Positions 1-64,000 of a stretch of DNA of 64,000 bases are shown piece by piece (position 1 is the stretch's first letter; each line of letters starts with the position of its first letter). This stretch comes from Clostridium sp. M62/1 (GTDB taxonomy: Bacteria > Bacillota > Clostridia > Lachnospirales > Lachnospiraceae). Below the pieces are notes generated by a model. That model had not been told where the DNA came from. It saw nothing but the letters and a program-made list of their open reading frames with translations, and did not search any database. Both the position numbers and the translations under genes were made by a program. The stretch covers positions 2,610,001-2,674,000 of the forward strand of contig NZ_CP085988.1 in the NCBI RefSeq assembly GCF_020736365.1, written 5' to 3'.

Positions 1-414
1 GGAAGCCGTTACGGCTTTCTTTTTCAGGCGGCTGAGCAGTCCCTCTCCCATCTCGTCATTCACTACGCGGCCGTCAAAGCCCAGCACACCGTTTTCCGGC
101 ATCTTATCTGACAGGTACTCTTCGATGGTGGGCACGCCCTCCTGTCCCATCCTGAAGAGCTTCACCTCGCTGCCGTCAAGCTGTTTGCCCGCCTGGACAA
201 AATAGCGGCCGTCTGTCCAGAGCCCTGCCTCGCTGCGGGTAATCACGGCTGTTCCTGCTGAGCCTGTGAAACCTGTAATAAACTCTCTGCACTTAAAATG
301 ATCCCCCACATACTCAGACTCATGGAAATCTGCTGTGGGTACCAGGTAGGCATCGATTCCGCGCTCCTCCATCAGCCCGCGGAGAGCCTCAATTCTTTCA
401 TTCACTGTATTCAT
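1..414 (-). CDS. Aminopeptidase P family protein (partial, N-terminal part)
   Basis: The gene is cut by the left window edge; 138 codons are visible. They encode the N-terminal creatinase-type domain of a family M24 Xaa-Pro aminopeptidase, a cytosolic metallopeptidase that releases an N-terminal residue preceding proline. The frame opens with ERIEALRGLMEERGIDAYL and carries the TGFTGSAG and WTDGRYFVQAGKQ blocks seen in clostridial members, whose full length is near 600 residues. The metal-binding catalytic domain lies outside the window, so activity cannot be judged. The ATG at 414 has AGGAGG (424-429) nine bases upstream. It follows asnA on the same strand after 147 bases with no obvious terminator, so read-through from asnA is possible. 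Confidence 0.88.
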   Translation of the reverse strand, partial: MNTVNERIEALRGLMEERGIDAYLVPTADFHESEYVGDHFKCREFITGFTGSAGTAVITRSEAGLWTDGRYFVQAGKQLDGSEVKLFRMGQEGVPTIEEYLSDKMPENGVLGFDGRVVNDEMGEGLLSRLKKKAVTAS

Positions 415-561
415 CTGCAAAACCTCCTGTTCCTTACTGTAATGATGGGCCGAAGTCCACACTCTGCCTCTGCATTTTCTGTCTTCCTGCCCAGAAAACT
501 GACAGGTTCCCCCTGCTTTTCAGGCGGAAGAACAATTCCCGGTGTAAGTAAACCTTCCGTT

Positions 562-1572
562 TTAGAGCAGAAAAATATTGTGCTTCTCTGCCTCTGCCCG
601 GATTCCATCGGGCCAGACGGAAGACTGCACCTCTCCGATGTGAGCCTTTCTCAGATAAAACATGCAGATTCTGGACTGGCCAATACCGCCTCCTACTGTG
701 CAGGGAAGCTTGCCCTCCAAAAGTTCCTTCTGGAAAGTGAGCTCTGCCCTCTCCTCGCAGCCTGCCTTCTTTAACTGTTCTCTGAGCGTCTTCTCATCCA
801 CGCGGATTCCCATGGAGGAGAGCTCCAGCGCGATATCGAGAACAGGATAGTACACGATAATATCACCGTTCAGCTTCCAGTCATCATAGTCCGGGGCCCG
901 GCCGTCATGTCTCTCGCCGGAACGGAGCTTGTCACCTATCTGCTCAATAAACACTGCCTTGTGGAGCTTTGCAATCTTATATTCCCTCTCCTTGGGCGTG
1001 CAGTCCGGATACATGTCCTCCAGCTGCTGTGTTGTAACAAATTCGATGTGATCGGGAAGATATCTTCCTATATATTCATATTCATACGCCATGTAGTCCT
1101 CTGTCACCTTGAGAGCCTTGTACACAGCCTTTACGATAAGCTCCAGGGTCTCCCTGGTGCGCTCCTCTCTGGCAATGATCTTTTCCCAGTCCCACTGATC
1201 CACATAGATCGAGTGGATATTGTCGGTGTCCTCATCGCGTCGGATCGCGCTCATATCTGTGTAGAGTCCCTCACCGACTCCAAACCCGTACTGCTTCAGC
1301 GCCATTCTCTTCCATTTGGCAAGGGAATGGACAATCTCAGCCGGTCTGTCGCTTTGTTCCTTGATTCCAAAGGAAACGGGGCGTTCCACACCATTCAGGT
1401 TGTCGTTGAGTCCCGACTCAGGCAGCACGAACAGCGGCGCAGACACGCGCGTTAAATTTAGCTGCTTCGCAAGCTCCCTCTGAAAAAAATCCTTGATAAT
1501 CTTGATAGCCACCTGTGTTTCCCGAAGGCCGATGGCAGGTTCGTAGTTCTCTGGTACTATTAAGTGCTCCAT
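562..1572 (-). CDS. asnA: Aspartate--ammonia ligase (asparagine synthetase A)
   Basis: The 336-residue product matches AsnA in length and throughout. AsnA makes asparagine from aspartate, ammonia and ATP through an aspartyl-AMP intermediate and has a class II aminoacyl-tRNA-synthetase-like fold. Diagnostic stretches are [13 protein letters not shown] near residue 60, [11 protein letters not shown] near 125, and [20 protein letters not shown] near the C-terminus, followed by GEVQSSVW. The ATG at 1572 is preceded by AAGGGG. Its leader of about 150 bases shows no T-box consensus, although asnA is T-box controlled in some lactobacilli. A sigma-A-like promoter lies at 1721-1749. It is probably a monocistronic gene or leads into the aminopeptidase gene. 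Confidence 0.97.
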
Positions 1573-1720
1573 GCTGCATTCCCCTTATGTCTTTTATTTT
1601 CCCAGACAGCTCTGCTGTATGGGGGTCAGCGCTCCCGGTGTCCTTCATGATGCCTGCTGATTCTCTTCTGAGCCGCATCCTGACCTCCGTAAGCCGGAAA
1701 TCTGACCTGTTTGACAATCA

Positions 1721-1749
1721 ATTATATCACTGGTCCTTTGTTTTGGGAA
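1721..1749 (-). promoter_or_regulatory. Putative sigma-A promoter of asnA
   Basis: On the minus strand, TTCCCA (1744-1749), a 17-base spacer and a perfect TATAAT (1721-1726) lie about 150 bases upstream of the asnA ATG. The -35 box is weak, so the call rests mainly on the -10 box and the position. Confidence 0.5.
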
Positions 1750-1835
1750 TACACTACTTTTCCTAATTTTCTGCTGAAATCTTTCGTCTTTTTTACATCC
1801 CTGCAGCCCGTCCTCCGGCACCTGCCATCGGCCTT

Positions 1836-2618
1836 CTATTCCTCAAAAAGGCCAAGCCTGATGCATGCATTCCAGATTCCGTCCTGCTCAATTGGATCTG
1901 TCACCAGATCCGCACACTTCTTCAGCTCCTCTATGGCATTTCCCATGGCTACCCCTGTGCCGGCCTCCTGGATTACCTCCATATCATTCATGCTGTCGCC
2001 GAAAGCCACTGTATCCCTGAGATCTGTGTCCTCTCCGAAATATTCTGCCAGGCATCTGAGTCCGTCTGCTTTGGAGTATCCCTTTTCAATCACATCTGCC
2101 CCATGCTTTCCTGCAAACAGAGGAAGCCGAAGCTGATGAAATCTGTGTTCGATCTGGGCCGCCTGCTCTTCATTTCCAACAAAGGCCAGAGTCCTCACCT
2201 TCATCTCCAGAAGCTTCCAGGGATCACAGAATCTTCTTCCCGTGATTCCCCACAGTCTTCTGTCACTCTCCTCCACTACCTCCGGATGAATATAGTAGTC
2301 CTCGTCGCCCACTGTCACTCCCACGGCAAATCCGCAGGCATCGCAGTAGGTGAGAAGCTCCCTCAAAAGCTCTTTGTCAAACTCATGCTCATAGAGGAGC
2401 TTTTCGCCCACTGTCACCTTTGTGCCGTTTAAATGTACGATCGCATCCGGCTTTACTATATCCCTGAATTTTGAGCTGTAGTAATTGTCCATGTCCCTGC
2501 CTGTGGCCAGCACTATTTTGTGTCTTTCCCTGAGCCGTCTGATCGCCTGCAGGGCGCTGGGTGTTATCTCCCCGGTCTTATGATCTAAAAGTGTCATGTC
2601 CAAATCGAAGCTAATCAT
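1836..2618 (-). CDS. HAD-superfamily Cof-type phosphatase
   Basis: This 260-residue protein belongs to the Cof/YidA group of haloacid-dehalogenase-like hydrolases, cytosolic Mg-dependent phosphatases of sugar phosphates, flavin mononucleotide or related metabolites. Motif I is DLDMTLL with the catalytic aspartates D5 and D7, motif II is LATGRD, motif III includes the lysine in GYSKADGL, and motif IV is GDSMNDMEV. A type IIB cap domain occupies the middle. The ATG at 2618 follows a purine-rich AGGAGGAAG site. The substrate cannot be told from sequence. The neighbours asnA and tRNA-Pro give no functional hint. Confidence 0.9.
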   Translation of the reverse strand: MISFDLDMTLLDHKTGEITPSALQAIRRLRERHKIVLATGRDMDNYYSSKFRDIVKPDAIVHLNGTKVTVGEKLLYEHEFDKELLRELLTYCDACGFAVGVTVGDEDYYIHPEVVEESDRRLWGITGRRFCDPWKLLEMKVRTLAFVGNEEQAAQIEHRFHQLRLPLFAGKHGADVIEKGYSKADGLRCLAEYFGEDTDLRDTVAFGDSMNDMEVIQEAGTGVAMGNAIEELKKCADLVTDPIEQDGIWNACIRLGLFEE

Positions 2619-2830
2619 ACTGCGCCTTCCTCCTGAGGTAATTCTTATCTTTTGATACTTTCATTATAGCATAGACAGACTTTCCGGTATATTTTTATTT
2701 GCGCTGCATTTTGCCGGCTCTTTCACGGCGCCATCCCTCCTTCCTGAGGCGGAAAGGACAGGAATTGTTTAAATTTACCATGTTTTTCAAAAAAATTAAA
2801 ATTAGGGCTTCCCTTTTTTTTATTTTGTGG

Positions 2831-2836
2831 TATAAT
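2831..2836 (+). promoter_or_regulatory. -10 box upstream of tRNA-Pro
   Basis: A perfect TATAAT lies 17 bases before the first base of the tRNA. The upstream sequence is T-rich and no convincing -35 box is visible. Confidence 0.5.
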
Positions 2837-2853
2837 GAATAAGGATTTCCAAT

Positions 2854-2927
2854 CGGGGTATGGCGTAGCTTGGTAGCGCGCTCGGCTGGGGGCCGAGAGG
2901 TCGCAGGTTCAAATCCTGTTGCCCCGA
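2854..2927 (+). tRNA. tRNA-Pro (anticodon GGG)
   Basis: The 74-base cloverleaf has a 7-bp acceptor stem (2854-2860 with 2920-2926) and discriminator A at 2927. The D arm is GTAGCTTGGTAGCGC-like. The anticodon stem is CTCGG/CCGAG around loop 2886-2892 with anticodon GGG at 2888-2890. The T arm has a TTCAAAT loop. No CCA is encoded. It reads CCC and CCU. A terminator follows directly. Confidence 0.96.
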
Positions 2928-2942
2928 TTAATTATGAGGGAA

Positions 2943-2982
2943 GAGTTTCCAGCGGCTTTTGCCGCGGGAAGCTCTTTTTTTT
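2943..2982 (+). terminator. Rho-independent terminator after tRNA-Pro
   Basis: A hairpin (GAGTTTCC with GGGAAGCTC, inner GCGGC/GCCGC around a T4 loop) is followed by eight consecutive T residues from about 2974. Confidence 0.85.
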
Positions 2983-3139
2983 AACTGTATCCGTTGATTT
3001 CCGGCAGCAGCTGCTGTCTGGTACTGTTTTTCTGTACCTGTTCATTTTCCATACTTTCACGGTTTTAACTTTTATAGCCAAGGCACTGTACTGTCTTATT
3101 TTAAAAATTATTTTATCAGCGAAAAAGGAGGAACTTGTT

Positions 3140-3574
3140 ATGACTGAAAAAAGAACGGAGGAACTTGTGGAGAGGGCTGTCAGGCTCCACCGGATGGGCT
3201 ATAACTGCGCCCAGTCCGTTGCCTGCGCTCTCAGCGAAGAGGTGGGAGTTGATGAAAATATCTGTTTCAGGCTGATGGAAGGCTTCGGTCTCGGCATGGG
3301 ACAGATGCAGGAAACCTGCGGAGCCGTGTCAGGAGCAGTGGCTGCTCTGGGCTTTTCAAACAGCATCGGAACCCAGAGCCCTTCCACAAAGGCTTCCACC
3401 TACGGTCTTGTACGGCAGGTGAGGGAACAGTTTCTTCAGAAGAACGGTTCTACAGTCTGCAGTGAACTCAAGGGGCTGACAGGAGGCAGCATGCTGAGAA
3501 GCTGTCCCGGCTGCATTGAAGATGCCGTAAGAATCGCCTGCAGCCTGATGAAGGATGCAGACGGCCAGCCGTAA
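3140..3574 (+). CDS. C_GCAxxG_C_C family redox-type protein
   Basis: This 144-residue protein belongs to the C_GCAxxG_C_C family, small cysteine proteins common in anaerobes and proposed to have redox or metal-related roles; no reaction is established. Visible conserved cysteines are in NCAQSV (residue 25 region), ETCGAVSG (the family signature) and, near the C-terminus, VCSELKG and RSCPGCIEDA. The open frame continues upstream into the tRNA-Pro gene, but the real start is the ATG at 3140, preceded by AAAGGAGG (3124-3131). It stands alone between the tRNA terminator and a convergent gene. Confidence 0.9.
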   Translation: MTEKRTEELVERAVRLHRMGYNCAQSVACALSEEVGVDENICFRLMEGFGLGMGQMQETCGAVSGAVAALGFSNSIGTQSPSTKASTYGLVRQVREQFLQKNGSTVCSELKGLTGGSMLRSCPGCIEDAVRIACSLMKDADGQP

Positions 3575-3605
3575 GATTCTCTTTAAAGCAGAAGGTTCTT
3601 TCTCA

Positions 3606-4535
3606 TCACACCTTCAGAAACCGGCGAAGCACACACAGAAAGAGTCCCCAAACAGATACCTTTAAGATTGTCTCTGCTTCCGGAAGCATGATGTCAAGAA
3701 AGCGCTCCGTTCCTGCAAGCAGTGCCTGTCCTTCCAGAAACAGTTCTGCCCTGGGCGCTGCCCAGGAAATGGCAGCCAGCAAAAGGAAAGCGGTGAACCC
3801 TCTTCCCAGATCCGCGCTGACTACTTTATCTCCTGATGCAAAATGGCGTTTGGTCATAATCCAAAGTGCTGAAATGCAGGTAAAGAACAGATAGCCTCCC
3901 GACAGCGCCAGATAGCTTGCCATACTGACATTCCTTTCTGTGATCAGCACTCTTATGGAGCCAAGCCCCTCTCTTCCTGTCCAGAGCCCGGGGAGGGCAT
4001 GGAAGGCAAGCCAGAGCATGAGCAGAGCGCAAAACAGCTGCGAAGCCCTGGAACAGAACTTAGCAAGCCCTCCCGGCAGATGAAGCCTTGGAAGTGAGAG
4101 GGAGGGCAGTTTCGCCTTCTTCTTTTTCGCCTTTTCAGACGCCTTCCCGGATTTTTTCAGGCTCTTATAGCTTTCACGCTTCTCCTGCGTGTCCGGTTCT
4201 TTTCTCGCCCTGCTCCTTCCTCTTTCCCGTCCGGCACTGCTCTCAGACTGCCGCTCTCTTTTCACCGAACGGCGGTATTCCCAATCCCGGCCGGAATGTC
4301 GGCTAAGCTCCCGGGCACTCTCCTCTCTCTGCTCCCTTTCCTTTTCAGTTATTTCAGCCCTCTCCTGTCTGCCGTGGAAGCTGTCATCTGCGAGGGCGCC
4401 GTCTCTCCAGCCGCTTTCTCTCTGCTTTGGTTCAGCTCTCCGGATTTCTTCTGTTCTTTCTCCTGAAACCAGGTATATTCTGCACTCGCTGCAGTAATTT
4501 CCCTTTATTTTTCTTCCGCACTTTGGACAAATCAT
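3606..4535 (-). CDS. Zinc-ribbon membrane protein of unknown function
   Basis: I do not recognise a named family. The product (about 309 residues from the chosen start) begins with a zinc ribbon, MICPKCGRKIKGNYCSEC. A highly charged Arg/Glu/Ser-rich linker of about 120 residues follows, with a Lys-rich patch (SEKAKKKKAKL). The C-terminal half has three or four hydrophobic segments (around LFCALLMLWLAFHAL, GGYLFFTCISALWIM, AFLLLAAISW and VWGLFLCVL). The ATG at 4535 is chosen because GGGAGAAG precedes it and the ribbon then sits at the N-terminus. An upstream in-frame ATG at 4601 lacks a ribosome binding site. It is convergent with the C_GCAxxG_C_C gene. The layout suggests a membrane protein with a cytosolic metal-binding tail. 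Confidence 0.75.
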   Translation of the reverse strand: MICPKCGRKIKGNYCSECRIYLVSGERTEEIRRAEPKQRESGWRDGALADDSFHGRQERAEITEKEREQREESARELSRHSGRDWEYRRSVKRERQSESSAGRERGRSRARKEPDTQEKRESYKSLKKSGKASEKAKKKKAKLPSLSLPRLHLPGGLAKFCSRASQLFCALLMLWLAFHALPGLWTGREGLGSIRVLITERNVSMASYLALSGGYLFFTCISALWIMTKRHFASGDKVVSADLGRGFTAFLLLAAISWAAPRAELFLEGQALLAGTERFLDIMLPEAETILKVSVWGLFLCVLRRFLKV

Positions 4536-4705
4536 ACTCTTCTCCCGTATTTTTCTATCCTCTTCGGATTTCACTCGTCTTTTATCTGTCTGAAAATCCA
4601 TTTGCCATGTTTTTACAGTTTCTGCTTACAGGATTTTCAGTTATACCTTATCACAGAATTGTGAAAAATCAGAGTCCTTTCCCTTATTTTTTCCTTACAG
4701 CTCAC

Positions 4706-4933
4706 CTACCGCTCATCCTGCAGCGGACTGTTCAGAATCTCCACCAGCTCTCCCGGCGTCATGTTTCTCTCCTCCATAATTTCCACAATCTGGCGAAGCT
4801 CCTCCTCTTTCTTCTGCCTCAAAAGCTCCTTTTCCTGCTGCCTCAGCTCCCTGAGCTGCGCCTCCTGAGAAGAGATGGCCGTCCTGAGCTCTTCCAGCTT
4901 TTCTGTACATGTTTTTTTTCTTCCTCTGGGCAT
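4706..4933 (-). CDS. Small charged coiled-coil protein, DUF4315-like layout
   Basis: The 75-residue product starts MPRGRKKTCTEKLEELR and is almost entirely a predicted coiled coil rich in Glu, Gln, Arg and Lys (residues 10-58). It ends with a short MTPGELVEILNS helix. This order, a KLEEL-type coil followed by an xxPxEL helix, resembles DUF4315 proteins, which are frequent in clostridial conjugative elements. No other element genes are present here, so that link is tentative. The ATG at 4933 has GGAG 8-11 bases upstream (complement of 4942-4945). A further in-frame ATG at 4972 lacks a good site. It lies 170 bases upstream of the zinc-ribbon gene on the same strand. Confidence 0.65.
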   Translation of the reverse strand: MPRGRKKTCTEKLEELRTAISSQEAQLRELRQQEKELLRQKKEEELRQIVEIMEERNMTPGELVEILNSPLQDER

Positions 4934-5135
4934 GTTTCTTTCTCCTTTTCCATTACAATCTATTGACGGCAATATGCCTGTCGCCTGTCAGTCTTATGCT
5001 TTTCTTTTCAGCAGTCATTTTGAACAGTGAAATGGCGGATCATGATTATGAATATAATTAATTTATATGTACAAGGAGGCTGGAATAGAACAAAGGACGG
5101 CTCTGAATACTCCCTGAAGCCTTTTCCAGGCTCTC

Positions 5136-6113
5136 TCAGCGCAGCACCGGTGCAGCATTGTAAAAAGCCTGGTTTTTCTCTCCGCCTGTGACCAGCTCCA
5201 CGAAGCCCTTCATGGGGGCAGAAAGGTATCTTCCCCTGGGAATCGCCAGATGGTTTTCATTTCGCAGTTCAACTCCCTCTATTTCAAAGGTGACCAGGCT
5301 GCCGTTTTTCAAAAACTCCTCCGCCATTATATCCGGAAGGAAGGTGATCCCAAGACCCGATACAGCAGCACTGATAAGCGACTGGGAATTGACGCTGACC
5401 CAGGATGCCGGAAGCTCCAAATCCTGCTGGAGCATTGCGCCGTCCAATACATCACGTATCGCGCTCCCCTTTTCCCGAAGAAGCAGACTTTCCCCTGACA
5501 AGGCTTTCGCAGGCAGCACCAGCTTTCCCGCCATTTTCCCCGTCTTCTCCCTGTCTCCTCCTGCCCTTTCGGCTGCAGCCGGCCTTAGCCGTTCCTCCAT
5601 ATATTTTCTGGAACAGAGAGGAATCACCCGGTAGGAAGAAAAGGGGATGCTTTCAAACTTCTCCTGATAGGAAGCCCCCTCAATCAGAGCCAGATCGATT
5701 TCACTGTCCTCCAGACACCTGGCAATAGAACGGGCGCTGTCTACCGTCACCCTGACCTGAATACTCCCAAAAGCATCCGTAAACTTCCGGATCAGCCCGG
5801 GCAGCCAGAAATTGGCGATGGTTATACTGGAACCAATCCGAAGAGCCAGGCGGTGTTCCAGATCCTTCATGCTCTTTTGCAGGTCCCCATACACCTCCAG
5901 CACAGTGCAGGCCTTTTCGTAGATCAGCTCTCCTCTCCTGTTCAGTCTGATTTTTCTGCCGACACGGTCAAAAAGCGGCGTGCCGGCCTCCCCTTCCAGC
6001 TCGGCAACCGCGTGAGATACAGCCGGCTGTGTCATAAACAGCTTTCCCGCTGCCCCTGTGATGCTTTCTTCCTCACAGACGGTCTTGAATATAAAAAGAT
6101 GACGGATCGTCAT
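5136..6113 (-). CDS. LysR-family transcriptional regulator
   Basis: The 325-residue protein has an N-terminal winged helix-turn-helix (TIRHLFIFKTVCEEESITGAA, then MTQPAVSHAVAELEGEAGTPLF) and a C-terminal LysR substrate-binding domain, which together give a ligand-responsive DNA-binding regulator. The substrate domain carries an insertion rich in Ala/Gly/Lys around residues 185-205. The start is the ATG at 6113 because AGGAGG lies eight bases upstream; a further ATG at 6143 is possible but unsupported. It is divergent from the chromate transporter pair across a 200-base AT-rich intergenic region. In LysR biology that arrangement usually means the regulator controls the divergent operon. The inducer is unknown. 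Confidence 0.93.
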   Translation of the reverse strand: MTIRHLFIFKTVCEEESITGAAGKLFMTQPAVSHAVAELEGEAGTPLFDRVGRKIRLNRRGELIYEKACTVLEVYGDLQKSMKDLEHRLALRIGSSITIANFWLPGLIRKFTDAFGSIQVRVTVDSARSIARCLEDSEIDLALIEGASYQEKFESIPFSSYRVIPLCSRKYMEERLRPAAAERAGGDREKTGKMAGKLVLPAKALSGESLLLREKGSAIRDVLDGAMLQQDLELPASWVSVNSQSLISAAVSGLGITFLPDIMAEEFLKNGSLVTFEIEGVELRNENHLAIPRGRYLSAPMKGFVELVTGGEKNQAFYNAAPVLR

Positions 6114-6183
6114 GGAAATATCCTCCTTTTGCATTCCGGTCATATATTACTATTTAGTTATTAATATGATAAAATTATATAAT

Positions 6184-6212
6184 TTTACTTATATATTTTC
6201 AAGCATTATAAT
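6184..6212 (+). promoter_or_regulatory. Putative promoter of the chromate transporter pair
   Basis: TTTACT (6184-6189), a 17-base spacer and TATAAT (6207-6212) lie in the AT-rich region shared with the divergent LysR gene. That region is the likely place for a LysR operator, but I could not fix a specific T-N11-A box. Confidence 0.6.
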
Positions 6213-6315
6213 AGGCAGGTCTGACAATGAGTCCCGAAACCGGACAAAAAACGGCTCCGGCAGACGGGATTTTCAATTTCTCTGAGACAGCACATGAGAT
6301 ATAGGAGGTGCTTTT

Positions 6316-6906
6316 GTGGCTGACGGAAAGCTGAAGCGGCTTGCATGGCTGTTTTTCATAAACCTGTTCATCAGTTCATTTACCTTTGGCGGCGGATATG
6401 TGGTGATTCCCATGATCCGCAAATATTTTGTCCAGAAAAAGAAATATCTCTCCGAGGAGGAGGTGATGGAGCTGGCCGCCATCTCTCAGTCCTCCCCCGG
6501 CGCGATTGCCGTAAATCTCTCCACCCTGGCCGGGTACAAGACAGCCGGAATGGCGGGAGCCGCAGTGAGCTGTATCGCCTCTGTCATTCCGGCCCTGCTC
6601 ATCCTGTCTGTGATCTCCGCCTGGTATGCGGCATTTTCCCAGAATCAGCTGGTGGGGGCAGTGTTAAAGGGAATGGAAGCCGGGGTGGCCGCTCTGATTG
6701 TAGATTTGATTATCGACATGGTGCGGATGGTTATGCAGGAAAAGTCACTGCTTCTCACTGCCATGATTCCAGCTGCCTTCATCAGCAGCTTTTTTCTGAA
6801 CATCAATGTGGCCGTTATTCTGATTTTCTGCTGTGTCATCTGCATCGGAACTGTATGGCTCAAAAACCACAGAAGCAGCAGACAGGAAAGCGGCACAGGG
6901 GCTTAA
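6316..6906 (+). CDS. Chromate transporter family protein, first half
   Basis: This 196-residue membrane protein is one half of a two-gene (short-chain) CHR transporter, the family of ChrA chromate efflux proteins. Family landmarks are FTFGGGYVVIPMI near residue 25 and AAISQSSPGAIAVNLSTLAGY near residue 55, with about five hydrophobic segments. The start codon is GTG at 6316, preceded by AGGAGG (6303-6308). The partner gene begins 14 bases after the stop. In short-chain systems the two halves are thought to insert in opposite topology and act together. The actual substrate in gut anaerobes is unproven; the family label does not establish chromate transport. Confidence 0.92.
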   Translation: MADGKLKRLAWLFFINLFISSFTFGGGYVVIPMIRKYFVQKKKYLSEEEVMELAAISQSSPGAIAVNLSTLAGYKTAGMAGAAVSCIASVIPALLILSVISAWYAAFSQNQLVGAVLKGMEAGVAALIVDLIIDMVRMVMQEKSLLLTAMIPAAFISSFFLNINVAVILIFCCVICIGTVWLKNHRSSRQESGTGA

Positions 6907-6920
6907 TTTGGGAGGATGAA

Positions 6921-7514
6921 ATGAATACTATTTTAGAACTTCTCACAGATTTTCTTCAGATAGGACTGTTCAGCATCGGCGGAGGATACGCAGTTATCCC
7001 TCTTATCCAGGAACATGTCGTCGATCTGAGAGGGTGGCTTTCCATTCAGGAATTCACAGACATTATCACGATTTCACAGATGACGCCCGGCCCTCTGGCT
7101 GTCAATACCTCCACCTTCGTGGGACTGCAGATAGGCGGCATCCCCGGAGCCGTCGCGGCGACTCTGGGATGCGTGTTTTCCGGCTTCGTGATATCTCTTA
7201 TACTCTGCCGCGTCTTTGACCGCTATAAAAAATCAGAGTATGGGCTGAAACTGTTAAAGGGGCTGAAGGCGGCATCTGCGGGACTTATCGTCTCAGCCGC
7301 CATGACGATTATCGTTATGGCCTTTTCCTGGAGCGGTGAAAACATGGCGGGAAGCACAGACCCACTTGCTAAAATTTCAAATATGATGCAAAATCTGAAC
7401 TGGATTGCAGCCGCCATTTTTTTATCTGCTCTGATTCTTGTCAGAAAAGTGCATCTGAATCCCATACTCGTTATGGGAATCTGCGGCCTTGTGGGCGCAG
7501 CGGTTTACCGGTAG
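6921..7514 (+). CDS. Chromate transporter family protein, second half
   Basis: The 197-residue partner of the preceding gene carries the same landmarks in a second version: FSIGGGYAVIPLIQEHV near residue 20 and TISQMTPGPLAVNTSTFVG near residue 52. Several hydrophobic segments follow and a short lumenal loop lies near residue 140. The ATG at 6921 has GGGAGG (6910-6915) just upstream. The reading frame is open further upstream through the first gene, but that extension overlaps the first gene in another frame and has no initiation site of its own. The tight spacing implies co-transcription and probably a heteromeric transporter. Confidence 0.92.
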   Translation: MNTILELLTDFLQIGLFSIGGGYAVIPLIQEHVVDLRGWLSIQEFTDIITISQMTPGPLAVNTSTFVGLQIGGIPGAVAATLGCVFSGFVISLILCRVFDRYKKSEYGLKLLKGLKAASAGLIVSAAMTIIVMAFSWSGENMAGSTDPLAKISNMMQNLNWIAAAIFLSALILVRKVHLNPILVMGICGLVGAAVYR

Positions 7515-7586
7515 GGTACTCCCCGGCACAGGCAGGATGCCGGCAGAAGCCAGGCGGCCGGTGCATTTACAGATACAGCCCGCCAT

Positions 7587-9017
7587 CTAGTCTAAAAAGG
7601 TTCCGAGAAACTCTTCCCTGACGTTTGCCGGCACCAGACTTCCACCTGTCGCCCACACGATATGAACCGCGCTCTCTCTGTTTTTTCTGTACGCCCGAAG
7701 AAAGGCCGGAAGCTCCTTCTCCTGTTTTTCTCTGCAGGCCTCCAGCATGGCATCTAAAAGCTGAGGCCCCAGAAATCCTGCACAGGCGCTGGGTTCTGCA
7801 AAAATGCCCTCCGTCCTCATAAGTGCCCTCATGTAGTGATACAGTCTAAAATCTTTGACTGTAAAAATCCCATCCAGCATTGGCTCCATCACAGTTCCCA
7901 CAAAGCCGGACGGGCGTCCCACAGCCAGCCCATCGGCGTGGGTTTTCCCCGTAAGTCCGATGTCCTGCACGCTTATTCTGCTGTGAAGTCCTGTGGCCAT
8001 GCCTGCCAGCATACAGGGTGACTGCACTGGTTCTGCAAAAAAACAGTGCACAGAATCGCCGAAAATCATTTTCAGTCCAAAGGCAATTCCCCCCGGCGCG
8101 CCGCCTACTCCGCACGGAAGATAGACAAAAAGCGGTCTCTCCCTGTCCGGCTCCACTCCCTCGTCTAAGAGCTGGCGCTTCAGCCGGACAGCCGCGGCTG
8201 CGTACCCCAGGAACAGATTTCTGGAGTTTTCATCATCTACAAAGTAGCTGGACGGATCGAGAGCGGAAAGCCTCCTGCCCTCCCTGACAGCCCCGCTGTA
8301 GTCTGAACTGTATTCTCTTACTGTTACTCCATGTTTTCTCAAAAGCTCTTTTTTCCATTTCCTGGCATCGGATGACATATGAATTACTGTTTTATATCCC
8401 AGGGCAGCGCTCATAATCCCGATACTCAGCCCCAGATTTCCCGTTGAACCGGCCTGAACTGTGTGGCTGCCGAGAAACTCCCGGCACCTTTCTGACAGAA
8501 GTATCTCGCTGGAGTCCCCTTTTCTGAGAAGTCCTGCCTTCCCGGCAATTTCCTCCGTATGTTTCAGAATTTCATAGATGCCTCCCCGCGCTTTTACAGA
8601 ACCTGCGATGGGAAGATGGCTGTCCTCCTTCAAAAAGAGCCTGCCTCCAAAGCCTCTAAAAGGCAGAGCCATCTCCTCTTTTGGCAGAAAGCAGGAAAAT
8701 CCCTCTCCATCTTTCCTGTTATCCGACTTCAGGAACTGCTCCATCCACCGAATGGGAACAAGTGGGGACTCAATGATCCCTCCCTCCTTGGCCGTCTCCG
8801 GAAAACAGCGGGCAATCAGCGGCCCAAAATAAGACAGCCTTCTCTCTGCATCCTCTATATCTTCATATCCCAGTATCCTTCCCTGTCCATCCTTAAATTC
8901 CCGGCACATCTCCTCTGCCGGCTTCTTTTTGGGATTTGCCCAGAAAAGTTCCCCAGCCTGCGACGCCCTGCGGATCACCGGAATTCTGAATACGGTTGTC
9001 TCAAATGCTCTGTCCAT
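7587..9017 (-). CDS. dsdA: D-serine dehydratase (D-serine ammonia-lyase)
   Basis: The 476-residue product is a PLP-dependent fold type II enzyme of the DsdA family, converting D-serine to pyruvate and ammonia in the cytosol. The PLP lysine is K142 in GSVKARGG (DsdA consensus GSFKARGG). The phosphate-binding glycine loop appears as AGSTGNLGLSIG, and the C-terminal ATGGSLVP motif is present. The ATG at 9017 follows AAGGAG with seven-base spacing; an upstream in-frame start at 9119 has no site. It converges with the chromate transporter pair. D-serine ammonia-lyase detoxifies or catabolises D-serine; no dedicated DsdC-type regulator is adjacent, although the LysR gene two operons away is a candidate. 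Confidence 0.94.
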   Translation of the reverse strand: MDRAFETTVFRIPVIRRASQAGELFWANPKKKPAEEMCREFKDGQGRILGYEDIEDAERRLSYFGPLIARCFPETAKEGGIIESPLVPIRWMEQFLKSDNRKDGEGFSCFLPKEEMALPFRGFGGRLFLKEDSHLPIAGSVKARGGIYEILKHTEEIAGKAGLLRKGDSSEILLSERCREFLGSHTVQAGSTGNLGLSIGIMSAALGYKTVIHMSSDARKWKKELLRKHGVTVREYSSDYSGAVREGRRLSALDPSSYFVDDENSRNLFLGYAAAAVRLKRQLLDEGVEPDRERPLFVYLPCGVGGAPGGIAFGLKMIFGDSVHCFFAEPVQSPCMLAGMATGLHSRISVQDIGLTGKTHADGLAVGRPSGFVGTVMEPMLDGIFTVKDFRLYHYMRALMRTEGIFAEPSACAGFLGPQLLDAMLEACREKQEKELPAFLRAYRKNRESAVHIVWATGGSLVPANVREEFLGTFLD

Positions 9018-9119
9018 ATAGGTTCTCCTTTTTCCTTCTTTCCTGTGTATTGAATCCTTCGTTCCCTGCTGTTTCTGTCCGAAGCCTCCGCTTCTTCCTG
9101 CACTCCGCCATTTTATCAT

Positions 9120-9793
9120 ACAGCCTACAGGGGTTCAACAGGAAAGACCTCTGAATACACCGGGAGGATTGGCCTTGGAGCTTTCCAGATTGTAATTCCG
9201 GAATGGGCTCGCAGCTTCTCTAATCTATTTTATCTGAGGAAAAAGGGAAAAAGACTTGAAATCTCTGCCGGAAGCGTATAAAAAACACATGAAGATCTTA
9301 AAGCGTCAGTGACAGCGCCGGCGGTAAAATGCCCTGAAATGAGGAGGAGCCGGGCAGCTATGGCCGCCCGGCTTATTATGAAAAAAATATTACTCTCTTG
9401 TCGAGATGTATCTGTTCTTTACAGTTATAGTATAGGTATCATTTATGTACCTGATTTGTAGAAAATGTAAACAAAATTTGAACGAATGGTAAGGAATCTA
9501 TGAATAACTGTGAACGCCGCCCCTTCACTTTTGTTTCACCATTTTTGCAAGGATTCTGTCATGCGGGAGAGAAAAAAATATTTTGCCCTCCCGCCAGAAA
9601 AAAATCAGCTGGAACTGTCCGCCCCCGGATTCAGGGGGCGGGGCCGTGAGCGATGGCAGCCTCGACAGTGCAATTTTTTTGTTTCTTTGATTTCAATTAT
9701 TTCTGTATTTTTCCTCACATCTTTCTTCCGGCATTCTTTTCCTTCGTGGCTCACTCAGGATTTTCCTTCTGGAGCAGAGAAAAAACGGGTCGC
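9120..9793. other. Gene-poor intergenic region with two GC-rich hairpins
   Basis: No convincing gene is present in these 674 bases. It contains a hairpin GCCGGGC/GCCCGGC (9350-9375) followed by an A/T-rich stretch, and a second one, CCGCCCCC (9619-9626) with GGGGGCGG (9634-9641). A frame of 49 codons (9500-9649) and an overlapping 95-codon GTG-started frame are open on the plus strand, but neither has a good ribosome binding site or recognisable content. Confidence 0.6.
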
Positions 9794-10162
9794 CTAGTAA
9801 AAGCCGCCTGACGCGGAAGCGTCAAAAAAAGAGGAAGCGGTTGTGCCGGAGCTGCACCCGCAGCCGCTTGCAGAGGCGGAACCGCTAAGAGGCATCACGC
9901 AGTTGGCAATTCCTGCGTCAAAGCCGCTCTGGTAGCCTGCTGAAAAACCGTCATTGAAGCCATTTCTGTAATCAGAATTTCCGCAGCGGCAGGAGTTAGA
10001 GTTTCCGCAGCAGGTATTGGAATTTCCACAGCAGGAATTAGAGTTTCCGCAGCAGGTATTGGAGTTTCCGCCGTCATCGCAGCATACTGTACAGCAGCGG
10101 CAGCACCTTCTTCTGCATCCGGAATTGCATCCACAGTTATTACATCTTCTAAAACAACACAT
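9794..10162 (-). CDS. Cysteine-rich tandem-repeat small protein
   Basis: I do not recognise a family. The 122-residue product has 23 cysteines, 20 of them within the first 60 residues. It opens MCCFRRCNNCGCNSGC and continues with four consecutive CCGNSNT/S heptads (residues 37-60). A Gly/aromatic stretch with regular spacing follows (NGFNDGFSAGYQSGFDAG), then a Ser/Ala/Gly tail with a CGC motif near residue 101. There is no signal peptide or transmembrane segment. The ATG at 10162 follows AAGGAGATATT. Possible roles are a spore-coat-like structural protein, a metal-binding protein or a peptide precursor; nothing adjacent (no radical SAM or transporter gene) supports the last. It is divergent from the macro-domain gene. 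Confidence 0.75.
   Translation of the reverse strand: MCCFRRCNNCGCNSGCRRRCCRCCTVCCDDGGNSNTCCGNSNSCCGNSNTCCGNSNSCRCGNSDYRNGFNDGFSAGYQSGFDAGIANCVMPLSGSASASGCGCSSGTTASSFFDASASGGFY
9973..10079. repeat. 21-bp tandem repeat inside the cysteine-rich gene
   Basis: Units at 9996-10016, 10017-10037, 10038-10058 and a partial one from 10059, with a degenerate copy before 9996. Units one and three are identical (TTAGAGTTTCCGCAGCAGGT plus A) and unit two differs at several bases, giving a 42-bp higher-order period. The repeat keeps frame (seven codons) and encodes CCGNSNT/S, so copy number can change without frameshift. Confidence 0.9.
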
Positions 10163-10261
10163 ATTTAATATCTCCTTGATTAATTTCCATTTATAATATA
10201 TGGTATGTACAGAGGGACAATAGGTTCCTTGATTTTTGGAAATGCTTTAAGGAGGCTGTCC

Positions 10262-10774
10262 ATGGGATTTAAAATAATTTCAGGTGATATTACAAAGTGC
10301 TGCACAGATGCCATTGTCAATGCGGCCAACACCTCTCTGCTCGGCGGCGGCGGGGTAGATGGAGCCATTCACCGGGCGGCAGGGCCTGAACTCCTCGCCG
10401 AGTGCCGGACGCTTCACGGCTGCCGGACGGGTATGGCCAAAATTACAAAGGGCTACCGGCTTCCTGCCAGGTATGTCATTCACACTCCGGGCCCCGTCTG
10501 GAACGGGGGCTCCCACGGAGAGGAAGAGCTTCTGGCTTCCTGCTACAGAAGCAGTCTTGAACTGGCTGTATCCTACGGCCTTTCTTCCATAGCTTTTCCT
10601 TCCATCAGCACCGGGATCTACCGTTTTCCCGTCGACCGGGCCGCGCGGATTGCCGTCTCCGTCATTCTGGGCTTTCTCGGGGAAAACCCATCTCTCAGAG
10701 AGGTCTTTATGGTCTGCTTTGATGCGCATACCCGCCAGGCATATGAACAGGCCCTGTGTGAACTGGAAAATTAA
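10262..10774 (+). CDS. Macro-domain protein (ADP-ribose binding/hydrolase)
   Basis: The 170-residue protein is a single macro domain of the MacroD/YmdB type, which binds ADP-ribose and typically hydrolyses O-acetyl-ADP-ribose or mono-ADP-ribose. Visible landmarks are [34 protein letters not shown], given here as its parts GDIT near residue 8, VNAAN near 20 and [10 protein letters not shown] near 28. GxGxY-type [12 protein letters not shown] lies near residue 120. The Asn and Asp expected for catalysis are present. The ATG at 10262 follows AAGGAGG (10248-10254). The next gene begins 21 bases after the stop and is likely co-transcribed. Function in this organism (ADP-ribosylation reversal or metabolite clearance) is inferred. 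Confidence 0.93.
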
Positions 10775-10795
10775 AATATCTAAGGAGAAAAATCT

Positions 10796-11038
10796 ATGTT
10801 TAATACGGAAGCTATCATATGCTCTGAAAACGGCGTCTGGACTGCCCGCGCCTGCTGTCCGACCGTTCAGAAAGCTGAATCTGTCCGTGCAGGCTTTATA
10901 GATCCTGTGCGCCAGATCAATATGTTCGCCGATCTCTATCGGGAGGGAAAAGATCTCGTGATAGAAGGGCCTGACAGAGAAACAGTAGAAAAAATAGCAG
11001 ATATCTTAAATCATGCTGCCTGGGATCAGAAAGATTAA
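10796..11038 (+). CDS. HPr-like protein lacking the phosphorylatable histidine
   Basis: The 80-residue protein follows the length and pattern of PTS phosphocarrier HPr. There is a short N-terminal strand, then GVWTARACCPTVQKAESV where HPr has G-L-H-A-R-P-A-A. INMFADLYREGKDLVIEGPD falls where HPr has its Ser46 region, followed by a C-terminal helix ETVEKIADIL. The catalytic histidine is absent and the regulatory serine is also not in place, so it cannot act as a normal phosphocarrier. The fold assignment is by pattern and is tentative. AAGGAG precedes the ATG at 10796. It sits 21 bases behind the macro-domain gene and before a terminator, so the two form a small operon. Confidence 0.7.
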   Translation: MFNTEAIICSENGVWTARACCPTVQKAESVRAGFIDPVRQINMFADLYREGKDLVIEGPDRETVEKIADILNHAAWDQKD

Positions 11039-11052
11039 CAGACGAGATTTAA

Positions 11053-11083
11053 AAAGGGGCTGGAAGATTTCTTCCGCCCCTTT
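11053..11083 (+). terminator. Hairpin terminator after the macro/HPr-like pair
   Basis: AAAGGGGC (11053-11060) plus GGAAGA pairs with TCTTCC plus GCCCCTTT (11070-11083). The T tract is short (TTTCC). Confidence 0.65.
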
Positions 11084-11247
11084 CCGGGAATTCTCCAGAA
11101 GTTTTGCGACAGCGGACTTGAGATGCGCACTTCCGGCCGTCCGGTTGTCTTCGGGTTTTCTTCCAATGGATAAACGGTATACAAATCTCAAAAAGAACAT
11201 AGAAAAAAGAAAAATTGATTTAATTTGGAAAAGTTTTTATAAATTTC

Positions 11248-11275
11248 TTGCTTTTTTTGATATTAATGCTATAAT
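11248..11275 (+). promoter_or_regulatory. Promoter of tRNA-Val
   Basis: TTGCTT (11248-11253), a 16-base spacer and TATAAT (11270-11275) end nine bases before the tRNA 5' end. Confidence 0.7.
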
Positions 11276-11284
11276 AATAGACAT

Positions 11285-11358
11285 GGAAGCATAGCTCAGC
11301 CGGGATGAGCGTTCGCCTCACACGCGAGAGGTCATGGGTTCGAGCCCCATTGCTTCCA
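11285..11358 (+). tRNA. tRNA-Val (anticodon CAC)
   Basis: The 74-base cloverleaf has acceptor stem GGAAGCA/TGCTTCC (11285-11291 with 11351-11357) and discriminator A at 11358. The D stem is GCTC/GAGC. The anticodon stem is TTCGC/GCGAG around loop 11317-11323 with CAC at 11319-11321. The T stem is ATGGG/CCCAT with a TTCGAGC loop. CCA is not encoded. It reads GUG codons. A T7 run follows immediately. Confidence 0.95.
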
Positions 11359-11656
11359 TTTTTTTGCGCCCTTTTATTGGCAGGTAAAATGGGAGTTTTG
11401 CTTGTAAATACAAGGGGATTGCTCATTTCTGGTGATTAATTCATATTATACTATGATGCTAAAATATCACACAAAACTTTCCGAAGATGATACAGTCCGG
11501 GCGGCTAACGATCCTCTTTTCAATTACATCACAGTTCCCAGCAGCCTCTTCCCTTGTTTTAATGATTTTCTTATATTCTGTCCATACTATTCCTGAATAT
11601 GCAGCAGCATAGGGTTTCACAGACACAGAAAAACACACAGAAAAAGGAGAATATTT

Positions 11657-11899
11657 ATGAGACAGGCTAGAAGTACAAAGGCTGTGAGGACCATTCCCAA
11701 AGGAGCCTATGAATGCGGAACCACCTCTGATGAGCTTATGAACGGAGATTACAGGGACAGACTGCATCCGGGATTGGATTTGCAGGGCAACGGCTATTAC
11801 AGCGGCAGTGAATCAGCAAGGACTGACTCTGCTGCCTTAAAAAATTCTGATTTTCCCGGCTGCGTGAAAGGAAAGCCTCAGGCTGGAGGCCCTGTTTAG
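11657..11899 (+). CDS. Small hypothetical protein
   Basis: I do not recognise this 80-residue protein. It begins MRQARSTKAVRTIPKGAYE and is polar, rich in Gly, Ser, Asp and Arg, with one internal Cys near residue 20 and one near 69, and has no hydrophobic segment. Support for it being real is the AAGGAG site seven bases before the ATG and a terminator hairpin 25 bases after the stop. The 298 bases between tRNA-Val and this gene hold no other supported gene; a 47-codon frame from 11453 lacks a ribosome binding site. It converges with the cotJ operon. Confidence 0.55.
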   Translation: MRQARSTKAVRTIPKGAYECGTTSDELMNGDYRDRLHPGLDLQGNGYYSGSESARTDSAALKNSDFPGCVKGKPQAGGPV

Positions 11900-11922
11900 G
11901 AACCGGCTCCCCGACTCAATCT

Positions 11923-11994
11923 GGCTGCCGCCCGCTTTTTAACCAGATGCTCTGCACTGACACGGAGAGCTGCATGGCCGGCGGCAGCCTTTTT
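11923..11994 (+). terminator. Long-loop terminator
   Basis: GGCTGCCGCC (11923-11932) pairs perfectly with GGCGGCAGCC (11980-11989), followed by TTTTT. The 47-base loop contains its own small hairpin GCTCT/GAGAGC. It can end the upstream small gene; the paired arms would also form on the minus strand after cotJC. Confidence 0.7.
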
Positions 11995-12089
11995 GAATCC
12001 TTCCTGTTCCTTCTGGCCTCCTTTGCCTGATTCTTCTCTGTCACCGGCTTCCTGCCGTTTTCCTGTTTCTGCCCTGCTCTGTTGTATTA

Positions 12090-12689
12090 CTAATTTTTGT
12101 CAAATTCAGGATTAAATGCGTAGAAGTTCTTGCTGTCCAGATGATCCTGCAGAATTCTCAGAGCTTCGCCGAAGCGCTGGAAGTGAACGATTTCCCTCTC
12201 TCTCAGGTAGCGGATGGGATCACATACCTCCGGGTCTCTTACCACCCGCAGGATATTGTCATAGGTGGTGCGGGCTTTCTGCTCTGCTGCCATATTCTCA
12301 TGCAAATCTGTAATGGCGTCCCCTTTGCTCTGGAACTCACAGGCGTTAAACGGAATGCCTCCCGCAGCCTGAGGCCAGATTCCGGTTGTGTGATCGATGT
12401 AATACGGGCCAAAGCCGGACTCCTCAATCTGCTCTGGTGTCAGGTTCTTTGTGAGCTGATGGATAATCGCCGCCACAATTTCCATATGGGCCAGCTCCTC
12501 CGTACCGATATCCGTAAGAAGGCCCTTTGCCTCTGCATAGGGCATGGTGTAGCGCTGGGAGAGATAACGCATGGACGCGCCGATCTCGCCGTCCGGCCCG
12601 CCATACTGGCTCATAATAAACTGCGCCATCTTAGGATTCGTCTGAGTAATTTTTACAGGATACTGAAGTCTTTTCTCATATCTCCACAT
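12090..12689 (-). CDS. cotJC: Spore coat protein CotJC, manganese-catalase family
   Basis: The 199-residue product is CotJC, a manganese-catalase-like ferritin-fold protein of the spore coat. The helix GTEELAHMEIVAAIIHQL near residue 62 and the later EQKARTTYDNIL and REREIVHFQRFGEAL helices supply the Glu/His metal ligands expected of dimanganese catalases. GIPFNACEFQSKGD lies in between. The ATG at 12689 follows GGGGAGG and starts three bases after cotJB ends. In Bacillus the cotJABC operon is transcribed in the mother cell under sigma-E. The family can degrade hydrogen peroxide; that activity is inferred here. Confidence 0.95.
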   Translation of the reverse strand: MWRYEKRLQYPVKITQTNPKMAQFIMSQYGGPDGEIGASMRYLSQRYTMPYAEAKGLLTDIGTEELAHMEIVAAIIHQLTKNLTPEQIEESGFGPYYIDHTTGIWPQAAGGIPFNACEFQSKGDAITDLHENMAAEQKARTTYDNILRVVRDPEVCDPIRYLREREIVHFQRFGEALRILQDHLDSKNFYAFNPEFDKN

Positions 12690-12692
12690 ACT

Positions 12693-12983
12693 CTACACCT
12701 CCCCTTCCCACGGCCATTTTTCTGTTATCCACGTCCAGCGGTCTGTACTCTGTACGGCATCTACCATCAGCGGTCCGTACTGACGCTGCCAGGCATCCAT
12801 AGCCTCATCCCGGAGTCCGACTACATAATGGTAATAGCTGAGAGCCTCCTGATCCTCCGGGTGAGTGTCCAGGTATAAGAGCACGTCATCCATGGCAAAG
12901 CTGGCCTGGCAAAGCCTCTGTCTCAGGGCCTCTTTCGTCCACTCTCCCATATTTCTTTCCATTCCACTGTTTCCCACAGCCAT
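12693..12983 (-). CDS. cotJB: Spore coat protein CotJB
   Basis: The 96-residue product matches CotJB, whose core is the LxxAxxxLYLDTHPEDQEALxYY block near residue 35 and a Trp-rich C-terminus (DRWTWITEKWPWEGE). It helps assemble CotJC into the coat in Bacillus. The ATG at 12983 overlaps the cotJA stop as TAATG, and GGGGAGG inside the cotJA end lies eight bases upstream. A GTG at 12992 is an alternative start but sits too close to that site. Overlap and three-base spacing to cotJC show one transcriptional and translational unit. Confidence 0.93.
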   Translation of the reverse strand: MAVGNSGMERNMGEWTKEALRQRLCQASFAMDDVLLYLDTHPEDQEALSYYHYVVGLRDEAMDAWQRQYGPLMVDAVQSTDRWTWITEKWPWEGEV

Positions 12984-13498
12984 TACCTGCACCTCCCCTT
13001 TAAAAATGGCAGATCGAGTTCAGGGAAAATCGTTCCTCTTGCAAATCCTGTCTCCATCTCATATGGTCTGCTCCATTTCTGCATTGGAACATAGGACATT
13101 CCCACTGGAAAATCAGCTGGGTTGAACGGAAGGCTGCATTCAGAGCGGTCTCTCATTCTTCCTGCCTCCTCCTTGCTTCCCGGCATGAATACCCGGACAG
13201 AAGCGGATGACCCGTCTCTTCCGTCTGACCTCATACTGCCGCCGCAGGGTGCCGCGTAAGAGGAGGACTGAAAGCTCTGAAACCCCCAGTTCATATCGTC
13301 ATAGCCTCCCATGCCGCACAGCTCCTGATGCTGCATTTCCTGCTGCCCGGCAGCTCCGTTTATGGAAGCATCCGAGTCAAATACCACGCTCCCTGCCTGA
13401 CGCCAGTCCGCCTGAACGCTGTCTTCAAGCTGACGGCGCACGGATCTTGGGCTTTCTTCCCGAAATCCGTCAGAATACTGCTGCTCATAGCAATTCAT
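12983..13498 (-). CDS. cotJA: Spore coat protein CotJA with long N-terminal extension
   Basis: The 171-residue product contains the CotJA core only at its C-terminal end (FNPADFPVGMSYVPMQKW followed by ARGTIFPELDLPFLKG). Bacillus CotJA is about half this length. The first 100 residues are a low-complexity, Gln/Ser/Gly/Met-rich extension (for example QQEMQHQELCGMGGYDDMNW) that I cannot assign. The ATG at 13498 follows AGGAAAGGG. The gene leads the cotJABC operon. The upstream sequence contains CATATCAT, which is a little like a sigma-E -10 element, but no matching -35 is evident. Confidence 0.85.
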   Translation of the reverse strand: MNCYEQQYSDGFREESPRSVRRQLEDSVQADWRQAGSVVFDSDASINGAAGQQEMQHQELCGMGGYDDMNWGFQSFQSSSYAAPCGGSMRSDGRDGSSASVRVFMPGSKEEAGRMRDRSECSLPFNPADFPVGMSYVPMQKWSRPYEMETGFARGTIFPELDLPFLKGRCR

Positions 13499-13827
13499 AC
13501 TTTATATGCCCTTTCCTGATTCGCTTACAATTTTATGATATGCCAGACTGCCTGTTTGCTGTTCCCTGCAGGCCGGCTGAGATTTTTAGAGTCTCCATCC
13601 CGCCGTCCCCTTATCATTCTTTACCCTGCCCTTCTGATTTTCCCTATATTCCTTCTTTCTTAACTTCCTTTTCCTCTCCTACTTTGCTATAATAGCTTAC
13701 GTGCAGCAGGCTTTTCTTAACTTGTTTTATCGCAGTAACTGTTTTCCTGGCTGCCCTGACAAAAGGGCCGGAGGCAGAGCCGCTGTATCTTCATTACTGC
13801 AGATAAATCTGACAGACGAGGTGTATT

Positions 13828-15195
13828 ATGAAAATTATCATTATCGGCTGCGGCAAGGTCGGGCGAACTCTGACGGAGCAGCTTGCCACTGAGGCGCATA
13901 ACATCACAGTTATTGACACAAATCCCAAAAAAATTCAGGAAGTGACGGAGGATCTGGACGTTCTCGGCATCACGGGCAACGGTGCCAGCATCAGCACACT
14001 TCAGGAAGCAGGCGTAGAGCAGGCGGACATTCTGATCTCTGTCACCGGTTCTGATGAGCTGAACCTGCTCTGCTGCCTGATCGCCAAAAAGGCCAGCCGG
14101 TGCCAGACAGTGGCCAGAGTGAGAAACCCCATGTACAGCCAGGAGATCGATTTTATCAAAGCGCAGATGGGCGTTTCCATGATCATCAATCCCGAGCTTG
14201 CGACTGCCCTTGAAATTTCAAGGCTTCTGCGTTTCCCGGCCGCTATCAAGGTAGATAACTTTTCAGGCGGCAGAATCCAGCTCGTCAAGCTGAAGCTGGA
14301 CAGACGCATTCCTGTAGGTGGGATGAAGGTAATGGATCTTCCAAAGCGCTCAGGAAGTGATATTCTGGTCTGTGCAGTGGAACGCGATGATACAGTCTAT
14401 ATTCCAGACGGCAGCTTCGTCCTCCGTGAAAACGACACCATCTCCTTTGTTGCGGCAGGGGACAATGTCGTTCGTTTTCTCAAGGCCTTCTCCCTTCCGG
14501 CAGCTCCTGTGAAAAGCGTTATCATTGTCGGCGGAGGCACCATCGGCTATTATCTGGCCAAACAGCTCTCCAAAACCGGCATGAGAATCCGCATCGTGGA
14601 AAACAATCTGGAGAGATGTGAATTTCTGAGCGAAATGCTTCCAGAGGATGTGACCGTTATCCACGGAGACGGAACCGATCGGCACCTTCTGATGGAGGAA
14701 GGCCTCGGCCAGGCGGAGGCTTTTGTGACGCTGACTAATCTGGACGAGGAGAATATCCTTTTAGCCCTGTTCGCAAAAAAAAAATCCGGCGCAAAGCTGA
14801 TTTCCAAGGTGAACCGCCTGGCCTTTGATGATATTATTGAGGAGCTGGACATCGGAAGCGTGATCTATCCCAAGTATCTGACCGCCGACTATATTATCCA
14901 GCATATACGCACCATGCGCCATTCTGCAGCCAATACGATTGAAACCCTTTACCGGCTTCTGGACAACCGGGTGGAGGCCCTTGAATTTTCCATTCTGGAG
15001 TCCTGTCCCGTGACAAATATTCCGCTGTCTGAACTCAGACTGAAGCCGGGATACCTGATCTGCTGTATCCGCCGCGGGGAACAGGCCTTTATTCCTGGAG
15101 GCAGCGACTCCATCCAGGTAGGGGATTCCGTTATTGTGGTTACTCTCGAGAGAGGCCGCCACGATATTCTGGACATTCTGGAAGGCAGGAGGTGA
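13828..15195 (+). CDS. trkA: Trk potassium uptake regulatory protein TrkA
   Basis: The 455-residue cytosolic protein has two tandem RCK units, each an NAD(H)-binding Rossmann domain plus a TrkA_C domain. The first Rossmann motif is IIIGCGKVGRTL at the N-terminus and the second is VIIVGGGTIGYYLAKQL near residue 230. It gates the TrkH channel in response to nucleotides. The ATG at 13828 follows GAGGTG. A TATAAT at 13688-13693 is a candidate -10 box. No cyclic-di-AMP riboswitch consensus is seen in the short leader. trkH starts four bases after the stop, so expression is coupled. Confidence 0.96.
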   Translation: MKIIIIGCGKVGRTLTEQLATEAHNITVIDTNPKKIQEVTEDLDVLGITGNGASISTLQEAGVEQADILISVTGSDELNLLCCLIAKKASRCQTVARVRNPMYSQEIDFIKAQMGVSMIINPELATALEISRLLRFPAAIKVDNFSGGRIQLVKLKLDRRIPVGGMKVMDLPKRSGSDILVCAVERDDTVYIPDGSFVLRENDTISFVAAGDNVVRFLKAFSLPAAPVKSVIIVGGGTIGYYLAKQLSKTGMRIRIVENNLERCEFLSEMLPEDVTVIHGDGTDRHLLMEEGLGQAEAFVTLTNLDEENILLALFAKKKSGAKLISKVNRLAFDDIIEELDIGSVIYPKYLTADYIIQHIRTMRHSAANTIETLYRLLDNRVEALEFSILESCPVTNIPLSELRLKPGYLICCIRRGEQAFIPGGSDSIQVGDSVIVVTLERGRHDILDILEGRR

Positions 15196-15199
15196 TGGT

Positions 15200-16639
15200 A
15201 TGAATTATTCCATGATTTCCTATATTGTGGGATGGATTCTGAACTTCGAAGGGCTTTTTATGCTTCTGCCCTGCCTGACAGCTGTGATCTACGGGGAGAA
15301 AGCCGGTTTTGCTTTTGTTGTCACAATGGCTCTCTGCTTTGTGATTGGAGTTCCTCTCACCATCCGAAAGCCTAAAAACATGGTTTTCTACACAAAAGAG
15401 GGATTTATCTCTGTTTCTCTGAGCTGGATTGTGATGAGCGTGATGGGTTCTCTGCCTTTCCTGTTCAGCGGCGCAACATCCAATCCCGTTGATGCTCTGT
15501 TTGAAACAGTCTCCGGCTTTACCACCACGGGAGCCAGCATATTCAGCGATGTGGAGAGCCTGCCCTACTGCATTCTGTTCTGGCGAAGCTTTACTCACTG
15601 GATCGGCGGAATGGGCGTTCTCGTCTTTATCCTGAGCCTGCTTCCTCTTACAGGAGGCTATCACATGAATCTGATGAAGGCAGAAAGCCCGGGTCCCTCT
15701 GTGGAAAAGCTGGTTCCTAAGCTGCAGTCCACTGCCAAAATCCTGTATTCTATCTATATCGCGCTGACGCTGCTTGAGATCCTGCTTCTTCTGGCAGGAG
15801 GGATGCCTCTGTTTGACACTCTGACCCTCTCCTTCGGAACAGCAGGAACAGGAGGCTTCGGAATCAAAAACGACAGTATGGCAGGGTATTCGCCCTATCT
15901 TCAGAATGTCGTAACCGTGTTTATGATCCTGTTTGGCGTAAACTTCAGCTTTTATTTCCTTCTTCTGCTGCGAAAGCCCAAAAAAGCCTTCCGCATGGAA
16001 GAGGTTCGCTGCTACCTGGGAATTATCGCCGCCGCGATTGTTATTATCACCATTAATATTAAAGACTTTTATCCTTCCGTCGCACAGGCCTTCCAGCAGG
16101 CAGCCTTCCAGGTCGGTTCCATCATCACCACAACCGGCTACGCCACTACCGATTTCAACACATGGCCTCAGGTGTCCAAGACCATCCTGGTGATGCTGAT
16201 GTTTGTCGGTGCCTGCGCCGGAAGTACCGGCGGCGGAATCAAGGTTTCCCGCTTTGTTATCCTTCTTAAGACAATTAACAAGGAGCTTCACCATTTCCTC
16301 CATCCAAAGGCAGTGCGCAAAATTTCCATGGACGGGAAGGTTGTGGAGCACGAGGTGGTCCGCTCCATCAATGTTTTTATGATTGCCTATGTCCTCATAT
16401 TTTCTTTTTCTGTCCTTCTTGTGGGCTTTGACAATCAGGATCTTGTGACAAATTTTACAGCTGTAGCGGCCACCCTGAACAATATCGGACCCGGCCTTGA
16501 GATGGTAGGCCCCGCCCAGAATTTCGGCCTGTTTTCTAACGGCGCAAAATGTGTACTGATATTTGATATGCTGGCCGGAAGGCTTGAAATTTTTCCTCTT
16601 CTGATTCTGTTTGTGAGGGATACCTGGAAAAAATTTTAA
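15200..16639 (+). CDS. trkH: Trk potassium uptake membrane protein TrkH
   Basis: The 479-residue membrane protein is the K+-conducting subunit of the Trk system. Four selectivity-filter pore loops are visible: TVSGFTTTGAS near residue 105, FGTAGTGGFG near 215, IITTTGYATTDF near 312 and ATLNNIGPGL near 425. Many hydrophobic segments separate them. The chosen ATG at 15200 is preceded by AGGAGGTG; the reading frame remains open into the end of trkA but that part is not credible. It forms a two-gene operon with trkA and is followed by a strong terminator. Confidence 0.96.
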   Translation: MNYSMISYIVGWILNFEGLFMLLPCLTAVIYGEKAGFAFVVTMALCFVIGVPLTIRKPKNMVFYTKEGFISVSLSWIVMSVMGSLPFLFSGATSNPVDALFETVSGFTTTGASIFSDVESLPYCILFWRSFTHWIGGMGVLVFILSLLPLTGGYHMNLMKAESPGPSVEKLVPKLQSTAKILYSIYIALTLLEILLLLAGGMPLFDTLTLSFGTAGTGGFGIKNDSMAGYSPYLQNVVTVFMILFGVNFSFYFLLLLRKPKKAFRMEEVRCYLGIIAAAIVIITINIKDFYPSVAQAFQQAAFQVGSIITTTGYATTDFNTWPQVSKTILVMLMFVGACAGSTGGGIKVSRFVILLKTINKELHHFLHPKAVRKISMDGKVVEHEVVRSINVFMIAYVLIFSFSVLLVGFDNQDLVTNFTAVAATLNNIGPGLEMVGPAQNFGLFSNGAKCVLIFDMLAGRLEIFPLLILFVRDTWKKF

Positions 16640-16663
16640 CGTCAGAAATTTTCTGCTTTCTGA

Positions 16664-16710
16664 CAGAGAGGGGCAGTCAGCTTTTATGCTGACTGCCCCT
16701 CTCTGTTTAT
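16664..16710 (+). terminator. Strong intrinsic terminator after trkAH
   Basis: A perfect 18-bp stem (16664-16681 with 16688-16705) with loop TTTTAT is followed by TTTATT. The same structure can serve the minus strand. Confidence 0.9.
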
Positions 16711-16735
16711 TATGCCGTCTCCTCCGAATACGTAT

Positions 16736-16790
16736 CTCTCCGGGGGATGCACACTCGCCGCAGGAGTGTCTTGGCTCCCTTCGGCCCCCG
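16736..16790. repeat. Dispersed hairpin repeat, copy 1
   Basis: Related to the copy at 20243-20297. Shared blocks are TCTCTCCG, ACTCGCCGCAG and TTGGCTCCCTTCGG in the same order and spacing. This copy has an inner hairpin ACACTC/GAGTGT and an outer pair CGGGGG/CCCCCG. It lies between the trk terminator and the 3' end of the CBS gene. Confidence 0.75.
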
Positions 16791-16798
16791 TCAGGCTT

Positions 16799-17212
16799 TC
16801 AGGCCTCGGCTCTCTTTGACTGTCTGCTCAGATATTTGATAATCTCTTTTCTGGTGACAATGCCGATGAAATTTTTCTGATCGTCCAGTACAGGAACAAA
16901 GTTCTGATTCATTGCCTTGCCCAGCAAATCCTCCATGGCACATCCCGCCAGTACTGGCTGATTGTCCAGCCTTCTCGGTACCTCTGTCACCTGGACCCGA
17001 TCCAGTCCCTTAAAAGTAAAGTCAAATTTATTTTTAATACCCCACAGCAGATCCCCCTCTGTGATCGTTCCCACATATCTGCCCTGACGGGTGATAATCG
17101 GCATGGCCGCATACTGGTAACGCTCCATTTTATCAAGGGCCTCCTTCAGAGTTTCATCCTCGTAAATAAAAGCTACATCGCTCTTGGGTGTTAAAAAAAA
17201 TAAAATATTCAT
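16799..17212 (-). CDS. CBS-domain pair protein
   Basis: The 137-residue cytosolic protein consists of two CBS motifs forming one Bateman module, a fold that usually binds adenosyl ligands such as AMP, ATP or S-adenosylmethionine and regulates a partner. The first motif ends in PIITRQGRYVGTITEGDLL (near residue 55) and the second in PVLDDQKNFIGIVTRKEII (near residue 125). There is no fused effector domain, so the regulated partner is unknown. AAGGAGAG precedes the ATG at 17212. The LUD-domain gene lies 83 bases upstream on the same strand. Confidence 0.9.
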   Translation of the reverse strand: MNILFFLTPKSDVAFIYEDETLKEALDKMERYQYAAMPIITRQGRYVGTITEGDLLWGIKNKFDFTFKGLDRVQVTEVPRRLDNQPVLAGCAMEDLLGKAMNQNFVPVLDDQKNFIGIVTRKEIIKYLSRQSKRAEA

Positions 17213-17295
17213 TGTCTTATTCTCTCCTTGTTGTCTAATACCATGCAGTGCTTCCGAATACTTTCGTTTCCGCCTGCTCTCAGCTGTCTGATCTT

Positions 17296-17886
17296 CTAAT
17301 ATCCCAGAGGCTCATTGACAAATACCACCTCTGCCTCCATCCCATTAACCGGGCGCTCCAGAATTACCGTGGCGCGGCAAAGTCTTGAGGGGCTCAAACA
17401 TTCATAGCAGCAGTCTCCCGCCGCGCAGGGCGTATCTGCCTGAAGGCGCTTCGCATTCAGAGGAGCCGCCACATTCCTGGCCCTCTGCCATGCACTGTTC
17501 AGGTCGGGAGTGATCTTGTTTGAACCCACCACAAAAAACACTTTTTTAGGGCCGAACAGTGTTTCTGACACCCGGTTTCCATTTCCGTCAATATTTACAA
17601 GTTCCCCTGTCTCCGAAACTCCATTCGCACTGGTTATGTAAATATCGGCAGCTCTCGCCCGCAGGAGTGTATCCATCCCCGGTGTCAGCCAGTGCCAGAT
17701 CACCTCATTTTCCTCAGCCAGCACACGGTCAAGCCCCATCTCCTTAAGCGTCATGGAACCTCCAAAGGCAACACGGCATCCGCGGATCTCCCTCTCCAGA
17801 TAATTGGCTGCCTCCTCTTTTGTCTGGAAAAAAGAAGTCTGAAACTCGTGTCTTTCAAAATTTTTCCTGAGAACTTCTATATTCAT
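17296..17886 (-). CDS. LUD-domain (LutC/YkgG-type) protein
   Basis: The 196-residue protein is a single LUD domain, as found in the lactate-utilisation proteins LutB and LutC and in many stand-alone proteins of unknown role. Typical features are RVAFGGSMTLKEMGL near residue 40, ITSANGVSETGELVNIDGNG near residue 85, and FVVGSNKITPDL near residue 120. A cysteine cluster follows (PCAAGDCCYECLSPSRLCR), which could bind a metal or cluster. No LutA or LutB gene is nearby, so lactate oxidation is not implied. A GGGGAG site precedes the ATG at 17886. Confidence 0.9.
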   Translation of the reverse strand: MNIEVLRKNFERHEFQTSFFQTKEEAANYLEREIRGCRVAFGGSMTLKEMGLDRVLAEENEVIWHWLTPGMDTLLRARAADIYITSANGVSETGELVNIDGNGNRVSETLFGPKKVFFVVGSNKITPDLNSAWQRARNVAAPLNAKRLQADTPCAAGDCCYECLSPSRLCRATVILERPVNGMEAEVVFVNEPLGY

Positions 17887-18277
17887 GTCTGTCTCCCCAT
17901 ATACAGGCCGCGGCCTCTCTGCTTTCTCCTTCTGCCCTGCTTCTGCAGACGCCCCAGCCTTATCCTCTCCTGTCGATTTTCAGGGCAGAACCTTCTCCTT
18001 TTATGATCTTAACTTTTTCCTGAGAATATGTCAACCGGATTTGACACGGAACTTATTACCCGGAGCCCTCTCGTTCATTCCAGTATCTCTGGATTTATGA
18101 CGCAGAGCTTTGCAGCCTTTTTTCCTTCTCCTTTCACAGACTGAACAAACCTCTGTTTTCCTCCTTGACGTTCTTTTGTCCCAGAAAAAAACGCTCCGAG
18201 CGGAATCTGCAATTACTTCCGTTCAGAGCGCATTTTTTCTTTCACTCTGGCTAAGCCAGCTCACAGCCTGCCGCTTC
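17887..18277. other. Intergenic region between LUD gene and spoIIQ-like gene
   Basis: About 390 bases without a supported gene. It holds the bidirectional terminator at 18186-18239 and a C/T-rich stretch upstream of the LUD gene. No other structure stands out. Confidence 0.6.
18186..18239. terminator. Bidirectional terminator downstream of spoIIQ-like gene
   Basis: CGCTCCGAGCGGAA (18192-18205) pairs with TTCCGTTCAGAGCG (18217-18230) with one mismatch. T runs flank it on both strands (ATTTTTTC on plus, GTTTTTTTC on minus). Confidence 0.8.
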
Positions 18278-19075
18278 CTACTCCAGGTAATCCAGGGCAT
18301 CAACAGGCTGTCCGCCCTGCCTGAGCTCGAAGAATACATTATTCCCCTCAATGGAATAATATTTTGTGGGTTCCGCCACATATCCGATGGTATCGCCCTT
18401 ATAGAGGTATTCCCCCTCCACAGCCTTCACATCCTTAAGCTGGCCGCAGATCGCAGTGTACTCGTTGCCCAGATCCATGACGACATAGTTGCCGATCTCC
18501 TCATTAGAGCCGCATTCTGTAACCCGGGCATTGGCGGGCGCCAGGACAGGGCTGCTCACATCGCTCTGGATAATCAGAGCCGGATTGCATTTGTACTGAT
18601 CCAGAGTCGGAAAATAGATTGTCGTATCCATGCTGTAATCGAGGATAATATTTCCCATTACAGGCCAGGCCAGCTTGTCAGTCTCCTTGAAATCAAGGGT
18701 CAGTGCTTTGGCGCTGGTGCCTGAGGCTTCTGCTCCTGCATCGGCCTCTCTGTCTGCAGCTTCTCCACCGGTATCCTTTTTGTCTTCCTTTGAATACTCT
18801 GCATTGGAGCTTCCTGCCACCTTTGTGTCCTCATCTGTAGCCTCGGCGGCATTTTCTGCTGATTTTTCCTCAGCCTGCGGCTGCGGGTTCTGCTCCACAA
18901 TGTACCCGCCCGTTTCCGGGACCTCCAGATATGGATTTTCCTCCACTCTATCGCTTCCCTGTCTGAATTTCACTGTCCCTGCTGCGGCAACAATAGTCAG
19001 CAGGCCTAATACCATCATTCCCAGAAGAACTTTGTCCCTGAGCAGCTGGTTCATCTTTTTTTTCACGCTTATCAC
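18278..19075 (-). CDS. SpoIIQ-like M23-fold protein without zinc ligands
   Basis: The 265-residue protein has one N-terminal transmembrane segment (residues 16-35), a long acidic Ala/Glu/Asp-rich linker (residues 45-125) and a C-terminal LytM/M23 domain. This is the architecture of clostridial SpoIIQ, the forespore membrane protein that pairs with SpoIIIAH during engulfment. The M23 zinc-binding residues are missing: the HxxxD site reads YKCNPALIIQSD and the HxH site reads GNNVFFELRQGG. It must therefore be a non-catalytic scaffold if the assignment is right. It follows spoIID directly (31 bases), the order seen in many Clostridia. Confidence 0.82.
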   Translation of the reverse strand: MISVKKKMNQLLRDKVLLGMMVLGLLTIVAAAGTVKFRQGSDRVEENPYLEVPETGGYIVEQNPQPQAEEKSAENAAEATDEDTKVAGSSNAEYSKEDKKDTGGEAADREADAGAEASGTSAKALTLDFKETDKLAWPVMGNIILDYSMDTTIYFPTLDQYKCNPALIIQSDVSSPVLAPANARVTECGSNEEIGNYVVMDLGNEYTAICGQLKDVKAVEGEYLYKGDTIGYVAEPTKYYSIEGNNVFFELRQGGQPVDALDYLE

Positions 19076-19106
19076 CTCGGTAATATTCTTACCAAACCGA
19101 GGCGAC

Positions 19107-20042
19107 TTATTCAGAAATCAAAACAATATTTTTATAGTAAAATTTCAGCAGTTCCTCCGCTGTATATCCCTCCTTCGCCTTCTCATTTGCCCCCCACTGA
19201 TCAAAGCCGTAGCCGTGTCCACTTCCCTCAGTGACGCAGCGGATTCCCGATTCCATCTTCTCAAAGGAGAAGGCGCAGGATTTGAGGCCCAGAGCGTACT
19301 GGATCTCCTCCCCTGTGTACAGCTTCTCTCCCGCCTTCACCTGGCTGACGTACCCGGCGCCGTCCTTTTCCACAATCTGTATACTTTCAAAAGCAGTGTC
19401 CGCAGACAGCTCAGGCGAATTTTCCATCCCGTTTAATCGTTTACAGAACTCCTCCGGCGTAAACGTCTCCACTGTCAGATACCCCGGCGAATTCACATCC
19501 TCCGGACAGTCGACAGAGACCAGGTATGGATGCAGCTCATCCCCCTCTCTTGTCTTTCCCGCGCTGATCCCGTGGAACAGCGGATCAATAGGGCTGCCGT
19601 CAAAGGTAAGGATCTGCCCCTCTGTTTCTTTCGCCGCATCTGCAAACTTGTTGTAATACCGGAGGAAATAATCCTTTCCCCAGAGCTCCTGCATGCCGCT
19701 CTCAGTCAGAATATCCAGATCCAGAGCCGATTCCGGTATTGAATGCTCCTCCCCCATAACCCCGTACAGGTACGTCCTGGCAATGATCATCTGGGCCTTG
19801 ATTGTCTCCAGCTCATACTCTGCCGGAATCTGCTCAGCAACAATGCCGATCAGATACTCCTCAAGAAGAACTGGCTGCTCTGCCCCTTCCCGATCCAGGA
19901 CAATCACCCGCTCTCCCTCTCCTATCTGCGAGGATGACACAACACCTGCCATTGCCGTTCCCCCCTGACGGCCTGTCCACGCCATCGTTAGGACATAGGG
20001 AAAGATCAGTGACGCCACACACACTGCTGCGATACGCTTCAT
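19107..20042 (-). CDS. spoIID: Stage II sporulation protein D
   Basis: The 311-residue product is SpoIID, a membrane-anchored lytic transglycosylase of the engulfment DMP complex that cleaves peptidoglycan during sporulation. It has an N-terminal transmembrane segment (MKRIAAVCVASLIFPYVLT). The SpoIID/LytB domain includes LEEYLIGIVAEQIPAEYELE near residue 60, with the conserved Glu of the catalytic region. IIARTYLYG and GHGYGFDQWGANEKAKEGY (near the C-terminus) are strongly typical. The ATG at 20042 is chosen because it starts the signal anchor and has GGAG upstream; an upstream start at 20132 would add a 30-residue charged leader. It is cotranscribed with the SpoIIQ-like gene. Sigma-E control is known for the family. 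Confidence 0.95.
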   Translation of the reverse strand: MKRIAAVCVASLIFPYVLTMAWTGRQGGTAMAGVVSSSQIGEGERVIVLDREGAEQPVLLEEYLIGIVAEQIPAEYELETIKAQMIIARTYLYGVMGEEHSIPESALDLDILTESGMQELWGKDYFLRYYNKFADAAKETEGQILTFDGSPIDPLFHGISAGKTREGDELHPYLVSVDCPEDVNSPGYLTVETFTPEEFCKRLNGMENSPELSADTAFESIQIVEKDGAGYVSQVKAGEKLYTGEEIQYALGLKSCAFSFEKMESGIRCVTEGSGHGYGFDQWGANEKAKEGYTAEELLKFYYKNIVLISE

Positions 20043-20242
20043 AGGAAAACCACTCCATTTCTGAAAATTATTTTCTGTACGTTTCAAATGTGTTCTGGAC
20101 ATTCTGAGGTAAATAAAAGATCTGGCGTGCATATCAGCTGAAGAAAAGAGGACAGAAAAAGGTTCCAGCTGTTTTTACAGTTTATGTGTCTCTGTGCAGA
20201 TTTATGACTGGCTGACTTTCCATCATATCATTCGGATATGCT

Positions 20243-20297
20243 ATTCTCTCCGAGGGAGGTGCACTCGCCGCAGTTGTGTTTTGGCTCCCTTCGGGCG
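20243..20297. repeat. Dispersed hairpin repeat, copy 2
   Basis: Same ordered blocks as copy 1 (TTCTCTCCG, CACTCGCCGCAG, TTTGGCTCCCTTCGG). In this copy CCGAGGGAG can pair with CTCCCTTCGG with one bulge. It sits just upstream of the promoter at 20321. Confidence 0.75.
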
Positions 20298-20320
20298 CCG
20301 GCGGCGAATGACGATCACAA

Positions 20321-20349
20321 TTGAAATTTAGTAAAAATTATGGTAAAAT
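20321..20349 (+). promoter_or_regulatory. Promoter of the small protein gene at 20387
   Basis: TTGAAA (20321-20326), a 17-base spacer and TAAAAT (20344-20349). The ribosome binding site follows 21 bases later. Confidence 0.7.
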
Positions 20350-20386
20350 CCAATTAAATTTCAGAACTGGAAAGGAGATTTTCATT

Positions 20387-20743
20387 ATGGAAAAAGAATT
20401 GCTGAACTATGTAAGTGAAAAGTCCCACGAACTTATGAATTCTGCCAGCTGCTGCGCGGAGGCAAAGGCTGCGGCAAAGGCATGGCTGGAGGCAGCGGGA
20501 ACTGACCGGGAGGCCGAGGCTACAAGACAGTACCTGAAAGAGCTGGAAGCCGATATTGTGACCGCCGAAGGGCTGGAAGCCTTTGCCGAGTCTGAGGCAG
20601 GAATCAAAGTGTTTGGCGACAAGGCTGGCCAGATAGCTGCCCACGCCAGAGAAATCAGGGCTGCCGGAGCGAAATACTGCGACTGCCCGGCCTGCACAGC
20701 CGTAGCGGCCATTCTCGAGAAAAAAGATGAGATGCTGAGATAA
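20387..20743 (+). CDS. Small conserved cysteine-containing helical protein
   Basis: The 118-residue product (MEKELLNYVSEKSHELMNS at the start) looks entirely helical. It has a CC pair near residue 21, an Ala/Glu-rich centre and a C-terminal YCDCPACTAV motif near residue 103 that could bind a metal or form disulfides. I recognise the type as widespread in Lachnospiraceae but know of no established function. The start at 20387 is fixed by AAAGGAG six bases upstream and by a good promoter just before it. It is monocistronic, ending in a strong terminator shared with glgP. Confidence 0.8.
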   Translation: MEKELLNYVSEKSHELMNSASCCAEAKAAAKAWLEAAGTDREAEATRQYLKELEADIVTAEGLEAFAESEAGIKVFGDKAGQIAAHAREIRAAGAKYCDCPACTAVAAILEKKDEMLR

Positions 20744-20784
20744 GGAAAAAGCTGGCAGAATCCCTGTCAGCTTTTTCCTTATCT
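20738..20784. terminator. Bidirectional terminator between the 20387 gene and glgP
   Basis: AGATAAGGAAAAAGCTG (20738-20754) pairs perfectly with CAGCTTTTTCCTTATCT (20768-20784). The A/T-rich arms give each strand a T tract. The stem overlaps the stop codon of the upstream gene. Confidence 0.88.
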
Positions 20785-20791
20785 GCTATGA

Positions 20792-23242
20792 TTACAGCTC
20801 CACCTTCACCTTGTCAAGGTGCCAGATGTCCTTTACATACTCCTCAATGGTTCTGTCAGAGGAGAACTTGCCTGAGCAGGCAGTATTTAAGAGCGCCGCC
20901 TTTGCCCACCACTCCTGATTCTTGTAGGCCTCCTCCACGCGCTTCTGAGCCTCGGCGTAGGAGCGGAAGTCCTTGAGAATAAAGTAGGTGTCCGCCTTTG
21001 CGCTGTTCTTTGTATTTAACAGGGAGTTATAGATATCCCTGAACAGCTCCGGATCCTCCGGTGCATAGTAGCCGTTGATCAGCTGCATCAGCACCCGTCT
21101 GATCTCCTGGTCTGTGTTGAAGATTTCAACCGGATTGTAGCCGCCGTTGTTCTCGTAATTGATCACCTCGTCGGAGGAAAGTCCGAAGATGAATGCATTC
21201 TCCTTTCCAACCTCCTCCACAATCTCCACATTGGCTCCGTCCATGGTTCCAAGAGTCAGCGCTCCGTTCAGCATGAACTTCATATTTCCCGTGCCGGAAG
21301 CCTCCTTGCTGGCTGTGGAGATCTGCTCGCTCACATCGGCTGCCGCAAAGATGATCTCTGCGTTGGACACGCGGTAGTCTTCGATAAATACCACCTTGAT
21401 CTTTCCGTTAATCGACTTATCGTGGTTGATCACATCTGCCACGGAATTGATGAGCTTGATGGTCTTTTTGGCAATCTGATAGCCTGCCGCTGCCTTTGCT
21501 CCGAAGATGAAGGTTCTCGGAACCATCTCCATATTCGGATTATCCTTCAGCTGATTGTACAGATACATTACATGGAGGATGTTTAACAGCTGCCTCTTGT
21601 ACTCGTGAAGTCTCTTCACCTGCACGTCAAAAATCGATCTCGGATCTACATCAATGCCGTTGTGCTCCTTGATGTATTTTGCAAGGCGCAGCTTGTTGTG
21701 GTACTTGATATTCATAAATTCCTGCTGGCACTTCTTGTCGTCTGCATAGACCTTCAGCTTTGCAATCTGAGGCAGGTCTGTGATCCACTCGTCCCCGATC
21801 TTGTCTGTCACCCAGGCTGCCAGCTCCGGATTTCCGTGAAGCAGGAATCTTCTCTGGGTAATGCCGTTCGTCTTGTTGTTGAACTTCTCCGGCATCATCT
21901 CGTAGAAATCTTTTAATTCCTGATGCTTTAAGATCTCCGTGTGCAGCTTCGCAACGCCGTTTACAGAGAAGCCGGCTACAATGGCCAGATGCGCCATCTT
22001 CACCTGTCCGTCAAAGATAATGGCCATCTTTCTGACTTTCTCATAGTTGCCTGGATACTTCTTTTCCACCTCGATTAAGAAGCGGCGGTTAATCTCCTCC
22101 ACGATCTGGTAAATACGCGGAAGCAGGCGGGAGAACAGCTCGATCGGCCATTTCTCGAGAGCCTCGGACATAATCGTGTGGTTTGTGTAGGCACAGCACT
22201 TGGTGGTGATGGCCCAGGCCTCATCCCACTCAAGTCCCTCCACATCCAGAAGGATTCTCATAAGCTCGGCGATAGCCACAGTCGGATGGGTATCATTTAA
22301 CTGGAAAATCACCTTCTCTGGCAGCTTATGGATATCGCTGTGTGTTTCCTTGTACTTGGCAACGGCTCTCTGCACGCTGGCGGAGATGAAGAAGTACTGC
22401 TGCTTTAAGCGCAGCTCCTTGCCGGAATAGTGATTGTCGTTGGGATAGAGTACCTCTACCAGATTCTTGGCCAGATTTTCCTCTTCCACCGCCTTCTGGT
22501 AATCTCCCTTGTCGAAAGCCTGAAGGCTGAAGGAATTGAGAGGCTGTGCGTCCCAGATACGCAGAGTGTTTACCACGTTGTTGCCGTAGCCCACAATCGG
22601 CATGTCGTAGGGGATGGCCATAACGGAGCGGTATCCCTCCTGCACAAAATGGTTTCTGCCGTTTTCCCAGACCGTCTTTACATAGCCGCCGAATTTAACC
22701 TCTGTGGCGTACTCTGCCCGGCGAAGCTCAAAGGGATAGCCGTTCTTCAGCCACTCGTCCGGCACCTCCAGCTGGTAACCGTTTTCAATCTTCTGTTTGA
22801 ACATGCCGTAGTGGTAGCGGATGCCGCAGCCGTAGGCCGGATAACCCAGAGTCGCCAGGGAATCCAAAAAGCAGGCGGCGAGCCTTCCGAGGCCCCCGTT
22901 TCCAAGCGCCGGATCCGGCTCCTGATCCTCAATGGCATTTAAATCAAAGCCCAGCTCCTCGAGAGCCTCCTTGATTTCCTTCTGTGCTCCGATGTTGATA
23001 ATGTTGTTTCCCAGCGCACGTCCCATTAAAAACTCCATGGACAGATAGTATACGATCTTCGCATCATCGCGGTCGTAGGCCTTGTGCGTTGCAATCCATT
23101 CGTCTATAATCACATCCTTAACGGCATAAGCGACAGCCTGATAAACCTGCTGCGGGGTAGCCTCGTCAATGGTTTTCCTGTACTGGTTCTTTACATTGTC
23201 AATTATGCTCTTTTTAAATGTTTCCTTGTCAAATGTCTGCAT
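20792..23242 (-). CDS. glgP: Glycogen/maltodextrin phosphorylase
   Basis: The 816-residue enzyme is a GT35 alpha-glucan phosphorylase that releases glucose-1-phosphate from glycogen or maltodextrin in the cytosol. It has the usual family length. Landmarks are LGNGGLGRLAACFLDSLATL near residue 110, the active-site region RRFLLHGNPELA, KRLHEYKRQLLNILH, and the PLP-binding lysine in EASGTGNMKFMLNGALTLGT. AGGAGG lies upstream of the ATG at 23242. No other glycogen genes are in the window. It could be called malP instead; substrate preference is not decided by sequence. Confidence 0.97.
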   Translation of the reverse strand: MQTFDKETFKKSIIDNVKNQYRKTIDEATPQQVYQAVAYAVKDVIIDEWIATHKAYDRDDAKIVYYLSMEFLMGRALGNNIINIGAQKEIKEALEELGFDLNAIEDQEPDPALGNGGLGRLAACFLDSLATLGYPAYGCGIRYHYGMFKQKIENGYQLEVPDEWLKNGYPFELRRAEYATEVKFGGYVKTVWENGRNHFVQEGYRSVMAIPYDMPIVGYGNNVVNTLRIWDAQPLNSFSLQAFDKGDYQKAVEEENLAKNLVEVLYPNDNHYSGKELRLKQQYFFISASVQRAVAKYKETHSDIHKLPEKVIFQLNDTHPTVAIAELMRILLDVEGLEWDEAWAITTKCCAYTNHTIMSEALEKWPIELFSRLLPRIYQIVEEINRRFLIEVEKKYPGNYEKVRKMAIIFDGQVKMAHLAIVAGFSVNGVAKLHTEILKHQELKDFYEMMPEKFNNKTNGITQRRFLLHGNPELAAWVTDKIGDEWITDLPQIAKLKVYADDKKCQQEFMNIKYHNKLRLAKYIKEHNGIDVDPRSIFDVQVKRLHEYKRQLLNILHVMYLYNQLKDNPNMEMVPRTFIFGAKAAAGYQIAKKTIKLINSVADVINHDKSINGKIKVVFIEDYRVSNAEIIFAAADVSEQISTASKEASGTGNMKFMLNGALTLGTMDGANVEIVEEVGKENAFIFGLSSDEVINYENNGGYNPVEIFNTDQEIRRVLMQLINGYYAPEDPELFRDIYNSLLNTKNSAKADTYFILKDFRSYAEAQKRVEEAYKNQEWWAKAALLNTACSGKFSSDRTIEEYVKDIWHLDKVKVEL

Positions 23243-23403
23243 CTTCTATCCTCCTGATAAGCGGTTTTCACTCTCCGGCGTCCGGAAAGCCGCTGGCGGT
23301 TCCATACCGCCGCGGCCCTGCCTTCCGCCTGCCCGGAAGCTGCCCTCACTGCCTAAAAGCTGCCCCCTGCCTGGTCTGCAACGCCGGATTTTGGCTGACG
23401 AAA

Positions 23404-26400
23404 TCAGCCAATCTTTTCAACGCCGAGCATTACCTTTTCCCCGTTGATGTTCCACTCTTTTGCGTATCCGCCTGTCTGTCCCGGTAAAATCTCGTCTGCC
23501 AGCACTTCGCTTCTGATCTCTTCCCCGTGCCCTGCAAAGATCTCTGCAATCTTCTCATTGCCGTTTACAAAGACGCGGATGTGGTTCATCACCTCGAAGC
23601 CTGCTTCCTTCCTCATGGTCTGAATCTTGCTGATGATCTCTCTCACAAAGCCTTCCTCGAGAAGCTCCGGCGTCAGGTTGGTGTCAAGCACCACCATCAC
23701 CGTATTGTCTCCCTCGGAGACATATCCCTCAACCTGGGCTGCGTCGATCAGCAGATCCTCCTTCGTGAGAACCACCTCTGCTCCGTCAAAGTCAAAGGTC
23801 AGTGCGCCCTTTTCATTCAGCGTATCCATGGCAGCATTGCCGTCGATCTCAGAGAGAGCCTTCCTGATATTGCCCAGCTGCTTTCCGTATTTCGGGCCTA
23901 CTGTCTTAAGCTGCGGCTTGAAGCTGTAGGAGGTGAAGGCGCGCACATCGTCTGTAAACTCCACTGTCTTAACATTCAGCTCATCTTCAATGATCTCCTG
24001 ATAGAACTCAGGAAGCGCTCTCTCTGCCTTCACAAACATCTTTCCAATCGGCTGACGGTTCTTGATATTTGCCGTATTTCTGGCAGCACGGCCAAAGACT
24101 ACAATCTTTAAGACCTCATCCATGTAGGCCTCCAGCTCCTTGTCAATATGGCTTTCGTCGGCAGCCGGGAAGTCACACAGATGCACGCTCTCAGGAGCCG
24201 TCTTATCAATATTTCTGACCAGATTCTGGTAGATATCCTCGCACATAAACGGAATCATGGGAGCAGCCACCTTCGACACAGTCACGAGAGCTGTGTAAAG
24301 CGTCATGTAGGCATTGATTTTGTCCTGCTCCATTCCCTTGGCCCAGAAGCGCTCACGGCTTCTTCTCACGTACCAATTGCTCATATCATCCACAAAGTCT
24401 TGAAGGGCTCTCGCAGCCTCCGGGATCCTGTAATTTCCAAGATTGCTGTCCACTTCCTTGATCAGGGTGTTTAACTTGGACAGCAGCCACTTATCCATAA
24501 CCGGCAGCTTATCGTACTCCAGTGTATATTTTGTGGCGTCAAAGTTATCTATATTCGCATAGAGCACGAAGAATGCATAGGTATTCCAGAGAGTGCCCAT
24601 GAACTTTCTCTGTCCCTCCATCACGGCCTTTCCGTGGAAGCGGTTGGGCAGCCACGGCGCGCTGTTGATGTAGAAATACCAGCGGATGGCGTCTGCACCG
24701 TAGGTAGCCAGGGCGTCAAACGGATCCACCGCATTTCCCTTGGACTTGCTCATCTTCTGTCCGTTCTCATCCTGGACATGGCCGAGGACAATTACGTTTT
24801 TGTACGGAGCCTTGTTGAAGAGAAGCGTGGAGATGGCCAGCAGAGAATAGAACCAGCCTCTCGTCTGATCCACGGCCTCGGAGATAAAGTCGGCCGGGAA
24901 CTGCTGCTCAAACAGCTCCTTGTTCTCAAAGGGATAATGGTGCTGAGCAAACGGCATGGAGCCAGAGTCAAACCAGCAGTCAATCACCTCCGGAACGCGG
25001 TGCATCTCCTTTCCGCACTTCGGGCAGCGGATGGTCACTGCGTCGATAAACGGACGGTGAAGCTCAATATCGTCCGGACAGTTGTCGGACATGCTCTTTA
25101 ACTCCTCGATGCTTCCCACAGAGTGCTGGCATCCGCACTCACACTCCCAGATATTGAGAGGTGTTCCCCAGTAGCGGTTTCTGGATACGCCCCAGTCCTG
25201 TACGTTCTCCAGCCAGTCGCCGAAACGGCCCTTGCCGATGCTCTCAGGGATCCAGTTGATGGTATTGTTGTTGCGGATCAGATCGTCCTTCACCGCCGTC
25301 ATCTTGATAAACCAGGACTCTCTCGCATAGTAGATGAGAGGAGTATCACAGCGCCAGCAGTGGGGATAGCTGTGCTCAAAGTTCGGCGCGGAGAATAAGA
25401 GCCCTCTCTCCTCCAGATCCTTCAACACCAGCGGATCTGCCTTTTTGCAGAAGGTTCCTGCCCAGGGAGTTTCCTTTGTCATCTCACCCTTGGCATCCAC
25501 CAGCTGCACAAACGGAAGATCATAGTTTCTTCCCACCTTGCTGTCGTCCTCACCGAAGGCAGGGGCAATGTGAACCACTCCGGTACCGTCTGTCAGCGTT
25601 ACATACGTATCGCAGGTTACAAAGTATGCCTTCTTGTGCTGTTTTTCACAGATGCTGGAAGCGCAGTCAAACAGCGGCTCATATTCCTTGTACTCCAGAT
25701 CCTTTCCCACGTAGGTCTCCTTCACCTCGTAGCTTCCCTCTCCGAGAACGGTGTCGCAGAGTGCCTGAGCCAGGTAGTAGACGGTTCCGTCTTCCTTCAT
25801 CTGGACCTTCACATAAGTTTCATCCGGGTTCACGCAGAGTGCCACGTTGGAGGGCAGTGTCCAGGGCGTTGTGGTCCAGGCCAGGATATAGGCATCCTCG
25901 CCCTTTACCTTAAATTTGGCGATAGCGGATTTCTCTTTTACATCCTTGTAGCCCTGAGCCACCTCATGGCTGGAAAGAGGTGTTCCGCAGCGCGGACAGT
26001 AAGGCACAATCTTGAATCCCTTATAGAGCAGCCCCTTCTCCCAGATCTGCTTTAAGGCCCACCACTCAGACTCGATGAAATCATTGTGATAAGTTACATA
26101 AGGGTGATCCATGTCAGCCCAGAAGCCGACGGTGGCGGAGAAATCCTCCCACATCCCCTTATACTTCCAGACGCTCTCCTTGCAGTGGCCGATGAATGGC
26201 TCCAGGCCGTACTGCTCGATCTGCTCCTTGCCGTCAAGGCCCAGCATCTTCTCCACTTCCAGCTCTACCGGAAGTCCATGGGTATCCCATCCTGCCTTCC
26301 TGGGAACCATGTAGCCCTTCATGGTGCGGTATCTGGGGATCATATCCTTGATAACACGTGTCAGAACGTGGCCGATATGAGGCTTTCCGTTTGCCGTAGG

Positions 26401-26541
26401 CGGACCGTCGTAAAAGGTGTAGGTCGGGCCCTCCTTGCGGCTCTCGATACTTTTCTCGAAAATCTTGTTGTCAGCCCAGAATTTCTCTGTCTTTTTTTCT
26501 CTCTCCACGAAATTCATGTCGGTAGAGACCTTGTCATACAT
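23404..26541 (-). CDS. ileS: Isoleucyl-tRNA synthetase (type 2, eukaryote-like)
   Basis: The 1045-residue class I synthetase charges tRNA-Ile. The HIGH motif is PPTANGKPHIGHVLTR near residue 48, KMSKS is QKMSKSKGNAVDPFD near residue 600, and the editing domain lies between. Its length and the GKPHIGHVLTR context match the eukaryote-like IleS2 clade, members of which are often less sensitive to mupirocin than IleS1; this is inference for this strain. The ATG at 26541 follows a purine-rich AGGAGGAAAA site. Transcription is controlled by an Ile T-box upstream (26722-27039), and a dispersed palindromic element lies between the T-box and the gene. Confidence 0.97.
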   Translation of the reverse strand: MYDKVSTDMNFVEREKKTEKFWADNKIFEKSIESRKEGPTYTFYDGPPTANGKPHIGHVLTRVIKDMIPRYRTMKGYMVPRKAGWDTHGLPVELEVEKMLGLDGKEQIEQYGLEPFIGHCKESVWKYKGMWEDFSATVGFWADMDHPYVTYHNDFIESEWWALKQIWEKGLLYKGFKIVPYCPRCGTPLSSHEVAQGYKDVKEKSAIAKFKVKGEDAYILAWTTTPWTLPSNVALCVNPDETYVKVQMKEDGTVYYLAQALCDTVLGEGSYEVKETYVGKDLEYKEYEPLFDCASSICEKQHKKAYFVTCDTYVTLTDGTGVVHIAPAFGEDDSKVGRNYDLPFVQLVDAKGEMTKETPWAGTFCKKADPLVLKDLEERGLLFSAPNFEHSYPHCWRCDTPLIYYARESWFIKMTAVKDDLIRNNNTINWIPESIGKGRFGDWLENVQDWGVSRNRYWGTPLNIWECECGCQHSVGSIEELKSMSDNCPDDIELHRPFIDAVTIRCPKCGKEMHRVPEVIDCWFDSGSMPFAQHHYPFENKELFEQQFPADFISEAVDQTRGWFYSLLAISTLLFNKAPYKNVIVLGHVQDENGQKMSKSKGNAVDPFDALATYGADAIRWYFYINSAPWLPNRFHGKAVMEGQRKFMGTLWNTYAFFVLYANIDNFDATKYTLEYDKLPVMDKWLLSKLNTLIKEVDSNLGNYRIPEAARALQDFVDDMSNWYVRRSRERFWAKGMEQDKINAYMTLYTALVTVSKVAAPMIPFMCEDIYQNLVRNIDKTAPESVHLCDFPAADESHIDKELEAYMDEVLKIVVFGRAARNTANIKNRQPIGKMFVKAERALPEFYQEIIEDELNVKTVEFTDDVRAFTSYSFKPQLKTVGPKYGKQLGNIRKALSEIDGNAAMDTLNEKGALTFDFDGAEVVLTKEDLLIDAAQVEGYVSEGDNTVMVVLDTNLTPELLEEGFVREIISKIQTMRKEAGFEVMNHIRVFVNGNEKIAEIFAGHGEEIRSEVLADEILPGQTGGYAKEWNINGEKVMLGVEKIG

Positions 26542-26599
26542 GCTTTTTTCCTCCTGTCTGGTGAAATTTCGTGTATGCAGAAGCAGTAAATATTAAAAT

Positions 26600-26728
26600 A
26601 GAATCCTGCCCCGCAGGATTCTCCGCCTGCGGCGGATCCCATCAGCGGCATGTTCTTTTCCGCCGCAGTGCGATCCTCGCGGAGCGTTTTTGTTTCATAG
26701 GAATGCAGTTTCCTATGAAATAAAAAAA
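26600..26728. repeat. Palindromic dispersed element, copy A
   Basis: First of three same-orientation copies (others at 33193 and 47470). It starts with hairpin AGAATCCTG/CAGGATTCT, continues with CCGCCTGCGGCGG, a variable loop and CCGCCGCAGTGCGATC, then CGCGGAGCG. It ends with a long palindrome, TTTCATAGGAA facing TTTCCTATGAAA. The right end runs directly into the T tract of the ileS T-box terminator. The terminal palindrome differs in sequence from copies B and C but keeps the same shape. Confidence 0.9.
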
Positions 26729-27039
26729 CCTTCGTCCTGTAAAAGGACGAAGGCATACACTTACCTCGTTTAACCACCTGTTACTGCATACTTCATATGC
26801 GCTCCCTCTAACGGCGGACACCGGCTCAGCTTAATGAGATGGGAAAACGCAGCTTCCTTCACTGAAATTCTGCCCTTCTCTTCTGTTCAGCCTGCAACTC
26901 AGGAGTGATCTTCACGCCTTCCTACTTGCGGCGGGCTCACACCGTCCCCGCCTCGCTGCGCCTTTCGGCAAAGCACTACTGTCTCCGTCACAGTTTTTAT
27001 GGTCTGATTGTTGTTCCAGTATACATCTGACAGTATACC
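26722..27039 (-). promoter_or_regulatory. T-box leader of ileS, isoleucine specifier
   Basis: The minus-strand leader shows the stem I block GGAGACAGTA near its start, the distal AGCGAGGCGGGGACGG...GAGCCCGCC arm, and the specifier loop GTGAAGATCACTCC with Ile codon ATC at 26907-26909. The antiterminator T-box variant ACAGGTGGTTAAACGAGG is at 26764-26781. A terminator hairpin CCTTCGTCCT/AGGACGAAGG (26729-26753) is followed by seven T residues. ACGAGG can pair with the terminator's CCTTCGT arm, giving the usual alternative structures. Uncharged tRNA-Ile should favour read-through into ileS. Confidence 0.93.
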
Positions 27040-27045
27040 GCTATT

Positions 27046-27074
27046 ATTGTAAACAGTTTCCATTAAAAAGTCAA
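27046..27074 (-). promoter_or_regulatory. Sigma-A promoter of the T-box/ileS transcript
   Basis: On the minus strand TTGACT (27069-27074), a 17-base spacer and TACAAT (27046-27051). The predicted start is near 27039. Confidence 0.85.
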
Positions 27075-27123
27075 GGCTTGCTTAAAAAGCGCTTAAAGAC
27101 GGTGCAGAGCAGACAGGCGCTTG

Positions 27124-28101
27124 TCAGTCAAACAGAAACAGAATCTTCTGGTACTCATCCAGGAACATGTTTTCCCTCGTCACAAGGGTAGTTTCCGTGT
27201 CGAGCTTATCGCCCTCCACGCCTCTTCTGCTTAAAATTTCCCAGGCCTTCTCCACTCCCAGATAGCCCATGGCGTAGGGATTCTGCACGATCAGCGCATC
27301 CACCTCTCCCGTTTCAAGCATTCCCACAGAAACCGCATTGCTGTCAAAGGCTACCACGCTTATGTCATCCTTCTTATTCAGATCCCGGATAGCCCAGCCC
27401 ACGCCAAGGCTTGTCCACTCGTTGAACGTGGTAATCACATTGATTTCCGGATGGGTCGAGAGCAGGCCCTTCGTGGCAGCCCTCGTGTCATCTATGGCAG
27501 AGGGCACATTGATCGTTACAATTTCTTTTACCCTGCTGTCCTTTTTTGCCTCCTCCCGGAAGCCCTGCTCCCGCTGCTGGCCGTTGGCCGTGTTCTCGTC
27601 AAAGTTTACAATCCCGATAAAAAGCTCCCCGTCCGTTCCGTCAAGGGCGGCCCGGGCGGCCATTCTCCCAGCCTCCTCATTGTCCGTTCCGATGCGGAAC
27701 TTTACTGCGCTGCTGTTCACATCGCTGTCTATGACTACCACAGGAATCCCCTTGGCTGCAGCCCAGTCTACAGCCTCGGCATTTTTATTGAAATCGACGG
27801 CAGAAATCACCAGGGCGTCGGCTCCGTTTTCCACAGCCTTATAGATCATCTCGTTCTGTGTTGCGTAATCCTCCTCCGATTCCGGGCCCTCGGTAATAAG
27901 TGAAACATTGTATTCCGTTGCAGCCGCGCCTGCCCCCGCAAACACAGACTGAAAGAATGCGGACTCTGTGGATTTCACAATCATTGCCACCTGGTATCTC
28001 TCCTGCCTGCGGCTCATATGGGCGGCCGTTCCTCCAAGCAGAGCAATCACAGCCGCAAGCAGGAGAAGAAAGACTGTTTTTATCCTTCTAGCGTGTTTCA
28101 T
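27124..28101 (-). CDS. Membrane-anchored sugar-binding (XylF/RbsB-type) sensor protein
   Basis: The 325-residue protein has an N-terminal hydrophobic anchor (residues 7-28, no lipobox cysteine) and a type I periplasmic-binding-protein domain of the ribose/xylose family. Signs are YQVAMIVKSTESAFFQSV, DALVISAVDFN, IPVVVIDSDV and NEEAGRMAARAAL, with VVAFDSNAVSVGML towards the C-terminus. It is encoded immediately downstream of, and overlapping by 14 bases, a YesM-type sensor kinase gene, and no ABC permease is near. This matches XylFII-LytS-YesN three-component systems of clostridia, in which a membrane-bound sugar-binding protein delivers the ligand signal to the kinase. The ligand is unknown. 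Confidence 0.88.
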   Translation of the reverse strand: MKHARRIKTVFLLLLAAVIALLGGTAAHMSRRQERYQVAMIVKSTESAFFQSVFAGAGAAATEYNVSLITEGPESEEDYATQNEMIYKAVENGADALVISAVDFNKNAEAVDWAAAKGIPVVVIDSDVNSSAVKFRIGTDNEEAGRMAARAALDGTDGELFIGIVNFDENTANGQQREQGFREEAKKDSRVKEIVTINVPSAIDDTRAATKGLLSTHPEINVITTFNEWTSLGVGWAIRDLNKKDDISVVAFDSNAVSVGMLETGEVDALIVQNPYAMGYLGVEKAWEILSRRGVEGDKLDTETTLVTRENMFLDEYQKILFLFD

Positions 28102-29833
28102 AAATCTCCTCCTTCACCTTCGGCATGCGGATGGAAACTTTGGTTCCCTCATCCAGCTCGCTCTCTATGGTTATTCCATACTGCTCGCCAAAGTATATTT
28201 TCACCCGGTCATTGACGTTTTTGATTCCGATGCCTCCCGTCTGTCCCTTTACCTCCCGGTGGAGAATCCTGTCGCACTGTTCCTTTGTCATACCGACTCC
28301 ATTGTCCTCCACAGTAAAGACCACATCATCCCCGTCCTCATAAATGCGAATTTCAATGAATCCTTCATCGATCATCCGGTTCAGACCGTGATAGATGGCA
28401 TTTTCAATGATCGGCTGGAGAGTGATCTTATTGCAGTAATAGCACAGACAGCTCTCCTGTACATCAAAGCTGTACTGAAACTGGTTTTTATAGCGGAATT
28501 TCTGAATCTGCAGGTAGCTTTTGGCGTGTTCTACCTCCTTCTCCACCGGAATCAGCTCGTGCCCCTTGCTGATGCTGATGCGGAACAGCCTGGCCAGGGC
28601 GTTCACCATTTCCACAGCATCCCCGTTTCTCCCCTCCTCGCACATCCAGGCAATGGAATCCAGGGTATTGTACAGGAAATGAGGGTTAATCTGGGCCTGG
28701 AGCGCGCGAAGCTCTGTTTTTCTCAGAGCAATCTCCTCCTTCCTCACCTGGTTCATCAGCTCCTGAATCCGTATAACGAGATGGCCGAAGGCGTGTGAGA
28801 GAGACGTGACCTCTCTGCTTCCGTAGGCGGGCACATAGGAAAAGCCCTCCGCATTGGCCTCAAACTCTCCCATGGCTTTATTCAGGCTCAGAAGCGGCCT
28901 GGAAATATAGCGGGAGAGCACAATGCTGCTGATAATGGTGGCCGTCAGCACTGCCATGAGCAGGGCAGCCAGCAGAAGCACGCAGCTCTTTAGCCGCTCC
29001 TCTATCAGCTCATCCACGAAGCTGACTGCCACGATGCGCCAGTCGCTCCCTTCCTTTGTATGTATGGTGTAAATGACCCCGCTCTCCTCATAGGTACCGT
29101 CAGGACGCCGGGCCATGTCCGCCGTATTCTCCTCCTTCAGTCCGGCAAAGATAAGCTGCTGCTGAGGATGATAGACGATGTTTCCCTGCCTGTCTATGAT
29201 AAAGCAGTATCCGTGGTTTCCTACTCCCACATTGTCCACGTAGCTGGCTATCTGGGAGAAGCGGGAGTCCAGAACTACAATCTGCTCCCCCTTATCCCTC
29301 GTTTCCACCAGGCTTGAGATGGAGACCACCCACGGATACTCATTGAGAAGAAGGCTTTCCACATGGGGCTTTGATATTACGATTTCCCCAGGTCCCGGTA
29401 CTGTCTGAGGGTCAAAGGACAGATTTTTCAGCGGGTGATCCTTGAACGTTTTCCTCCCTGTCCACGCGCCTGTCAGCTCTCCTGTATCGGGATCATAGGT
29501 GGTGACTGCCGCCACGTCTGTGCGCATGTCAACCATGCTGTTTAAGCTCTCGTCCATCTTTACCCCGCCCTCTGCGAAGAGATTTTTGATCAGTTCCAGA
29601 GAGCTGTTGATGTCGTCCATATAATTGTCCACGATATTGACAACCTGAACAGCCGCCTGATCGCTGAATGTCTTCACATTCTGGATCATCGAGTGCCGGT
29701 AGGTGGTGACGAAGATGATCATTCCCGCCAGCAGGCACACAAACACCATGGACACCACCAGGGCGGCCATCATGCCGGCGCTGCTGAAACTGCTTCCGGC
29801 CCGCTTTTTCTTGCTTTTCTCCCCTTTTTTCAT
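28088..29833 (-). CDS. YesM/LytS-type sensor histidine kinase
   Basis: The 581-residue membrane kinase has TM1 at residues 21-45, an extracellular Cache-like domain (about 46-283), TM2 at 285-308 and a HAMP segment (RYISRPLLSLNKAM). A coiled coil follows, then a His_kinase domain with phospho-acceptor H385 in QINPHFLYNTLDSIAWM. The C-terminal HATPase has an N box (IIENAIYHGL) and a DNGVGM box. It overlaps the response regulator gene by four bases (ATGA) and the binding-protein gene by 14, so all three are translationally coupled. It presumably phosphorylates the adjacent AraC-type regulator in response to a carbohydrate bound outside the cell. Confidence 0.94.
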   Translation of the reverse strand: MKKGEKSKKKRAGSSFSSAGMMAALVVSMVFVCLLAGMIIFVTTYRHSMIQNVKTFSDQAAVQVVNIVDNYMDDINSSLELIKNLFAEGGVKMDESLNSMVDMRTDVAAVTTYDPDTGELTGAWTGRKTFKDHPLKNLSFDPQTVPGPGEIVISKPHVESLLLNEYPWVVSISSLVETRDKGEQIVVLDSRFSQIASYVDNVGVGNHGYCFIIDRQGNIVYHPQQQLIFAGLKEENTADMARRPDGTYEESGVIYTIHTKEGSDWRIVAVSFVDELIEERLKSCVLLLAALLMAVLTATIISSIVLSRYISRPLLSLNKAMGEFEANAEGFSYVPAYGSREVTSLSHAFGHLVIRIQELMNQVRKEEIALRKTELRALQAQINPHFLYNTLDSIAWMCEEGRNGDAVEMVNALARLFRISISKGHELIPVEKEVEHAKSYLQIQKFRYKNQFQYSFDVQESCLCYYCNKITLQPIIENAIYHGLNRMIDEGFIEIRIYEDGDDVVFTVEDNGVGMTKEQCDRILHREVKGQTGGIGIKNVNDRVKIYFGEQYGITIESELDEGTKVSIRMPKVKEEIYETR

Positions 29834-31434
29834 GCCTGCCTCTCCTCCTGGGTAAGCTGACGCCTCAGCATGTTCGGCGAAACTCCCTCATATTTTTTAA
29901 AGCAGTAGCTGAAATAGTGCTGGTCATTGTAGCCGCAGGCCTCCGACACCTCGCGGATTTTCATTGCCGTATTTAAGAGCAGGATTTTGGCCGTCTCCAT
30001 CCTCTTTTTTGTCAGATAATCCACAAAGCTGTTTCCCGTACGCTTCTTTATCAGGGCGCTTAAATAATTGGGGCTCACGCCAATCTCCGTGCTGGCTGAC
30101 ATTAAAGACAGGTCTGCGTTAGAATAATTATCCTCAATATAGCGAATCGCCCTGTCGCATATATCCATGCTGCTCTTCGTCTTATGCTCAGCGATCCGAT
30201 CCCTGGCCGCCATGCAGAAATGAACAAAATGTTCTGAAGCATCCTTCAGGGAGCTGTCGAGAAAGGCCATCTGCTGCATAAACGGATCTGCCTTCAGAGC
30301 CGCTGCATCGGATTCGGCTGACATGGAATACATGATCCGGCAGACGCAGGACAGAATTTCCACCAGCATAAAGTTGACCTTTTCCCTGGAATTGTTCTCG
30401 TCCTTCAGGCAGCCGAACACCTCCCACAGATAGCTTTCCAGCTCCTCCCTGGCTCCTCCCCTTATCTTCTCTTCGATGTTTGCTACCACCTTCATCACAT
30501 AGTCCATGTCCACGCCGGAAAACGGCTCCTCATCTATAATGTACCTGACTCCGCCCTGGCCGCTTCTGCCTGCATAGCGCATGGCATTGACCGCATCCCT
30601 GTAGGCCTCAGACAGATCCGTAAAACCCTGGACTACACGGCTGGCGCCCAGGCTGCATCTCAGATTCAGAATACGGGCAGAGCTCTGGACGATGTCGTCT
30701 GCCAGAATGTGCAGATACTTGTCAAAGGATGCCGGTGTGCTCCACAGCACGGATACAATCTTGTCCTCCAGAAAAAAGCTCTCATATTTGATATATTTTT
30801 TCAAAATGGTATCTACTGCATGAACATGGCTGTGCTCTGTGCAGTTGTTTCCATTTTCGTCGCGAAAAGTAACTGCCGTCACCAGATACCGGATACTCTC
30901 GCTCTCCGGCTTTATCATGCCGCAGGCCTGTGCCTGAGCTTTCAGCAACTGCTCCCTCTCCGGCGTGCTGGCCATCTGAAAGCTGTCTAACAGAAGTGGA
31001 AGAAGAAATTCCGAAATATTGATCTCATTTTTTCTGCGCTCGGCAAACTCGGAGAACAGCCGGTCGATCTTCTGCTTAATCTGAATGAGATTTTCTGTCA
31101 AATCCGCCATGGAGATCGGCTTGAGCATGTAGCTGATAATATTGTACTGAATCGCCTGCTGGGCATAAGAGAAATCGTCAAAACCGCTGAGGAATGCGAT
31201 CTGTGTAGCTGGACGGATCTCTCTGACCTGCCTGGCCAGCTCCACGCCGGAAATAAACGGCATCCGTATATCCGTGAGAAGAAGATCCGGCTCCTTCTCC
31301 CCCACCAGCTCCAGGGCTTCAATCCCGTTTTCAGCCTCTCCCACCACCTGAAATCCAATTTCCTCCCAGTTAATCCTGCGGATAATGGCTCTCCTCAATT
31401 CCTCCTCATCATCTGCAACTACTACTGTATACAT
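29830..31434 (-). CDS. YesN-type response regulator with AraC DNA-binding domain
   Basis: The 534-residue protein has a receiver domain with phospho-acceptor D55 (LLLTDIRMPFISG) and a long central region of about 300 residues. A C-terminal AraC/XylS double helix-turn-helix occupies roughly residues 430-530, with LMSASTEIGVSPNYLSALIKK and EVSEACGYNDQHYFSYCFKK. Its length and layout are those of YesN regulators that control carbohydrate-uptake operons. The ATG at 31434 gives the canonical MYTVVVADDE start; a further in-frame ATG at 31470 would add 12 residues. It is the first gene of the regulator-kinase-binding protein operon. The target operon is not adjacent. Confidence 0.93.
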   Translation of the reverse strand: MYTVVVADDEEELRRAIIRRINWEEIGFQVVGEAENGIEALELVGEKEPDLLLTDIRMPFISGVELARQVREIRPATQIAFLSGFDDFSYAQQAIQYNIISYMLKPISMADLTENLIQIKQKIDRLFSEFAERRKNEINISEFLLPLLLDSFQMASTPEREQLLKAQAQACGMIKPESESIRYLVTAVTFRDENGNNCTEHSHVHAVDTILKKYIKYESFFLEDKIVSVLWSTPASFDKYLHILADDIVQSSARILNLRCSLGASRVVQGFTDLSEAYRDAVNAMRYAGRSGQGGVRYIIDEEPFSGVDMDYVMKVVANIEEKIRGGAREELESYLWEVFGCLKDENNSREKVNFMLVEILSCVCRIMYSMSAESDAAALKADPFMQQMAFLDSSLKDASEHFVHFCMAARDRIAEHKTKSSMDICDRAIRYIEDNYSNADLSLMSASTEIGVSPNYLSALIKKRTGNSFVDYLTKKRMETAKILLLNTAMKIREVSEACGYNDQHYFSYCFKKYEGVSPNMLRRQLTQEERQA

Positions 31435-31634
31435 AAATCCCTGTGCCCTCCGTTGATTTTCTCTTTGCATTTTCCTGTTATTTTATCACAAAAGGCGGGG
31501 GATGTATAGAAAAATACCTGGAGCCGGCAAATAAGGAGAGCGGAGGCAGTGGAAGAAGGGCAAGCGTTCTGAGACTGACAAAGCCGCGTCTGCCTCTCTT
31601 CTTTTCTGTTTTGTTATTTTTTTGTCAATTCATT

Positions 31635-31662
31635 TTGCATTTTTTACATTTTATGATATACT
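31635..31662 (+). promoter_or_regulatory. Putative promoter of pncB
   Basis: TTGCAT (31635-31640), a 16-base spacer and TATACT (31657-31662), 50 bases before the ATG. Confidence 0.65.
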
Positions 31663-31712
31663 TTTACGCAATTAACACATACTATTCTACAAATTTTTAC
31701 AAGGAGAACGCT

Positions 31713-33173
31713 ATGGAGCCACGAAACCTTACTTTATTGACAGACCTGTACGAGCTTACCATGATGCAGGGCTATTTTCACGAGAAGGATGCCAACGAGA
31801 TGGTCATCTTTGACGCCTTCTACAGAAATAATCCCGACGGAAACGGATTTTCCATCTGTGCGGGACTGGAGCAGGTGATCGAATATATAAAAAATCTCCA
31901 CTTTGAAAAGGAGGATGTGGACTACCTCAGAAGCACAGGCCTGTTCACGGAGGATTTTCTTGACTATCTGCGCAACTTTAAGTTTACAGGGGATATTTAT
32001 GCCATCCCGGAGGGAACCGTGATCTTTCCCAGGGAGCCCCTTATCAAGGTAATCGCGCCGATTATGCAGGCCCAGCTTGTGGAAACGGCTATCCTGAATA
32101 TTGTAAACCACCAGAGCCTGATCGCCACCAAGACTTCCCGCATCATCCATGCAGCCCGCGGGGACGGCATCATGGAATTTGGACTGCGCCGCGCCCAGGG
32201 GCCGGATGCCGGAATTTACGGAGCCAGAGCTGCCATGATTGCCGGCTGCATCGGAACCTCCAACGTGCTGGCCGGACAGATGTTTGACGTTCCGGTGAAG
32301 GGAACTCACGCTCACAGCTGGATCATGAGCTTCCCGGATGAGCTGACCGCCTTCCGCACCTACGCCAAGCTCTACCCCTCCGCCTGCATCCTCTTAGTCG
32401 ACACCTACGATACGCTGAATTCCGGCGTGCCCAATGCGATCCGCGTGTTTACGGAGATGAGGGAGGCCGGCATTCCGTTAAAGGGATACGGCATCCGTCT
32501 GGACAGCGGCGATCTGGCCTATCTGTCCAAAAAGGCCAAGGCCATGCTGGACGCAGCAGGCTTTACCGATGCGATTATCTCCGCCTCCAATGATCTGGAC
32601 GAGTATCTCATTGACAGCCTGAAAATGCAGGGAGCCACCATCAACTCCTGGGGCGTCGGGACAAACCTGATTACCTCCAAGGACTGCCCTTCCTTCGGTG
32701 GCGTCTACAAGCTGGCTGCTATCAGAGACAGAGACACCGGAAAGTTTATACCGAAGATCAAACTGTCGGAGAATACGGAGAAGGTGACAAATCCCGGCAA
32801 TAAGACAATCTACCGCATCTACGGAAAGAACGACGGCAAGATAATCGCCGACCTGATCTGTCTGGCAGATGAGGTTTACGACGAAAACAAGTCCCTGCTG
32901 CTGTTTGATCCCATCGAGACCTGGAAAAAGACCCACCTGGCTCCGGGCACCTATACGATGCGCGAGCTGCTTGTTCCTGTCTTCCAGTCCGGCGAATGCG
33001 TGTACCATTCACCGAAGGTCATGGAGATCCGCGATTACTGTCAGAGAGAGCTGAATACTCTCTGGGATGAGTCCAGACGTCTGATCAATCCTCATGAGGT
33101 TCATGTGGATCTGTCCAATGAGCTGTGGCACATGAAAAACCAGCTCCTTGACAGCTATCACTATAATGACTGA
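31713..33173 (+). CDS. pncB: Nicotinate phosphoribosyltransferase
   Basis: The 486-residue enzyme joins nicotinate and PRPP to nicotinate mononucleotide, the entry step of the Preiss-Handler NAD salvage pathway. Conserved stretches are LTDLYELTMMQGYF at the N-terminus, FGLRRAQGPDAGIYGARAA near residue 155, GTHAHSWIMSF near residue 195 and RLDSGDLAYLSKKA near residue 265. The ATG at 31713 is preceded by AAGGAG (31701-31706); the open frame extends upstream past the promoter and is not used. The gene is monocistronic, with palindromic element copy B and a strong terminator after it. Confidence 0.95.
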   Translation: MEPRNLTLLTDLYELTMMQGYFHEKDANEMVIFDAFYRNNPDGNGFSICAGLEQVIEYIKNLHFEKEDVDYLRSTGLFTEDFLDYLRNFKFTGDIYAIPEGTVIFPREPLIKVIAPIMQAQLVETAILNIVNHQSLIATKTSRIIHAARGDGIMEFGLRRAQGPDAGIYGARAAMIAGCIGTSNVLAGQMFDVPVKGTHAHSWIMSFPDELTAFRTYAKLYPSACILLVDTYDTLNSGVPNAIRVFTEMREAGIPLKGYGIRLDSGDLAYLSKKAKAMLDAAGFTDAIISASNDLDEYLIDSLKMQGATINSWGVGTNLITSKDCPSFGGVYKLAAIRDRDTGKFIPKIKLSENTEKVTNPGNKTIYRIYGKNDGKIIADLICLADEVYDENKSLLLFDPIETWKKTHLAPGTYTMRELLVPVFQSGECVYHSPKVMEIRDYCQRELNTLWDESRRLINPHEVHVDLSNELWHMKNQLLDSYHYND

Positions 33174-33192
33174 TCAGCAAGCCGTATAAAAT

Positions 33193-33324
33193 AGAATCCT
33201 GCTTCGCAGGATTCTCCGCCTGCGGCGGGTCGCGAAAGCGACATTTTCTTTTCCGCCGCAGTGCGATCCCCGCGGAGCGTTTTTATATAACAGGGAACGA
33301 AGTTTCCTGTTATATAAAAACGCT
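33193..33324. repeat. Palindromic dispersed element, copy B
   Basis: The best-preserved copy. It opens with AGAATCCTGCTTCGCAGGAT and CCGCCTGCGGCGG, then a small variable hairpin GTCGC/GCGAC, then CCGCCGCAGTGCGATCCC. It ends in a perfect 19-bp inverted repeat, AGCGTTTTTATATAACAGG facing CCTGTTATATAAAAACGCT. The right end is three bases from the terminator stem at 33327. Confidence 0.92.
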
Positions 33325-33326
33325 GC

Positions 33327-33376
33327 AAAAGAGGCCGGATGCCCTCATTTTCCCCCGGGCATCCGGCCTCTTTTTT
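33327..33376. terminator. Bidirectional terminator between pncB and GH25 gene
   Basis: AAAAGAGGCCGGATGCCC (33327-33344) pairs perfectly with GGGCATCCGGCCTCTTTT (33357-33374), followed by T residues on the plus strand and TTTT within the arm on the minus strand. Confidence 0.92.
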
Positions 33377-33433
33377 GAAGCAGTTTCGCCTCCCGTCTTC
33401 AGGTATCGGCCAAAACCACTTCCTTTTTCTGTT

Positions 33434-34351
33434 TTAGAGCATGGCTCCGCTGGCGTCAAACTGGTACATCTGCCCGTCAATCTCCTTCCAGCAGTCAGAT
33501 ACCATTCTGCCTCCATCCTCCGGATCGAGATAATACCAGACTCCGTTTGCCTGCACCCATCCGTCAGTCTTTGCATAATCCTTAAAATAGTACCAGCTTC
33601 CGTCAATTTTCTTAAAGCCCTCCGGCGAAATCACCTGGCTGTAGTCGGTAAATGCCAGCTCCAGACATACGGGGCCTTCAATCCCGTCTACTGTCCCGCT
33701 GTCCGTACACTGCCAGATGGTGCGGTTCGGATACGTATTGACAGTTCCGTATCTGGCATACCAGATATCATAGGGAATCTGGCTCGTATCCATCTTATTG
33801 ACCAGCCAGTCATTATAGCCAAATACCACCGGATGGTAGCCGGCCTCCTCCACAGTCCGGCAGAAAGCGTTGACTATATCTGTCAGTTCCTGCCTGGAAA
33901 GGCCGGAGATATAGGCAGATTCCACATCCATGGCGATCGGATAGGATACCCTGTAGTCTTTTGCCGTCCGGACCGCAAACTGAGCCTCCTTCACTGCCCG
34001 GTCCACATCCAGGGCCTGGGAGTAGAGATACACTCCTGTCTGGATTCCGGATGCCGCCGCCTCCCTCATATTGGCGTCAAAGGTCGGATCCAGGCTGTCC
34101 AGATACCCCATGCGGATCATGGCAAAGCTCACATCATCTGCGGCAGCGGCTGCCCAGTCAATCTCTCCCTGATACTTTGAAACGCTGACTCCGCGGAAAA
34201 GTGCTCCCTCCACAGCGGTTCCCTCAGCATTTACATACTGGCCGTTTTCCTTCTCAAAGGCCGCCGCCTGGACTGTCACCGGCGCTGACGCACAAAAGAC
34301 TGCCGCGGAAACGGCCGCCCACAGGGTGCGCATTCTCTTTCTGTACTGCAT
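33434..34351 (-). CDS. Secreted GH25 lysozyme-like protein with cell-wall-binding repeats
   Basis: The 305-residue protein has a signal peptide (residues 1-30, ending VQAAA), a GH25 muramidase domain (about 50-235) and three C-terminal aromatic cell-wall-binding repeats (GSWYYFKD, GVWYYLDPEDG, GQMYQFDASG). GH25 enzymes cut the MurNAc-GlcNAc bond of peptidoglycan. The catalytic DxE pair is present as D142-V-E144 in YPIAMDVES. The first conserved Asp, usually in GIDVSxxQG, is Ser56 here (RGVSVSKYQG), so activity may be altered. The ATG at 34351 follows a GAGAGGAGAGG site. A promoter lies at 34428-34455. Confidence 0.9.
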   Translation of the reverse strand: MQYRKRMRTLWAAVSAAVFCASAPVTVQAAAFEKENGQYVNAEGTAVEGALFRGVSVSKYQGEIDWAAAAADDVSFAMIRMGYLDSLDPTFDANMREAAASGIQTGVYLYSQALDVDRAVKEAQFAVRTAKDYRVSYPIAMDVESAYISGLSRQELTDIVNAFCRTVEEAGYHPVVFGYNDWLVNKMDTSQIPYDIWYARYGTVNTYPNRTIWQCTDSGTVDGIEGPVCLELAFTDYSQVISPEGFKKIDGSWYYFKDYAKTDGWVQANGVWYYLDPEDGGRMVSDCWKEIDGQMYQFDASGAML

Positions 34352-34427
34352 CTTTTCCTCTCCTCTCATCTGCCTTCCCCCAGGCAAAAAGCCTGTGTCC
34401 GGCTGCTTTTCAGACTGTTCTCATCTA

Positions 34428-34455
34428 AGTATAGCACATGCACTTGCGGAATCAA
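34428..34455 (-). promoter_or_regulatory. Putative promoter of the GH25 gene
   Basis: On the minus strand TTGATT (34450-34455), a 16-base spacer and TATACT (34428-34433), about 75 bases before the ATG. Confidence 0.6.
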
Positions 34456-34546
34456 TTCCCGTCTTTTTACAATTTTCTTACTTTTTTGCTGTTTTCAACA
34501 AGAGGCTTCCTCGTTTCGCCCTTTACTTCTATTGTTCTGTTTCAGC

Positions 34547-35836
34547 TCATTTCTCCTGCTGTTCCCACTGTTCTCTCCTCTGGAGGCTGTAGATCGACTG
34601 TCCCCCATTGAACAGCCGCGCTGCCGCACAGACAATGAAAAAGCAGGGAAGCAGCTCACAGCCAAAGACCTCTGCCCCGATGAATACCGGAGCCAGAAAG
34701 GTATTGGTAGCTCCGCCGAAGACAGCGGCATATCCCAGAGCCGCCAAAAGCGGAAGCGGCAGGGGGAGGATAAGGGAAAGAGCGGCTCCCAGGCTGGCTC
34801 CGATGGAAAACAGAGGGGTGACCTCTCCTCCCTGAAAGCCTGCTGCAATCGTAACTGCAGTAAAGAAAAATTTCAGTATCCAGTCGAACACCTTCACATC
34901 CTCTCCGCTCAGGCTTCCCTCGATCAGGTTTGTCCCAAGCCCGCAGTAGCGTCCGCCGTAAAATAAGAGAAGCAGAATGCTGAGTCCCGCGCTGCAGACC
35001 GCAATCCGCACAACAGGGTTTTTCACCGCTTCCCCCAGCCCTTTCTTAAGTCTCCCCAGCGTCCAGGCAAAGGCGCCCCCTACTGTGCCGAAAATCAGCC
35101 CTGCCCCGAGAAGCAGAAACACGGTGGAAAGGGAAAGGCCGCCGCCGTTAAGGCTCTCCACCGGAAAGGCAAACTTTTCAAGTCCCAGAGCGCCAGACAC
35201 TGTGCTGGCAGTAAACGAGGCTGTCAGCGCCGGAACAAGGGCCCTGCATTCCAGCCTGCCGGCCCACAGCACCTCGGCAGCAAAGAGGACGGCTGCGAGA
35301 GGTGTTCTGAACAGCCCTGCAAATCCGGCAGCCATCCCTGTTACCAGAAATATCCGCGAGCTGTTTTTAAAGGGAAGACGGCCAAACATCCCATGAGATA
35401 CGGCAGCTCCTATCTGTACCGCCACTCCCTCCCGCCCGGCACTTCCTCCGAACAGATGGGTGAGCCAGGTGCTCCCCGTCACAAGGGGGATCAGCCGCAG
35501 CGGAATCTCCTTCTCCGTCCCGAATCCCACCTCAAATGCAAGCCCCATGCCCCTGGCGCATTTTTCTCCAAAGGTTCTGTAGAGATATACGCTCAGCACG
35601 CCCGCCAGGGCAAGAAGCGGAATGAGAATGGTCCCGTATTCCATCCTGCAGGCTGTAACTGCCAGCAGAACGCGGCCAAACAGAGCGTCCAGAGCCCCTG
35701 TGACTGCTCCCACCGGGATTCCGAGCACAGCCGTCAGAATCAGAACAGCCATATCCCTTATCCCCCGATCCTTTGCCTCCTTCGCCTCTTCTTGGCCTGC
35801 CTTTGTCTCCTCTTCCTGCGCTCTCTTCCCGCTCAT
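34547..35836 (-). CDS. ClC-family anion transporter, probably fluoride-type
   Basis: The 429-residue membrane protein is a ClC channel/antiporter homologue. The gating glutamate region is FGGSAGREGVAVQIGAAVS near residue 130, the third motif is GFQGGEVTPLFSIGASLG near residue 340, and MAAGFAGLFRTPLAAVLFAAEV follows the second helix region. The canonical GSGIP chloride-binding motif is replaced by a GMG sequence (CARGMGLAFEVG). Together with GREGV and GGEVTPLF, this resembles the CLC-F fluoride/proton antiporters rather than chloride transporters; this is a motif-based inference. No fluoride riboswitch is seen upstream. The ATG at 35836 follows GGGAGG. The yebC terminator separates it from yebC. 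Confidence 0.88.
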   Translation of the reverse strand: MSGKRAQEEETKAGQEEAKEAKDRGIRDMAVLILTAVLGIPVGAVTGALDALFGRVLLAVTACRMEYGTILIPLLALAGVLSVYLYRTFGEKCARGMGLAFEVGFGTEKEIPLRLIPLVTGSTWLTHLFGGSAGREGVAVQIGAAVSHGMFGRLPFKNSSRIFLVTGMAAGFAGLFRTPLAAVLFAAEVLWAGRLECRALVPALTASFTASTVSGALGLEKFAFPVESLNGGGLSLSTVFLLLGAGLIFGTVGGAFAWTLGRLKKGLGEAVKNPVVRIAVCSAGLSILLLLFYGGRYCGLGTNLIEGSLSGEDVKVFDWILKFFFTAVTIAAGFQGGEVTPLFSIGASLGAALSLILPLPLPLLAALGYAAVFGGATNTFLAPVFIGAEVFGCELLPCFFIVCAAARLFNGGQSIYSLQRREQWEQQEK

Positions 35837-35930
35837 TTGTTCCTCCCGTCTGCCGCCCTTCTGCCTGCATTTTTTATGGCCTGTATTTTATCTCTTTGCG
35901 GCGTGTATTTTATCTCCTGCACCGTCACAC

Positions 35931-35975
35931 AAAAAGCTGCGGCAAAGTGGGAAATCCTCTTCCCTTTGCCGCAGC
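35931..35975 (-). terminator. Terminator downstream of yebC
   Basis: GCTGCGGCAAA (35936-35946) pairs perfectly with TTTGCCGCAGC (35965-35975), with an inner GGGAA/TTCCC. On the minus strand it is followed by TTTTT. Confidence 0.85.
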
Positions 35976-36090
35976 CTGATTTCTTCCGTCTTCTCCGCCC
36001 CTGCTTTGACAGCCGGGGTCTCTTCTCCGCCCTCCGGCGCTTTCACAGAGTTCTGATGCAGCCCTCTGCAGGGGACACCGGCAGTCCGCC

Positions 36091-36819
36091 TTACTCGTCC
36101 CAGTTGTGGTAGGTCGCCTGCACATCGTCATCTGCATCCAAGAGATCCAGCAGACGGTTCATCTTCTTGATGGACTCCTCGTCAGTCAGCTCCACCCATG
36201 TCTGAGGAATCATGGTGACCTCAGCCTCCATCATGGGGATTCCCTTTGCCTCGAGAGCTTCCCTGACTGCGCTGAAATCATCCGGATCCGTCACGATCTC
36301 GTAGCTGTCCGCCTCCTCTGCGAAGTCCTCCGCTCCTGCGTCGAGAGCCTCCATCATCAGAGTGTCGGCATCCATGTCGCACTCTTCCTTGTCAATGATA
36401 ATCTGTCCCTTCTTGTCAAACATAAAGGAAACGCTGCCCTGTGCGCCGATGTTTCCGCCGCCCTTTGTGAAGGCGCTTCTCACATTGGCTGCTGTACGGT
36501 TCTTGTTGTCAGTCAGAGCTGTGACAATAATTGCCACTCCGTTCGGGCCATATCCCTCATATGTAAGCTCCTCATAGTTGACAGAGTTCGCATCGCCGGC
36601 AGCCTTCTTGATTCCTCTCTCGATCGTGTCGTTCGGCATATTGTTGGCCTTCGCCTTGGCAATGACATCGCGCAGACGGCTGTTGTTGGCCGGATCAGCT
36701 CCGCCTTCCTTTACAGCAACCGCAATCTCACGCCCGATAACGGTAAAGATTTTTCCCTTCGCCGCATCGTTCTTCTCTTTCTTGTGCTTAATATTGGCGA
36801 ACTTTGAATGTCCAGACAT
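36091..36819 (-). CDS. YebC/PmpR family regulatory protein
   Basis: The 242-residue protein is a full-length YebC (TACO1-like) family member, beginning [23 protein letters not shown] as the family does (shown here as its first parts [14 protein letters not shown] and NDAAKG). Other landmarks are [15 protein letters not shown] near residue 58 and [19 protein letters not shown] near residue 85. The acidic C-terminal domain ends [15 protein letters not shown]. Members were described as DNA-binding regulators; more recent work links the family to translation of difficult motifs such as proline stretches. The ATG at 36819 is preceded by an AAGAGGAG site. It stands alone with a terminator downstream. 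Confidence 0.95.
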
Positions 36820-36986
36820 AATAACACTCCTCTTTTTATGAATTCTTTCCGTGACAATACATATTACTTTTCATCTGCCAGTGCGGTCCGGACAGGCCGC
36901 AGCAGCACAGAATTTTGCTCACAATCTTTTTTATTTTATCACTAAAATCAGGCCTTGACAAGCCGCAATCTCAAAAAACTGCCTCC

Positions 36987-38366
36987 CTATAAGGGAAGGT
37001 CCGCCCCCGGTTCCGGCTTTTCCCTCAGTCCGTTTTCCCCTTCGGGAATCACCGCTACAGAATGGATCACCTTGTTTTCCACAGAGATAGTCTGGAACAG
37101 ATAGCCCCCGTAATGCACCTGCGGGGTTTCGCCCTCTCTGGGAACCCGGTTCAGACGGGAGATCAGAAAGCCGTTCAGGGTATCGAAATTTTCGCTGTCC
37201 TCCCCGTCAAAGGCAAGGCCCAGCTCCTTTGACACATCCTCCAGAGGCGTCAGGCCGTCAAAAACGAAGCTGCCGTCCTCTCTCCTGGAAATCATCTCCT
37301 CATCCTCGTCGTACTCGTCCAGAATGTTTCCCACGATCTCCTCCAGAATGTCCTCCATCGTGACAATCCCGGCTGTCTGCCCATACTCATCCACCACAAT
37401 TTCCATATGAATTTTCTGGGACTGCATCTCCTTAAACAGCGGATTTATATTTCGTGTTTCCGGGATGAAATGGGCTGTCCGCAGAAGTCCCTCTACCTGG
37501 TCAATCTGCTTTCCCCTGTTTTCCTGGCTCTGGGCACAGGCCACGGCATCCCTCAGATGAAGGATTCCCCTGATGTCATCAATATCCTCCCCGTAGACAG
37601 GAAAGCGGGAATTGATTCCCTCCCTCAGAATAAAATCCACTGCCTCGCCCAGAGTCATGGAAGCGGGAAGCGCCGCCACATTTCTGCGCCTTGTCATAAT
37701 ATCTCCGGCCTGCTTGTCCCCCAGCTCCACAATGTTCGTGATCATCTCCGCCTCATCGGCTTCCAGGACGCCCTGCTCATGCCCTTCATTGACCATGAGC
37801 ATAATATCCTCCTCTGTCACATTGTCGCTTTTATCGTGCAGCCCGACTCCCATAGGGTACAGAATCAGCCACGAAAGGCCTGAGACCAGCCCGGCAAATG
37901 GCTTAAAAATCAGCACAGCCAGCCCGGCTGCCCTCAGAAAGCGGTATGCCCACTTTTCCGGTTTCCGGCTGGCCAGACGCTTTGGAATGACAATTCCAAG
38001 GCTGATGAGCACAGCCAGAAGCACAACCGCTGCCGCCGCCGTCGCAAGGGCTGTCCAGGGTTCCTCCATCCTGAGTCCCGTTTTATGTATCATTGTTTCC
38101 AGAAAAGCGCCGGCTTGTCTAAGAATCACTGCTCCTGAAATCAGTCCTATCAGGTTCGTCACAATCTGAACTGTGTTCACAAACTCTGCCGGGCGCTCCA
38201 GCACGGCCAGAAGTCTTTCAGCCTTCTTATTGCCCTCCCCGGCCTCCTTTTCCAGCGTTCCTGAATTCAGATGCTGAATCGCCGCTCCAAATCCATAAAG
38301 CATCCCGTCCATCAGAATAAAGCCCAGAAAAATCAAAATACTCAGGGGCCAGTTCCCATCGTCCAT
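36987..38366 (-). CDS. Hemolysin-family CNNM/CBS/CorC membrane protein
   Basis: The 459-residue protein has the order CNNM transmembrane domain (residues 1-190, about four hydrophobic segments), a CBS pair (DIMTRRRNVAALPASMTLGE onward, about 205-330) and a C-terminal CorC_HlyC domain (about 345-435). Bacterial homologues include YtfL, YhdP/MpfA and CorC; several are implicated in Mg2+ efflux or homeostasis, and the hemolysin label is historical. IVTMEDILEEIVGNILDEYD in the second CBS motif is strongly typical. The start codon at 38366 is ATG. No transport partner is adjacent. Confidence 0.93.
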   Translation of the reverse strand: MDDGNWPLSILIFLGFILMDGMLYGFGAAIQHLNSGTLEKEAGEGNKKAERLLAVLERPAEFVNTVQIVTNLIGLISGAVILRQAGAFLETMIHKTGLRMEEPWTALATAAAAVVLLAVLISLGIVIPKRLASRKPEKWAYRFLRAAGLAVLIFKPFAGLVSGLSWLILYPMGVGLHDKSDNVTEEDIMLMVNEGHEQGVLEADEAEMITNIVELGDKQAGDIMTRRRNVAALPASMTLGEAVDFILREGINSRFPVYGEDIDDIRGILHLRDAVACAQSQENRGKQIDQVEGLLRTAHFIPETRNINPLFKEMQSQKIHMEIVVDEYGQTAGIVTMEDILEEIVGNILDEYDEDEEMISRREDGSFVFDGLTPLEDVSKELGLAFDGEDSENFDTLNGFLISRLNRVPREGETPQVHYGGYLFQTISVENKVIHSVAVIPEGENGLREKPEPGADLPL

Positions 38367-38630
38367 AGCTCTTAATCCTCTCCTTTGTTATTATCCTTCT
38401 GCCCATTCTTCCCTGGCGTTTTCTCCTTCGCATGAACAGGCAAAAGGCAGAATTTAAGCTCCTCTGCCCCCTCCCTGCGTGTCTGCAGTCCTGTAAAGCC
38501 CGGGCAGAAGAATGGCTTTCTGCCTCATTCTGCCAATATACACCTGCAGCCCCAGCCCGTCAACTGTATTCCTCAGTCTTTCATTGCGGCCTGGCTGTCG
38601 TTTCTTACAGAGCTCTCCGGATACATGCGC

Positions 38631-38978
38631 CTATGTATTCAGCTCAAGGCTGACCATCAGCGCCCGGTTCACCCTCTCCAGCAGTTCGTCATCAATATGG
38701 CAGATCCTCTCTCTGAGTCTCTGCTTGTCGATGGTTCTGAGCTGTTCCAAAAGAATTACAGAGTCTTTCACCATATCACAGCGTCTGGTGTTTAGCTCTA
38801 CATGCGTCGGCAGCTTCGCCTTATTCATCTTTGAAGTTATTGCCGCGCAGATCACCGTAGGGCTGTGCTTGTTTCCTACATCATTCTGTATGATCAGAAC
38901 CGGCCTCACGCCTCCCTGCTCGGAGCCAACCACCGGCCTCAGATCCGCATAATAGATATCGCCTCTTCTTATAATCAA
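38631..38978 (-). CDS. mazF: MazF/PemK-type toxin endoribonuclease
   Basis: The 115-residue protein is a MazF (NdoA/EndoA) sequence-specific mRNA interferase: [20 protein letters not shown] at the N-terminus, [12 protein letters not shown], then [18 protein letters not shown], and the [12 protein letters not shown] helix. I choose TTG at 38978 because GGAGA lies eight bases upstream and the resulting [10 protein letters not shown] start matches clostridial homologues. A GTG three codons upstream (38987) overlaps that site and is less likely. alr is upstream on the same strand, as in Bacillus alr-ndoAI-ndoA, but no recognisable MazE-type antitoxin gene intervenes; only a 32-codon frame is present. 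Confidence 0.93.
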
Positions 38979-38983
38979 ATAAC

Positions 38984-39082
38984 TCACTCTCCGTCATTCC
39001 AGTTTATACCCTTAGTATTACCCTTTTTTTGGCGGGTATTCACATATCTGCGGAAAGATTGTTTCCTCTCCCTATCTATCAT
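38984..39082 (-). CDS. Possible 32-residue leader or antitoxin-like peptide upstream of mazF
   Basis: An ATG-started frame of 32 codons ends with a TGA five bases before the mazF TTG (and overlaps the alternative GTG as GTGA). The peptide is strongly basic at first ([20 protein letters not shown]) and ends INWNDGE. It fits exactly where a mazE-type antitoxin gene would be expected, but it is far shorter than known antitoxins (about 75-95 residues). Only a weak AAAGAG site precedes it. It could be a remnant, a translational-coupling leader or chance. Confidence 0.3.
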
Positions 39083-39119
39083 ATGGCTCTTTGGCGTCCT
39101 CTGTTCCTGGCTTTCTGCG

Positions 39120-40379
39120 TCAGTCCTCTCTTTTCTCTTCCGTGGGGCCTCCCCTATCCAAGGCGGCCTCTGCTTTTTTATCGTCCCTCACATAGATGCG
39201 GGGAACTCTTTTTCCAATCAGGCATGGGATCTCATAGTGAAAGCCCCCGCACTGTGCGGCCAGCTCCTCCATGGTGATCTCCTCTTTCCCGTCCCGGCCC
39301 ACGAGTGTGACGGTGTCCCACTTTTCTGCCTCCGGAATTTCGGTCACATCAGCCATAAACTGATCCATACAGATGCGGCCCAGAATCTTCGCCCTCTTTC
39401 CGCGGATCAGAACCTCTCCCCGGCCCGACAGGCCTCTCGGGTAGCCGTCCCCGTAGCCTGCGCAGACAGTGGCAACCCGCATGGGGCGCCGGGCCACAAA
39501 GGTCCCGCCGTAGCTCACAGCCGTCCCCGGCTCAATCTCCTTGATATAGGTGATATAGCTTTTAAGCTCCATGGCAGGAAGCAGGCGGATCCTGTTTCTG
39601 TCCACCTCACCGGAGGGATAGAGGCCGTATATACAGATTCCCGCGCGCACGGCATCCATCTCCATTCCCTCCGGCATCCTGTGAGAATCAATAATTCCCG
39701 CGCTGTTCATGCAGTGGCAGATCAGTTTTTTCCTCCCCTGCTCTTTCTTCGTCAAAAGCTCCGAAACCTGAGCCGCGAAGTTGCGGAAATCCTCAAACTG
39801 CCGCTTCGTCACCGCCTTGTCTTCCTCGTCCGCTCTCGGAAAGTGCGTAAACAGCCCCTCGATAAAAAGTCCCGGAAGGCTGCTGATCCGGTCGATCATC
39901 TCCAGGGATTCCTCCGACGGCTTCAGGCCGATCCGGCTCATTCCCGCATCTACTGCCAGATGCACGCTGCCCCTGATTCCAGCCTCCCCGGCCAGCTTGG
40001 AAAAGGCCTCTGCCGTCTCCTCCTCGAAAATCACCGGCCGCACGTCCGCCGCCAGAAGCTCTCTGAACCGGCTGTCCCTGACGCTTCCCAGCACCAGGAC
40101 AGGCAGGGATACACCGCTTTTTCTAAGCTCCAGAGCCTCGTCTGCCGTAGCCACCGCATATCCCGACACATAGGGCTCAATGGCCGCCGCTGTCTCCGCC
40201 GCCCCGTGACCATAGCCGTCCGCCTTGACTACTCCGATCACCGCTGTCCCTTCCGGAAGCCCTGCCGCTATTTCCTTCATATTCTGCTCAATCCGATCCA
40301 GATGGATCAGCGCACAGATCCGGTCGCTTCCGCCTTCCTCCGGTCTGTTTTCCCGGATCTTCATATTTTCAGTTTTCAC
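39120..40379 (-). CDS. alr: Alanine racemase
   Basis: The 419-residue PLP enzyme interconverts L- and D-alanine for peptidoglycan synthesis. The PLP lysine lies in GVVKADGYGHGA near residue 53. The catalytic tyrosine of the second domain is in AVSYGGTFVA near residue 290, and the C-terminal block CMDQFMADVT is present. The start is GTG at 40379 with AGAGGGG nearby; an ATG five codons downstream is possible. It has an N-terminal extension of about 20 residues before the domain. It lies between nnr and mazF on one strand. The nnr-alr gap of 133 bases could hold a promoter. Confidence 0.96.
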   Translation of the reverse strand: MKTENMKIRENRPEEGGSDRICALIHLDRIEQNMKEIAAGLPEGTAVIGVVKADGYGHGAAETAAAIEPYVSGYAVATADEALELRKSGVSLPVLVLGSVRDSRFRELLAADVRPVIFEEETAEAFSKLAGEAGIRGSVHLAVDAGMSRIGLKPSEESLEMIDRISSLPGLFIEGLFTHFPRADEEDKAVTKRQFEDFRNFAAQVSELLTKKEQGRKKLICHCMNSAGIIDSHRMPEGMEMDAVRAGICIYGLYPSGEVDRNRIRLLPAMELKSYITYIKEIEPGTAVSYGGTFVARRPMRVATVCAGYGDGYPRGLSGRGEVLIRGKRAKILGRICMDQFMADVTEIPEAEKWDTVTLVGRDGKEEITMEELAAQCGGFHYEIPCLIGKRVPRIYVRDDKKAEAALDRGGPTEEKRED

Positions 40380-40512
40380 TTTTGTCCCCTCTTTCCAGCT
40401 GTCATCTCCATTGGCCCCGGCCCTGCATCTGACGGCACGGGGCCTGTCTCTTTTCTGCAGATATTCTGCAGCACACCTCCCGTCAGCTCAGGCAGCCTGC
40501 AGTCTCCAAAGC

Positions 40513-42051
40513 TCACTGCTCCCTTTTTCTTTTCTCCGGCTCCGACACCCTCATCAGACAGTCTGCCAGATTCTCCGCCAGCACGCTGTGCATGCCATAT
40601 TCCGCTGCAGCAGCCTCTCCTGCCAGCCCGTGAAGGTAAACGCCCAGGGGCGCCGCCTCCCCTTCCTCCATTCCCATGGCAATCAGTCCGGCCAGCACCC
40701 CTGTCAGCACATCCCCGGAACCGGCCTTGGCCATAGCTGAACAGCCGCTTTTATTAATATAGACCGGCTCATCTTTTTTGACCACCACGGTGGCCGCATC
40801 CTTCAGAACCGTTATCACCCCATACTTTTCGCTGTAGGAAACGGCGGTCTCCACCAGATGTTCCCTCACCTCATCGATCTCCATCCCTGTCAGACGGGCC
40901 ATCTCCCCCACATGAGGCGTGACAATGACATTCTCTGTAAAGTATTCCGACAGCGACGGATTCTCAGCCACAATGTTCAGTCCGTCAGCATCCAGCACAA
41001 TCGGAACGAAGGCGGAAAGCAGAATCTGCTGCACCAGCCGCACTGCCCAGGGCTCTCTTCCAAGACCCGGCCCCAGAACCACAGCGTCCGCCCAGCCGCA
41101 CTCCCGCTCAATCTGAAGGGCGAAGCTCTCCGGCTCCTCCATGGCCTCCTCCCTGTCGTAGGCAGACAGAATCGCTTCCGGCAGAAGTGTCTGCAGAATC
41201 TGGCAGTTCTCCCTGGGCGTCAGAATCTTTACAAGTCCGGCCCCTGTGCGGTAAGCGGCAAGGGCGCTCAGATAGGCGGCTCCTCCCATTCCCGGCGAAC
41301 CTGCGGCAATCAGGACACGCCCATAGGTCCCCTTGTTGGAATAGGCGCGCCTTGCCGGAACCTTCTTAAGGTCCTCCCTGTCAAAGGTAACGAATCTGGT
41401 TTCCCCAAGGCAGACGTCCGGGCAGGGAGGAAATCCAATATCCTTCACGGCCACCCTTCCGCAGTAATCCCTTCCCGGAAACAGAACAAGTCCCAGCTTT
41501 TCAAACCCAAAGGTTACTGTCAAATCTGCTCTCACAGCCCGGCCCATCACTCTTCCCGTGTCGGAATGAATTCCTGACGGAATATCCACTGCCACCGTAA
41601 GGCGCGGCGCCATCCCGCAGATCATCTCTATGACATTCCGGTACGGCCCCTCCACATTTCTGGAAAGTCCCACTCCAAACAGCGCGTCCACTGCTACCTC
41701 GTAGCTGCCTGGGATGAAATCCTCTGCCTCCATGACGGAAATTCCGATCCTCTCATCGATGGCAAGCTGCAGTTTCAGCTCCTCTGTCCGGCTCTCCTGC
41801 CTTCCGGCCGTCAGAACTGTCACATTGTACCCCCTCAGAAAAAGCATACGGGCGATGGCCGCCCCGTCTGCTCCGTTATTCCCCGTTCCGCAGGCCACAA
41901 AAATCCGATCCTCCCTGAAAAGTTCAGGCTCCATCTCCTCAACCACAGAGAGAGCCGCACGCTCCATTAAAACAAGGGACGGGATTCCCACTGTCTCAAT
42001 GGCGTGCCTGTCAATCTCTTTCATCTGAGCACCTGTCACCAGCCTCTTCAT
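40513..42051 (-). CDS. nnr: Bifunctional NAD(P)H-hydrate repair enzyme (epimerase/dehydratase)
   Basis: The 512-residue protein fuses a YjeF_N epimerase domain (residues 1-210) to an ADP-dependent NAD(P)H-hydrate dehydratase of the ribokinase-like fold (about 225-505). The epimerase shows VACGTGNNGADGAAIARML near residue 58. The kinase-like part shows AGSPGMGGAAYLSALAAYRTG, VLGPGLGR and AKAGSGDVLTGVLAGL. Together they repair hydrated NAD(P)H. The ATG at 42051 has AAGGAGGAGC upstream; an earlier start at 42075 has no site. acpS is 29 bases upstream, giving a rex-acpS-nnr unit, a combination seen in many clostridia. Confidence 0.95.
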   Translation of the reverse strand: MKRLVTGAQMKEIDRHAIETVGIPSLVLMERAALSVVEEMEPELFREDRIFVACGTGNNGADGAAIARMLFLRGYNVTVLTAGRQESRTEELKLQLAIDERIGISVMEAEDFIPGSYEVAVDALFGVGLSRNVEGPYRNVIEMICGMAPRLTVAVDIPSGIHSDTGRVMGRAVRADLTVTFGFEKLGLVLFPGRDYCGRVAVKDIGFPPCPDVCLGETRFVTFDREDLKKVPARRAYSNKGTYGRVLIAAGSPGMGGAAYLSALAAYRTGAGLVKILTPRENCQILQTLLPEAILSAYDREEAMEEPESFALQIERECGWADAVVLGPGLGREPWAVRLVQQILLSAFVPIVLDADGLNIVAENPSLSEYFTENVIVTPHVGEMARLTGMEIDEVREHLVETAVSYSEKYGVITVLKDAATVVVKKDEPVYINKSGCSAMAKAGSGDVLTGVLAGLIAMGMEEGEAAPLGVYLHGLAGEAAAAEYGMHSVLAENLADCLMRVSEPEKRKREQ

Positions 42052-42080
42052 GCTGCTCCTCCTTCTCCACGGCATTCATT

Positions 42081-42461
42081 CTATTCTGCCGTTTTTTTCT
42101 CTGCCCCCTCGCCCACGGCAAAGGCTACGGCGTAATCCTTCGTATTGGTAATCGATACATGGATTTCTTTTATGGAAAGCCTGTCCGCCAGCTCCCTGGC
42201 CCCTCCATAGAGCCTTACATACGGCTTTCCGAGGCTGTCCCTGAGCACCTCGATCTCCGCCGGTCCAAAGCTCCTGAACCCGGTGGCGAGCACCTTGGCC
42301 ACTGCCTCCTTAACGGCAAAAGTGCCGGCTAACCGGGCATAATTTCCCCCGGCCTGCTGGCACTCTTCCTGCGTGTATACACGCGTCAGGAAGGCCTCCT
42401 TCTCACAGGCCCTCCTGATACGTCCTATTTCAATCATGTCTGTCCCAACACCTGCTATCAT
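42081..42461 (-). CDS. acpS: Holo-[acyl-carrier-protein] synthase
   Basis: The 126-residue enzyme transfers 4'-phosphopantetheine from CoA to ACP. The N-terminal IAGVGTDMIEIGRIRRA contains the metal-binding Asp, and the second signature is AGTFAVKEAVAKVLATGF with the catalytic Glu/Lys near residue 55. The length is typical of trimeric AcpS. Its ATG at 42461 overlaps the rex stop codon by four bases (ATGA), so translation is coupled to rex. A longer frame reaching 42521 lies inside rex and is not used. Confidence 0.96.
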   Translation of the reverse strand: MIAGVGTDMIEIGRIRRACEKEAFLTRVYTQEECQQAGGNYARLAGTFAVKEAVAKVLATGFRSFGPAEIEVLRDSLGKPYVRLYGGARELADRLSIKEIHVSITNTKDYAVAFAVGEGAEKKTAE

Positions 42462-43135
42462 TTCCCGTCTTTCCCTCTCGCGAAATTCTTTTCCCTTTCC
42501 TTCTGATCCTGCATCCTGCATACACGGTAAGACAGGCGCATCAGGCTTTCTGACAGGTGAACATTTTCCACCACCACGTCATCGGGAACAGCCAGATCTG
42601 TGTGGGTAAAATTCCAGATTGCCTTAATTCCGGCTTTTACCAGGCGGTCGGCAATCTCAGCCGCCTTTGACTTCGGGATCGTAAGGACGGCAATCTGAAC
42701 ATCGTTATCTGCAATAAACTGCTCCAGATCCTCAATGCCGCGGATTTCCACTCCGCGCACCACCAGCCCCACCAGTCTCGGGTTCACATCAAACATTCCC
42801 TTAATCAGGAAACCACGGCGTTCAAAGTTGGTATAATTGGCAATCGCCTGTCCCAGATTTCCCGCTCCGATGATAATCAGGTTGTGCTGCCTGTCAATCC
42901 CAAGGATTCTGGCGATTTCTGAATAGAGATACTTTACATTATAGCCATACCCCTGCTGTCCGAATCCTCCGAAATTGTTAAGATCCTGACGAATCTGGGA
43001 GGCAGTTACCTTCATCCTCACGCTCAGCTCGTTTGAAGAAATCCGCTCCACTCCCTCTTCCAGCAATTCACCTAAATATCTGTAATACCTCGGCAGCCTT
43101 GAGATCACTGCCTTGGAAATCTGTTTCTGTTCCAC
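42458..43135 (-). CDS. rex: Redox-sensing transcriptional repressor Rex
   Basis: The 225-residue protein has an N-terminal winged helix (ISKAVISRLPRYYRYLGELLEEG, cited as KAVISRLPRYYRYL) and SSNELSVRMKVTASQIRQDL. The Rossmann NAD(H)-binding domain carries IIIGAGNLGQAIANY near residue 88. Rex represses fermentative and respiratory genes when the NADH/NAD ratio is low. The C-terminal 15 residues are charged. It starts the rex-acpS-nnr unit and has a near-consensus sigma-A promoter at 43217-43244. I see no clear TTGTTAANNNNTTAACAA Rex site at its own promoter. Confidence 0.96.
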   Translation of the reverse strand: MEQKQISKAVISRLPRYYRYLGELLEEGVERISSNELSVRMKVTASQIRQDLNNFGGFGQQGYGYNVKYLYSEIARILGIDRQHNLIIIGAGNLGQAIANYTNFERRGFLIKGMFDVNPRLVGLVVRGVEIRGIEDLEQFIADNDVQIAVLTIPKSKAAEIADRLVKAGIKAIWNFTHTDLAVPDDVVVENVHLSESLMRLSYRVCRMQDQKEREKNFARGKDGK

Positions 43136-43216
43136 GGCTTTTCTTCACCTTCCTTTTCTCAGACACGCCGCTTTTATTCCATATTCGTCATTTTCCAGAA
43201 AGCGGCATTATCTACT

Positions 43217-43244
43217 ATTATATCATATGATAAATTATTGTCAA
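43217..43244 (-). promoter_or_regulatory. Sigma-A promoter of rex
   Basis: On the minus strand perfect TTGACA (43239-43244), a 16-base spacer and perfect TATAAT (43217-43222), 82 bases upstream of the rex ATG. Confidence 0.88.
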
Positions 43245-43317
43245 ATAAAACAGGGGATTTTCGTGCTTTCTGCCGGAAATTTTTCTGCCGGCCTCTGTCT
43301 CTTTCCCCTCCAGCTTC

Positions 43318-43346
43318 TTGCAAAACTTTCCTTCTTATATTATACT
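43318..43346 (+). promoter_or_regulatory. Sigma-A promoter of the ABC-F gene, with about 180-base leader
   Basis: TTGCAA (43318-43323), a 17-base spacer and TATACT (43341-43346). The leader (43353-43531) contains a CCTCAG/CTGAGG hairpin and a 9-codon ATG frame without a ribosome binding site. Leader attenuation is common for ABC-F genes but is not shown here. Confidence 0.65.
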
Positions 43347-43531
43347 TGTCACAGATTTTGCAGCCGCATACCGTATGCCTCTGCTGTCCCGGTCCTCTCT
43401 CTAGGAACACCTGGACGCCGGCCGCTTCCTGCGCTGTGAGACAGGCCCTCAGACTTTTTCGGGCAGGTTTCCTGAGGCATCCATCTGCGCTGCTTAACAG
43501 CAATACTATTTACTACATCAGGAGGCAGGAC

Positions 43532-45601
43532 ATGATTTTATCATGCAGCAATATCACAAAATCCTTCGGGACAGACTCTGTCTTAGAGCAGGTGTCCTTT
43601 CATATAGAGGAACGGGAAAAGGCCGCCATCGTTGGAATCAACGGCGCCGGAAAATCCACACTCTTAAAGATCATAATCGGGGAGCTTGCCCCGGACGACG
43701 GAACCGTGGTTGTGACAAAGGGAAAAACCCTGGGCTATCTGGCCCAGCATCAGGATCTGGACAGCAGCCGCACCATCTACGACGAACTTTTGGAGGTCAA
43801 GCGCCCTGTCATTGAGATGGAGGAGCGCATCCGGCAGCTGGAAATTGAGATGAAGCACTCAGCGGGTGAGGAGCTGGAAACACTCTACCAGACTTACAGC
43901 CGCCTGAGCCACGAGTTTGAGCTTGCAAACGGCTACGCCTGGAAAAGCGAGATTACCGGCGTTCTAAAAGGACTCGGCTTTGAGGAAGAAGAATTTTCAA
44001 AGTCTGTCTGTACCCTGTCCGGAGGCCAGAAAACCAGAGTTTCCCTTGGAAAGCTCCTTCTCTCGCGGCCCGACATCATCCTGCTGGACGAGCCCACCAA
44101 CCATCTGGACATGGAATCCATCGCCTGGCTGGAAAACTATCTGCTGAATTATCAGGGAACGGTCATCATCGTGGCCCACGACCGCTATTTTCTCGATCGG
44201 GTGGTGACAAAGATTGTGGAGCTGGACAATGGAAAGGCCACTGTATTCCAGGGCAATTACTCTGCCTACAGTGAAAAAAAGGCCATGCTGAGGGCCAATA
44301 TTTTAAAGGCCTATTTAAACCAGCAGCAGGAGATCCGCCACCAGGAGGAGGTCATCACCAAGCTTCGCTCCTTCAACCGGGAGAAATCTATCAAGCGGGC
44401 AGAAAGCCGCGAAAAGCTCCTGAACAAAATGGAGCGCATCGAAAAGCCCACAGAGGTCAACGATGCCATGAACATCACCTTAGAGCCTGACATCCAGAGC
44501 GGCAACGATGTGCTGACTGTCCGCGGCCTTTCAAAGGGCTTTGACGGGCAGCAGCTCTTCTCTGGTGTGGACTTTGACATCAAGCGGGGAGAGCGGATCG
44601 CCATTATCGGAAACAACGGAACGGGAAAGACCACGATCTTAAAGATCATAAACGGCATCGTCCCGGCGGATTCCGGCGAGATCCGCCTCGGTTCCCGCGT
44701 CCACATCGGCTACTACGATCAGGAACACCACGTCCTCCACAATGAGAAGACCCTGTTTCAGGAGCTGTCGGACACTTATCCTGGCATGAACAATACCCAG
44801 ATCCGAAATGTCCTGGCTGCCTTTCTCTTCACAGGAGAAGACGTGTTCAAACTCATCGGAGATCTGAGCGGCGGCGAGAAGGGAAGGGTTTCCCTGGCAA
44901 AGCTCATGCTCTCTGAGGCCAATTTTCTGATCCTGGATGAGCCCACCAACCACCTGGATATTACCTCCAAGGAAATTCTGGAAAATGCCCTGAACCACTA
45001 CACGGGAACTGTCCTCTACGTGTCTCACGACCGCTATTTCATCAACCGGACCGCCACCAGAATCCTGGACCTGACCCATAACACCCTTGTCAACTACATT
45101 GGAAATTATGACTATTACCTGGAAAAGCGCGACACCATGGAACAGCTTCTCACCGGCAGCGCCGGAAATGGCGCTGCAAAAAATGCAGGTTCTGGCACTG
45201 CCGGACAGAAGGATGCCGGCAGTTTCCCTCTTCAGGGAAGCGCCAAAAGCACGGCGGCCGGTTCCGTATCCTTCACCGCAGACGGAGCCGTCAATGCCGC
45301 CTCCCTGCCATGGGCAGGCGCTGCAAAAGCAGCTCCCCTCCCTTCCTCTGCCGGAAAGACAGACTGGAAACAGCAGAAGGAAGAGCAGGCCCGCCTTCGC
45401 AAACGCCAGAACGAGCTGAAAAAGACAGAGGATGCCATCCATGAGCTGGAAACCAGGGACGCACAGATCGATGCCCTCCTCTGCGAGGAGGAGATCTTCT
45501 CCGATGTGGCAAAGCTCATGGAATTAAACTCGGAAAAGCAGTCTATCTCCGAAAAACTGGAGGAGCTGTATGAGCGTTGGGAAGAGCTGGCAGAGGACTG
45601 A
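43532..45601 (+). CDS. ABC-F family ATPase (YdiF/Uup-type)
   Basis: The 689-residue soluble protein has two ABC domains and no membrane part. The first Walker A is GINGAGKST (residues 35-43) with signature LSGGQKTRVS. The second is GNNGTGKTT with LSGGEKGRVS. Both have ILLDEPTNHLD-type Walker B motifs, and the interdomain linker (KKAMLRANILKAYLNQQQEI) lies between them. ABC-F proteins act on the ribosome in translation or antibiotic protection. A low-complexity Gly/Ala/Ser segment (about residues 541-610) separates the second ABC domain from a C-terminal coiled coil (QKEEQARLRKRQNELKKTED, then LEELYERWEEL). The ATG at 43532 follows AGGAGG. Confidence 0.94.
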   Translation: MILSCSNITKSFGTDSVLEQVSFHIEEREKAAIVGINGAGKSTLLKIIIGELAPDDGTVVVTKGKTLGYLAQHQDLDSSRTIYDELLEVKRPVIEMEERIRQLEIEMKHSAGEELETLYQTYSRLSHEFELANGYAWKSEITGVLKGLGFEEEEFSKSVCTLSGGQKTRVSLGKLLLSRPDIILLDEPTNHLDMESIAWLENYLLNYQGTVIIVAHDRYFLDRVVTKIVELDNGKATVFQGNYSAYSEKKAMLRANILKAYLNQQQEIRHQEEVITKLRSFNREKSIKRAESREKLLNKMERIEKPTEVNDAMNITLEPDIQSGNDVLTVRGLSKGFDGQQLFSGVDFDIKRGERIAIIGNNGTGKTTILKIINGIVPADSGEIRLGSRVHIGYYDQEHHVLHNEKTLFQELSDTYPGMNNTQIRNVLAAFLFTGEDVFKLIGDLSGGEKGRVSLAKLMLSEANFLILDEPTNHLDITSKEILENALNHYTGTVLYVSHDRYFINRTATRILDLTHNTLVNYIGNYDYYLEKRDTMEQLLTGSAGNGAAKNAGSGTAGQKDAGSFPLQGSAKSTAAGSVSFTADGAVNAASLPWAGAAKAAPLPSSAGKTDWKQQKEEQARLRKRQNELKKTEDAIHELETRDAQIDALLCEEEIFSDVAKLMELNSEKQSISEKLEELYERWEELAED

Positions 45602-45660
45602 TTTTCAGCTTTATAACCGGAGGAACTTTTATCTTTGAGTCTGCAGCTGCCCCTCAGCTA

Positions 45661-45720
45661 AGCGGATACCGCCGGCATGATCTCCCGGAAGGGAGAATTG
45701 CCGGCGGTATCCGCTGTTTC
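45661..45720 (+). terminator. Terminator after the ABC-F gene
   Basis: AGCGGATACCGCCGGCA (45661-45677) pairs perfectly with TGCCGGCGGTATCCGCT (45699-45715), with an inner TCTCCC/GGGAGA hairpin. TTTCTTTTA follows. Confidence 0.9.
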
Positions 45721-45745
45721 TTTTACTTTTATTTATTTCTTTTAT

Positions 45746-46858
45746 CTATTTTTTATTTCTCTTTCCTGTCTCCCCCATCCCGTCTTTCACCATGGGGCCT
45801 ACCGTGAATTCTGTAGTTCCCATATAACCGGGCGCGATAGAGTATTCCGGAAATACGAGAACCACCTCCCCGGTTCCGCTGATGTAGAAATCTGTATTCT
45901 CATCTACTGTGGTAAAGCCCTCTGCCATATCTCCCGCTCTGCCGAATCCGAAAAAGATCTGATTTTCATCAGCCGCCATGCGCTCCTCTATCTGCCGCAC
46001 CACTTCTTTATTGCAGAGCTCCGCATAACCGCTTCCAAGTACATCCTGAAGGGTCAGCTCCCTGTCCTCTGAAAGATCCAGGTTGTAATAGTGACGCTCC
46101 TCACTGGCATTGATCCACCCCTTGAAGGCCGTGAGCTCCAGGGAGAGCACGGCCTCGTCCTGATACTTCACTTCATAGTCAATGGAAATATTCATCTGTC
46201 GGTTATTCCACTCCTCTTCTGTGCCTCCGGCGGCGAAAAAGGCTTCCTTGTACTCCTCGAATTCCGCTTTTGCCTCTGCCATGTAGCTGTCTGCAATCCG
46301 TTCAATCTCCTCGTTCACTTTATCTGCCTGTAAAGAGCGGTTCCCTGTTTCCTCCTGGCTCTGCATGATTCCCGGTACCTCTGCGTGAATATTGTAATCT
46401 CCCTCAGACTCATGGTAAGAGCGCACAGTCAGAACACTGGCCAAAAAGCCCAGTCCTGGAACTCGGCTCATGTTTTCTGCGAAAGCCTGGTTCGTGTTGA
46501 GCCCTACGGTAAACGCGATCAGCACTCCCGCTGCGGCTGCGGCAGTGCGCCGGAGCAGACGGTAAATCGGACTGCGTGCCCCATTTTCCCTCTGTCTCTG
46601 CCGTCCCTGTTTTTCCTCCTGCTTTTCTGTCAGCGGATCCTTCTCTGTACTTTCCATCTCCAGACCTGTCCTCTCCGGACCTCTCTTCTCCAGATCTTTC
46701 TCCTCCCGTCTGTCTCTTTCAGCGGAATTCTCCGCCTCTTCCTTCCGGCGCGCCTCTCTCCTTCTGGCTGCCTCCTCTACAGAGCACCTGACTGTCAGCT
46801 CAAGCTCCTTCGGTATCTCAATCTGATCATATACTTTCTTTCCATCCTCGGGTCTCAC
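45746..46858 (-). CDS. RsiV-like anti-sigma factor (DUF4163/DUF3298)
   Basis: The 370-residue protein has a long, highly charged cytosolic N-terminus (1-95) that would bind the sigma factor. One transmembrane segment (about 104-121) follows with a signal-peptidase-like AFA site just after it. The extracellular part combines a DUF4163-like region (MNISIDYEVKYQDEAVLSLEL, cited as YEVKYQDEAVLSLEL) and a DUF3298-like region (VVLVFPEYSIAPGYMG). This is the layout of RsiV, the lysozyme-binding anti-sigma factor of Bacillus subtilis and Clostridioides difficile, which is destroyed by site-1 cleavage at a signal-peptidase site. Its start overlaps the sigma gene stop by four bases. Lysozyme sensing is inferred. 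Confidence 0.87.
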   Translation of the reverse strand: MRPEDGKKVYDQIEIPKELELTVRCSVEEAARRREARRKEEAENSAERDRREEKDLEKRGPERTGLEMESTEKDPLTEKQEEKQGRQRQRENGARSPIYRLLRRTAAAAAGVLIAFTVGLNTNQAFAENMSRVPGLGFLASVLTVRSYHESEGDYNIHAEVPGIMQSQEETGNRSLQADKVNEEIERIADSYMAEAKAEFEEYKEAFFAAGGTEEEWNNRQMNISIDYEVKYQDEAVLSLELTAFKGWINASEERHYYNLDLSEDRELTLQDVLGSGYAELCNKEVVRQIEERMAADENQIFFGFGRAGDMAEGFTTVDENTDFYISGTGEVVLVFPEYSIAPGYMGTTEFTVGPMVKDGMGETGKRNKK

Positions 46859-47346
46859 GGCCTTCCCTCCTTTAATCCTTTTTTCAGACGTTCCAGCGAT
46901 GAGTACAGCCTGTACTTGACTGTATTCAGATTCGCATCTGTGATCTCTGCAATCTGCTTTAAGGTCAGTTCCTCGTAGTAGTGAAGAACTACCACTGTTC
47001 TTCCCGGCTCCGGCAGTTTTTTTACCGCTTCATAGACCTCTCTCTCCCGATCGTAGGCCGGCTCCGTATAGGGCCGGTCGAACACGCCGCCGTCCGTGGA
47101 AGGCAATTCCCGTTTTCTGTCCCTCAGAAGCTGAAGAGATTCATTCACTACGATCCTGTAAAACCATGTTTTCAGCGCATCTGTGCTCCTCAGGGTTTCA
47201 CACTTTTCAAGCCCCTTCAGAATCGCGTTCTGCACCACATCAAGCGCCGCCTCTCTGTCACCCACATAGCTGTACGCCAGTCTGTAAAACCGGTTCTGGT
47301 TTTCCAGAATGTAGGCAACTGTACTGTCATATATGCTCTGTCCCAT
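46855..47346 (-). CDS. ECF sigma factor, SigV-like
   Basis: The 163-residue protein is a group 4 (ECF) RNA polymerase sigma factor. The sigma2 region is FYRLAYSYVGDREAALDVVQ with NAILKGLEKCETL and KTWFYRIVVNESL. The sigma4 helix-turn-helix is LPEPGRTVVVLHYYEELTLK followed by IAEITDANLNTVKYRLYSSL. It is translationally coupled to the RsiV-like gene, so the pair resembles the SigV-RsiV lysozyme response. An AACTTTTTAAC sequence on the minus strand near 47430-47440 is a possible ECF-type -35 element for autoregulation. GAAAGG precedes the ATG at 47346. Confidence 0.93.
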   Translation of the reverse strand: MGQSIYDSTVAYILENQNRFYRLAYSYVGDREAALDVVQNAILKGLEKCETLRSTDALKTWFYRIVVNESLQLLRDRKRELPSTDGGVFDRPYTEPAYDREREVYEAVKKLPEPGRTVVVLHYYEELTLKQIAEITDANLNTVKYRLYSSLERLKKGLKEGRP

Positions 47347-47469
47347 ATTCTCTGCCTTTCCAATTTTATTTTTCCGGCCGCCAATGACCTGCCTGCTCTT
47401 CTCCCTTATTGAATAGATGCAAAAACCCGTTAAAAAGTTGGGAAAACAGGGATTTTTATGATATTAGAA

Positions 47470-47595
47470 AGAATCCTGCTTCGCAGGATTCTCCGCCTGC
47501 GGCGGGGCTGCAAAGCAGCCGTATTCCTTTCCGCCGCAGTGCGATCCCCGCGGAGCGTTTTTATATAACAGGGAACGAAGTTTCCTGGTATATAA
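47470..47595. repeat. Palindromic dispersed element, copy C
   Basis: Same order of blocks as copy B, with the variable hairpin changed to GGCTGC/GCAGCC. The terminal palindrome is slightly degraded (AACAGGGAAC facing TTTCCTGGTATATAA). It lies between the sigma factor promoter region and a hairpin at 47599. Confidence 0.9.
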
Positions 47596-47598
47596 GAA

Positions 47599-47645
47599 GC
47601 CCTCTGCAGAATCAGAACATCTCTCGTTCCCTTTCTGCAGAGGGC
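47599..47645 (-). terminator. Terminator-like hairpin after the choline-binding-repeat gene
   Basis: GCCCTCTGCAGAA (47599-47611) pairs with TTCTGCAGAGGGC (47633-47645). On the minus strand it is followed by TTCTTATATA, which is the right end of element copy C. Confidence 0.65.
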
Positions 47646-47709
47646 CTGCCTTACAATATCTGATTTTGTTTTCAAAAAGGCTGCATCTGCCATAGCCCTT
47701 CCCCAGTTC

Positions 47710-49026
47710 CTAACGGCCTTCCTCGTTTTCCTCCCGGCTCTCCTTTCCGGCCGCCTCCTGTGCCCTCTTAACAGCCGGATTCAGATCCGGATCATAGGCC
47801 GGTCCTCTTCCTCCGATATCCCGGTACTCTTCTGTCCCTTCCTCTGTCATCTCCCAGACAGAGGGTCTCTGCCCCTCTAAGCTGACATTCAGCGTCTGAG
47901 CCATAAAACTGCACAGCTGAGGATCGAAAATCTTCATCTCGCTTCGGATCTCCGGATTCACATAATTCTCAAACAGAATTCCAAACCAGGCTCCGGAGTC
48001 GTCGTCAAAATAGGATGGCAGCCGTGATGCCGATGGGATGTTGTCCAGCAAAAGGTAGAGATCCGCCAGAAATACATTTTTCTCTCCGTCGTTTCCCGTT
48101 TCATGGGCTACATATTCCCCGAAGGCCCTGGTCAGAGAGGAAGGTTCTGTAAACTTGAGCTTTTTGTAGTTGGCATCTGTCTTGTGATGCACATAGTAGA
48201 TGCCCTCGTCCGTCATGGGAGCTTCAAAATATTTCCGGTCCGTGTAGTACATCAGCTCCCAGCCGGATTCCACGAACCGCTCCATCCACTGACGCGGCAC
48301 ATTCTCCAGCGCCTCTGTGATCTGCTGCCGCTCCTCCTGTGTAGGCTTTCTCTTTCCCTGGATTATGATATCATACCTTGCATCTCTCAGTCCGTCTGCC
48401 CCGTAGTAGTTCATCTCAATGTACTGGCTGGCTGCCATCTGGCCGTTCTTGTTAAAATAATATTTATGGCCGTCTACCATCCTCCAGCCCTCGTCATACA
48501 TAATTCCGTCGGAGTCAAACCAGTACCACTCGCCTCCTGCTTCCAGCCAGCCGGTCTTTCTCGTCCCATCCTCGTTCAGGTAATACCATTCATCTTCTTC
48601 GCTGCTGTAGGCCCAGCCCACAGCCATCTTCCCAGTTTCCTCGCCGAAATAATACCAGTCGCCCCGAATCTTCTTCCACCCCAAAGCGGGATAGCCATCC
48701 TCATCGAGGTAGTACCAGTCCCCCTTGTAAAGCAGCCAGCTCTTCTCGAGAAAGCTGCCGTCTTCCAGCATGTAGCGGCTGTCTTCCTCCTCTCCTGTCC
48801 ATGTTCCCGCTATGCTTGGAGGAGTCTCCTCTGTCTGCTGGCTCCCGTCCTCTGCACCTTCACTGGAGTCAGCCTGTTTTTCCGCTTCCAGCTCTTCTTG
48901 TTCGTCTTTTACCTCATTGTCATGTGCTGCGCTCTCCTCCTGCCCTGCCGGCATTCCCATGGCGCTGCCTGAAAAGCCGGCTGCCATCAGGCAGGCCAGA
49001 TACACAGCCATCACCGCTCTTCTCAA
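47710..49026 (-). CDS. Secreted choline/cell-wall-binding-repeat protein with unknown C-terminal domain
   Basis: The 438-residue product has a signal peptide (MRRAVMAVYLACLMAAGFSG) and an acidic linker (residues 30-75). Five or six aromatic CW-binding repeats follow (KGDWYYLDEDG, RGDWYYFGEETG, DEWYYLNEDG, GGEWYWFDSDG, GHKYYFNKNG; about 90-205), then a C-terminal domain of about 190 residues. That domain loosely resembles the lethal-factor-like peptidase fold (EYVAHETGN, and GILFENYVNPEIRSEM near its end), but no HExxH motif is present. TTG at 49026 is chosen because AGGAGG lies nine bases upstream and it begins the signal peptide; a further TTG at 49059 lacks a site. Confidence 0.83.
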   Translation of the reverse strand: MRRAVMAVYLACLMAAGFSGSAMGMPAGQEESAAHDNEVKDEQEELEAEKQADSSEGAEDGSQQTEETPPSIAGTWTGEEEDSRYMLEDGSFLEKSWLLYKGDWYYLDEDGYPALGWKKIRGDWYYFGEETGKMAVGWAYSSEEDEWYYLNEDGTRKTGWLEAGGEWYWFDSDGIMYDEGWRMVDGHKYYFNKNGQMAASQYIEMNYYGADGLRDARYDIIIQGKRKPTQEERQQITEALENVPRQWMERFVESGWELMYYTDRKYFEAPMTDEGIYYVHHKTDANYKKLKFTEPSSLTRAFGEYVAHETGNDGEKNVFLADLYLLLDNIPSASRLPSYFDDDSGAWFGILFENYVNPEIRSEMKIFDPQLCSFMAQTLNVSLEGQRPSVWEMTEEGTEEYRDIGGRGPAYDPDLNPAVKRAQEAAGKESREENEEGR

Positions 49027-49363
49027 GATGCCACTCCTCCTCTTCTGATGCCAAAACAAGTCCGCTCTGCAAAAATCCGTTCATCCTCCGAATCAGGCAT
49101 ACGGCAGTTAATACGAAAAATCCCTCACTGCACGCAGACAGATTTTTTGCGGAATTTGGGAAACAGGGCCCTCTCAGGCCCTGTACAAACGCTTAGTCTC
49201 TGCTTTTATTTTAAATGAATCCGTCGGAAAAGTATAGCGAAAAATTCTTACATCATTTATAATAAATATTACAATTTTGGCATCTGCCGGCAGCCTGCTG
49301 GAGAAATCTTCGGCAGCGGCTGAAAAGATGTTCAGAACTCACCTGATGAAAGGAACGGTTTTT

Positions 49364-49669
49364 ATGAATCTGCGGCGCATACTGGCCCTGGCCGGTGTCT
49401 TTATTATCCTGTTTCTCTACGGGGCATCTCTCGTCCTGGCAGTTATCGGAAGCCCCGGATCCCTGGATCTGCTGATGGCTGCCCTGTTCTGCACCATCGT
49501 AGTTCCTGCCGTAATCTATGGCTATGAAATCCTTCTGAAAAACGGAGGCTCTCCCGGAGTCTCCTGGAAAAATTCCGCCGACAGGCCCTCAGAGAATGAG
49601 AAGGATGCAGAGAATGCCGGAGCAGAACATCCGGAGCAGCGGCAGTCCGGGCAGAAGAAATCTGTCTGA
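49364..49669 (+). CDS. Small membrane protein of unknown function
   Basis: The 101-residue protein has two transmembrane segments (about residues 5-27 and 36-55, including ALAGVFIILFLYGASLVLAV). A polar, Glu/Ser/Gly-rich cytosolic tail ends QRQSGQKKSV. I do not recognise a family. The ATG at 49364 is chosen because AAAGGA lies nine bases upstream; in-frame starts further upstream (49346 and 49277) have no better site. A bidirectional terminator follows within 25 bases. It is divergent from the CW-binding-repeat gene and convergent with purA. Confidence 0.7.
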   Translation: MNLRRILALAGVFIILFLYGASLVLAVIGSPGSLDLLMAALFCTIVVPAVIYGYEILLKNGGSPGVSWKNSADRPSENEKDAENAGAEHPEQRQSGQKKSV

Positions 49670-49692
49670 AAAGAGAACTCAGATAAATAGAC

Positions 49693-49740
49693 AAAAGGAT
49701 GCCTGGGAGCATATATGCAGTCCCGGGCATCCTTTTTCTC
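49693..49740. terminator. Bidirectional terminator between the 49364 gene and purA
   Basis: AAAAGGATGCC pairs with GGCATCCTTTT (ends 49693 and 49736), with GGGA/TCCC and GCATATATGC inside. Followed by TTTCTC. Confidence 0.85.
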
Positions 49741-49748
49741 TTCCTGTT

Positions 49749-49829
49749 CTTTTATCCAGACTTTTTTTAATCCAAACTTCCTTTTATTCAGAATTTCTCT
49801 TATCCAGAATTTCTTTTATCCAGACTTTT
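49749..49829. repeat. Imperfect tandem repeat downstream of purA
   Basis: Five units of about 16-17 bp with core TTTATCCAGA(C/A)TTT fill the space between the terminator and the purA stop codon. The last and first units are nearly identical and the middle ones carry one to three changes. Confidence 0.75.
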
Positions 49830-49849
49830 ACGAACAAATTAAGCCTTCC

Positions 49850-51127
49850 TTATTTTCTCACAATGATCTCATCTCTGCCAGGGCCGTTTGACACCATGGT
49901 GATCGGAACCTCAATTTCCTTTTCAATAGCCTCAATATACGCGCGGCAGTTCTCCGGAAGCTCTTCATAGCTCTTAATTCCGCGGATGTCGCACTTCCAG
50001 CCGGGCAGAGTCTTGTAAACCGGCTTTGCCTTCTCCAGCTTGAGGGTGGTCGGGAAGTCTCTTGTAACCTTTCCGTCGATCTCATATCCAACACAGATCT
50101 TCAGCTCATCCAGGTATCCCAGCACATCCACAACTGTCAGAACTGCCTCAGTAGTTCCCTGGATGCGGCAGCCGTAGCGGGTAGCCACTGCATCAAACCA
50201 GCCCACACGTCTTGGACGGCCTGTAGTAGCTCCAAATTCTCCCTTATCTCCGCCGCGGCGTCTCAGCTCGTCTGCCTCCTCACCGAACAGCTCGCTGACA
50301 AAGGCTCCCGCTCCCACGGCGCTGGAATATGCCTTGACAACTGTTGTAATATTTTTGATCTCGTAAGGCGGAATGCCTGCTCCGATGGCGCCGTAGGCTG
50401 CCAGAGTGGAGGAGGAGGTAACCATCGGGTAAATACCGTGATCCGGATCCTTCAGGGAGCCTAACTGTCCCTCTAAAAGGATATTCTTTCCTTCCTTGAT
50501 CGCCTCGTGCAGATAGGAGGAAACGTCGCATACATAAGGCTCAACCATCCTTCTGTACTCTTTCATCTCCTCAAACAGCTCATCAGGATTTAACAGCGGC
50601 TTGTGATATAAGTGCTCTAACAGCACATTCTTCATCTCGCAGACGCGCTTTAACTTATCGTAGAGATACTCCTCGTCAAACAGCTCGCTGACCTGGAATC
50701 CAATCTTTGCATACTTGTCAGAATAGAACGGAGCAATTCCGGACTTTGTGGAGCCGAAGGACTTTCCTCCCAGTCTCTCCTCCTCGTACGCATCGAACAG
50801 AACGTGGTACGGCATCAGAATCTGAGCGCGGTCAGAAACCAGAATTCTCGGCTGCGGCACGCCCTTCTGCTTGATGTCCTCAATCTCGTTAAATAAAAAC
50901 GGAATATTTAAAGCAACTCCGTTGCCGATAATGCTTGTCGTATGATCATAAAATACGCCGGACGGAAGCAGATGAAGCGCGAATCTGCCATAGTTGTTGA
51001 TAATTGTATGGCCCGCATTGCTTCCACCCTGAAAACGGATGATAATATCGGATTCCTTGGCAAGCATGTCTGTGATCTTGCCCTTTCCTTCATCTCCCCA
51101 GTTTGCTCCAACGATTGCTCTTACCAT
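49850..51127 (-). CDS. purA: Adenylosuccinate synthase
   Basis: The 425-residue enzyme joins IMP and aspartate with GTP in AMP synthesis. The P-loop signature is VGANWGDEGKGKITDMLA at the N-terminus (cited as GANWGDEGKGKITD). GGSNAGHTI lies near residue 37, FGATTGRPRRVGWFDAVATR near residue 290 and the C-terminal GPGRDEIIV closes it. The ATG at 51127 follows GAGGAG. A promoter is predicted at 51253-51281 inside the gap to the LysR gene. The leader of about 125 bases contains two GC-rich hairpins. purB lies one gene upstream, so the two AMP-branch genes flank a LysR regulator. Confidence 0.97.
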   Translation of the reverse strand: MVRAIVGANWGDEGKGKITDMLAKESDIIIRFQGGSNAGHTIINNYGRFALHLLPSGVFYDHTTSIIGNGVALNIPFLFNEIEDIKQKGVPQPRILVSDRAQILMPYHVLFDAYEEERLGGKSFGSTKSGIAPFYSDKYAKIGFQVSELFDEEYLYDKLKRVCEMKNVLLEHLYHKPLLNPDELFEEMKEYRRMVEPYVCDVSSYLHEAIKEGKNILLEGQLGSLKDPDHGIYPMVTSSSTLAAYGAIGAGIPPYEIKNITTVVKAYSSAVGAGAFVSELFGEEADELRRRGGDKGEFGATTGRPRRVGWFDAVATRYGCRIQGTTEAVLTVVDVLGYLDELKICVGYEIDGKVTRDFPTTLKLEKAKPVYKTLPGWKCDIRGIKSYEELPENCRAYIEAIEKEIEVPITMVSNGPGRDEIIVRK

Positions 51128-51252
51128 GTGCTTTCTCCTCTCCGGGCGTCATCTTCCTCATGTAGACGACTATTTTTATACCCCCTGGCGCGGGGGCTCT
51201 GCTGCGTAGCCCGCTGCTTCCGAAAAACAGAAGCAAACCATACTACCTCGAT

Positions 51253-51281
51253 ATTATATATAATTTTTCCATATAAGTAAA
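51253..51281 (-). promoter_or_regulatory. Putative promoter of purA
   Basis: On the minus strand TTTACT (51276-51281), a 17-base spacer and TATAAT (51253-51258) in an AT-rich stretch just downstream of the LysR gene. Confidence 0.65.
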
Positions 51282-51310
51282 ATCAATATTAATTATATTC
51301 TTTATAATTT

Positions 51311-52228
51311 CTATTTATGTTGTTTCTCTCCTTTTTCAGTACCCTCCCGCAGGGCCTTCAAAAGCTTCTGGGCTGCCGGTGAGAGAGGATTTTTAGAGGA
51401 GGTAATCAGGCAGAAGCTGCGCTTCTCCATCTTCTTTCTGAAGCGCAGGGCAAACACATCTCCCTGCCTTAAGGCCTCCCCGGCGAATTCTGACATCAGG
51501 CAGCCGATTCCCAGGTTGCGCTTTACAAACTGCACAATCATATCGCTGGTGGCAAGCTCAAACTCCGGCTCCAGGCAGATGCCCTCTCTCTCCAGGCAGC
51601 TGTCCATAAACCGGCGGGTGCTGGTTTTCTTTTCCAAAAAAATGCAGGGATAGTGCTGCAGCTCCCCATATTCCAGTTCCCTGCCCTCAAGCTCCCCCCG
51701 GAAGCGGTTTCCGGCAATGAAAATATTTTCTATCTCCTTGACCGGAATGGAGCAGAGCCCATTCCTCTCGTCAAAAGGCGTGCTGACAATTCCGAAGTCA
51801 ATTCCCCCATTTTCCAGCGCATCGATGGTTTCCGGAGTCGGCCCGTTGGAAACCATCACCTTGATTTTAGGATACTGCTCATGAAACTGTTCCAGGTAAG
51901 GAAGGAGGTAAAACTGCAGCGTCATGTCGCTGGCGCCGATCCGGATCACTCCCGTATCAAGGCATTTCAGCTGCTTGAGCATCTCCTCCCCGTCCCGGAT
52001 ACTCTCAATTCCCCTCTTTACGTAGACGTACAGCATCTCCCCCTCTCTCGTCAGCCTCACGCCCTTGGGGGTGCGCAAAAACAGCTTCGTCCCAAGCTCC
52101 CCCTCCAGATGCCTGACTGCCTGACTCACAGCCGGCTGGGAGATGCAAAGATGCTCTGCCGCCAGCGTAATGCTGCCGGTCACGGCAGCCTGGTAAAATA
52201 CCCTGTAATATTCAAGATTTACGTTCAA
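51311..52228 (-). CDS. LysR-family transcriptional regulator
   Basis: The 305-residue protein has the LysR winged helix at its N-terminus (LEYYRVFYQAAVTGSITLAA, then CISQPAVSQAVRHLEGELGT) and a substrate-binding domain with the usual internal repeats (GVIRIGASDMTLQFYLLPYL, GGIDFGIVSTPF, RNLGIGCLMSEF). It lies between purB and purA on the same strand. A role in purine or aspartate metabolism is possible but rests only on location. The ATG at 52228 has a GGAGGGG site. The C-terminus is basic (EGTEKGEKQHK). Confidence 0.94.
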   Translation of the reverse strand: MNVNLEYYRVFYQAAVTGSITLAAEHLCISQPAVSQAVRHLEGELGTKLFLRTPKGVRLTREGEMLYVYVKRGIESIRDGEEMLKQLKCLDTGVIRIGASDMTLQFYLLPYLEQFHEQYPKIKVMVSNGPTPETIDALENGGIDFGIVSTPFDERNGLCSIPVKEIENIFIAGNRFRGELEGRELEYGELQHYPCIFLEKKTSTRRFMDSCLEREGICLEPEFELATSDMIVQFVKRNLGIGCLMSEFAGEALRQGDVFALRFRKKMEKRSFCLITSSKNPLSPAAQKLLKALREGTEKGEKQHK

Positions 52229-52350
52229 CAGCCCCTCCTTTTGTTTCTCAGAATCTGCTTTGTATGAAACAGAATTCTTGCTTTCTTCTGCTCTCTTCCT
52301 GTCTCTCTTTTCTCCTGATGCCTGCAGTGTAGTAAGCCGGAAACTCTGAA

Positions 52351-52377
52351 AGCCTGCCGTATGTCCTACGGCAGGCT
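52351..52377. terminator. Hairpin between purB and LysR gene
   Basis: AGCCTGCCGTA (52351-52361) pairs perfectly with TACGGCAGGCT (52367-52377). The following T tract is weak on the minus strand (TTTC), so it may be a processing or attenuating hairpin rather than a full terminator. Confidence 0.55.
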
Positions 52378-52452
52378 CCTGCAGTCCCTCTTTTATGATT
52401 CTGATTCCGTCAATCAGTCTCTGTTTTCATCTTCTCCTGTCCGGACGGCCGC

Positions 52453-53883
52453 CTAGACGTTGATCTGCGCCTTCACTCCCAGGATTTCCCGGTTTTCATC
52501 GAGAATCGGGCGGATTACTTCACTTAAGAACTCCTCCACCTGCTCCTTTGCCCTTCCTGTGTATCTGGACGGATCCATGGTCTCCTTCAGTTCCTCCAGT
52601 GTCAGGTTGAAGGCAGGATCTGCTGCAATCAGCTCCAGCAGATTGTTGTCCAGACCCTTTTCCTTTACGTTTCTTCCGGCCTCCATGGAGAGAGTGCGGA
52701 TCTTCTCATGAAGCTCCTGTCTGTCTCCCCCGGCCTTCACAGCGTCCATCATGATATTCTCTGTCGCCATAAACGGAAGCTCGGCCATGAGGCGCTTCTC
52801 GATTACCTTTGGATATACCACAAGACCGTCCACTACATTTAAGTAGAGATCCAGGATTCCGTCAACTGCCAGGAAGCCTTCCGGAATGCTCAGACGCTTA
52901 TTGGCAGAATCGTCCAGGGTTCTCTCAAACCACTGGGTGGAAGCAACGAGCATTGGATTCATCATGTCTGACATCACGTAGTTTGCCAGAGACGCCATTC
53001 TCTCGCTTCTCATGGGGTTTCTCTTATAAGCCATGGCAGAGGAACCGATCTGAGTTTTCTCAAAGGGCTCTTCCACTTCTTTTAAGTGCTGAAGCAGACG
53101 GATATCGTTGGAGAACTTGTGGGCGCTCTGGGCAATTCCCGCTAACACGCTCAGCACGCGGCTGTCTACCTTTCTGGAATAGGTCTGGCCTGAAACAGGG
53201 TAGCAGCCCTCAAAGCCCATCTTCTCGGCAATTCTTCTGTCCAGCTCACGGCATTTTTCATGATCGCCGTCGAACAGCTCCAGGAAGCTGGCCTGAGTTC
53301 CTGTCGTTCCCTTGGAACCCAGAAGGCGCATAGAGCCGATCAGATAATCCAGATCGTCCAGATCCAGCTTCAGATCCATCAGCCAAAGCGTTGCCCTCTT
53401 TCCCACAGTCGTCGGCTGCGCCGGTTGGAAATGGGTAAAGGCCAGAGTAGGCTGCGCCTTGTATCTGTCCGCAAATTTTGCCAGCTCGTCCATCACATTG
53501 ATGAGCTTTTTTCTCACCAGCTTCAGAGCCTCTGTCATAATGATAATGTCTGTATTGTCGCCCACATAGCAGGAGGTTGCTCCCAGATGGATAATTCCCT
53601 TTGCCTTCGGGCACTGCACTCCGTATGCATATACATGGGACATTACATCGTGGCGCACTGCCTTCTCTCTCTCCTTTGCAACCTCGAAGTTGATATCCTC
53701 CATATGCTCCCTGAGCTCACCAATCTGCTCCTCTGTCACCGGAAGTCCCAGCTCATGCTCCGCCTCAGCCAGAGCCACCCAAAGGCGCCTCCATGTGCAA
53801 AACTTTTTCTCCGGGGAGAAAATATACTGCATTTCCCTGCTTGCATAGCGCTCCGAAAGAGGGCTCACATATCTGTCATACAT
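52453..53883 (-). CDS. purB: Adenylosuccinate lyase
   Basis: The 476-residue fumarase/aspartase-superfamily enzyme cleaves SAICAR and adenylosuccinate, releasing fumarate. The superfamily signature is GSSAMAYKRNPMRSE near residue 275. HLGATSCYVGDNTDI near residue 90 and TFQPAQPTTVGKR-like FQPAQPTTVGKRATLW near residue 150 provide further support. The ATG at 53883 is preceded by GAGG; an upstream ATG at 53943 is unsupported. A good promoter at 54116-54144 predicts a leader of about 230 bases. Length is typical of the longer clostridial PurB type. Confidence 0.96.
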   Translation of the reverse strand: MYDRYVSPLSERYASREMQYIFSPEKKFCTWRRLWVALAEAEHELGLPVTEEQIGELREHMEDINFEVAKEREKAVRHDVMSHVYAYGVQCPKAKGIIHLGATSCYVGDNTDIIIMTEALKLVRKKLINVMDELAKFADRYKAQPTLAFTHFQPAQPTTVGKRATLWLMDLKLDLDDLDYLIGSMRLLGSKGTTGTQASFLELFDGDHEKCRELDRRIAEKMGFEGCYPVSGQTYSRKVDSRVLSVLAGIAQSAHKFSNDIRLLQHLKEVEEPFEKTQIGSSAMAYKRNPMRSERMASLANYVMSDMMNPMLVASTQWFERTLDDSANKRLSIPEGFLAVDGILDLYLNVVDGLVVYPKVIEKRLMAELPFMATENIMMDAVKAGGDRQELHEKIRTLSMEAGRNVKEKGLDNNLLELIAADPAFNLTLEELKETMDPSRYTGRAKEQVEEFLSEVIRPILDENREILGVKAQINV

Positions 53884-54213
53884 AGATTTTACCTCATTCT
53901 TCCTTTTATTTGCACGGCTCCGGATCTGACAGTCCCTTTTCATCTCCTGTCATCCGCTTCTGCCGCAGTGTTTTACAAAACGCGCAGTGCGCGTTCAGAT
54001 TTCACAGCTTTAAAACCGCCGGCCGCCCTTCACGGCAGCCTTTACACAGTGATCGGATAATATGTAAAAGCCTTTTTATAAGCTGTGCCTATAAAACAGT
54101 TTTAATTCAGTAGAAATTATAATGCAATCCTCTCATAAAATCAACCCGATGTTTTATTAAAATAATTAATAACCGCTGACCGCTCTGAAAGAGGCAGCCC
54201 CGAGTCTGCGTTC
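53884..54213 (-). other. purB leader region with hairpins
   Basis: No gene is supported. The minus-strand transcript from the promoter at 54116-54144 would carry a perfect AACGCGC/GCGCGTT hairpin followed by TTGT (53979-53995) and a GC-rich GCTGCC/GGCGGC pair further upstream. I could not match it to a known purine riboswitch. Confidence 0.5.
54116..54144 (-). promoter_or_regulatory. Promoter of purB
   Basis: On the minus strand TTGATT (54139-54144), a 17-base spacer and perfect TATAAT (54116-54121). Confidence 0.75.
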
Positions 54214-54591
54214 TCACTCTGCCTCCTGCCTTTCGCGGTAGAGGATAAGTTCTCCATCCTCCAGCCGGAAGACAATGCCGAAGCGCGTTCTGGTTCTTCC
54301 TTTTTCCTGCTCCTCCTCTTCCCCCCGCCCGTCTGCTCTCTCTTTTTCTCTCTCCTCCCTCTGTCCGTTTTTTTCACCGGTTCCGTCTTCCCGTTCCAGG
54401 CAGAATTCCACCTTCCGCTCCCGTGACAGAGACAAAATCTGCTCTCTGCTGTCCAAAGCAAGGAACAGACAGGCTGATGCCAGACCTGCGCAGGCCAGGA
54501 TTGCAAGATATTTCCCCCGGAGGGCTCTTTCTCTCCTCCTTTTCATGTACCTGTGCCGAAGCCTTCTAAGTTCCCGTTTCCCTTTTTTCAA
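54214..54591 (-). CDS. Small single-pass membrane protein, charged tail
   Basis: I do not recognise this 125-residue protein. It has a very basic N-terminus (MKKGKRELRRLRHRYMKRRR), one transmembrane segment (about 27-45, YLAILACAGLASACLFLAL), and a highly acidic/basic repetitive stretch (residues 70-100). A short folded-looking C-terminus follows (RFGIVFRLEDGELILYRER). Positive-inside topology predicts the tail is outside. The frame starts at TTG 54591, with GGGGTG upstream; an ATG at 54546 would remove 15 basic residues and is the main alternative. The stretch is rich in GAG/GAA codons, so codon bias is unusual. Confidence 0.6.
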   Translation of the reverse strand: MKKGKRELRRLRHRYMKRRRERALRGKYLAILACAGLASACLFLALDSREQILSLSRERKVEFCLEREDGTGEKNGQREEREKERADGRGEEEEQEKGRTRTRFGIVFRLEDGELILYRERQEAE

Positions 54592-54731
54592 GCCGTCTCA
54601 CCCCGCGCTGCCTCTCCAGGTACGGCGTGCGGTGTATTTCAGCTGTCAGCATACAGTGCCTTTAATCCTACTATACAGAATCTCACAGGGATTGTAAAGA
54701 GAAATCCGGAAAGCTCCTGTAAACAGAATAA

Positions 54732-54770
54732 GACTGCCCGAAAGATATTCTCCCTATCTTCCGGGCAGTC
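54732..54770. terminator. Terminator-like hairpin downstream of lipoprotein gene
   Basis: GACTGCCCG (54732-54740) pairs with CGGGCAGTC (54762-54770), extended by AAGATA/TATCTT. T tracts are short on both strands. Confidence 0.65.
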
Positions 54771-54847
54771 CTTTGAATGTTTCTGCCTCTGCGGTGTCCA
54801 GGCACTCCCTGTTCTCTGCCCGCAGGCAAAACTCAGGCATCTGTCTC

Positions 54848-55180
54848 TCACTGGGCAGTGCGGCTCTCCATGTGCTCTCCGGCCTCTGTCATATCCTCTC
54901 TGGCGCGATCCACAGCTGTCTCCGCGCCGTTTTTCAGATCGTCTGCGACTCCCTCGAGCACCCCTGTGCTCTCCCTCGCGCCGTCTGTCTCCCTGTCAAC
55001 TGCCGAATCAGTGCCGGAAACCATTCCGTCTGTGGACTCTCTGGCGGTAGTTTCCATACCAGAGGTAGTTCCTGACGCATTTGTGGTATTCTTTACATCC
55101 TCCTTGCTTCCGCAGGCAGTCAGAAATACGAAAGCGAATGTCAGACACACTGCCAAAAGAATCTGCTTACATTTTTTCAT
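54848..55180 (-). CDS. Small lipoprotein
   Basis: The 110-residue protein begins with a lipoprotein signal peptide (MKKCKQILLAVCLTFAFVFL) and a clear lipobox LTAC, placing acylated Cys23 at the mature N-terminus. The rest is a polar Thr/Ser/Asp/Glu-rich chain with regularly spaced Asp-Gly and Glu-Ser pairs (RESTDGMVSG, RETDGARESTG) and an amphipathic end (DDLKNGAETAVDRARED). No domain is recognised. AAAGGAG precedes the ATG at 55180. It follows dapB after 55 bases on the same strand, which may be fortuitous. Confidence 0.82.
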   Translation of the reverse strand: MKKCKQILLAVCLTFAFVFLTACGSKEDVKNTTNASGTTSGMETTARESTDGMVSGTDSAVDRETDGARESTGVLEGVADDLKNGAETAVDRAREDMTEAGEHMESRTAQ

Positions 55181-55235
55181 AATGACAACTCCTTTCTAAG
55201 CCTATTATGCACGGCTTGGAAAGGAATTATACTCT

Positions 55236-55991
55236 TTATCCGATGACATCTGCCATCGTATACATACCGGCATCCCTGCCCTTTAAAAATTTGGCAGCCT
55301 GGATCGCCCCTTTGGCAAAAATTGCCTTTGAATAAGCAGTATGGGAAAAGGTCACAACCTCATCGGTTCCCGCAAAAATCACGTCGTGCTCTCCCACAAT
55401 TGTTCCGCCGCGCACAGACTGGATTCCAATCTCCTTCGCATCTCTCGGCACCCTCTCGCTGGAACGATCATATTTGTAGTGACAGGTGTTCCCCAGGGCT
55501 TCGTTTACAGAGTCAGCCATAGCGATGGCCGTACCGCTTGGAGCATCAATCTTCCTGTTGTGGTGCTTCTCCACAATCTCAATATCAAAGCCTGCAGGTG
55601 CCAGAACCCTGGCCGCATCTTTTAAAAGCTTCAACAGGGTATTGACTCCCAGTGACATGTTGGCTGAACGCAGCACCGGCGCCTTTCCAGAAACCTCTTC
55701 CGCTCTTAAAATCTGGGCTTCAGACAGGCCCGTCGTGCATAAAACCACTGCCCGCCCAGTCCTCTCGCAGTAATCCAGCAGTCCGTCCACTGCCCTGGCA
55801 GATGAGAAGTCGATAATCACATCAGCCTCCTCCTTTACCTCGTCCAGATTTTTATAGACTGGGTACGGGTTCTTCCCGCTGTCTGTAATGTCAACGCCTG
55901 CCACGATGCAAAGCTCGCTGTCGTCTTTCACCAGATTCGTAATTACCTGCCCCATAGCTCCGCTGCAGCCGTGCATAATCGCCCTTACCAT
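55236..55991 (-). CDS. dapB: 4-hydroxy-tetrahydrodipicolinate reductase
   Basis: The 251-residue enzyme reduces the DapA product with NAD(P)H in the diaminopimelate/lysine pathway. The nucleotide-binding motif is HGCSGAMGQVI at the N-terminus. VLCTTGLSEAQI and SANMSLGVNTLLKLL lie mid-protein, and the substrate/catalytic block is IVEKHHNRKIDAPSGTA near residue 135. The ATG at 55991 follows GGGAGG. dapA lies 94 bases upstream on the same strand, and both are expected to be under the lysine riboswitch. DAP supply also feeds peptidoglycan and, in sporulating cells, dipicolinate. Confidence 0.97.
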   Translation of the reverse strand: MVRAIMHGCSGAMGQVITNLVKDDSELCIVAGVDITDSGKNPYPVYKNLDEVKEEADVIIDFSSARAVDGLLDYCERTGRAVVLCTTGLSEAQILRAEEVSGKAPVLRSANMSLGVNTLLKLLKDAARVLAPAGFDIEIVEKHHNRKIDAPSGTAIAMADSVNEALGNTCHYKYDRSSERVPRDAKEIGIQSVRGGTIVGEHDVIFAGTDEVVTFSHTAYSKAIFAKGAIQAAKFLKGRDAGMYTMADVIG

Positions 55992-56085
55992 GATGATCTT
56001 CCTCCCGTTTTGTCTTTTTATGCCTGTCAGTTTCTTCTTATTCCCGCTGTTTTCACAGACCAGCCGTTCTCAGCCTGGTTTTATC

Positions 56086-56970
56086 TTAAAGCAGACCGTA
56101 ATCCTTCATCGCCTTAATGAGCTTCTCCCTGTTTTCCGGTTCCATCTCAACTAGCGGCTTCCTGTAGGGCCCTACATTTTTGCCCATCAGATTCATGGCT
56201 TCCTTCACCGGAATCGGGTTGACCTCGCTAAACAGCGCATCAATCAGCGGAATAGCCTCCAGCTGCATCTTCGTGCTCTGCTCTGTCTTTCCCTTGAAAT
56301 ACAGGTCGCACATCTCATGCACCTGCCTTGGCGCAATATTAGAGAGAACGGAGATCACTCCCTTAGCGCCCAGCGCCAGCATGGGAACAGTCTGATCGTC
56401 ATTGCCGGAGTAGATATCCACCCATCCGTTTGAAAGGCTTGCAATCTTTGCAATCGCAGAAAAGTTTCCGCTTGCCTCCTTAACTCCCACGATATTCTCC
56501 ACATTTTTGCAGAGCCATACGATCATCTCCGGCGTCAGGTTCACGCCTGTGCGGCTCGGAATATTGTAGAGAATTGCCGGAATCTTCACAGAACCCGCAA
56601 TATCAGAAAAATGGATTTTCAGACCCTTCTGAGTGGATTTGTTGTAATAAGGAGTCACCAGAAGAATACCGTCCGCTCCTGCAGCTTCCGCTGCCTGTGA
56701 AAGATAGATGGATGTTTCCGTACAGTTGGAACCGGTGCCGGCCACCACCGGAATCCTGCCGTCCGTGATGTCACAGACAAACTGAATTGTCCGGATGTGC
56801 TCATCGTGGGTCATGGTGGCAGATTCTCCTGTGGTTCCGCAGACAATGATGCAGTCTGTCCCCCCTGCAATCTGCTCTTCCACCAGCTCCTCCAGCTTTG
56901 AATAATTGATCTCTCCTGTTTCCTTAAACGGTGTGACAAGAGCCACACCTGCTCCTTCAAAAATAGCCAT
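56086..56970 (-). CDS. dapA: 4-hydroxy-tetrahydrodipicolinate synthase
   Basis: The 294-residue aldolase-family enzyme condenses pyruvate with aspartate semialdehyde. The TIM barrel shows CGTTGESATMTHDEH near residue 45, the catalytic Tyr in LYNIPSRTGVNL near residue 135 and the Schiff-base Lys in VGVKEASGNFSAI near residue 160. The ATG at 56970 follows GAAGGAGGAAG. It is the first gene of dapA-dapB, downstream of an L-box riboswitch and a consensus promoter. Confidence 0.97.
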   Translation of the reverse strand: MAIFEGAGVALVTPFKETGEINYSKLEELVEEQIAGGTDCIIVCGTTGESATMTHDEHIRTIQFVCDITDGRIPVVAGTGSNCTETSIYLSQAAEAAGADGILLVTPYYNKSTQKGLKIHFSDIAGSVKIPAILYNIPSRTGVNLTPEMIVWLCKNVENIVGVKEASGNFSAIAKIASLSNGWVDIYSGNDDQTVPMLALGAKGVISVLSNIAPRQVHEMCDLYFKGKTEQSTKMQLEAIPLIDALFSEVNPIPVKEAMNLMGKNVGPYRKPLVEMEPENREKLIKAMKDYGLL

Positions 56971-57059
56971 GTCTCTTCCTCCTTCTCATAAAGGCTCACC
57001 ATACATTCCGCTGGGTTTCTGCCGCATAGGAGACTGCCGGGCGATTTCCTATGTACTAC

Positions 57060-57268
57060 AAAAGGGCCGGCACAACGGCCAGCCCAAAGATTTTGCTTTC
57101 TTTCGTAGCTCCCCATCCTGCACAGATGACAGTCATATGGTTCTTCACCATATGCCCAGAAGCACGCAGGCAGTTCTGCATGAATCTTCGGCGTCTCTCC
57201 CTTTCATCGGCCTTCCTCTGTTCCTGCAACATCCGGCCGGCTACTGATGATCGACGCAACCTCTACTT
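57060..57268 (-). promoter_or_regulatory. Lysine riboswitch (L-box) upstream of dapA
   Basis: On the minus strand the leader shows AGAGGTTGCG at the start (57252-57265), AGTAGCC, then GCCGATGAAAGGGAGAGACG followed by CCGAAG. Further on are CTTCTGGGCATATGG with CCATATGACTGTCA, and GGAGCTAC closing the P1 stem. These match the conserved core and order of the lysine riboswitch aptamer. A terminator, GGGCTGGC/GCCGGCCC followed by TTTT (57060-57085), lies just after. High lysine should terminate transcription before dapA. Confidence 0.93.
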
Positions 57269-57281
57269 TGTATTTATGCTT

Positions 57282-57310
57282 ATACTATCATTACTTTTAT
57301 TTATTGTCAA
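57282..57310 (-). promoter_or_regulatory. Sigma-A promoter of the dapAB riboswitch transcript
   Basis: On the minus strand perfect TTGACA (57305-57310), a 17-base spacer and TAGTAT (57282-57287). The -35 box overlaps the last codons of the upstream adenosyltransferase gene. Confidence 0.85.
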
Positions 57311-57797
57311 TCTCAACATTTTCTATTTTGGAAATAGAATCCACACATCTCATAAGCTGCTTCGGAAAATTTTTCCCTGTGAGAATCAGACTCACCTCTT
57401 CATCTCTCAGCGAAAGGAGATTTTCAAATTCCTCAAGGGTAAGAATATCCTGATCAAGGATCCCCAGTATCTCGTCGAGGATCAGCAGGTCGCACTCTCT
57501 GGTGGTAAGCACCTTCCTTGCAAAATTCAGTCCGTTCTGAATGTTGATTCTCTCCTCCCGTTTCTGCTCCTCCGAAAGTTTTTCAAAATAATCTCCCTGT
57601 TTTTCAAACCGGAATACCTTCATCTGCGGTTCCAGACATTTGAGTCCCTCTGCCACATCTGCGGACAGGTTTCCCTTCAGAAACTGAATCATGATTACCT
57701 TCTTATGTTTGGTCACTGCCACAACACCTTTTCCCAGGGCCATCGTTGTCTTTCCAAACCCCGGACCGCATATGACCTGAACACTTCCTTTATCCAT
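57297..57797 (-). CDS. Corrinoid adenosyltransferase (CobO/BtuR family)
   Basis: The 166-residue protein belongs to the CobA/CobO/BtuR P-loop family, which adenosylates cobalamin or cobinamide with ATP. The P-loop is CGPGFGKTTMALGKG near residue 10 (consensus GNGKGKTTAALG), IMIQFLKGN follows, and the Walker-B-like strand is CDLLILDEILGILDQDIL near residue 105. VSLILTGKNFPKQL lies near the end. It is slightly shorter than typical CobO (about 180-200), and the P-loop is atypical. ATG 57797 follows GAGGTG. No cobalamin gene is adjacent. A longer frame to 57875 has no site. Confidence 0.87.
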   Translation of the reverse strand: MDKGSVQVICGPGFGKTTMALGKGVVAVTKHKKVIMIQFLKGNLSADVAEGLKCLEPQMKVFRFEKQGDYFEKLSEEQKREERINIQNGLNFARKVLTTRECDLLILDEILGILDQDILTLEEFENLLSLRDEEVSLILTGKNFPKQLMRCVDSISKIENVEIDNK

Positions 57798-57898
57798 ATC
57801 CTGCACCTCTTTGCGAAATGTTAATCTCAACTGAAACAGTCGCGTTATTTTACCACATTTTCCAAAGTTTTGCAAGTTTGCGATTCAGGGTCCTTCCC

Positions 57899-58534
57899 TT
57901 AAGCTCCCTCTGTTTCGCATTCCATCTTGCTTACGGATACCTCGTAAGCCACTCGCTTCTCGCACTCCGTCTCATTCAGTTTTTTCGTGTACTCTCTGCT
58001 CTGAACGCGTCCCCACACCTTCACTCTGGCTCCCACAGCAAAGCCGGACGCGTAGCGGGCATTTCTGCCCCAGGCAATACACGGTATGTAATCTGATTTC
58101 CCATAGGGACGGTTGACCGCCAGAAGAATGTCGGCGATTTCACGTCCAAGGGGCGTTTTCCTGTAAATAGCCTCCTTGCATATATAACCGTCTAAATAAA
58201 TCTGATTAGTCTTTGTGCAGTCGGTAAACTCCTCCAGAAAGTTTAATTCCCTCACAAAAACGGAGAGTACAAGACGGTTTTTCACTCCCTCGTGACAGTT
58301 ATAGGAGCGGAACTGGCCGATCGCCTCCACGGTTCTGCCCCTGTAATCCTGCGTCACATCCAGAAGACGCTCTGAGATCATGAGCGGTATAATGTCCACC
58401 TGATCACTTAAACGGCTGACTGCCAGGCTTACCAGATAAAAGCCTTCTCCAAATACTTCATGGCTGAATGTAAATTCAGAGATTACTTCTCCGATCACGC
58501 TTACCTTGTTGTTTTCAATCACTTTTTCTGACAT
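57899..58534 (-). CDS. Single-stranded-DNA-binding protein with two OB folds
   Basis: The 211-residue protein contains two SSB-like OB domains. The first (residues 8-100) shows VSVIGEVISEFTFSHE, and the second (about 108-205) shows YLDGYICKEAIYRKTPLGRE, then IPCIAWGRNARYASGF and VKVWGRVQSREY. Classical SSB has one OB fold and an acidic tail ending in a DDIPF-type tip; here there is no such tail (it ends MECETEGA). It is therefore probably an accessory SSB or PriB-like protein rather than the essential replication SSB. The ATG at 58534 follows GAGGAG. Confidence 0.85.
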   Translation of the reverse strand: MSEKVIENNKVSVIGEVISEFTFSHEVFGEGFYLVSLAVSRLSDQVDIIPLMISERLLDVTQDYRGRTVEAIGQFRSYNCHEGVKNRLVLSVFVRELNFLEEFTDCTKTNQIYLDGYICKEAIYRKTPLGREIADILLAVNRPYGKSDYIPCIAWGRNARYASGFAVGARVKVWGRVQSREYTKKLNETECEKRVAYEVSVSKMECETEGA

Positions 58535-58656
58535 TGTACTTCTCCTCTTCCTAATTCAAATTTCATATTCAGCTTGGCTGCTAATATAATATGTATGTGA
58601 TGGGTTCCAAAGAAATACTTAAAAGTGATACAAAGATTTCTACAGAAAATGACAAA

Positions 58657-58695
58657 GACAGGAAAAACCTGAGCATTATCCTGGCTTTTCCTGTC
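58657..58695. terminator. Terminator downstream of typA
   Basis: GACAGGAAAA (58657-58666) pairs with TTTTCCTGTC (58686-58695), with a CCTG/CAGG inner pair. On the minus strand it is followed by TTTGTCATTTTC. Confidence 0.7.
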
Positions 58696-58750
58696 TCTTC
58701 CTCTGCATCAAGTATCTTTTGTTTTATCTTTTGTGTAAGCCTGTACGAAA

Positions 58751-60604
58751 TTAACCTCTGTTCTTCTCTGCCTCTTTTCTGCTGATCATAGCCCTCTTTC
58801 TGAGGGTCGGATCCAGGATCTTCTTACGAATTCTGAGGCTTGTGGGAGTCACCTCAAGAAGTTCGTCGGTGTCAATGAAATCCAGGCACTGCTCCAGGCT
58901 CATCTCCTTAGGCGGTGTCAGTCTTAACGCCTCATCGGAGCTGGATGAACGGGTATTCGTAAGTTTTTTTGTTTTGCAGACATTGAGTTCGATGTCCTCC
59001 GGCTTTGCACTCTGTCCTACAATCATGCCGGAGTAAACCTTTACACCAGGTCCGATAAACAGGGTTCCTCTCTCCTGTGCATTGAACAGTCCATAGGTAA
59101 TAGACTCACCTGCCTCGAAGGCAATGAGAGAACCCTGTTTTCTGTATGACAGCTCTCCCTTAAACGGGCCATAGCCGTCAAAGCTTGTATTAAGTATACC
59201 ATTTCCCTTCGTATCTGTCAAAAATTCTCCTCTGTAGCCAATCAGACCCCGGGAAGGGATGGAGAATTCCAGCCTTGTATAACCGCCTCCGATGGGGCTC
59301 ATGCCCTGGAGCTCTCCCTTTCTGCTGGTGAGCTTCTGAATAACCGCTCCCGTAAACTCCTCCGGCACATCGACGTAGGCAATCTCCATAGGCTCTAACT
59401 TTCTGTTTCTCTCATCGTAGTGGTAAAGCACCTCCGCCTTGCTGACGGCAAACTCAAAGCCCTCTCTCCTCATATTTTCAATAAGGACAGACAGGTGCAG
59501 CTCGCCGCGGCCGGACACCTTAAAGCAGTCCGGAGAATCCGTCTCCTCCACCCTGAGGCTTACGTCTGTGTTGAGCTCCCTGAACAGTCTCTCCCTCAGA
59601 TGGCGGGATGTCACATATTTTCCCTCCAGTCCTGCAAGCGGGCTGTCATTGACCATGAAATCCATGGAGATAGTCGGCTCGGAGATCTTCTGGAACGGAA
59701 TGGCCTCCGGCTTTTCCGGAGAGCAGAGCGTATCTCCGATATGGATGTCCGAGATTCCCGAAATGGCCACGATGGAGCCGATCTGCGCCTCAGCCACCTC
59801 TACCTTGTTTAATCCGTCAAATTCATAGAGCTTTCCGATCTTTACCCTGCGGAATTTGTCGGGCTCGTGGTGGTTTACAATGACGCACTCCTGGTTTACC
59901 TTAAGAGAGCCGTTGTCAATTTTTCCGACTCCGATACGCCCTACATACTCATTGTAGTCAATGGTACTGATAAGCACCTGAGTCTCCGCATCCGGATCTC
60001 CCTCGGGAGCCGGGATATAGTCAAGGATGGTCTCAAACAGAGGCGTCATATCCACCTCAGGATCATCCATGTTCTTCTTTGCAAAGCCTGCCCTGGCAGA
60101 AGCATACAGAAACGGGCAGTCCAGCTGCTCGTCGGAGGCATCCAGATCCATGAAAAGCTCCAGAATTTCATCGATCACATCGTCCGGCCTTGCCTCAGGG
60201 CGGTCAATTTTGTTCAGGCAGACGATTACCGGAAGGTCCAGATCCAGCGCCTTCCTCAGCACGAACTTCGTCTGGGGCATGGCTCCCTCATAGGCATCTA
60301 CTACCAGGACAACTCCATTCACCATCTTGAGCACGCGCTCCACCTCGCCGCCGAAATCAGCGTGGCCTGGTGTGTCGATAATGTTGATCTTGACTCCCTT
60401 GTAAAATACTGCCGTATTTTTGGAGAGGATGGTAATTCCCCTCTCCCTCTCAATATCGTTAGAGTCCATAACGCGATCCACTACCTCCTGGTTAGCCCTG
60501 AACACCCCGCTCTGGCGCAGGAGCTGATCGACCAGAGTTGTCTTGCCATGGTCTACGTGGGCAATAATCGCAATATTTCTGACATCTTCACGCTTTGTCT
60601 TCAT
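58751..60604 (-). CDS. typA: Translational GTPase TypA/BipA
   Basis: The 617-residue ribosome-associated GTPase is related to EF-G and acts in 50S assembly and stress adaptation. The GTPase motifs are [16 protein letters not shown] (G1), [10 protein letters not shown] (G2), [14 protein letters not shown] (G3) and [13 protein letters not shown] (G4). The middle has an EF-Tu-like domain 2 and EF-G domains III and V. The C-terminal TypA-specific domain includes GECLFGPFKGEL-like [18 protein letters not shown]. Length is standard. The ATG at 60604 has a weak AAAGAGAG site. A promoter with TTGAAC-17-TAAAAT lies at 60716-60744. Confidence 0.97.
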
Positions 60605-60715
60605 AATTATTTATCTCTCTCTTTCTGTAACGCCCGGCGCTTCCGCGGCTTTACGCCTATTCCGGGCTGCGGCCTCTTCTGCCGCTTCTCTCAGCTTGAA
60701 TTTACACAATTTGTT

Positions 60716-60744
60716 ATTTTAACATTATCCTTGCACAAGTTCAA
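60716..60744 (-). promoter_or_regulatory. Promoter of typA
   Basis: On the minus strand TTGAAC (60739-60744), a 17-base spacer and TAAAAT (60716-60721), about 110 bases upstream of the ATG. Confidence 0.7.
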
Positions 60745-60829
60745 GGTTATTTGGGGGAAAAATGGCGGAAAGTTACAGTTTTTCTCCAAAGGACCGGCTT
60801 TGCCCGGCCCGGGGACGTCTGCGTCTGTC

Positions 60830-61480
60830 CTAGAAAAAAACAATCTCTTTTCCGAGCAGGCCGTAATAGAGCTTTTCCGCCCTCTCTATAACGCATCTGC
60901 CGTTTGTCCCCTCCGTGAGCTTTGCCATAAGCGGCTCCACCGCGTCCACCGGCACCAGCAGAGTCAAAACTACCTGATCCGTATACTCGCTGTCGAGAAC
61001 CGTGATATTCTCCTCCCCCAGAATGTACTGGATTTTGCCGAGGCCCGTGTAGTCCGTCTGGACGGTCAGCTTCTCCGCCAGACGCTTCTCCACGATCACA
61101 CTGTTTTTAAGCCCCTCCTTGACTGCGCCTGAGTAGGCCCTCACCAGGCCTCCCGTCCCCAGAAGAGTTCCGCCGAAATACCTGGTCACCACGGCACAGC
61201 AGTTGTGGACGTCCTCCCCCAGAAGCACGTCCAGCATGGGCCTTCCCGCCGTCTGGGACGGCTCCCCGTCGTCATTGCACCGCATCAGTTCATGGTTTTC
61301 CCCAATGACAAAGGCGGTGCAGTTATGGGTGGCATCCCAGTATTTCTTTCTCATCTCGGCAATAAAGGCAAGGGCTTCCTCCTCGGATTCAACAGGGCGG
61401 ACAGTGGCAATAAAGCGCGATTTTTTTTCAACGATTGTGCCCTCCCCTTCTTTATACAGAATTTTATAATTTTTTTTCAT
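60830..61480 (-). CDS. YigZ/IMPACT family protein
   Basis: The 216-residue protein has an N-terminal UPF0029/IMPACT domain (KKSRFIATVRPVESEEEALA, then NDDGEPSQTAGRPMLDVLLG near residue 70, and VVTRYFGGTLLGTGGLVRAY near residue 100). A C-terminal DUF1949 ferredoxin-like domain follows. The IMPACT family is related to the eukaryotic regulator of Gcn2; the bacterial role is unsettled. The ATG at 61480 follows GGGGAGAA; an upstream ATG at 61513 would add 11 residues. It is divergent from the PBP gene across 163 bases. Confidence 0.92.
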   Translation of the reverse strand: MKKNYKILYKEGEGTIVEKKSRFIATVRPVESEEEALAFIAEMRKKYWDATHNCTAFVIGENHELMRCNDDGEPSQTAGRPMLDVLLGEDVHNCCAVVTRYFGGTLLGTGGLVRAYSGAVKEGLKNSVIVEKRLAEKLTVQTDYTGLGKIQYILGEENITVLDSEYTDQVVLTLLVPVDAVEPLMAKLTEGTNGRCVIERAEKLYYGLLGKEIVFF

Positions 61481-61615
61481 GGCTGTTTTCTCCCCGGGAA
61501 CTGATTCTTTCATATTTTTTTGAGTATATTATTAAATTGGAAAGATTGCAACCTGCTTTTTCAGTGTTCACAATATCGTAAAAATTCCGGTATTTATTTA
61601 TCAGAAAACTTTTGA

Positions 61616-61621
61616 TATAAT
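61616..61621 (+). promoter_or_regulatory. -10 box upstream of the PBP gene
   Basis: A perfect TATAAT 22 bases before the ATG at 61644; the -35 region (TTTATT) is weak. Confidence 0.5.
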
Positions 61622-61643
61622 GGTAGACTGAAGGAGGCTTTCT

Positions 61644-64000
61644 ATGAATTATGGCAGAAAAGAGACCAGACGGCAGATTATGGCCGCCGGCTCCCGAAAG
61701 AAGAAGTACGCTAATCGGCTCTTCCTCTCCTTTTTCAAGGTGTTTCTCGTGCTGTGCCTGTTTGTCTTCGTGACCGGCTTCAGCGCAGGAATCGGAATGT
61801 TCAAGGGCATTATTGATACCGCGCCCGATTTCAATGCTGAGAGCTTTGCCCCCAGCGGTTTTTTCTCAACCATTTACGACTCTGAGGGCAATGTCGTGGA
61901 CACTCTGGTAGGAACGAATGCCAACCGTATTGAAGCTACCTATGATGAATTTCCAGAGGATCTGATCAACGCTTTCGTAGCAATCGAGGACTCCCGCTTC
62001 TGGCAGCACAGCGGTATTGACCTTCGCTCTATCACAAGGGCGGCCGTCGGTGTGCTGACAAACAATTACCAGGGCGGAGCCAGCACTCTGACCCAGCAGC
62101 TCATCAAAAACACTGTGTTCGGCGGCGGTATGGAAACCAGTACCGGCGCAAGGATTGAGCGAAAAATCCAGGAGCAGTATCTGGCCCTTCAGCTCACGAA
62201 AAACGTGGACAGGAAGATCATCATCACGAATTACCTGAATACCATTAACCTGGGAAGCAATACCCTGGGCGTCAAAGCCGCGGCTCTCCGGTATTTTAAC
62301 AAGGACGTTTCAGACCTGACGCTCTCTGAGTGCGCAGTCATCGCTGCCATCACGAAAAATCCCTCCCGCCTGAGTCCAATTACCGGAGCTGAGGACAATG
62401 CGCAGCGGCGGTCCACGATTCTTCAGGAGATGTACAATCAGGGATATATCACGAAGGAGGAACAGGAGGAGGCTCTGGCAGACGATGTGTACTCCCGCAT
62501 CCAGAATGTAGATCTGGCTGCAAAGGAGAACGATACCCCCTACTCCTACTACACAGACGAGCTTATTGATCAGGTGACAGAGGCCCTGAAGGAGGAGCTG
62601 GGCTACACGGATACCCAGGCCAGCAATCTGCTGTTCAGCGGCGGACTCAGCATCTACACGCCTCAGGATCCCCGTATGCAGGCCATTGTAGATGAGGAGA
62701 TCAGCAATCCGGAAAACTATGCTCTGGCTCAGTACTCCATCGAATACAGGCTTTCCGTGACCCACGGGGACGGTACAACGGAACACTTTTCAGAGGGGCA
62801 CGTAAAGAATTATTATATGGATACCTTAGGACAGAGCGGGTATACGGGGCTGTTTAAAAGCGAGGCAGAGGCCCAGGAGGCAGTTGACCAGTATAAGTCA
62901 TGGCTTCTGAAGGAGGATGACAAGGTCATCGGAGAATCCCTCACAGTCACTCTCCAGCCACAGGCTTCCTTTGTCCTGATTGAGCAGTCCACCGGATATG
63001 TAAAGGCCATCAGCGGAGGCCGGGGAGAAAAGACAGCCAACCGTACCCTGAACAGGGCAACGAATGTCAAGCGGCAGCCAGGCTCCGCCTTCAAGGTCAT
63101 CACATCCTTCCTGCCGGCTGTGGACACCTGCGGCGCGACGCTGGCCAGCGTATACTATGACGCGCCCTACTCCATCGGCACCAAGACCTTCCGGAACTGG
63201 TACGCCAACCGCGGCTACATGGGCTACCACAATATCCGTGAAGGAATCGCCTATTCCATGAATATCCTGGCCCTGAAGTGCCTGGTAGACACTGTGACCC
63301 CCCAGCTGGGCGTGGAATATGCGGAAAAGCTGGGAATCACCACCCTCGTGTCAGAGGACATTACCCCCTCCCTGGCTCTGGGCGGACTGACCGTGGGCGT
63401 GACGAACCTGGAACTGACAAATGCCTTTGCAACCATCGCCAATGAGGGCATTTACACAGAGCCTGTCTTCTTTACGAAGATTCTCGACCACAACGGCAAG
63501 GTTCTCATTGACAATGAGCCGGAAAAGAGGCAGGTGATCAAGGATTCCACAGCCTTCCTTGTGACAGACGCCATGGCTGACTCTGTTGTAAGCCAGAGTC
63601 TCTACGCTACGCCTGGCTCACAGCCCAGCACCACCAGCGCCGCAGCAGCCATTCCCGGCATGTCTACCTCCGGAAAGAGCGGCACGACTACGGGAAACAA
63701 CGACCTTTGGTTTGTGGGCTTTACACCTTACTATACAGCAGGAATCTGGACAGGCTTTGACAACAATGGAAGCATTACGGGAGGCACCTCCTACCACAAG
63801 GTTATCTGGCGCAAGATTATGACGCGCATACACGAGGGGCTCTCTGATCCCGGTTTTAAGGTGCCTGACAGCGTAGAGCAGGTGGAGGTATGCAGGAAAT
63901 CAGGCAAGCTCCCCATTGCAGGCGTATGCAGCTCCGATCCGAGAGGCAGCGCTGTCTATACGGAGTATTTCGCCAAGGGTACGGCTCCGACTGAAACCTG
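61644..64000 (+). CDS. Class A penicillin-binding protein (partial, right edge)
   Basis: 785 codons are visible and the gene continues past the window. It is a bifunctional peptidoglycan synthase: a cytosolic tail, a transmembrane segment (residues 27-52, LFLSFFKVFLVLCLFVFVTG), a GT51 glycosyltransferase and a transpeptidase domain. Catalytic Glu115 lies in IEDSRFWQHSGIDLRS, and GGASTLTQQLIKN lies near residue 150. The transpeptidase has S481-A-F-K484 (RQPGSAFK), S538-M-N540 and K678-S-G680-T-T. FVGFTPYYTAGIWTGFDN follows. AAGGAGG (61631-61637) precedes the ATG. The sequence after residue 740 leads towards a C-terminal extension not seen here. Confidence 0.96.
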   Translation, partial: MNYGRKETRRQIMAAGSRKKKYANRLFLSFFKVFLVLCLFVFVTGFSAGIGMFKGIIDTAPDFNAESFAPSGFFSTIYDSEGNVVDTLVGTNANRIEATYDEFPEDLINAFVAIEDSRFWQHSGIDLRSITRAAVGVLTNNYQGGASTLTQQLIKNTVFGGGMETSTGARIERKIQEQYLALQLTKNVDRKIIITNYLNTINLGSNTLGVKAAALRYFNKDVSDLTLSECAVIAAITKNPSRLSPITGAEDNAQRRSTILQEMYNQGYITKEEQEEALADDVYSRIQNVDLAAKENDTPYSYYTDELIDQVTEALKEELGYTDTQASNLLFSGGLSIYTPQDPRMQAIVDEEISNPENYALAQYSIEYRLSVTHGDGTTEHFSEGHVKNYYMDTLGQSGYTGLFKSEAEAQEAVDQYKSWLLKEDDKVIGESLTVTLQPQASFVLIEQSTGYVKAISGGRGEKTANRTLNRATNVKRQPGSAFKVITSFLPAVDTCGATLASVYYDAPYSIGTKTFRNWYANRGYMGYHNIREGIAYSMNILALKCLVDTVTPQLGVEYAEKLGITTLVSEDITPSLALGGLTVGVTNLELTNAFATIANEGIYTEPVFFTKILDHNGKVLIDNEPEKRQVIKDSTAFLVTDAMADSVVSQSLYATPGSQPSTTSAAAAIPGMSTSGKSGTTTGNNDLWFVGFTPYYTAGIWTGFDNNGSITGGTSYHKVIWRKIMTRIHEGLSDPGFKVPDSVEQVEVCRKSGKLPIAGVCSSDPRGSAVYTEYFAKGTAPTET

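Follow-up and report, generated by a model that had tools for sequence, protein, structure and literature searches.

A gene-less palindromic repeat behind intrinsic terminators in Clostridium sp. M62/1 and its relatives: a mobile element proposed to insert as single-stranded DNA

A palindromic block of about 130 bp that contains no gene occurs three times in the stretch of Clostridium sp. M62/1 DNA analysed here (contig NZ_CP085988.1, positions 2,610,001 to 2,674,000; 64,000 nucleotides, hereafter the window), and the question that it raises is what such a sequence is and how it came to be dispersed. The reading that we prefer, and to which we give about an even chance, is a gene-less, non-autonomous mobile element of approximately 125–135 bp, inserted as single-stranded DNA and similar in anatomy to IS200/IS605 elements. 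Present or recent mobility is well supported; the enzyme and the strand chemistry are what we infer.

All three copies lie where the initial annotation had placed them and share one orientation. Of the two readings of the element, R and F, R corresponds to the minus strand in the window. The copies, their parts (hairpins HP1 to HP4) and the adjoining structures are as follows.

26600..26726, minus strand: copy 1 of the element; R reads along the minus strand, the direction that follows the terminator
26728..26754, minus strand: intrinsic terminator with an 11-pair stem and the tail TTTTTTATTT, its T-tract abutting copy 1
26600..26622, minus strand: HP1 of copy 1, the right-end hairpin, flagged as terminator-like and followed by ATTTT
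33193..33320, minus strand: copy 2, the best match in the genome to covariance model R2 (137.1 bits)
33331..33370, minus strand: terminator-like stem-loop adjoining copy 2, folding energy -31.6 kcal/mol (locus L001)
33193..33215, minus strand: HP1 of copy 2, terminator-like, followed by ATTTT
33217..33265, no strand assigned: HP2 with inner hairpin HP2a (GTCGC/GCGAC) of copy 2, from folding and covariation
33271..33279, no strand assigned: HP3 of copy 2, the mini-hairpin CGC-GGA-GCG, which is CCC-GGA-GGG in other genera
33280..33320, no strand assigned: HP4 of copy 2, the long palindrome at the terminus, whose outer arm as read on the reverse strand is the T-tract target
47470..47598, minus strand: copy 3, of the GGGGCTGC subfamily, HP1 followed by TTCTA
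47599..47645, minus strand: terminator-like stem-loop adjoining copy 3, folding energy -25.8 kcal/mol (locus L012)

The stem-loop at 33331..33370 has both an A-tract and a T-tract and is hence usable in both directions, and the one at 47599..47645 was left unflagged by the terminator scan, its loop being longer than the scan permits. A fourth copy (L002) lies 393 bp past the window end. A scan of the window for the 17-mer core TCCGCCGCAGTGCGATC that allowed up to three mismatches found three occurrences, all of them exact, where 0.17 would be expected. The hairpins described in the initial annotation are present, with the exception that the inner one pairs in the copies at 33193 and 47470 and fails to do so at 26600 (GGATCCCATCAGCGGC); the terminal palindrome of the 47470 copy carries one mismatch. 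As RNA, the plus strands of the three copies fold with z scores of -9.0, -11.8, and -7.2 relative to dinucleotide shuffles. Elsewhere in the window, Rfam recognizes a lysine riboswitch (57098–57273, minus strand, 106.5 bits) and two tRNA genes (2854–2927 and 11285–11358, plus strand). The window also holds a second pair of G+C-rich repeats (16735–16790 and 20245–20300; 56 nt, 84% alike), which had no Rfam match at the gathering score, and a short tandem repeat with a 21-nt step (9989–10069) within the reading frame 9794–10162.

Conservation of the fold was assessed across 37 distinct sequences, in which 87.4% of cells pair. Both sides of the pair have changed in 32 of the 50 pairs, the covarying stems thus extending beyond the three window copies, and there are 181 such doubly changed cells compared with a shuffled mean of 52; none of 500 shuffles reached any of five covariation measures. 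The covariation score falls from 0.304 to 0.097 or less when the partners are slid, a comparison that favours the actual structure over the slid versions, as it was derived from the same 37 sequences. Doubly changed pairs are found in HP1 (9 of 10) and HP4 (13 of 20), and HP3 varies from CGC-GGA-GCG to CCC-GGA-GGG, its pair 89–95 being GC in 20 sequences and CG in 14. HP2 pairs in 65–70%, a value that is probably an underestimate because one class is misaligned. Within 25 copies of the genome itself, double changes affect 10 of the 41 predicted pairs, and nine of these belong to HP4. G-T outnumbers A-C in HP4 (36 to 8 and 30 to 5, with one column being G-T in 23 copies), the other helices having no such bias; as an indicator of the strand that would fold, these counts are not decisive. 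The compensatory change that had been taken as a sign of selection is real, but in near-perfect palindromes such change can also be produced by template-switch correction, and part of it may have arisen in this way rather than by selection. For HP1 and HP3, which covary across genera, that process would be a less easy explanation.

The three copies belong to a much larger set. In the 3.92-Mb genome, which comprises two contigs, BLAST with the 33193 copy gave 81 rows, representing 44 places and 37 opposite-strand shadows of the palindrome. Two covariance models were built, R1 from 25 full copies and R2 from 37 copies of many genera, the structure of the latter being named after those sequences had been folded. 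At an E value of 0.001, R2 returned 105 rows in the genome, which after removal of 31 opposite-strand shadows and two doubtful rows (2067771 and 2878914) leave approximately 72 places, a count that includes the lowest-scoring, only partly inspected matches and in which the strand call is unsafe for copies consisting of HP4 alone. Among genomes of the taxonomic family, R1 matches 48 of 120 (41 of the 101 of good quality), and within the genus five of eight; at an E value of 1e-5, R2 matches 25 of 291 genomes of the class, the source genome being included in each of these counts. The expectation of many genomic copies and of relatives in other genomes was thus borne out, and the alternatives originally proposed, a gene-less non-autonomous element or a structured RNA family, draw support from copy number, covariation, and spread. 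A second subfamily in the genome, with a AGTGTGCGCC hairpin (L112, L113, L116, L043, and L056), is partly fused to the first.

The sequence had not been recognized as a named family, and this holds: in Rfam 15 the window copies match no family above the gathering threshold, and for eight further element loci searched at E values up to 1 the best score was 29.9 bits against a threshold of 88. Full-text searches of the open literature, which takes in neither subscription papers nor preprints, listed no title or abstract opening that describes such an element. One plasmid record matched (Roseburia sp. 831b), as did 24 records labelled as phage. A phage link was rejected: the five records fetched, MT835858 among them, are UNVERIFIED scaffolds from human faeces whose frames look chromosomal by eye. 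In viral_contigs, the HP4 pattern matched one stretch (L362), which contains a whole element, and the core pattern gave no match.

Copies were also compared between genomes. In a sample of 47 chosen elements from four genomes of one genus (27, 7, 6, and 7, tandem pairs included), the nearest neighbour lies in the same genome for 45, compared with a shuffled mean of 17.7 and a maximum of 29. On these sequences, the element has amplified separately in each compared genome, and gene conversion could contribute to the same-genome neighbours. Elements from two different genera, L333 (genome G307) and L361 (genome G387), are 98.8% identical, above the identity of either to the L334 type described below; their likeness reflects either horizontal spread or assembly contamination.

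Four features not foreseen in the initial annotation concern the way in which the element sits in the genome: its site behind terminators, its orientation with the replication fork, its terminator-like right end, and its exact insertion. The first was scored on the R strand, a site being positive if a hairpin of -8 kcal/mol or better ended at most 3 nt from the T-tract. Fifty-two copies were scored and two (L019 and L029) dropped, having no recognizable tract; 44 of the remaining 50 sites are positive, compared with 217 of 874 control TTTTT[AG] sites drawn from 464 kb of this genome (Fisher P 1e-19), an enrichment that is partly an intergenic effect since the controls take in coding DNA. In three of the 44 (L017, L026, and L027) the upstream hairpin is HP1 of a neighbouring copy, and two of the six misses (L010 and L113) have a strong hairpin 5 nt off. 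The target is, as a rule, the T-tract of an intrinsic terminator, and the T-tract on the left is regarded here as part of that target.

The site upstream of thrS illustrates this rule in several lineages. Eighty thrS relatives were compared together with the loci of this genome (L003) and of genome G104 (L067); the best relative found is the thrS of Clostridium fessum SNUG30386 scaffold_0 (91%), and others come from Blautia, Dorea, and Mediterraneibacter. NCBI places C. fessum in Clostridiaceae; the family sampled here is probably the Lachnospiraceae of GTDB, with which the last three genera agree. The element matches upstream of thrS at L003, L067, L231 (Blautia sp. An249), L221 (C. fessum), and L256 (a Dorea MAG), with weaker matches at L248 (42 bits) and the decayed L244 (28 bits). 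An Rfam T-box leader ends directly before the element in L003, L067, L231, and L256; L221 and L244 have no Rfam T-box above threshold, though a T-box motif is visible there. In many other lineages, among 39 loci, the thrS site lacks the element or holds another sequence. Behind the thrS T-box terminator of L233, L234, and L251 (which include Ruminococcus turbiniformis and Mediterraneibacter) stand different hairpin-rich sequences, perhaps another element family with the same target.

The right end of the element is its own. On the R strand, TTNTT follows HP1 in 20 of the 27 full copies; all three in the window depart from it (ATTTT, ATTTT, and TTCTA). The third base after HP1 is G in seven of the nine members of the GGGGCTGC subfamily, and the 18 other copies never have G there, so the stretch after HP1 is carried along by the element. 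Where copies stand in tandem, the next one starts behind this TTNTT-like stretch. HP1 with its tail was scored as terminator-like in two of the three window copies, and by its sequence the far end of the element (HP1 plus TTNTT) resembles a terminator.

How exactly the element inserts can be judged from genome G387, which belongs to another family of the same class. It contains, at different sites, four copies of a related element (L334–L337) of the same HP4 type and with a TTCTTG end; they are 97–99% identical and share both ends. The L334 copy splits a small reading frame. When it is cut at TTTTTTTA/CTGTATAGG and at TTCTTG/ACCC and the flanks are joined, the product is DLLTYFFNPLRKKSDEL, which is identical to the matching stretch of P0001, a 77-residue protein from another contig; the overall identity to this protein is 95–97%. 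Insertion was therefore exact, 3' of TTTTTA, with neither duplication nor loss, as seen at one site through the protein rather than the DNA of a relative and for a related element outside the window's subfamily. L334 has no upstream hairpin (-0.7 kcal/mol), and the five other folded copies (L333, L335–L337, and L361) all have one. At the DNA level, no usable empty site was obtained for window positions 30500–49500 within the genus (longer matches 64–81% identical), for L172 in the genus of G102 (68–76%), or for L335 in the genus of G387 (flanks 66–69%). The genus of G387 also contains another dispersed repeat of approximately 95 nt (part 2398–2492 of the L335 query), with tens of matches.

Orientation was compared with the direction of replication. 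From GC skew in 20 samples plus the window, the origin was placed at approximately 0.3–0.5 Mb and the terminus at 2.27–2.44 Mb of contig C1, the terminus being set at 2.36 Mb. In this genome, where orientation was measured, R points with the fork in 59 of the 62 copies that score at least 45 bits and in 68 of all 72. For comparison, 58 of 95 terminator-like sites and approximately 76% of coding residues in the samples point with the fork; the bias has a P value of 7e-10 against the terminator rate and of 0.001 against a rate of 0.8.

The layout proposed for the R strand is a terminator stem and TTTTT(A/G), followed by HP4, HP3, HP2, HP1, the TTNTT-like end, and the flank. R would be the inserted strand and would most likely go in as single-stranded DNA at the lagging-strand template, on which the terminator would fold as a hairpin. 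The substrate of the enzyme would be a hairpin followed by a T-rich stretch, present both at the right end of the element and at real terminators, and the A-tract of HP4 may pair with the target T-tract as an internal guide. In internal tandem copies the preceding TTNTT mismatches this supposed guide, so the pairing cannot be strict. In outline, IS200/IS605 elements operate in the way proposed here. Landing behind terminators would keep the element harmless to its host.

Truncated copies fit this scheme less simply. By inspection, the F 5' side is missing in approximately 21 copies of the genome (L022, L027, L029, L030, L033–L043, L115, L117, L119–L121, and L124) and the 3' side in four (L044, L122, L123, and L131), an asymmetry that a two-ended mechanism does not predict and that selection keeping the terminator could explain. 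The bias favours reverse transcription, or simply selection protecting the terminator side, and it brings in the first alternative, a SINE-like retroelement that moves through RNA: the RT of a group IIC-type intron would copy the transcript into DNA at the terminator site, priming from the 3' end of the T-tract. Copies truncated on the F 5' side with an intact 3' hairpin are typical of incomplete reverse transcription, and insertion without target duplication fits as well. Group IIC introns, as described in PMC10190682, target a DNA stem-loop with single-stranded DNA downstream and exploit lagging strands. We nevertheless regard a retroelement as unlikely. One junction is common to four truncated copies (L034, L037, L117, and L119), and Rfam recognizes no group II intron at eight element loci or anywhere in the window. 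These four copies have the same upstream stretch at the junction, presumably an rRNA operon leader from its appearance, yet abut different terminators, a pattern that suggests recombination through the element.

The search for a mobilizing enzyme covered both candidate chemistries, and none was tied to the element. Group II RT occurs in 73 of 120 family genomes (34 of 48 element-bearing and 39 of 72 element-free; Fisher P 0.09) and Y1_Tnp in 69 (32 of 48 and 37 of 72; Fisher P 0.13), so both are slightly commoner with the element, which weakly favours each and is not significant. Eleven group II RT loci, one of which (L217) stands in the Y1 set, gave no HP4 and one weak model match (E 0.19). 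G008, with six element matches, lacks any RT match, and in G067 and G077, with 17 matches each, the only RT pieces are of 138 and 137 aa; these points count against a retroelement. As to Y1, 31 loci, which are part of the listed Y1 genes and include the two of this genome, gave no HP4 or model match, and G067 and G090, with 17 and 16 reported element matches, have no Y1 match. Among frames around 112 element-bearing loci, no recurring mobile gene was seen by eye in the 25 largest clusters.

A second alternative dispenses with mobility: the repeats would be a structured RNA with a regulatory role, or a terminator module present in many copies, retained because it acts at 3' ends and within T-box leaders and dispersed solely by recombination. 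Covariation in all named helices, the terminator-like HP1, and the recurrence of the same kind of site behind thrS T-boxes of several lineages speak for it. We consider it improbable in view of the lineage-specific amplification and the variable presence at thrS, the near-identical copies at unrelated sites, one of which interrupts a reading frame exactly, and the restriction to only 41 of 101 high-quality family genomes.

Very improbable, in our judgement, are REP/REPIN sequences of a resident RAYT (TnpAREP), even though the element is palindromic, intergenic, and present in many copies, and though REP movement has been linked to single-stranded DNA (PMC6006769). GT[AG]G occurs 17 times in 37 elements, scattered over both strands, and forms no consistent foot; the two Y1 frames of this genome (159 and 121 aa) are not RAYT-sized, and 18 loci with Y1 frames of 200–310 aa lack the element. 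A conventional MITE of a DDE transposon would likewise be small, gene-less, intergenic, and multi-copy, and is scarcely credible here, since the two ends have no inverted-repeat relation, the right end is element-encoded, and the inferred empty site has no target duplication.

The preferred reading, a non-autonomous element inserted as single-stranded DNA, can be extended, more tentatively, to the whole class. Most of the matches outside the family that were read have mainly HP4 in common, with a different body, and a conserved left hairpin (a T-tract, ATAGGAAA, TTTCCTAT, and an A-tract) is linked to bodies that differ from family to family, a combination that would point to a recombinase of unfamiliar type acting on single-stranded DNA or RNA. 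It is possible, if on balance doubtful, that a superfamily of mobile elements extends across class Clostridia, that it integrates at terminators by virtue of a right end that mimics one, and that its enzyme is a recombinase of this kind. If the reading is right, a group of common gut bacteria would carry an extensive and as yet unnamed class of very small mobile elements for which terminators are safe places to land; these would add terminator-like hairpins behind genes and inside T-box leaders and could thereby reshape transcript ends. With a target rule, recent near-identical copies, and an enzyme still to be found, a new recombinase can be sought in a concrete way, and the same rule could serve for placing DNA without damage to genes.

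Several known systems invite comparison. BOX and RUP of Streptococcus pneumoniae, set beside the element by description, are also small gene-less intergenic repeats, BOX being modular and RUP a DDE-type MITE with inverted ends. A link to IS91, based on what we take to be a likeness of the TTCTTG/TTGTTC ends to IS91 target tetranucleotides, was rejected, as the empty site argues against it. REP, BIME, and REPIN sequences are likewise palindromic and intergenic, and movement as single-stranded DNA has been proposed for them; according to PMC6006769 they measure 21–65 nt and have a GT[AG]G foot and a RAYT gene, and the element has neither a consistent foot of this kind nor a tie to RAYT. Group IIC introns (PMC10190682) share with it insertion next to a DNA stem-loop (44 of 50 sites here) and a lagging-strand link, and differ from it in that the element is approximately 130 bp long, with no RT reading frame and no Rfam group II match. 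The element has not been placed in the IS200/IS605 family, as no Y1 transposase with matching ends was found; its target, a terminator T-tract, its extra covarying internal hairpins, and a right end that imitates a terminator also set it apart. IS200/IS605 elements resemble it in having subterminal hairpins at both ends (here the covarying HP4 and HP1), in inserting exactly on the 3' side of a short target that is not duplicated (here for one related element, by way of a protein), in a right end that resembles the target, and in orientation with the lagging-strand template (here in this genome).
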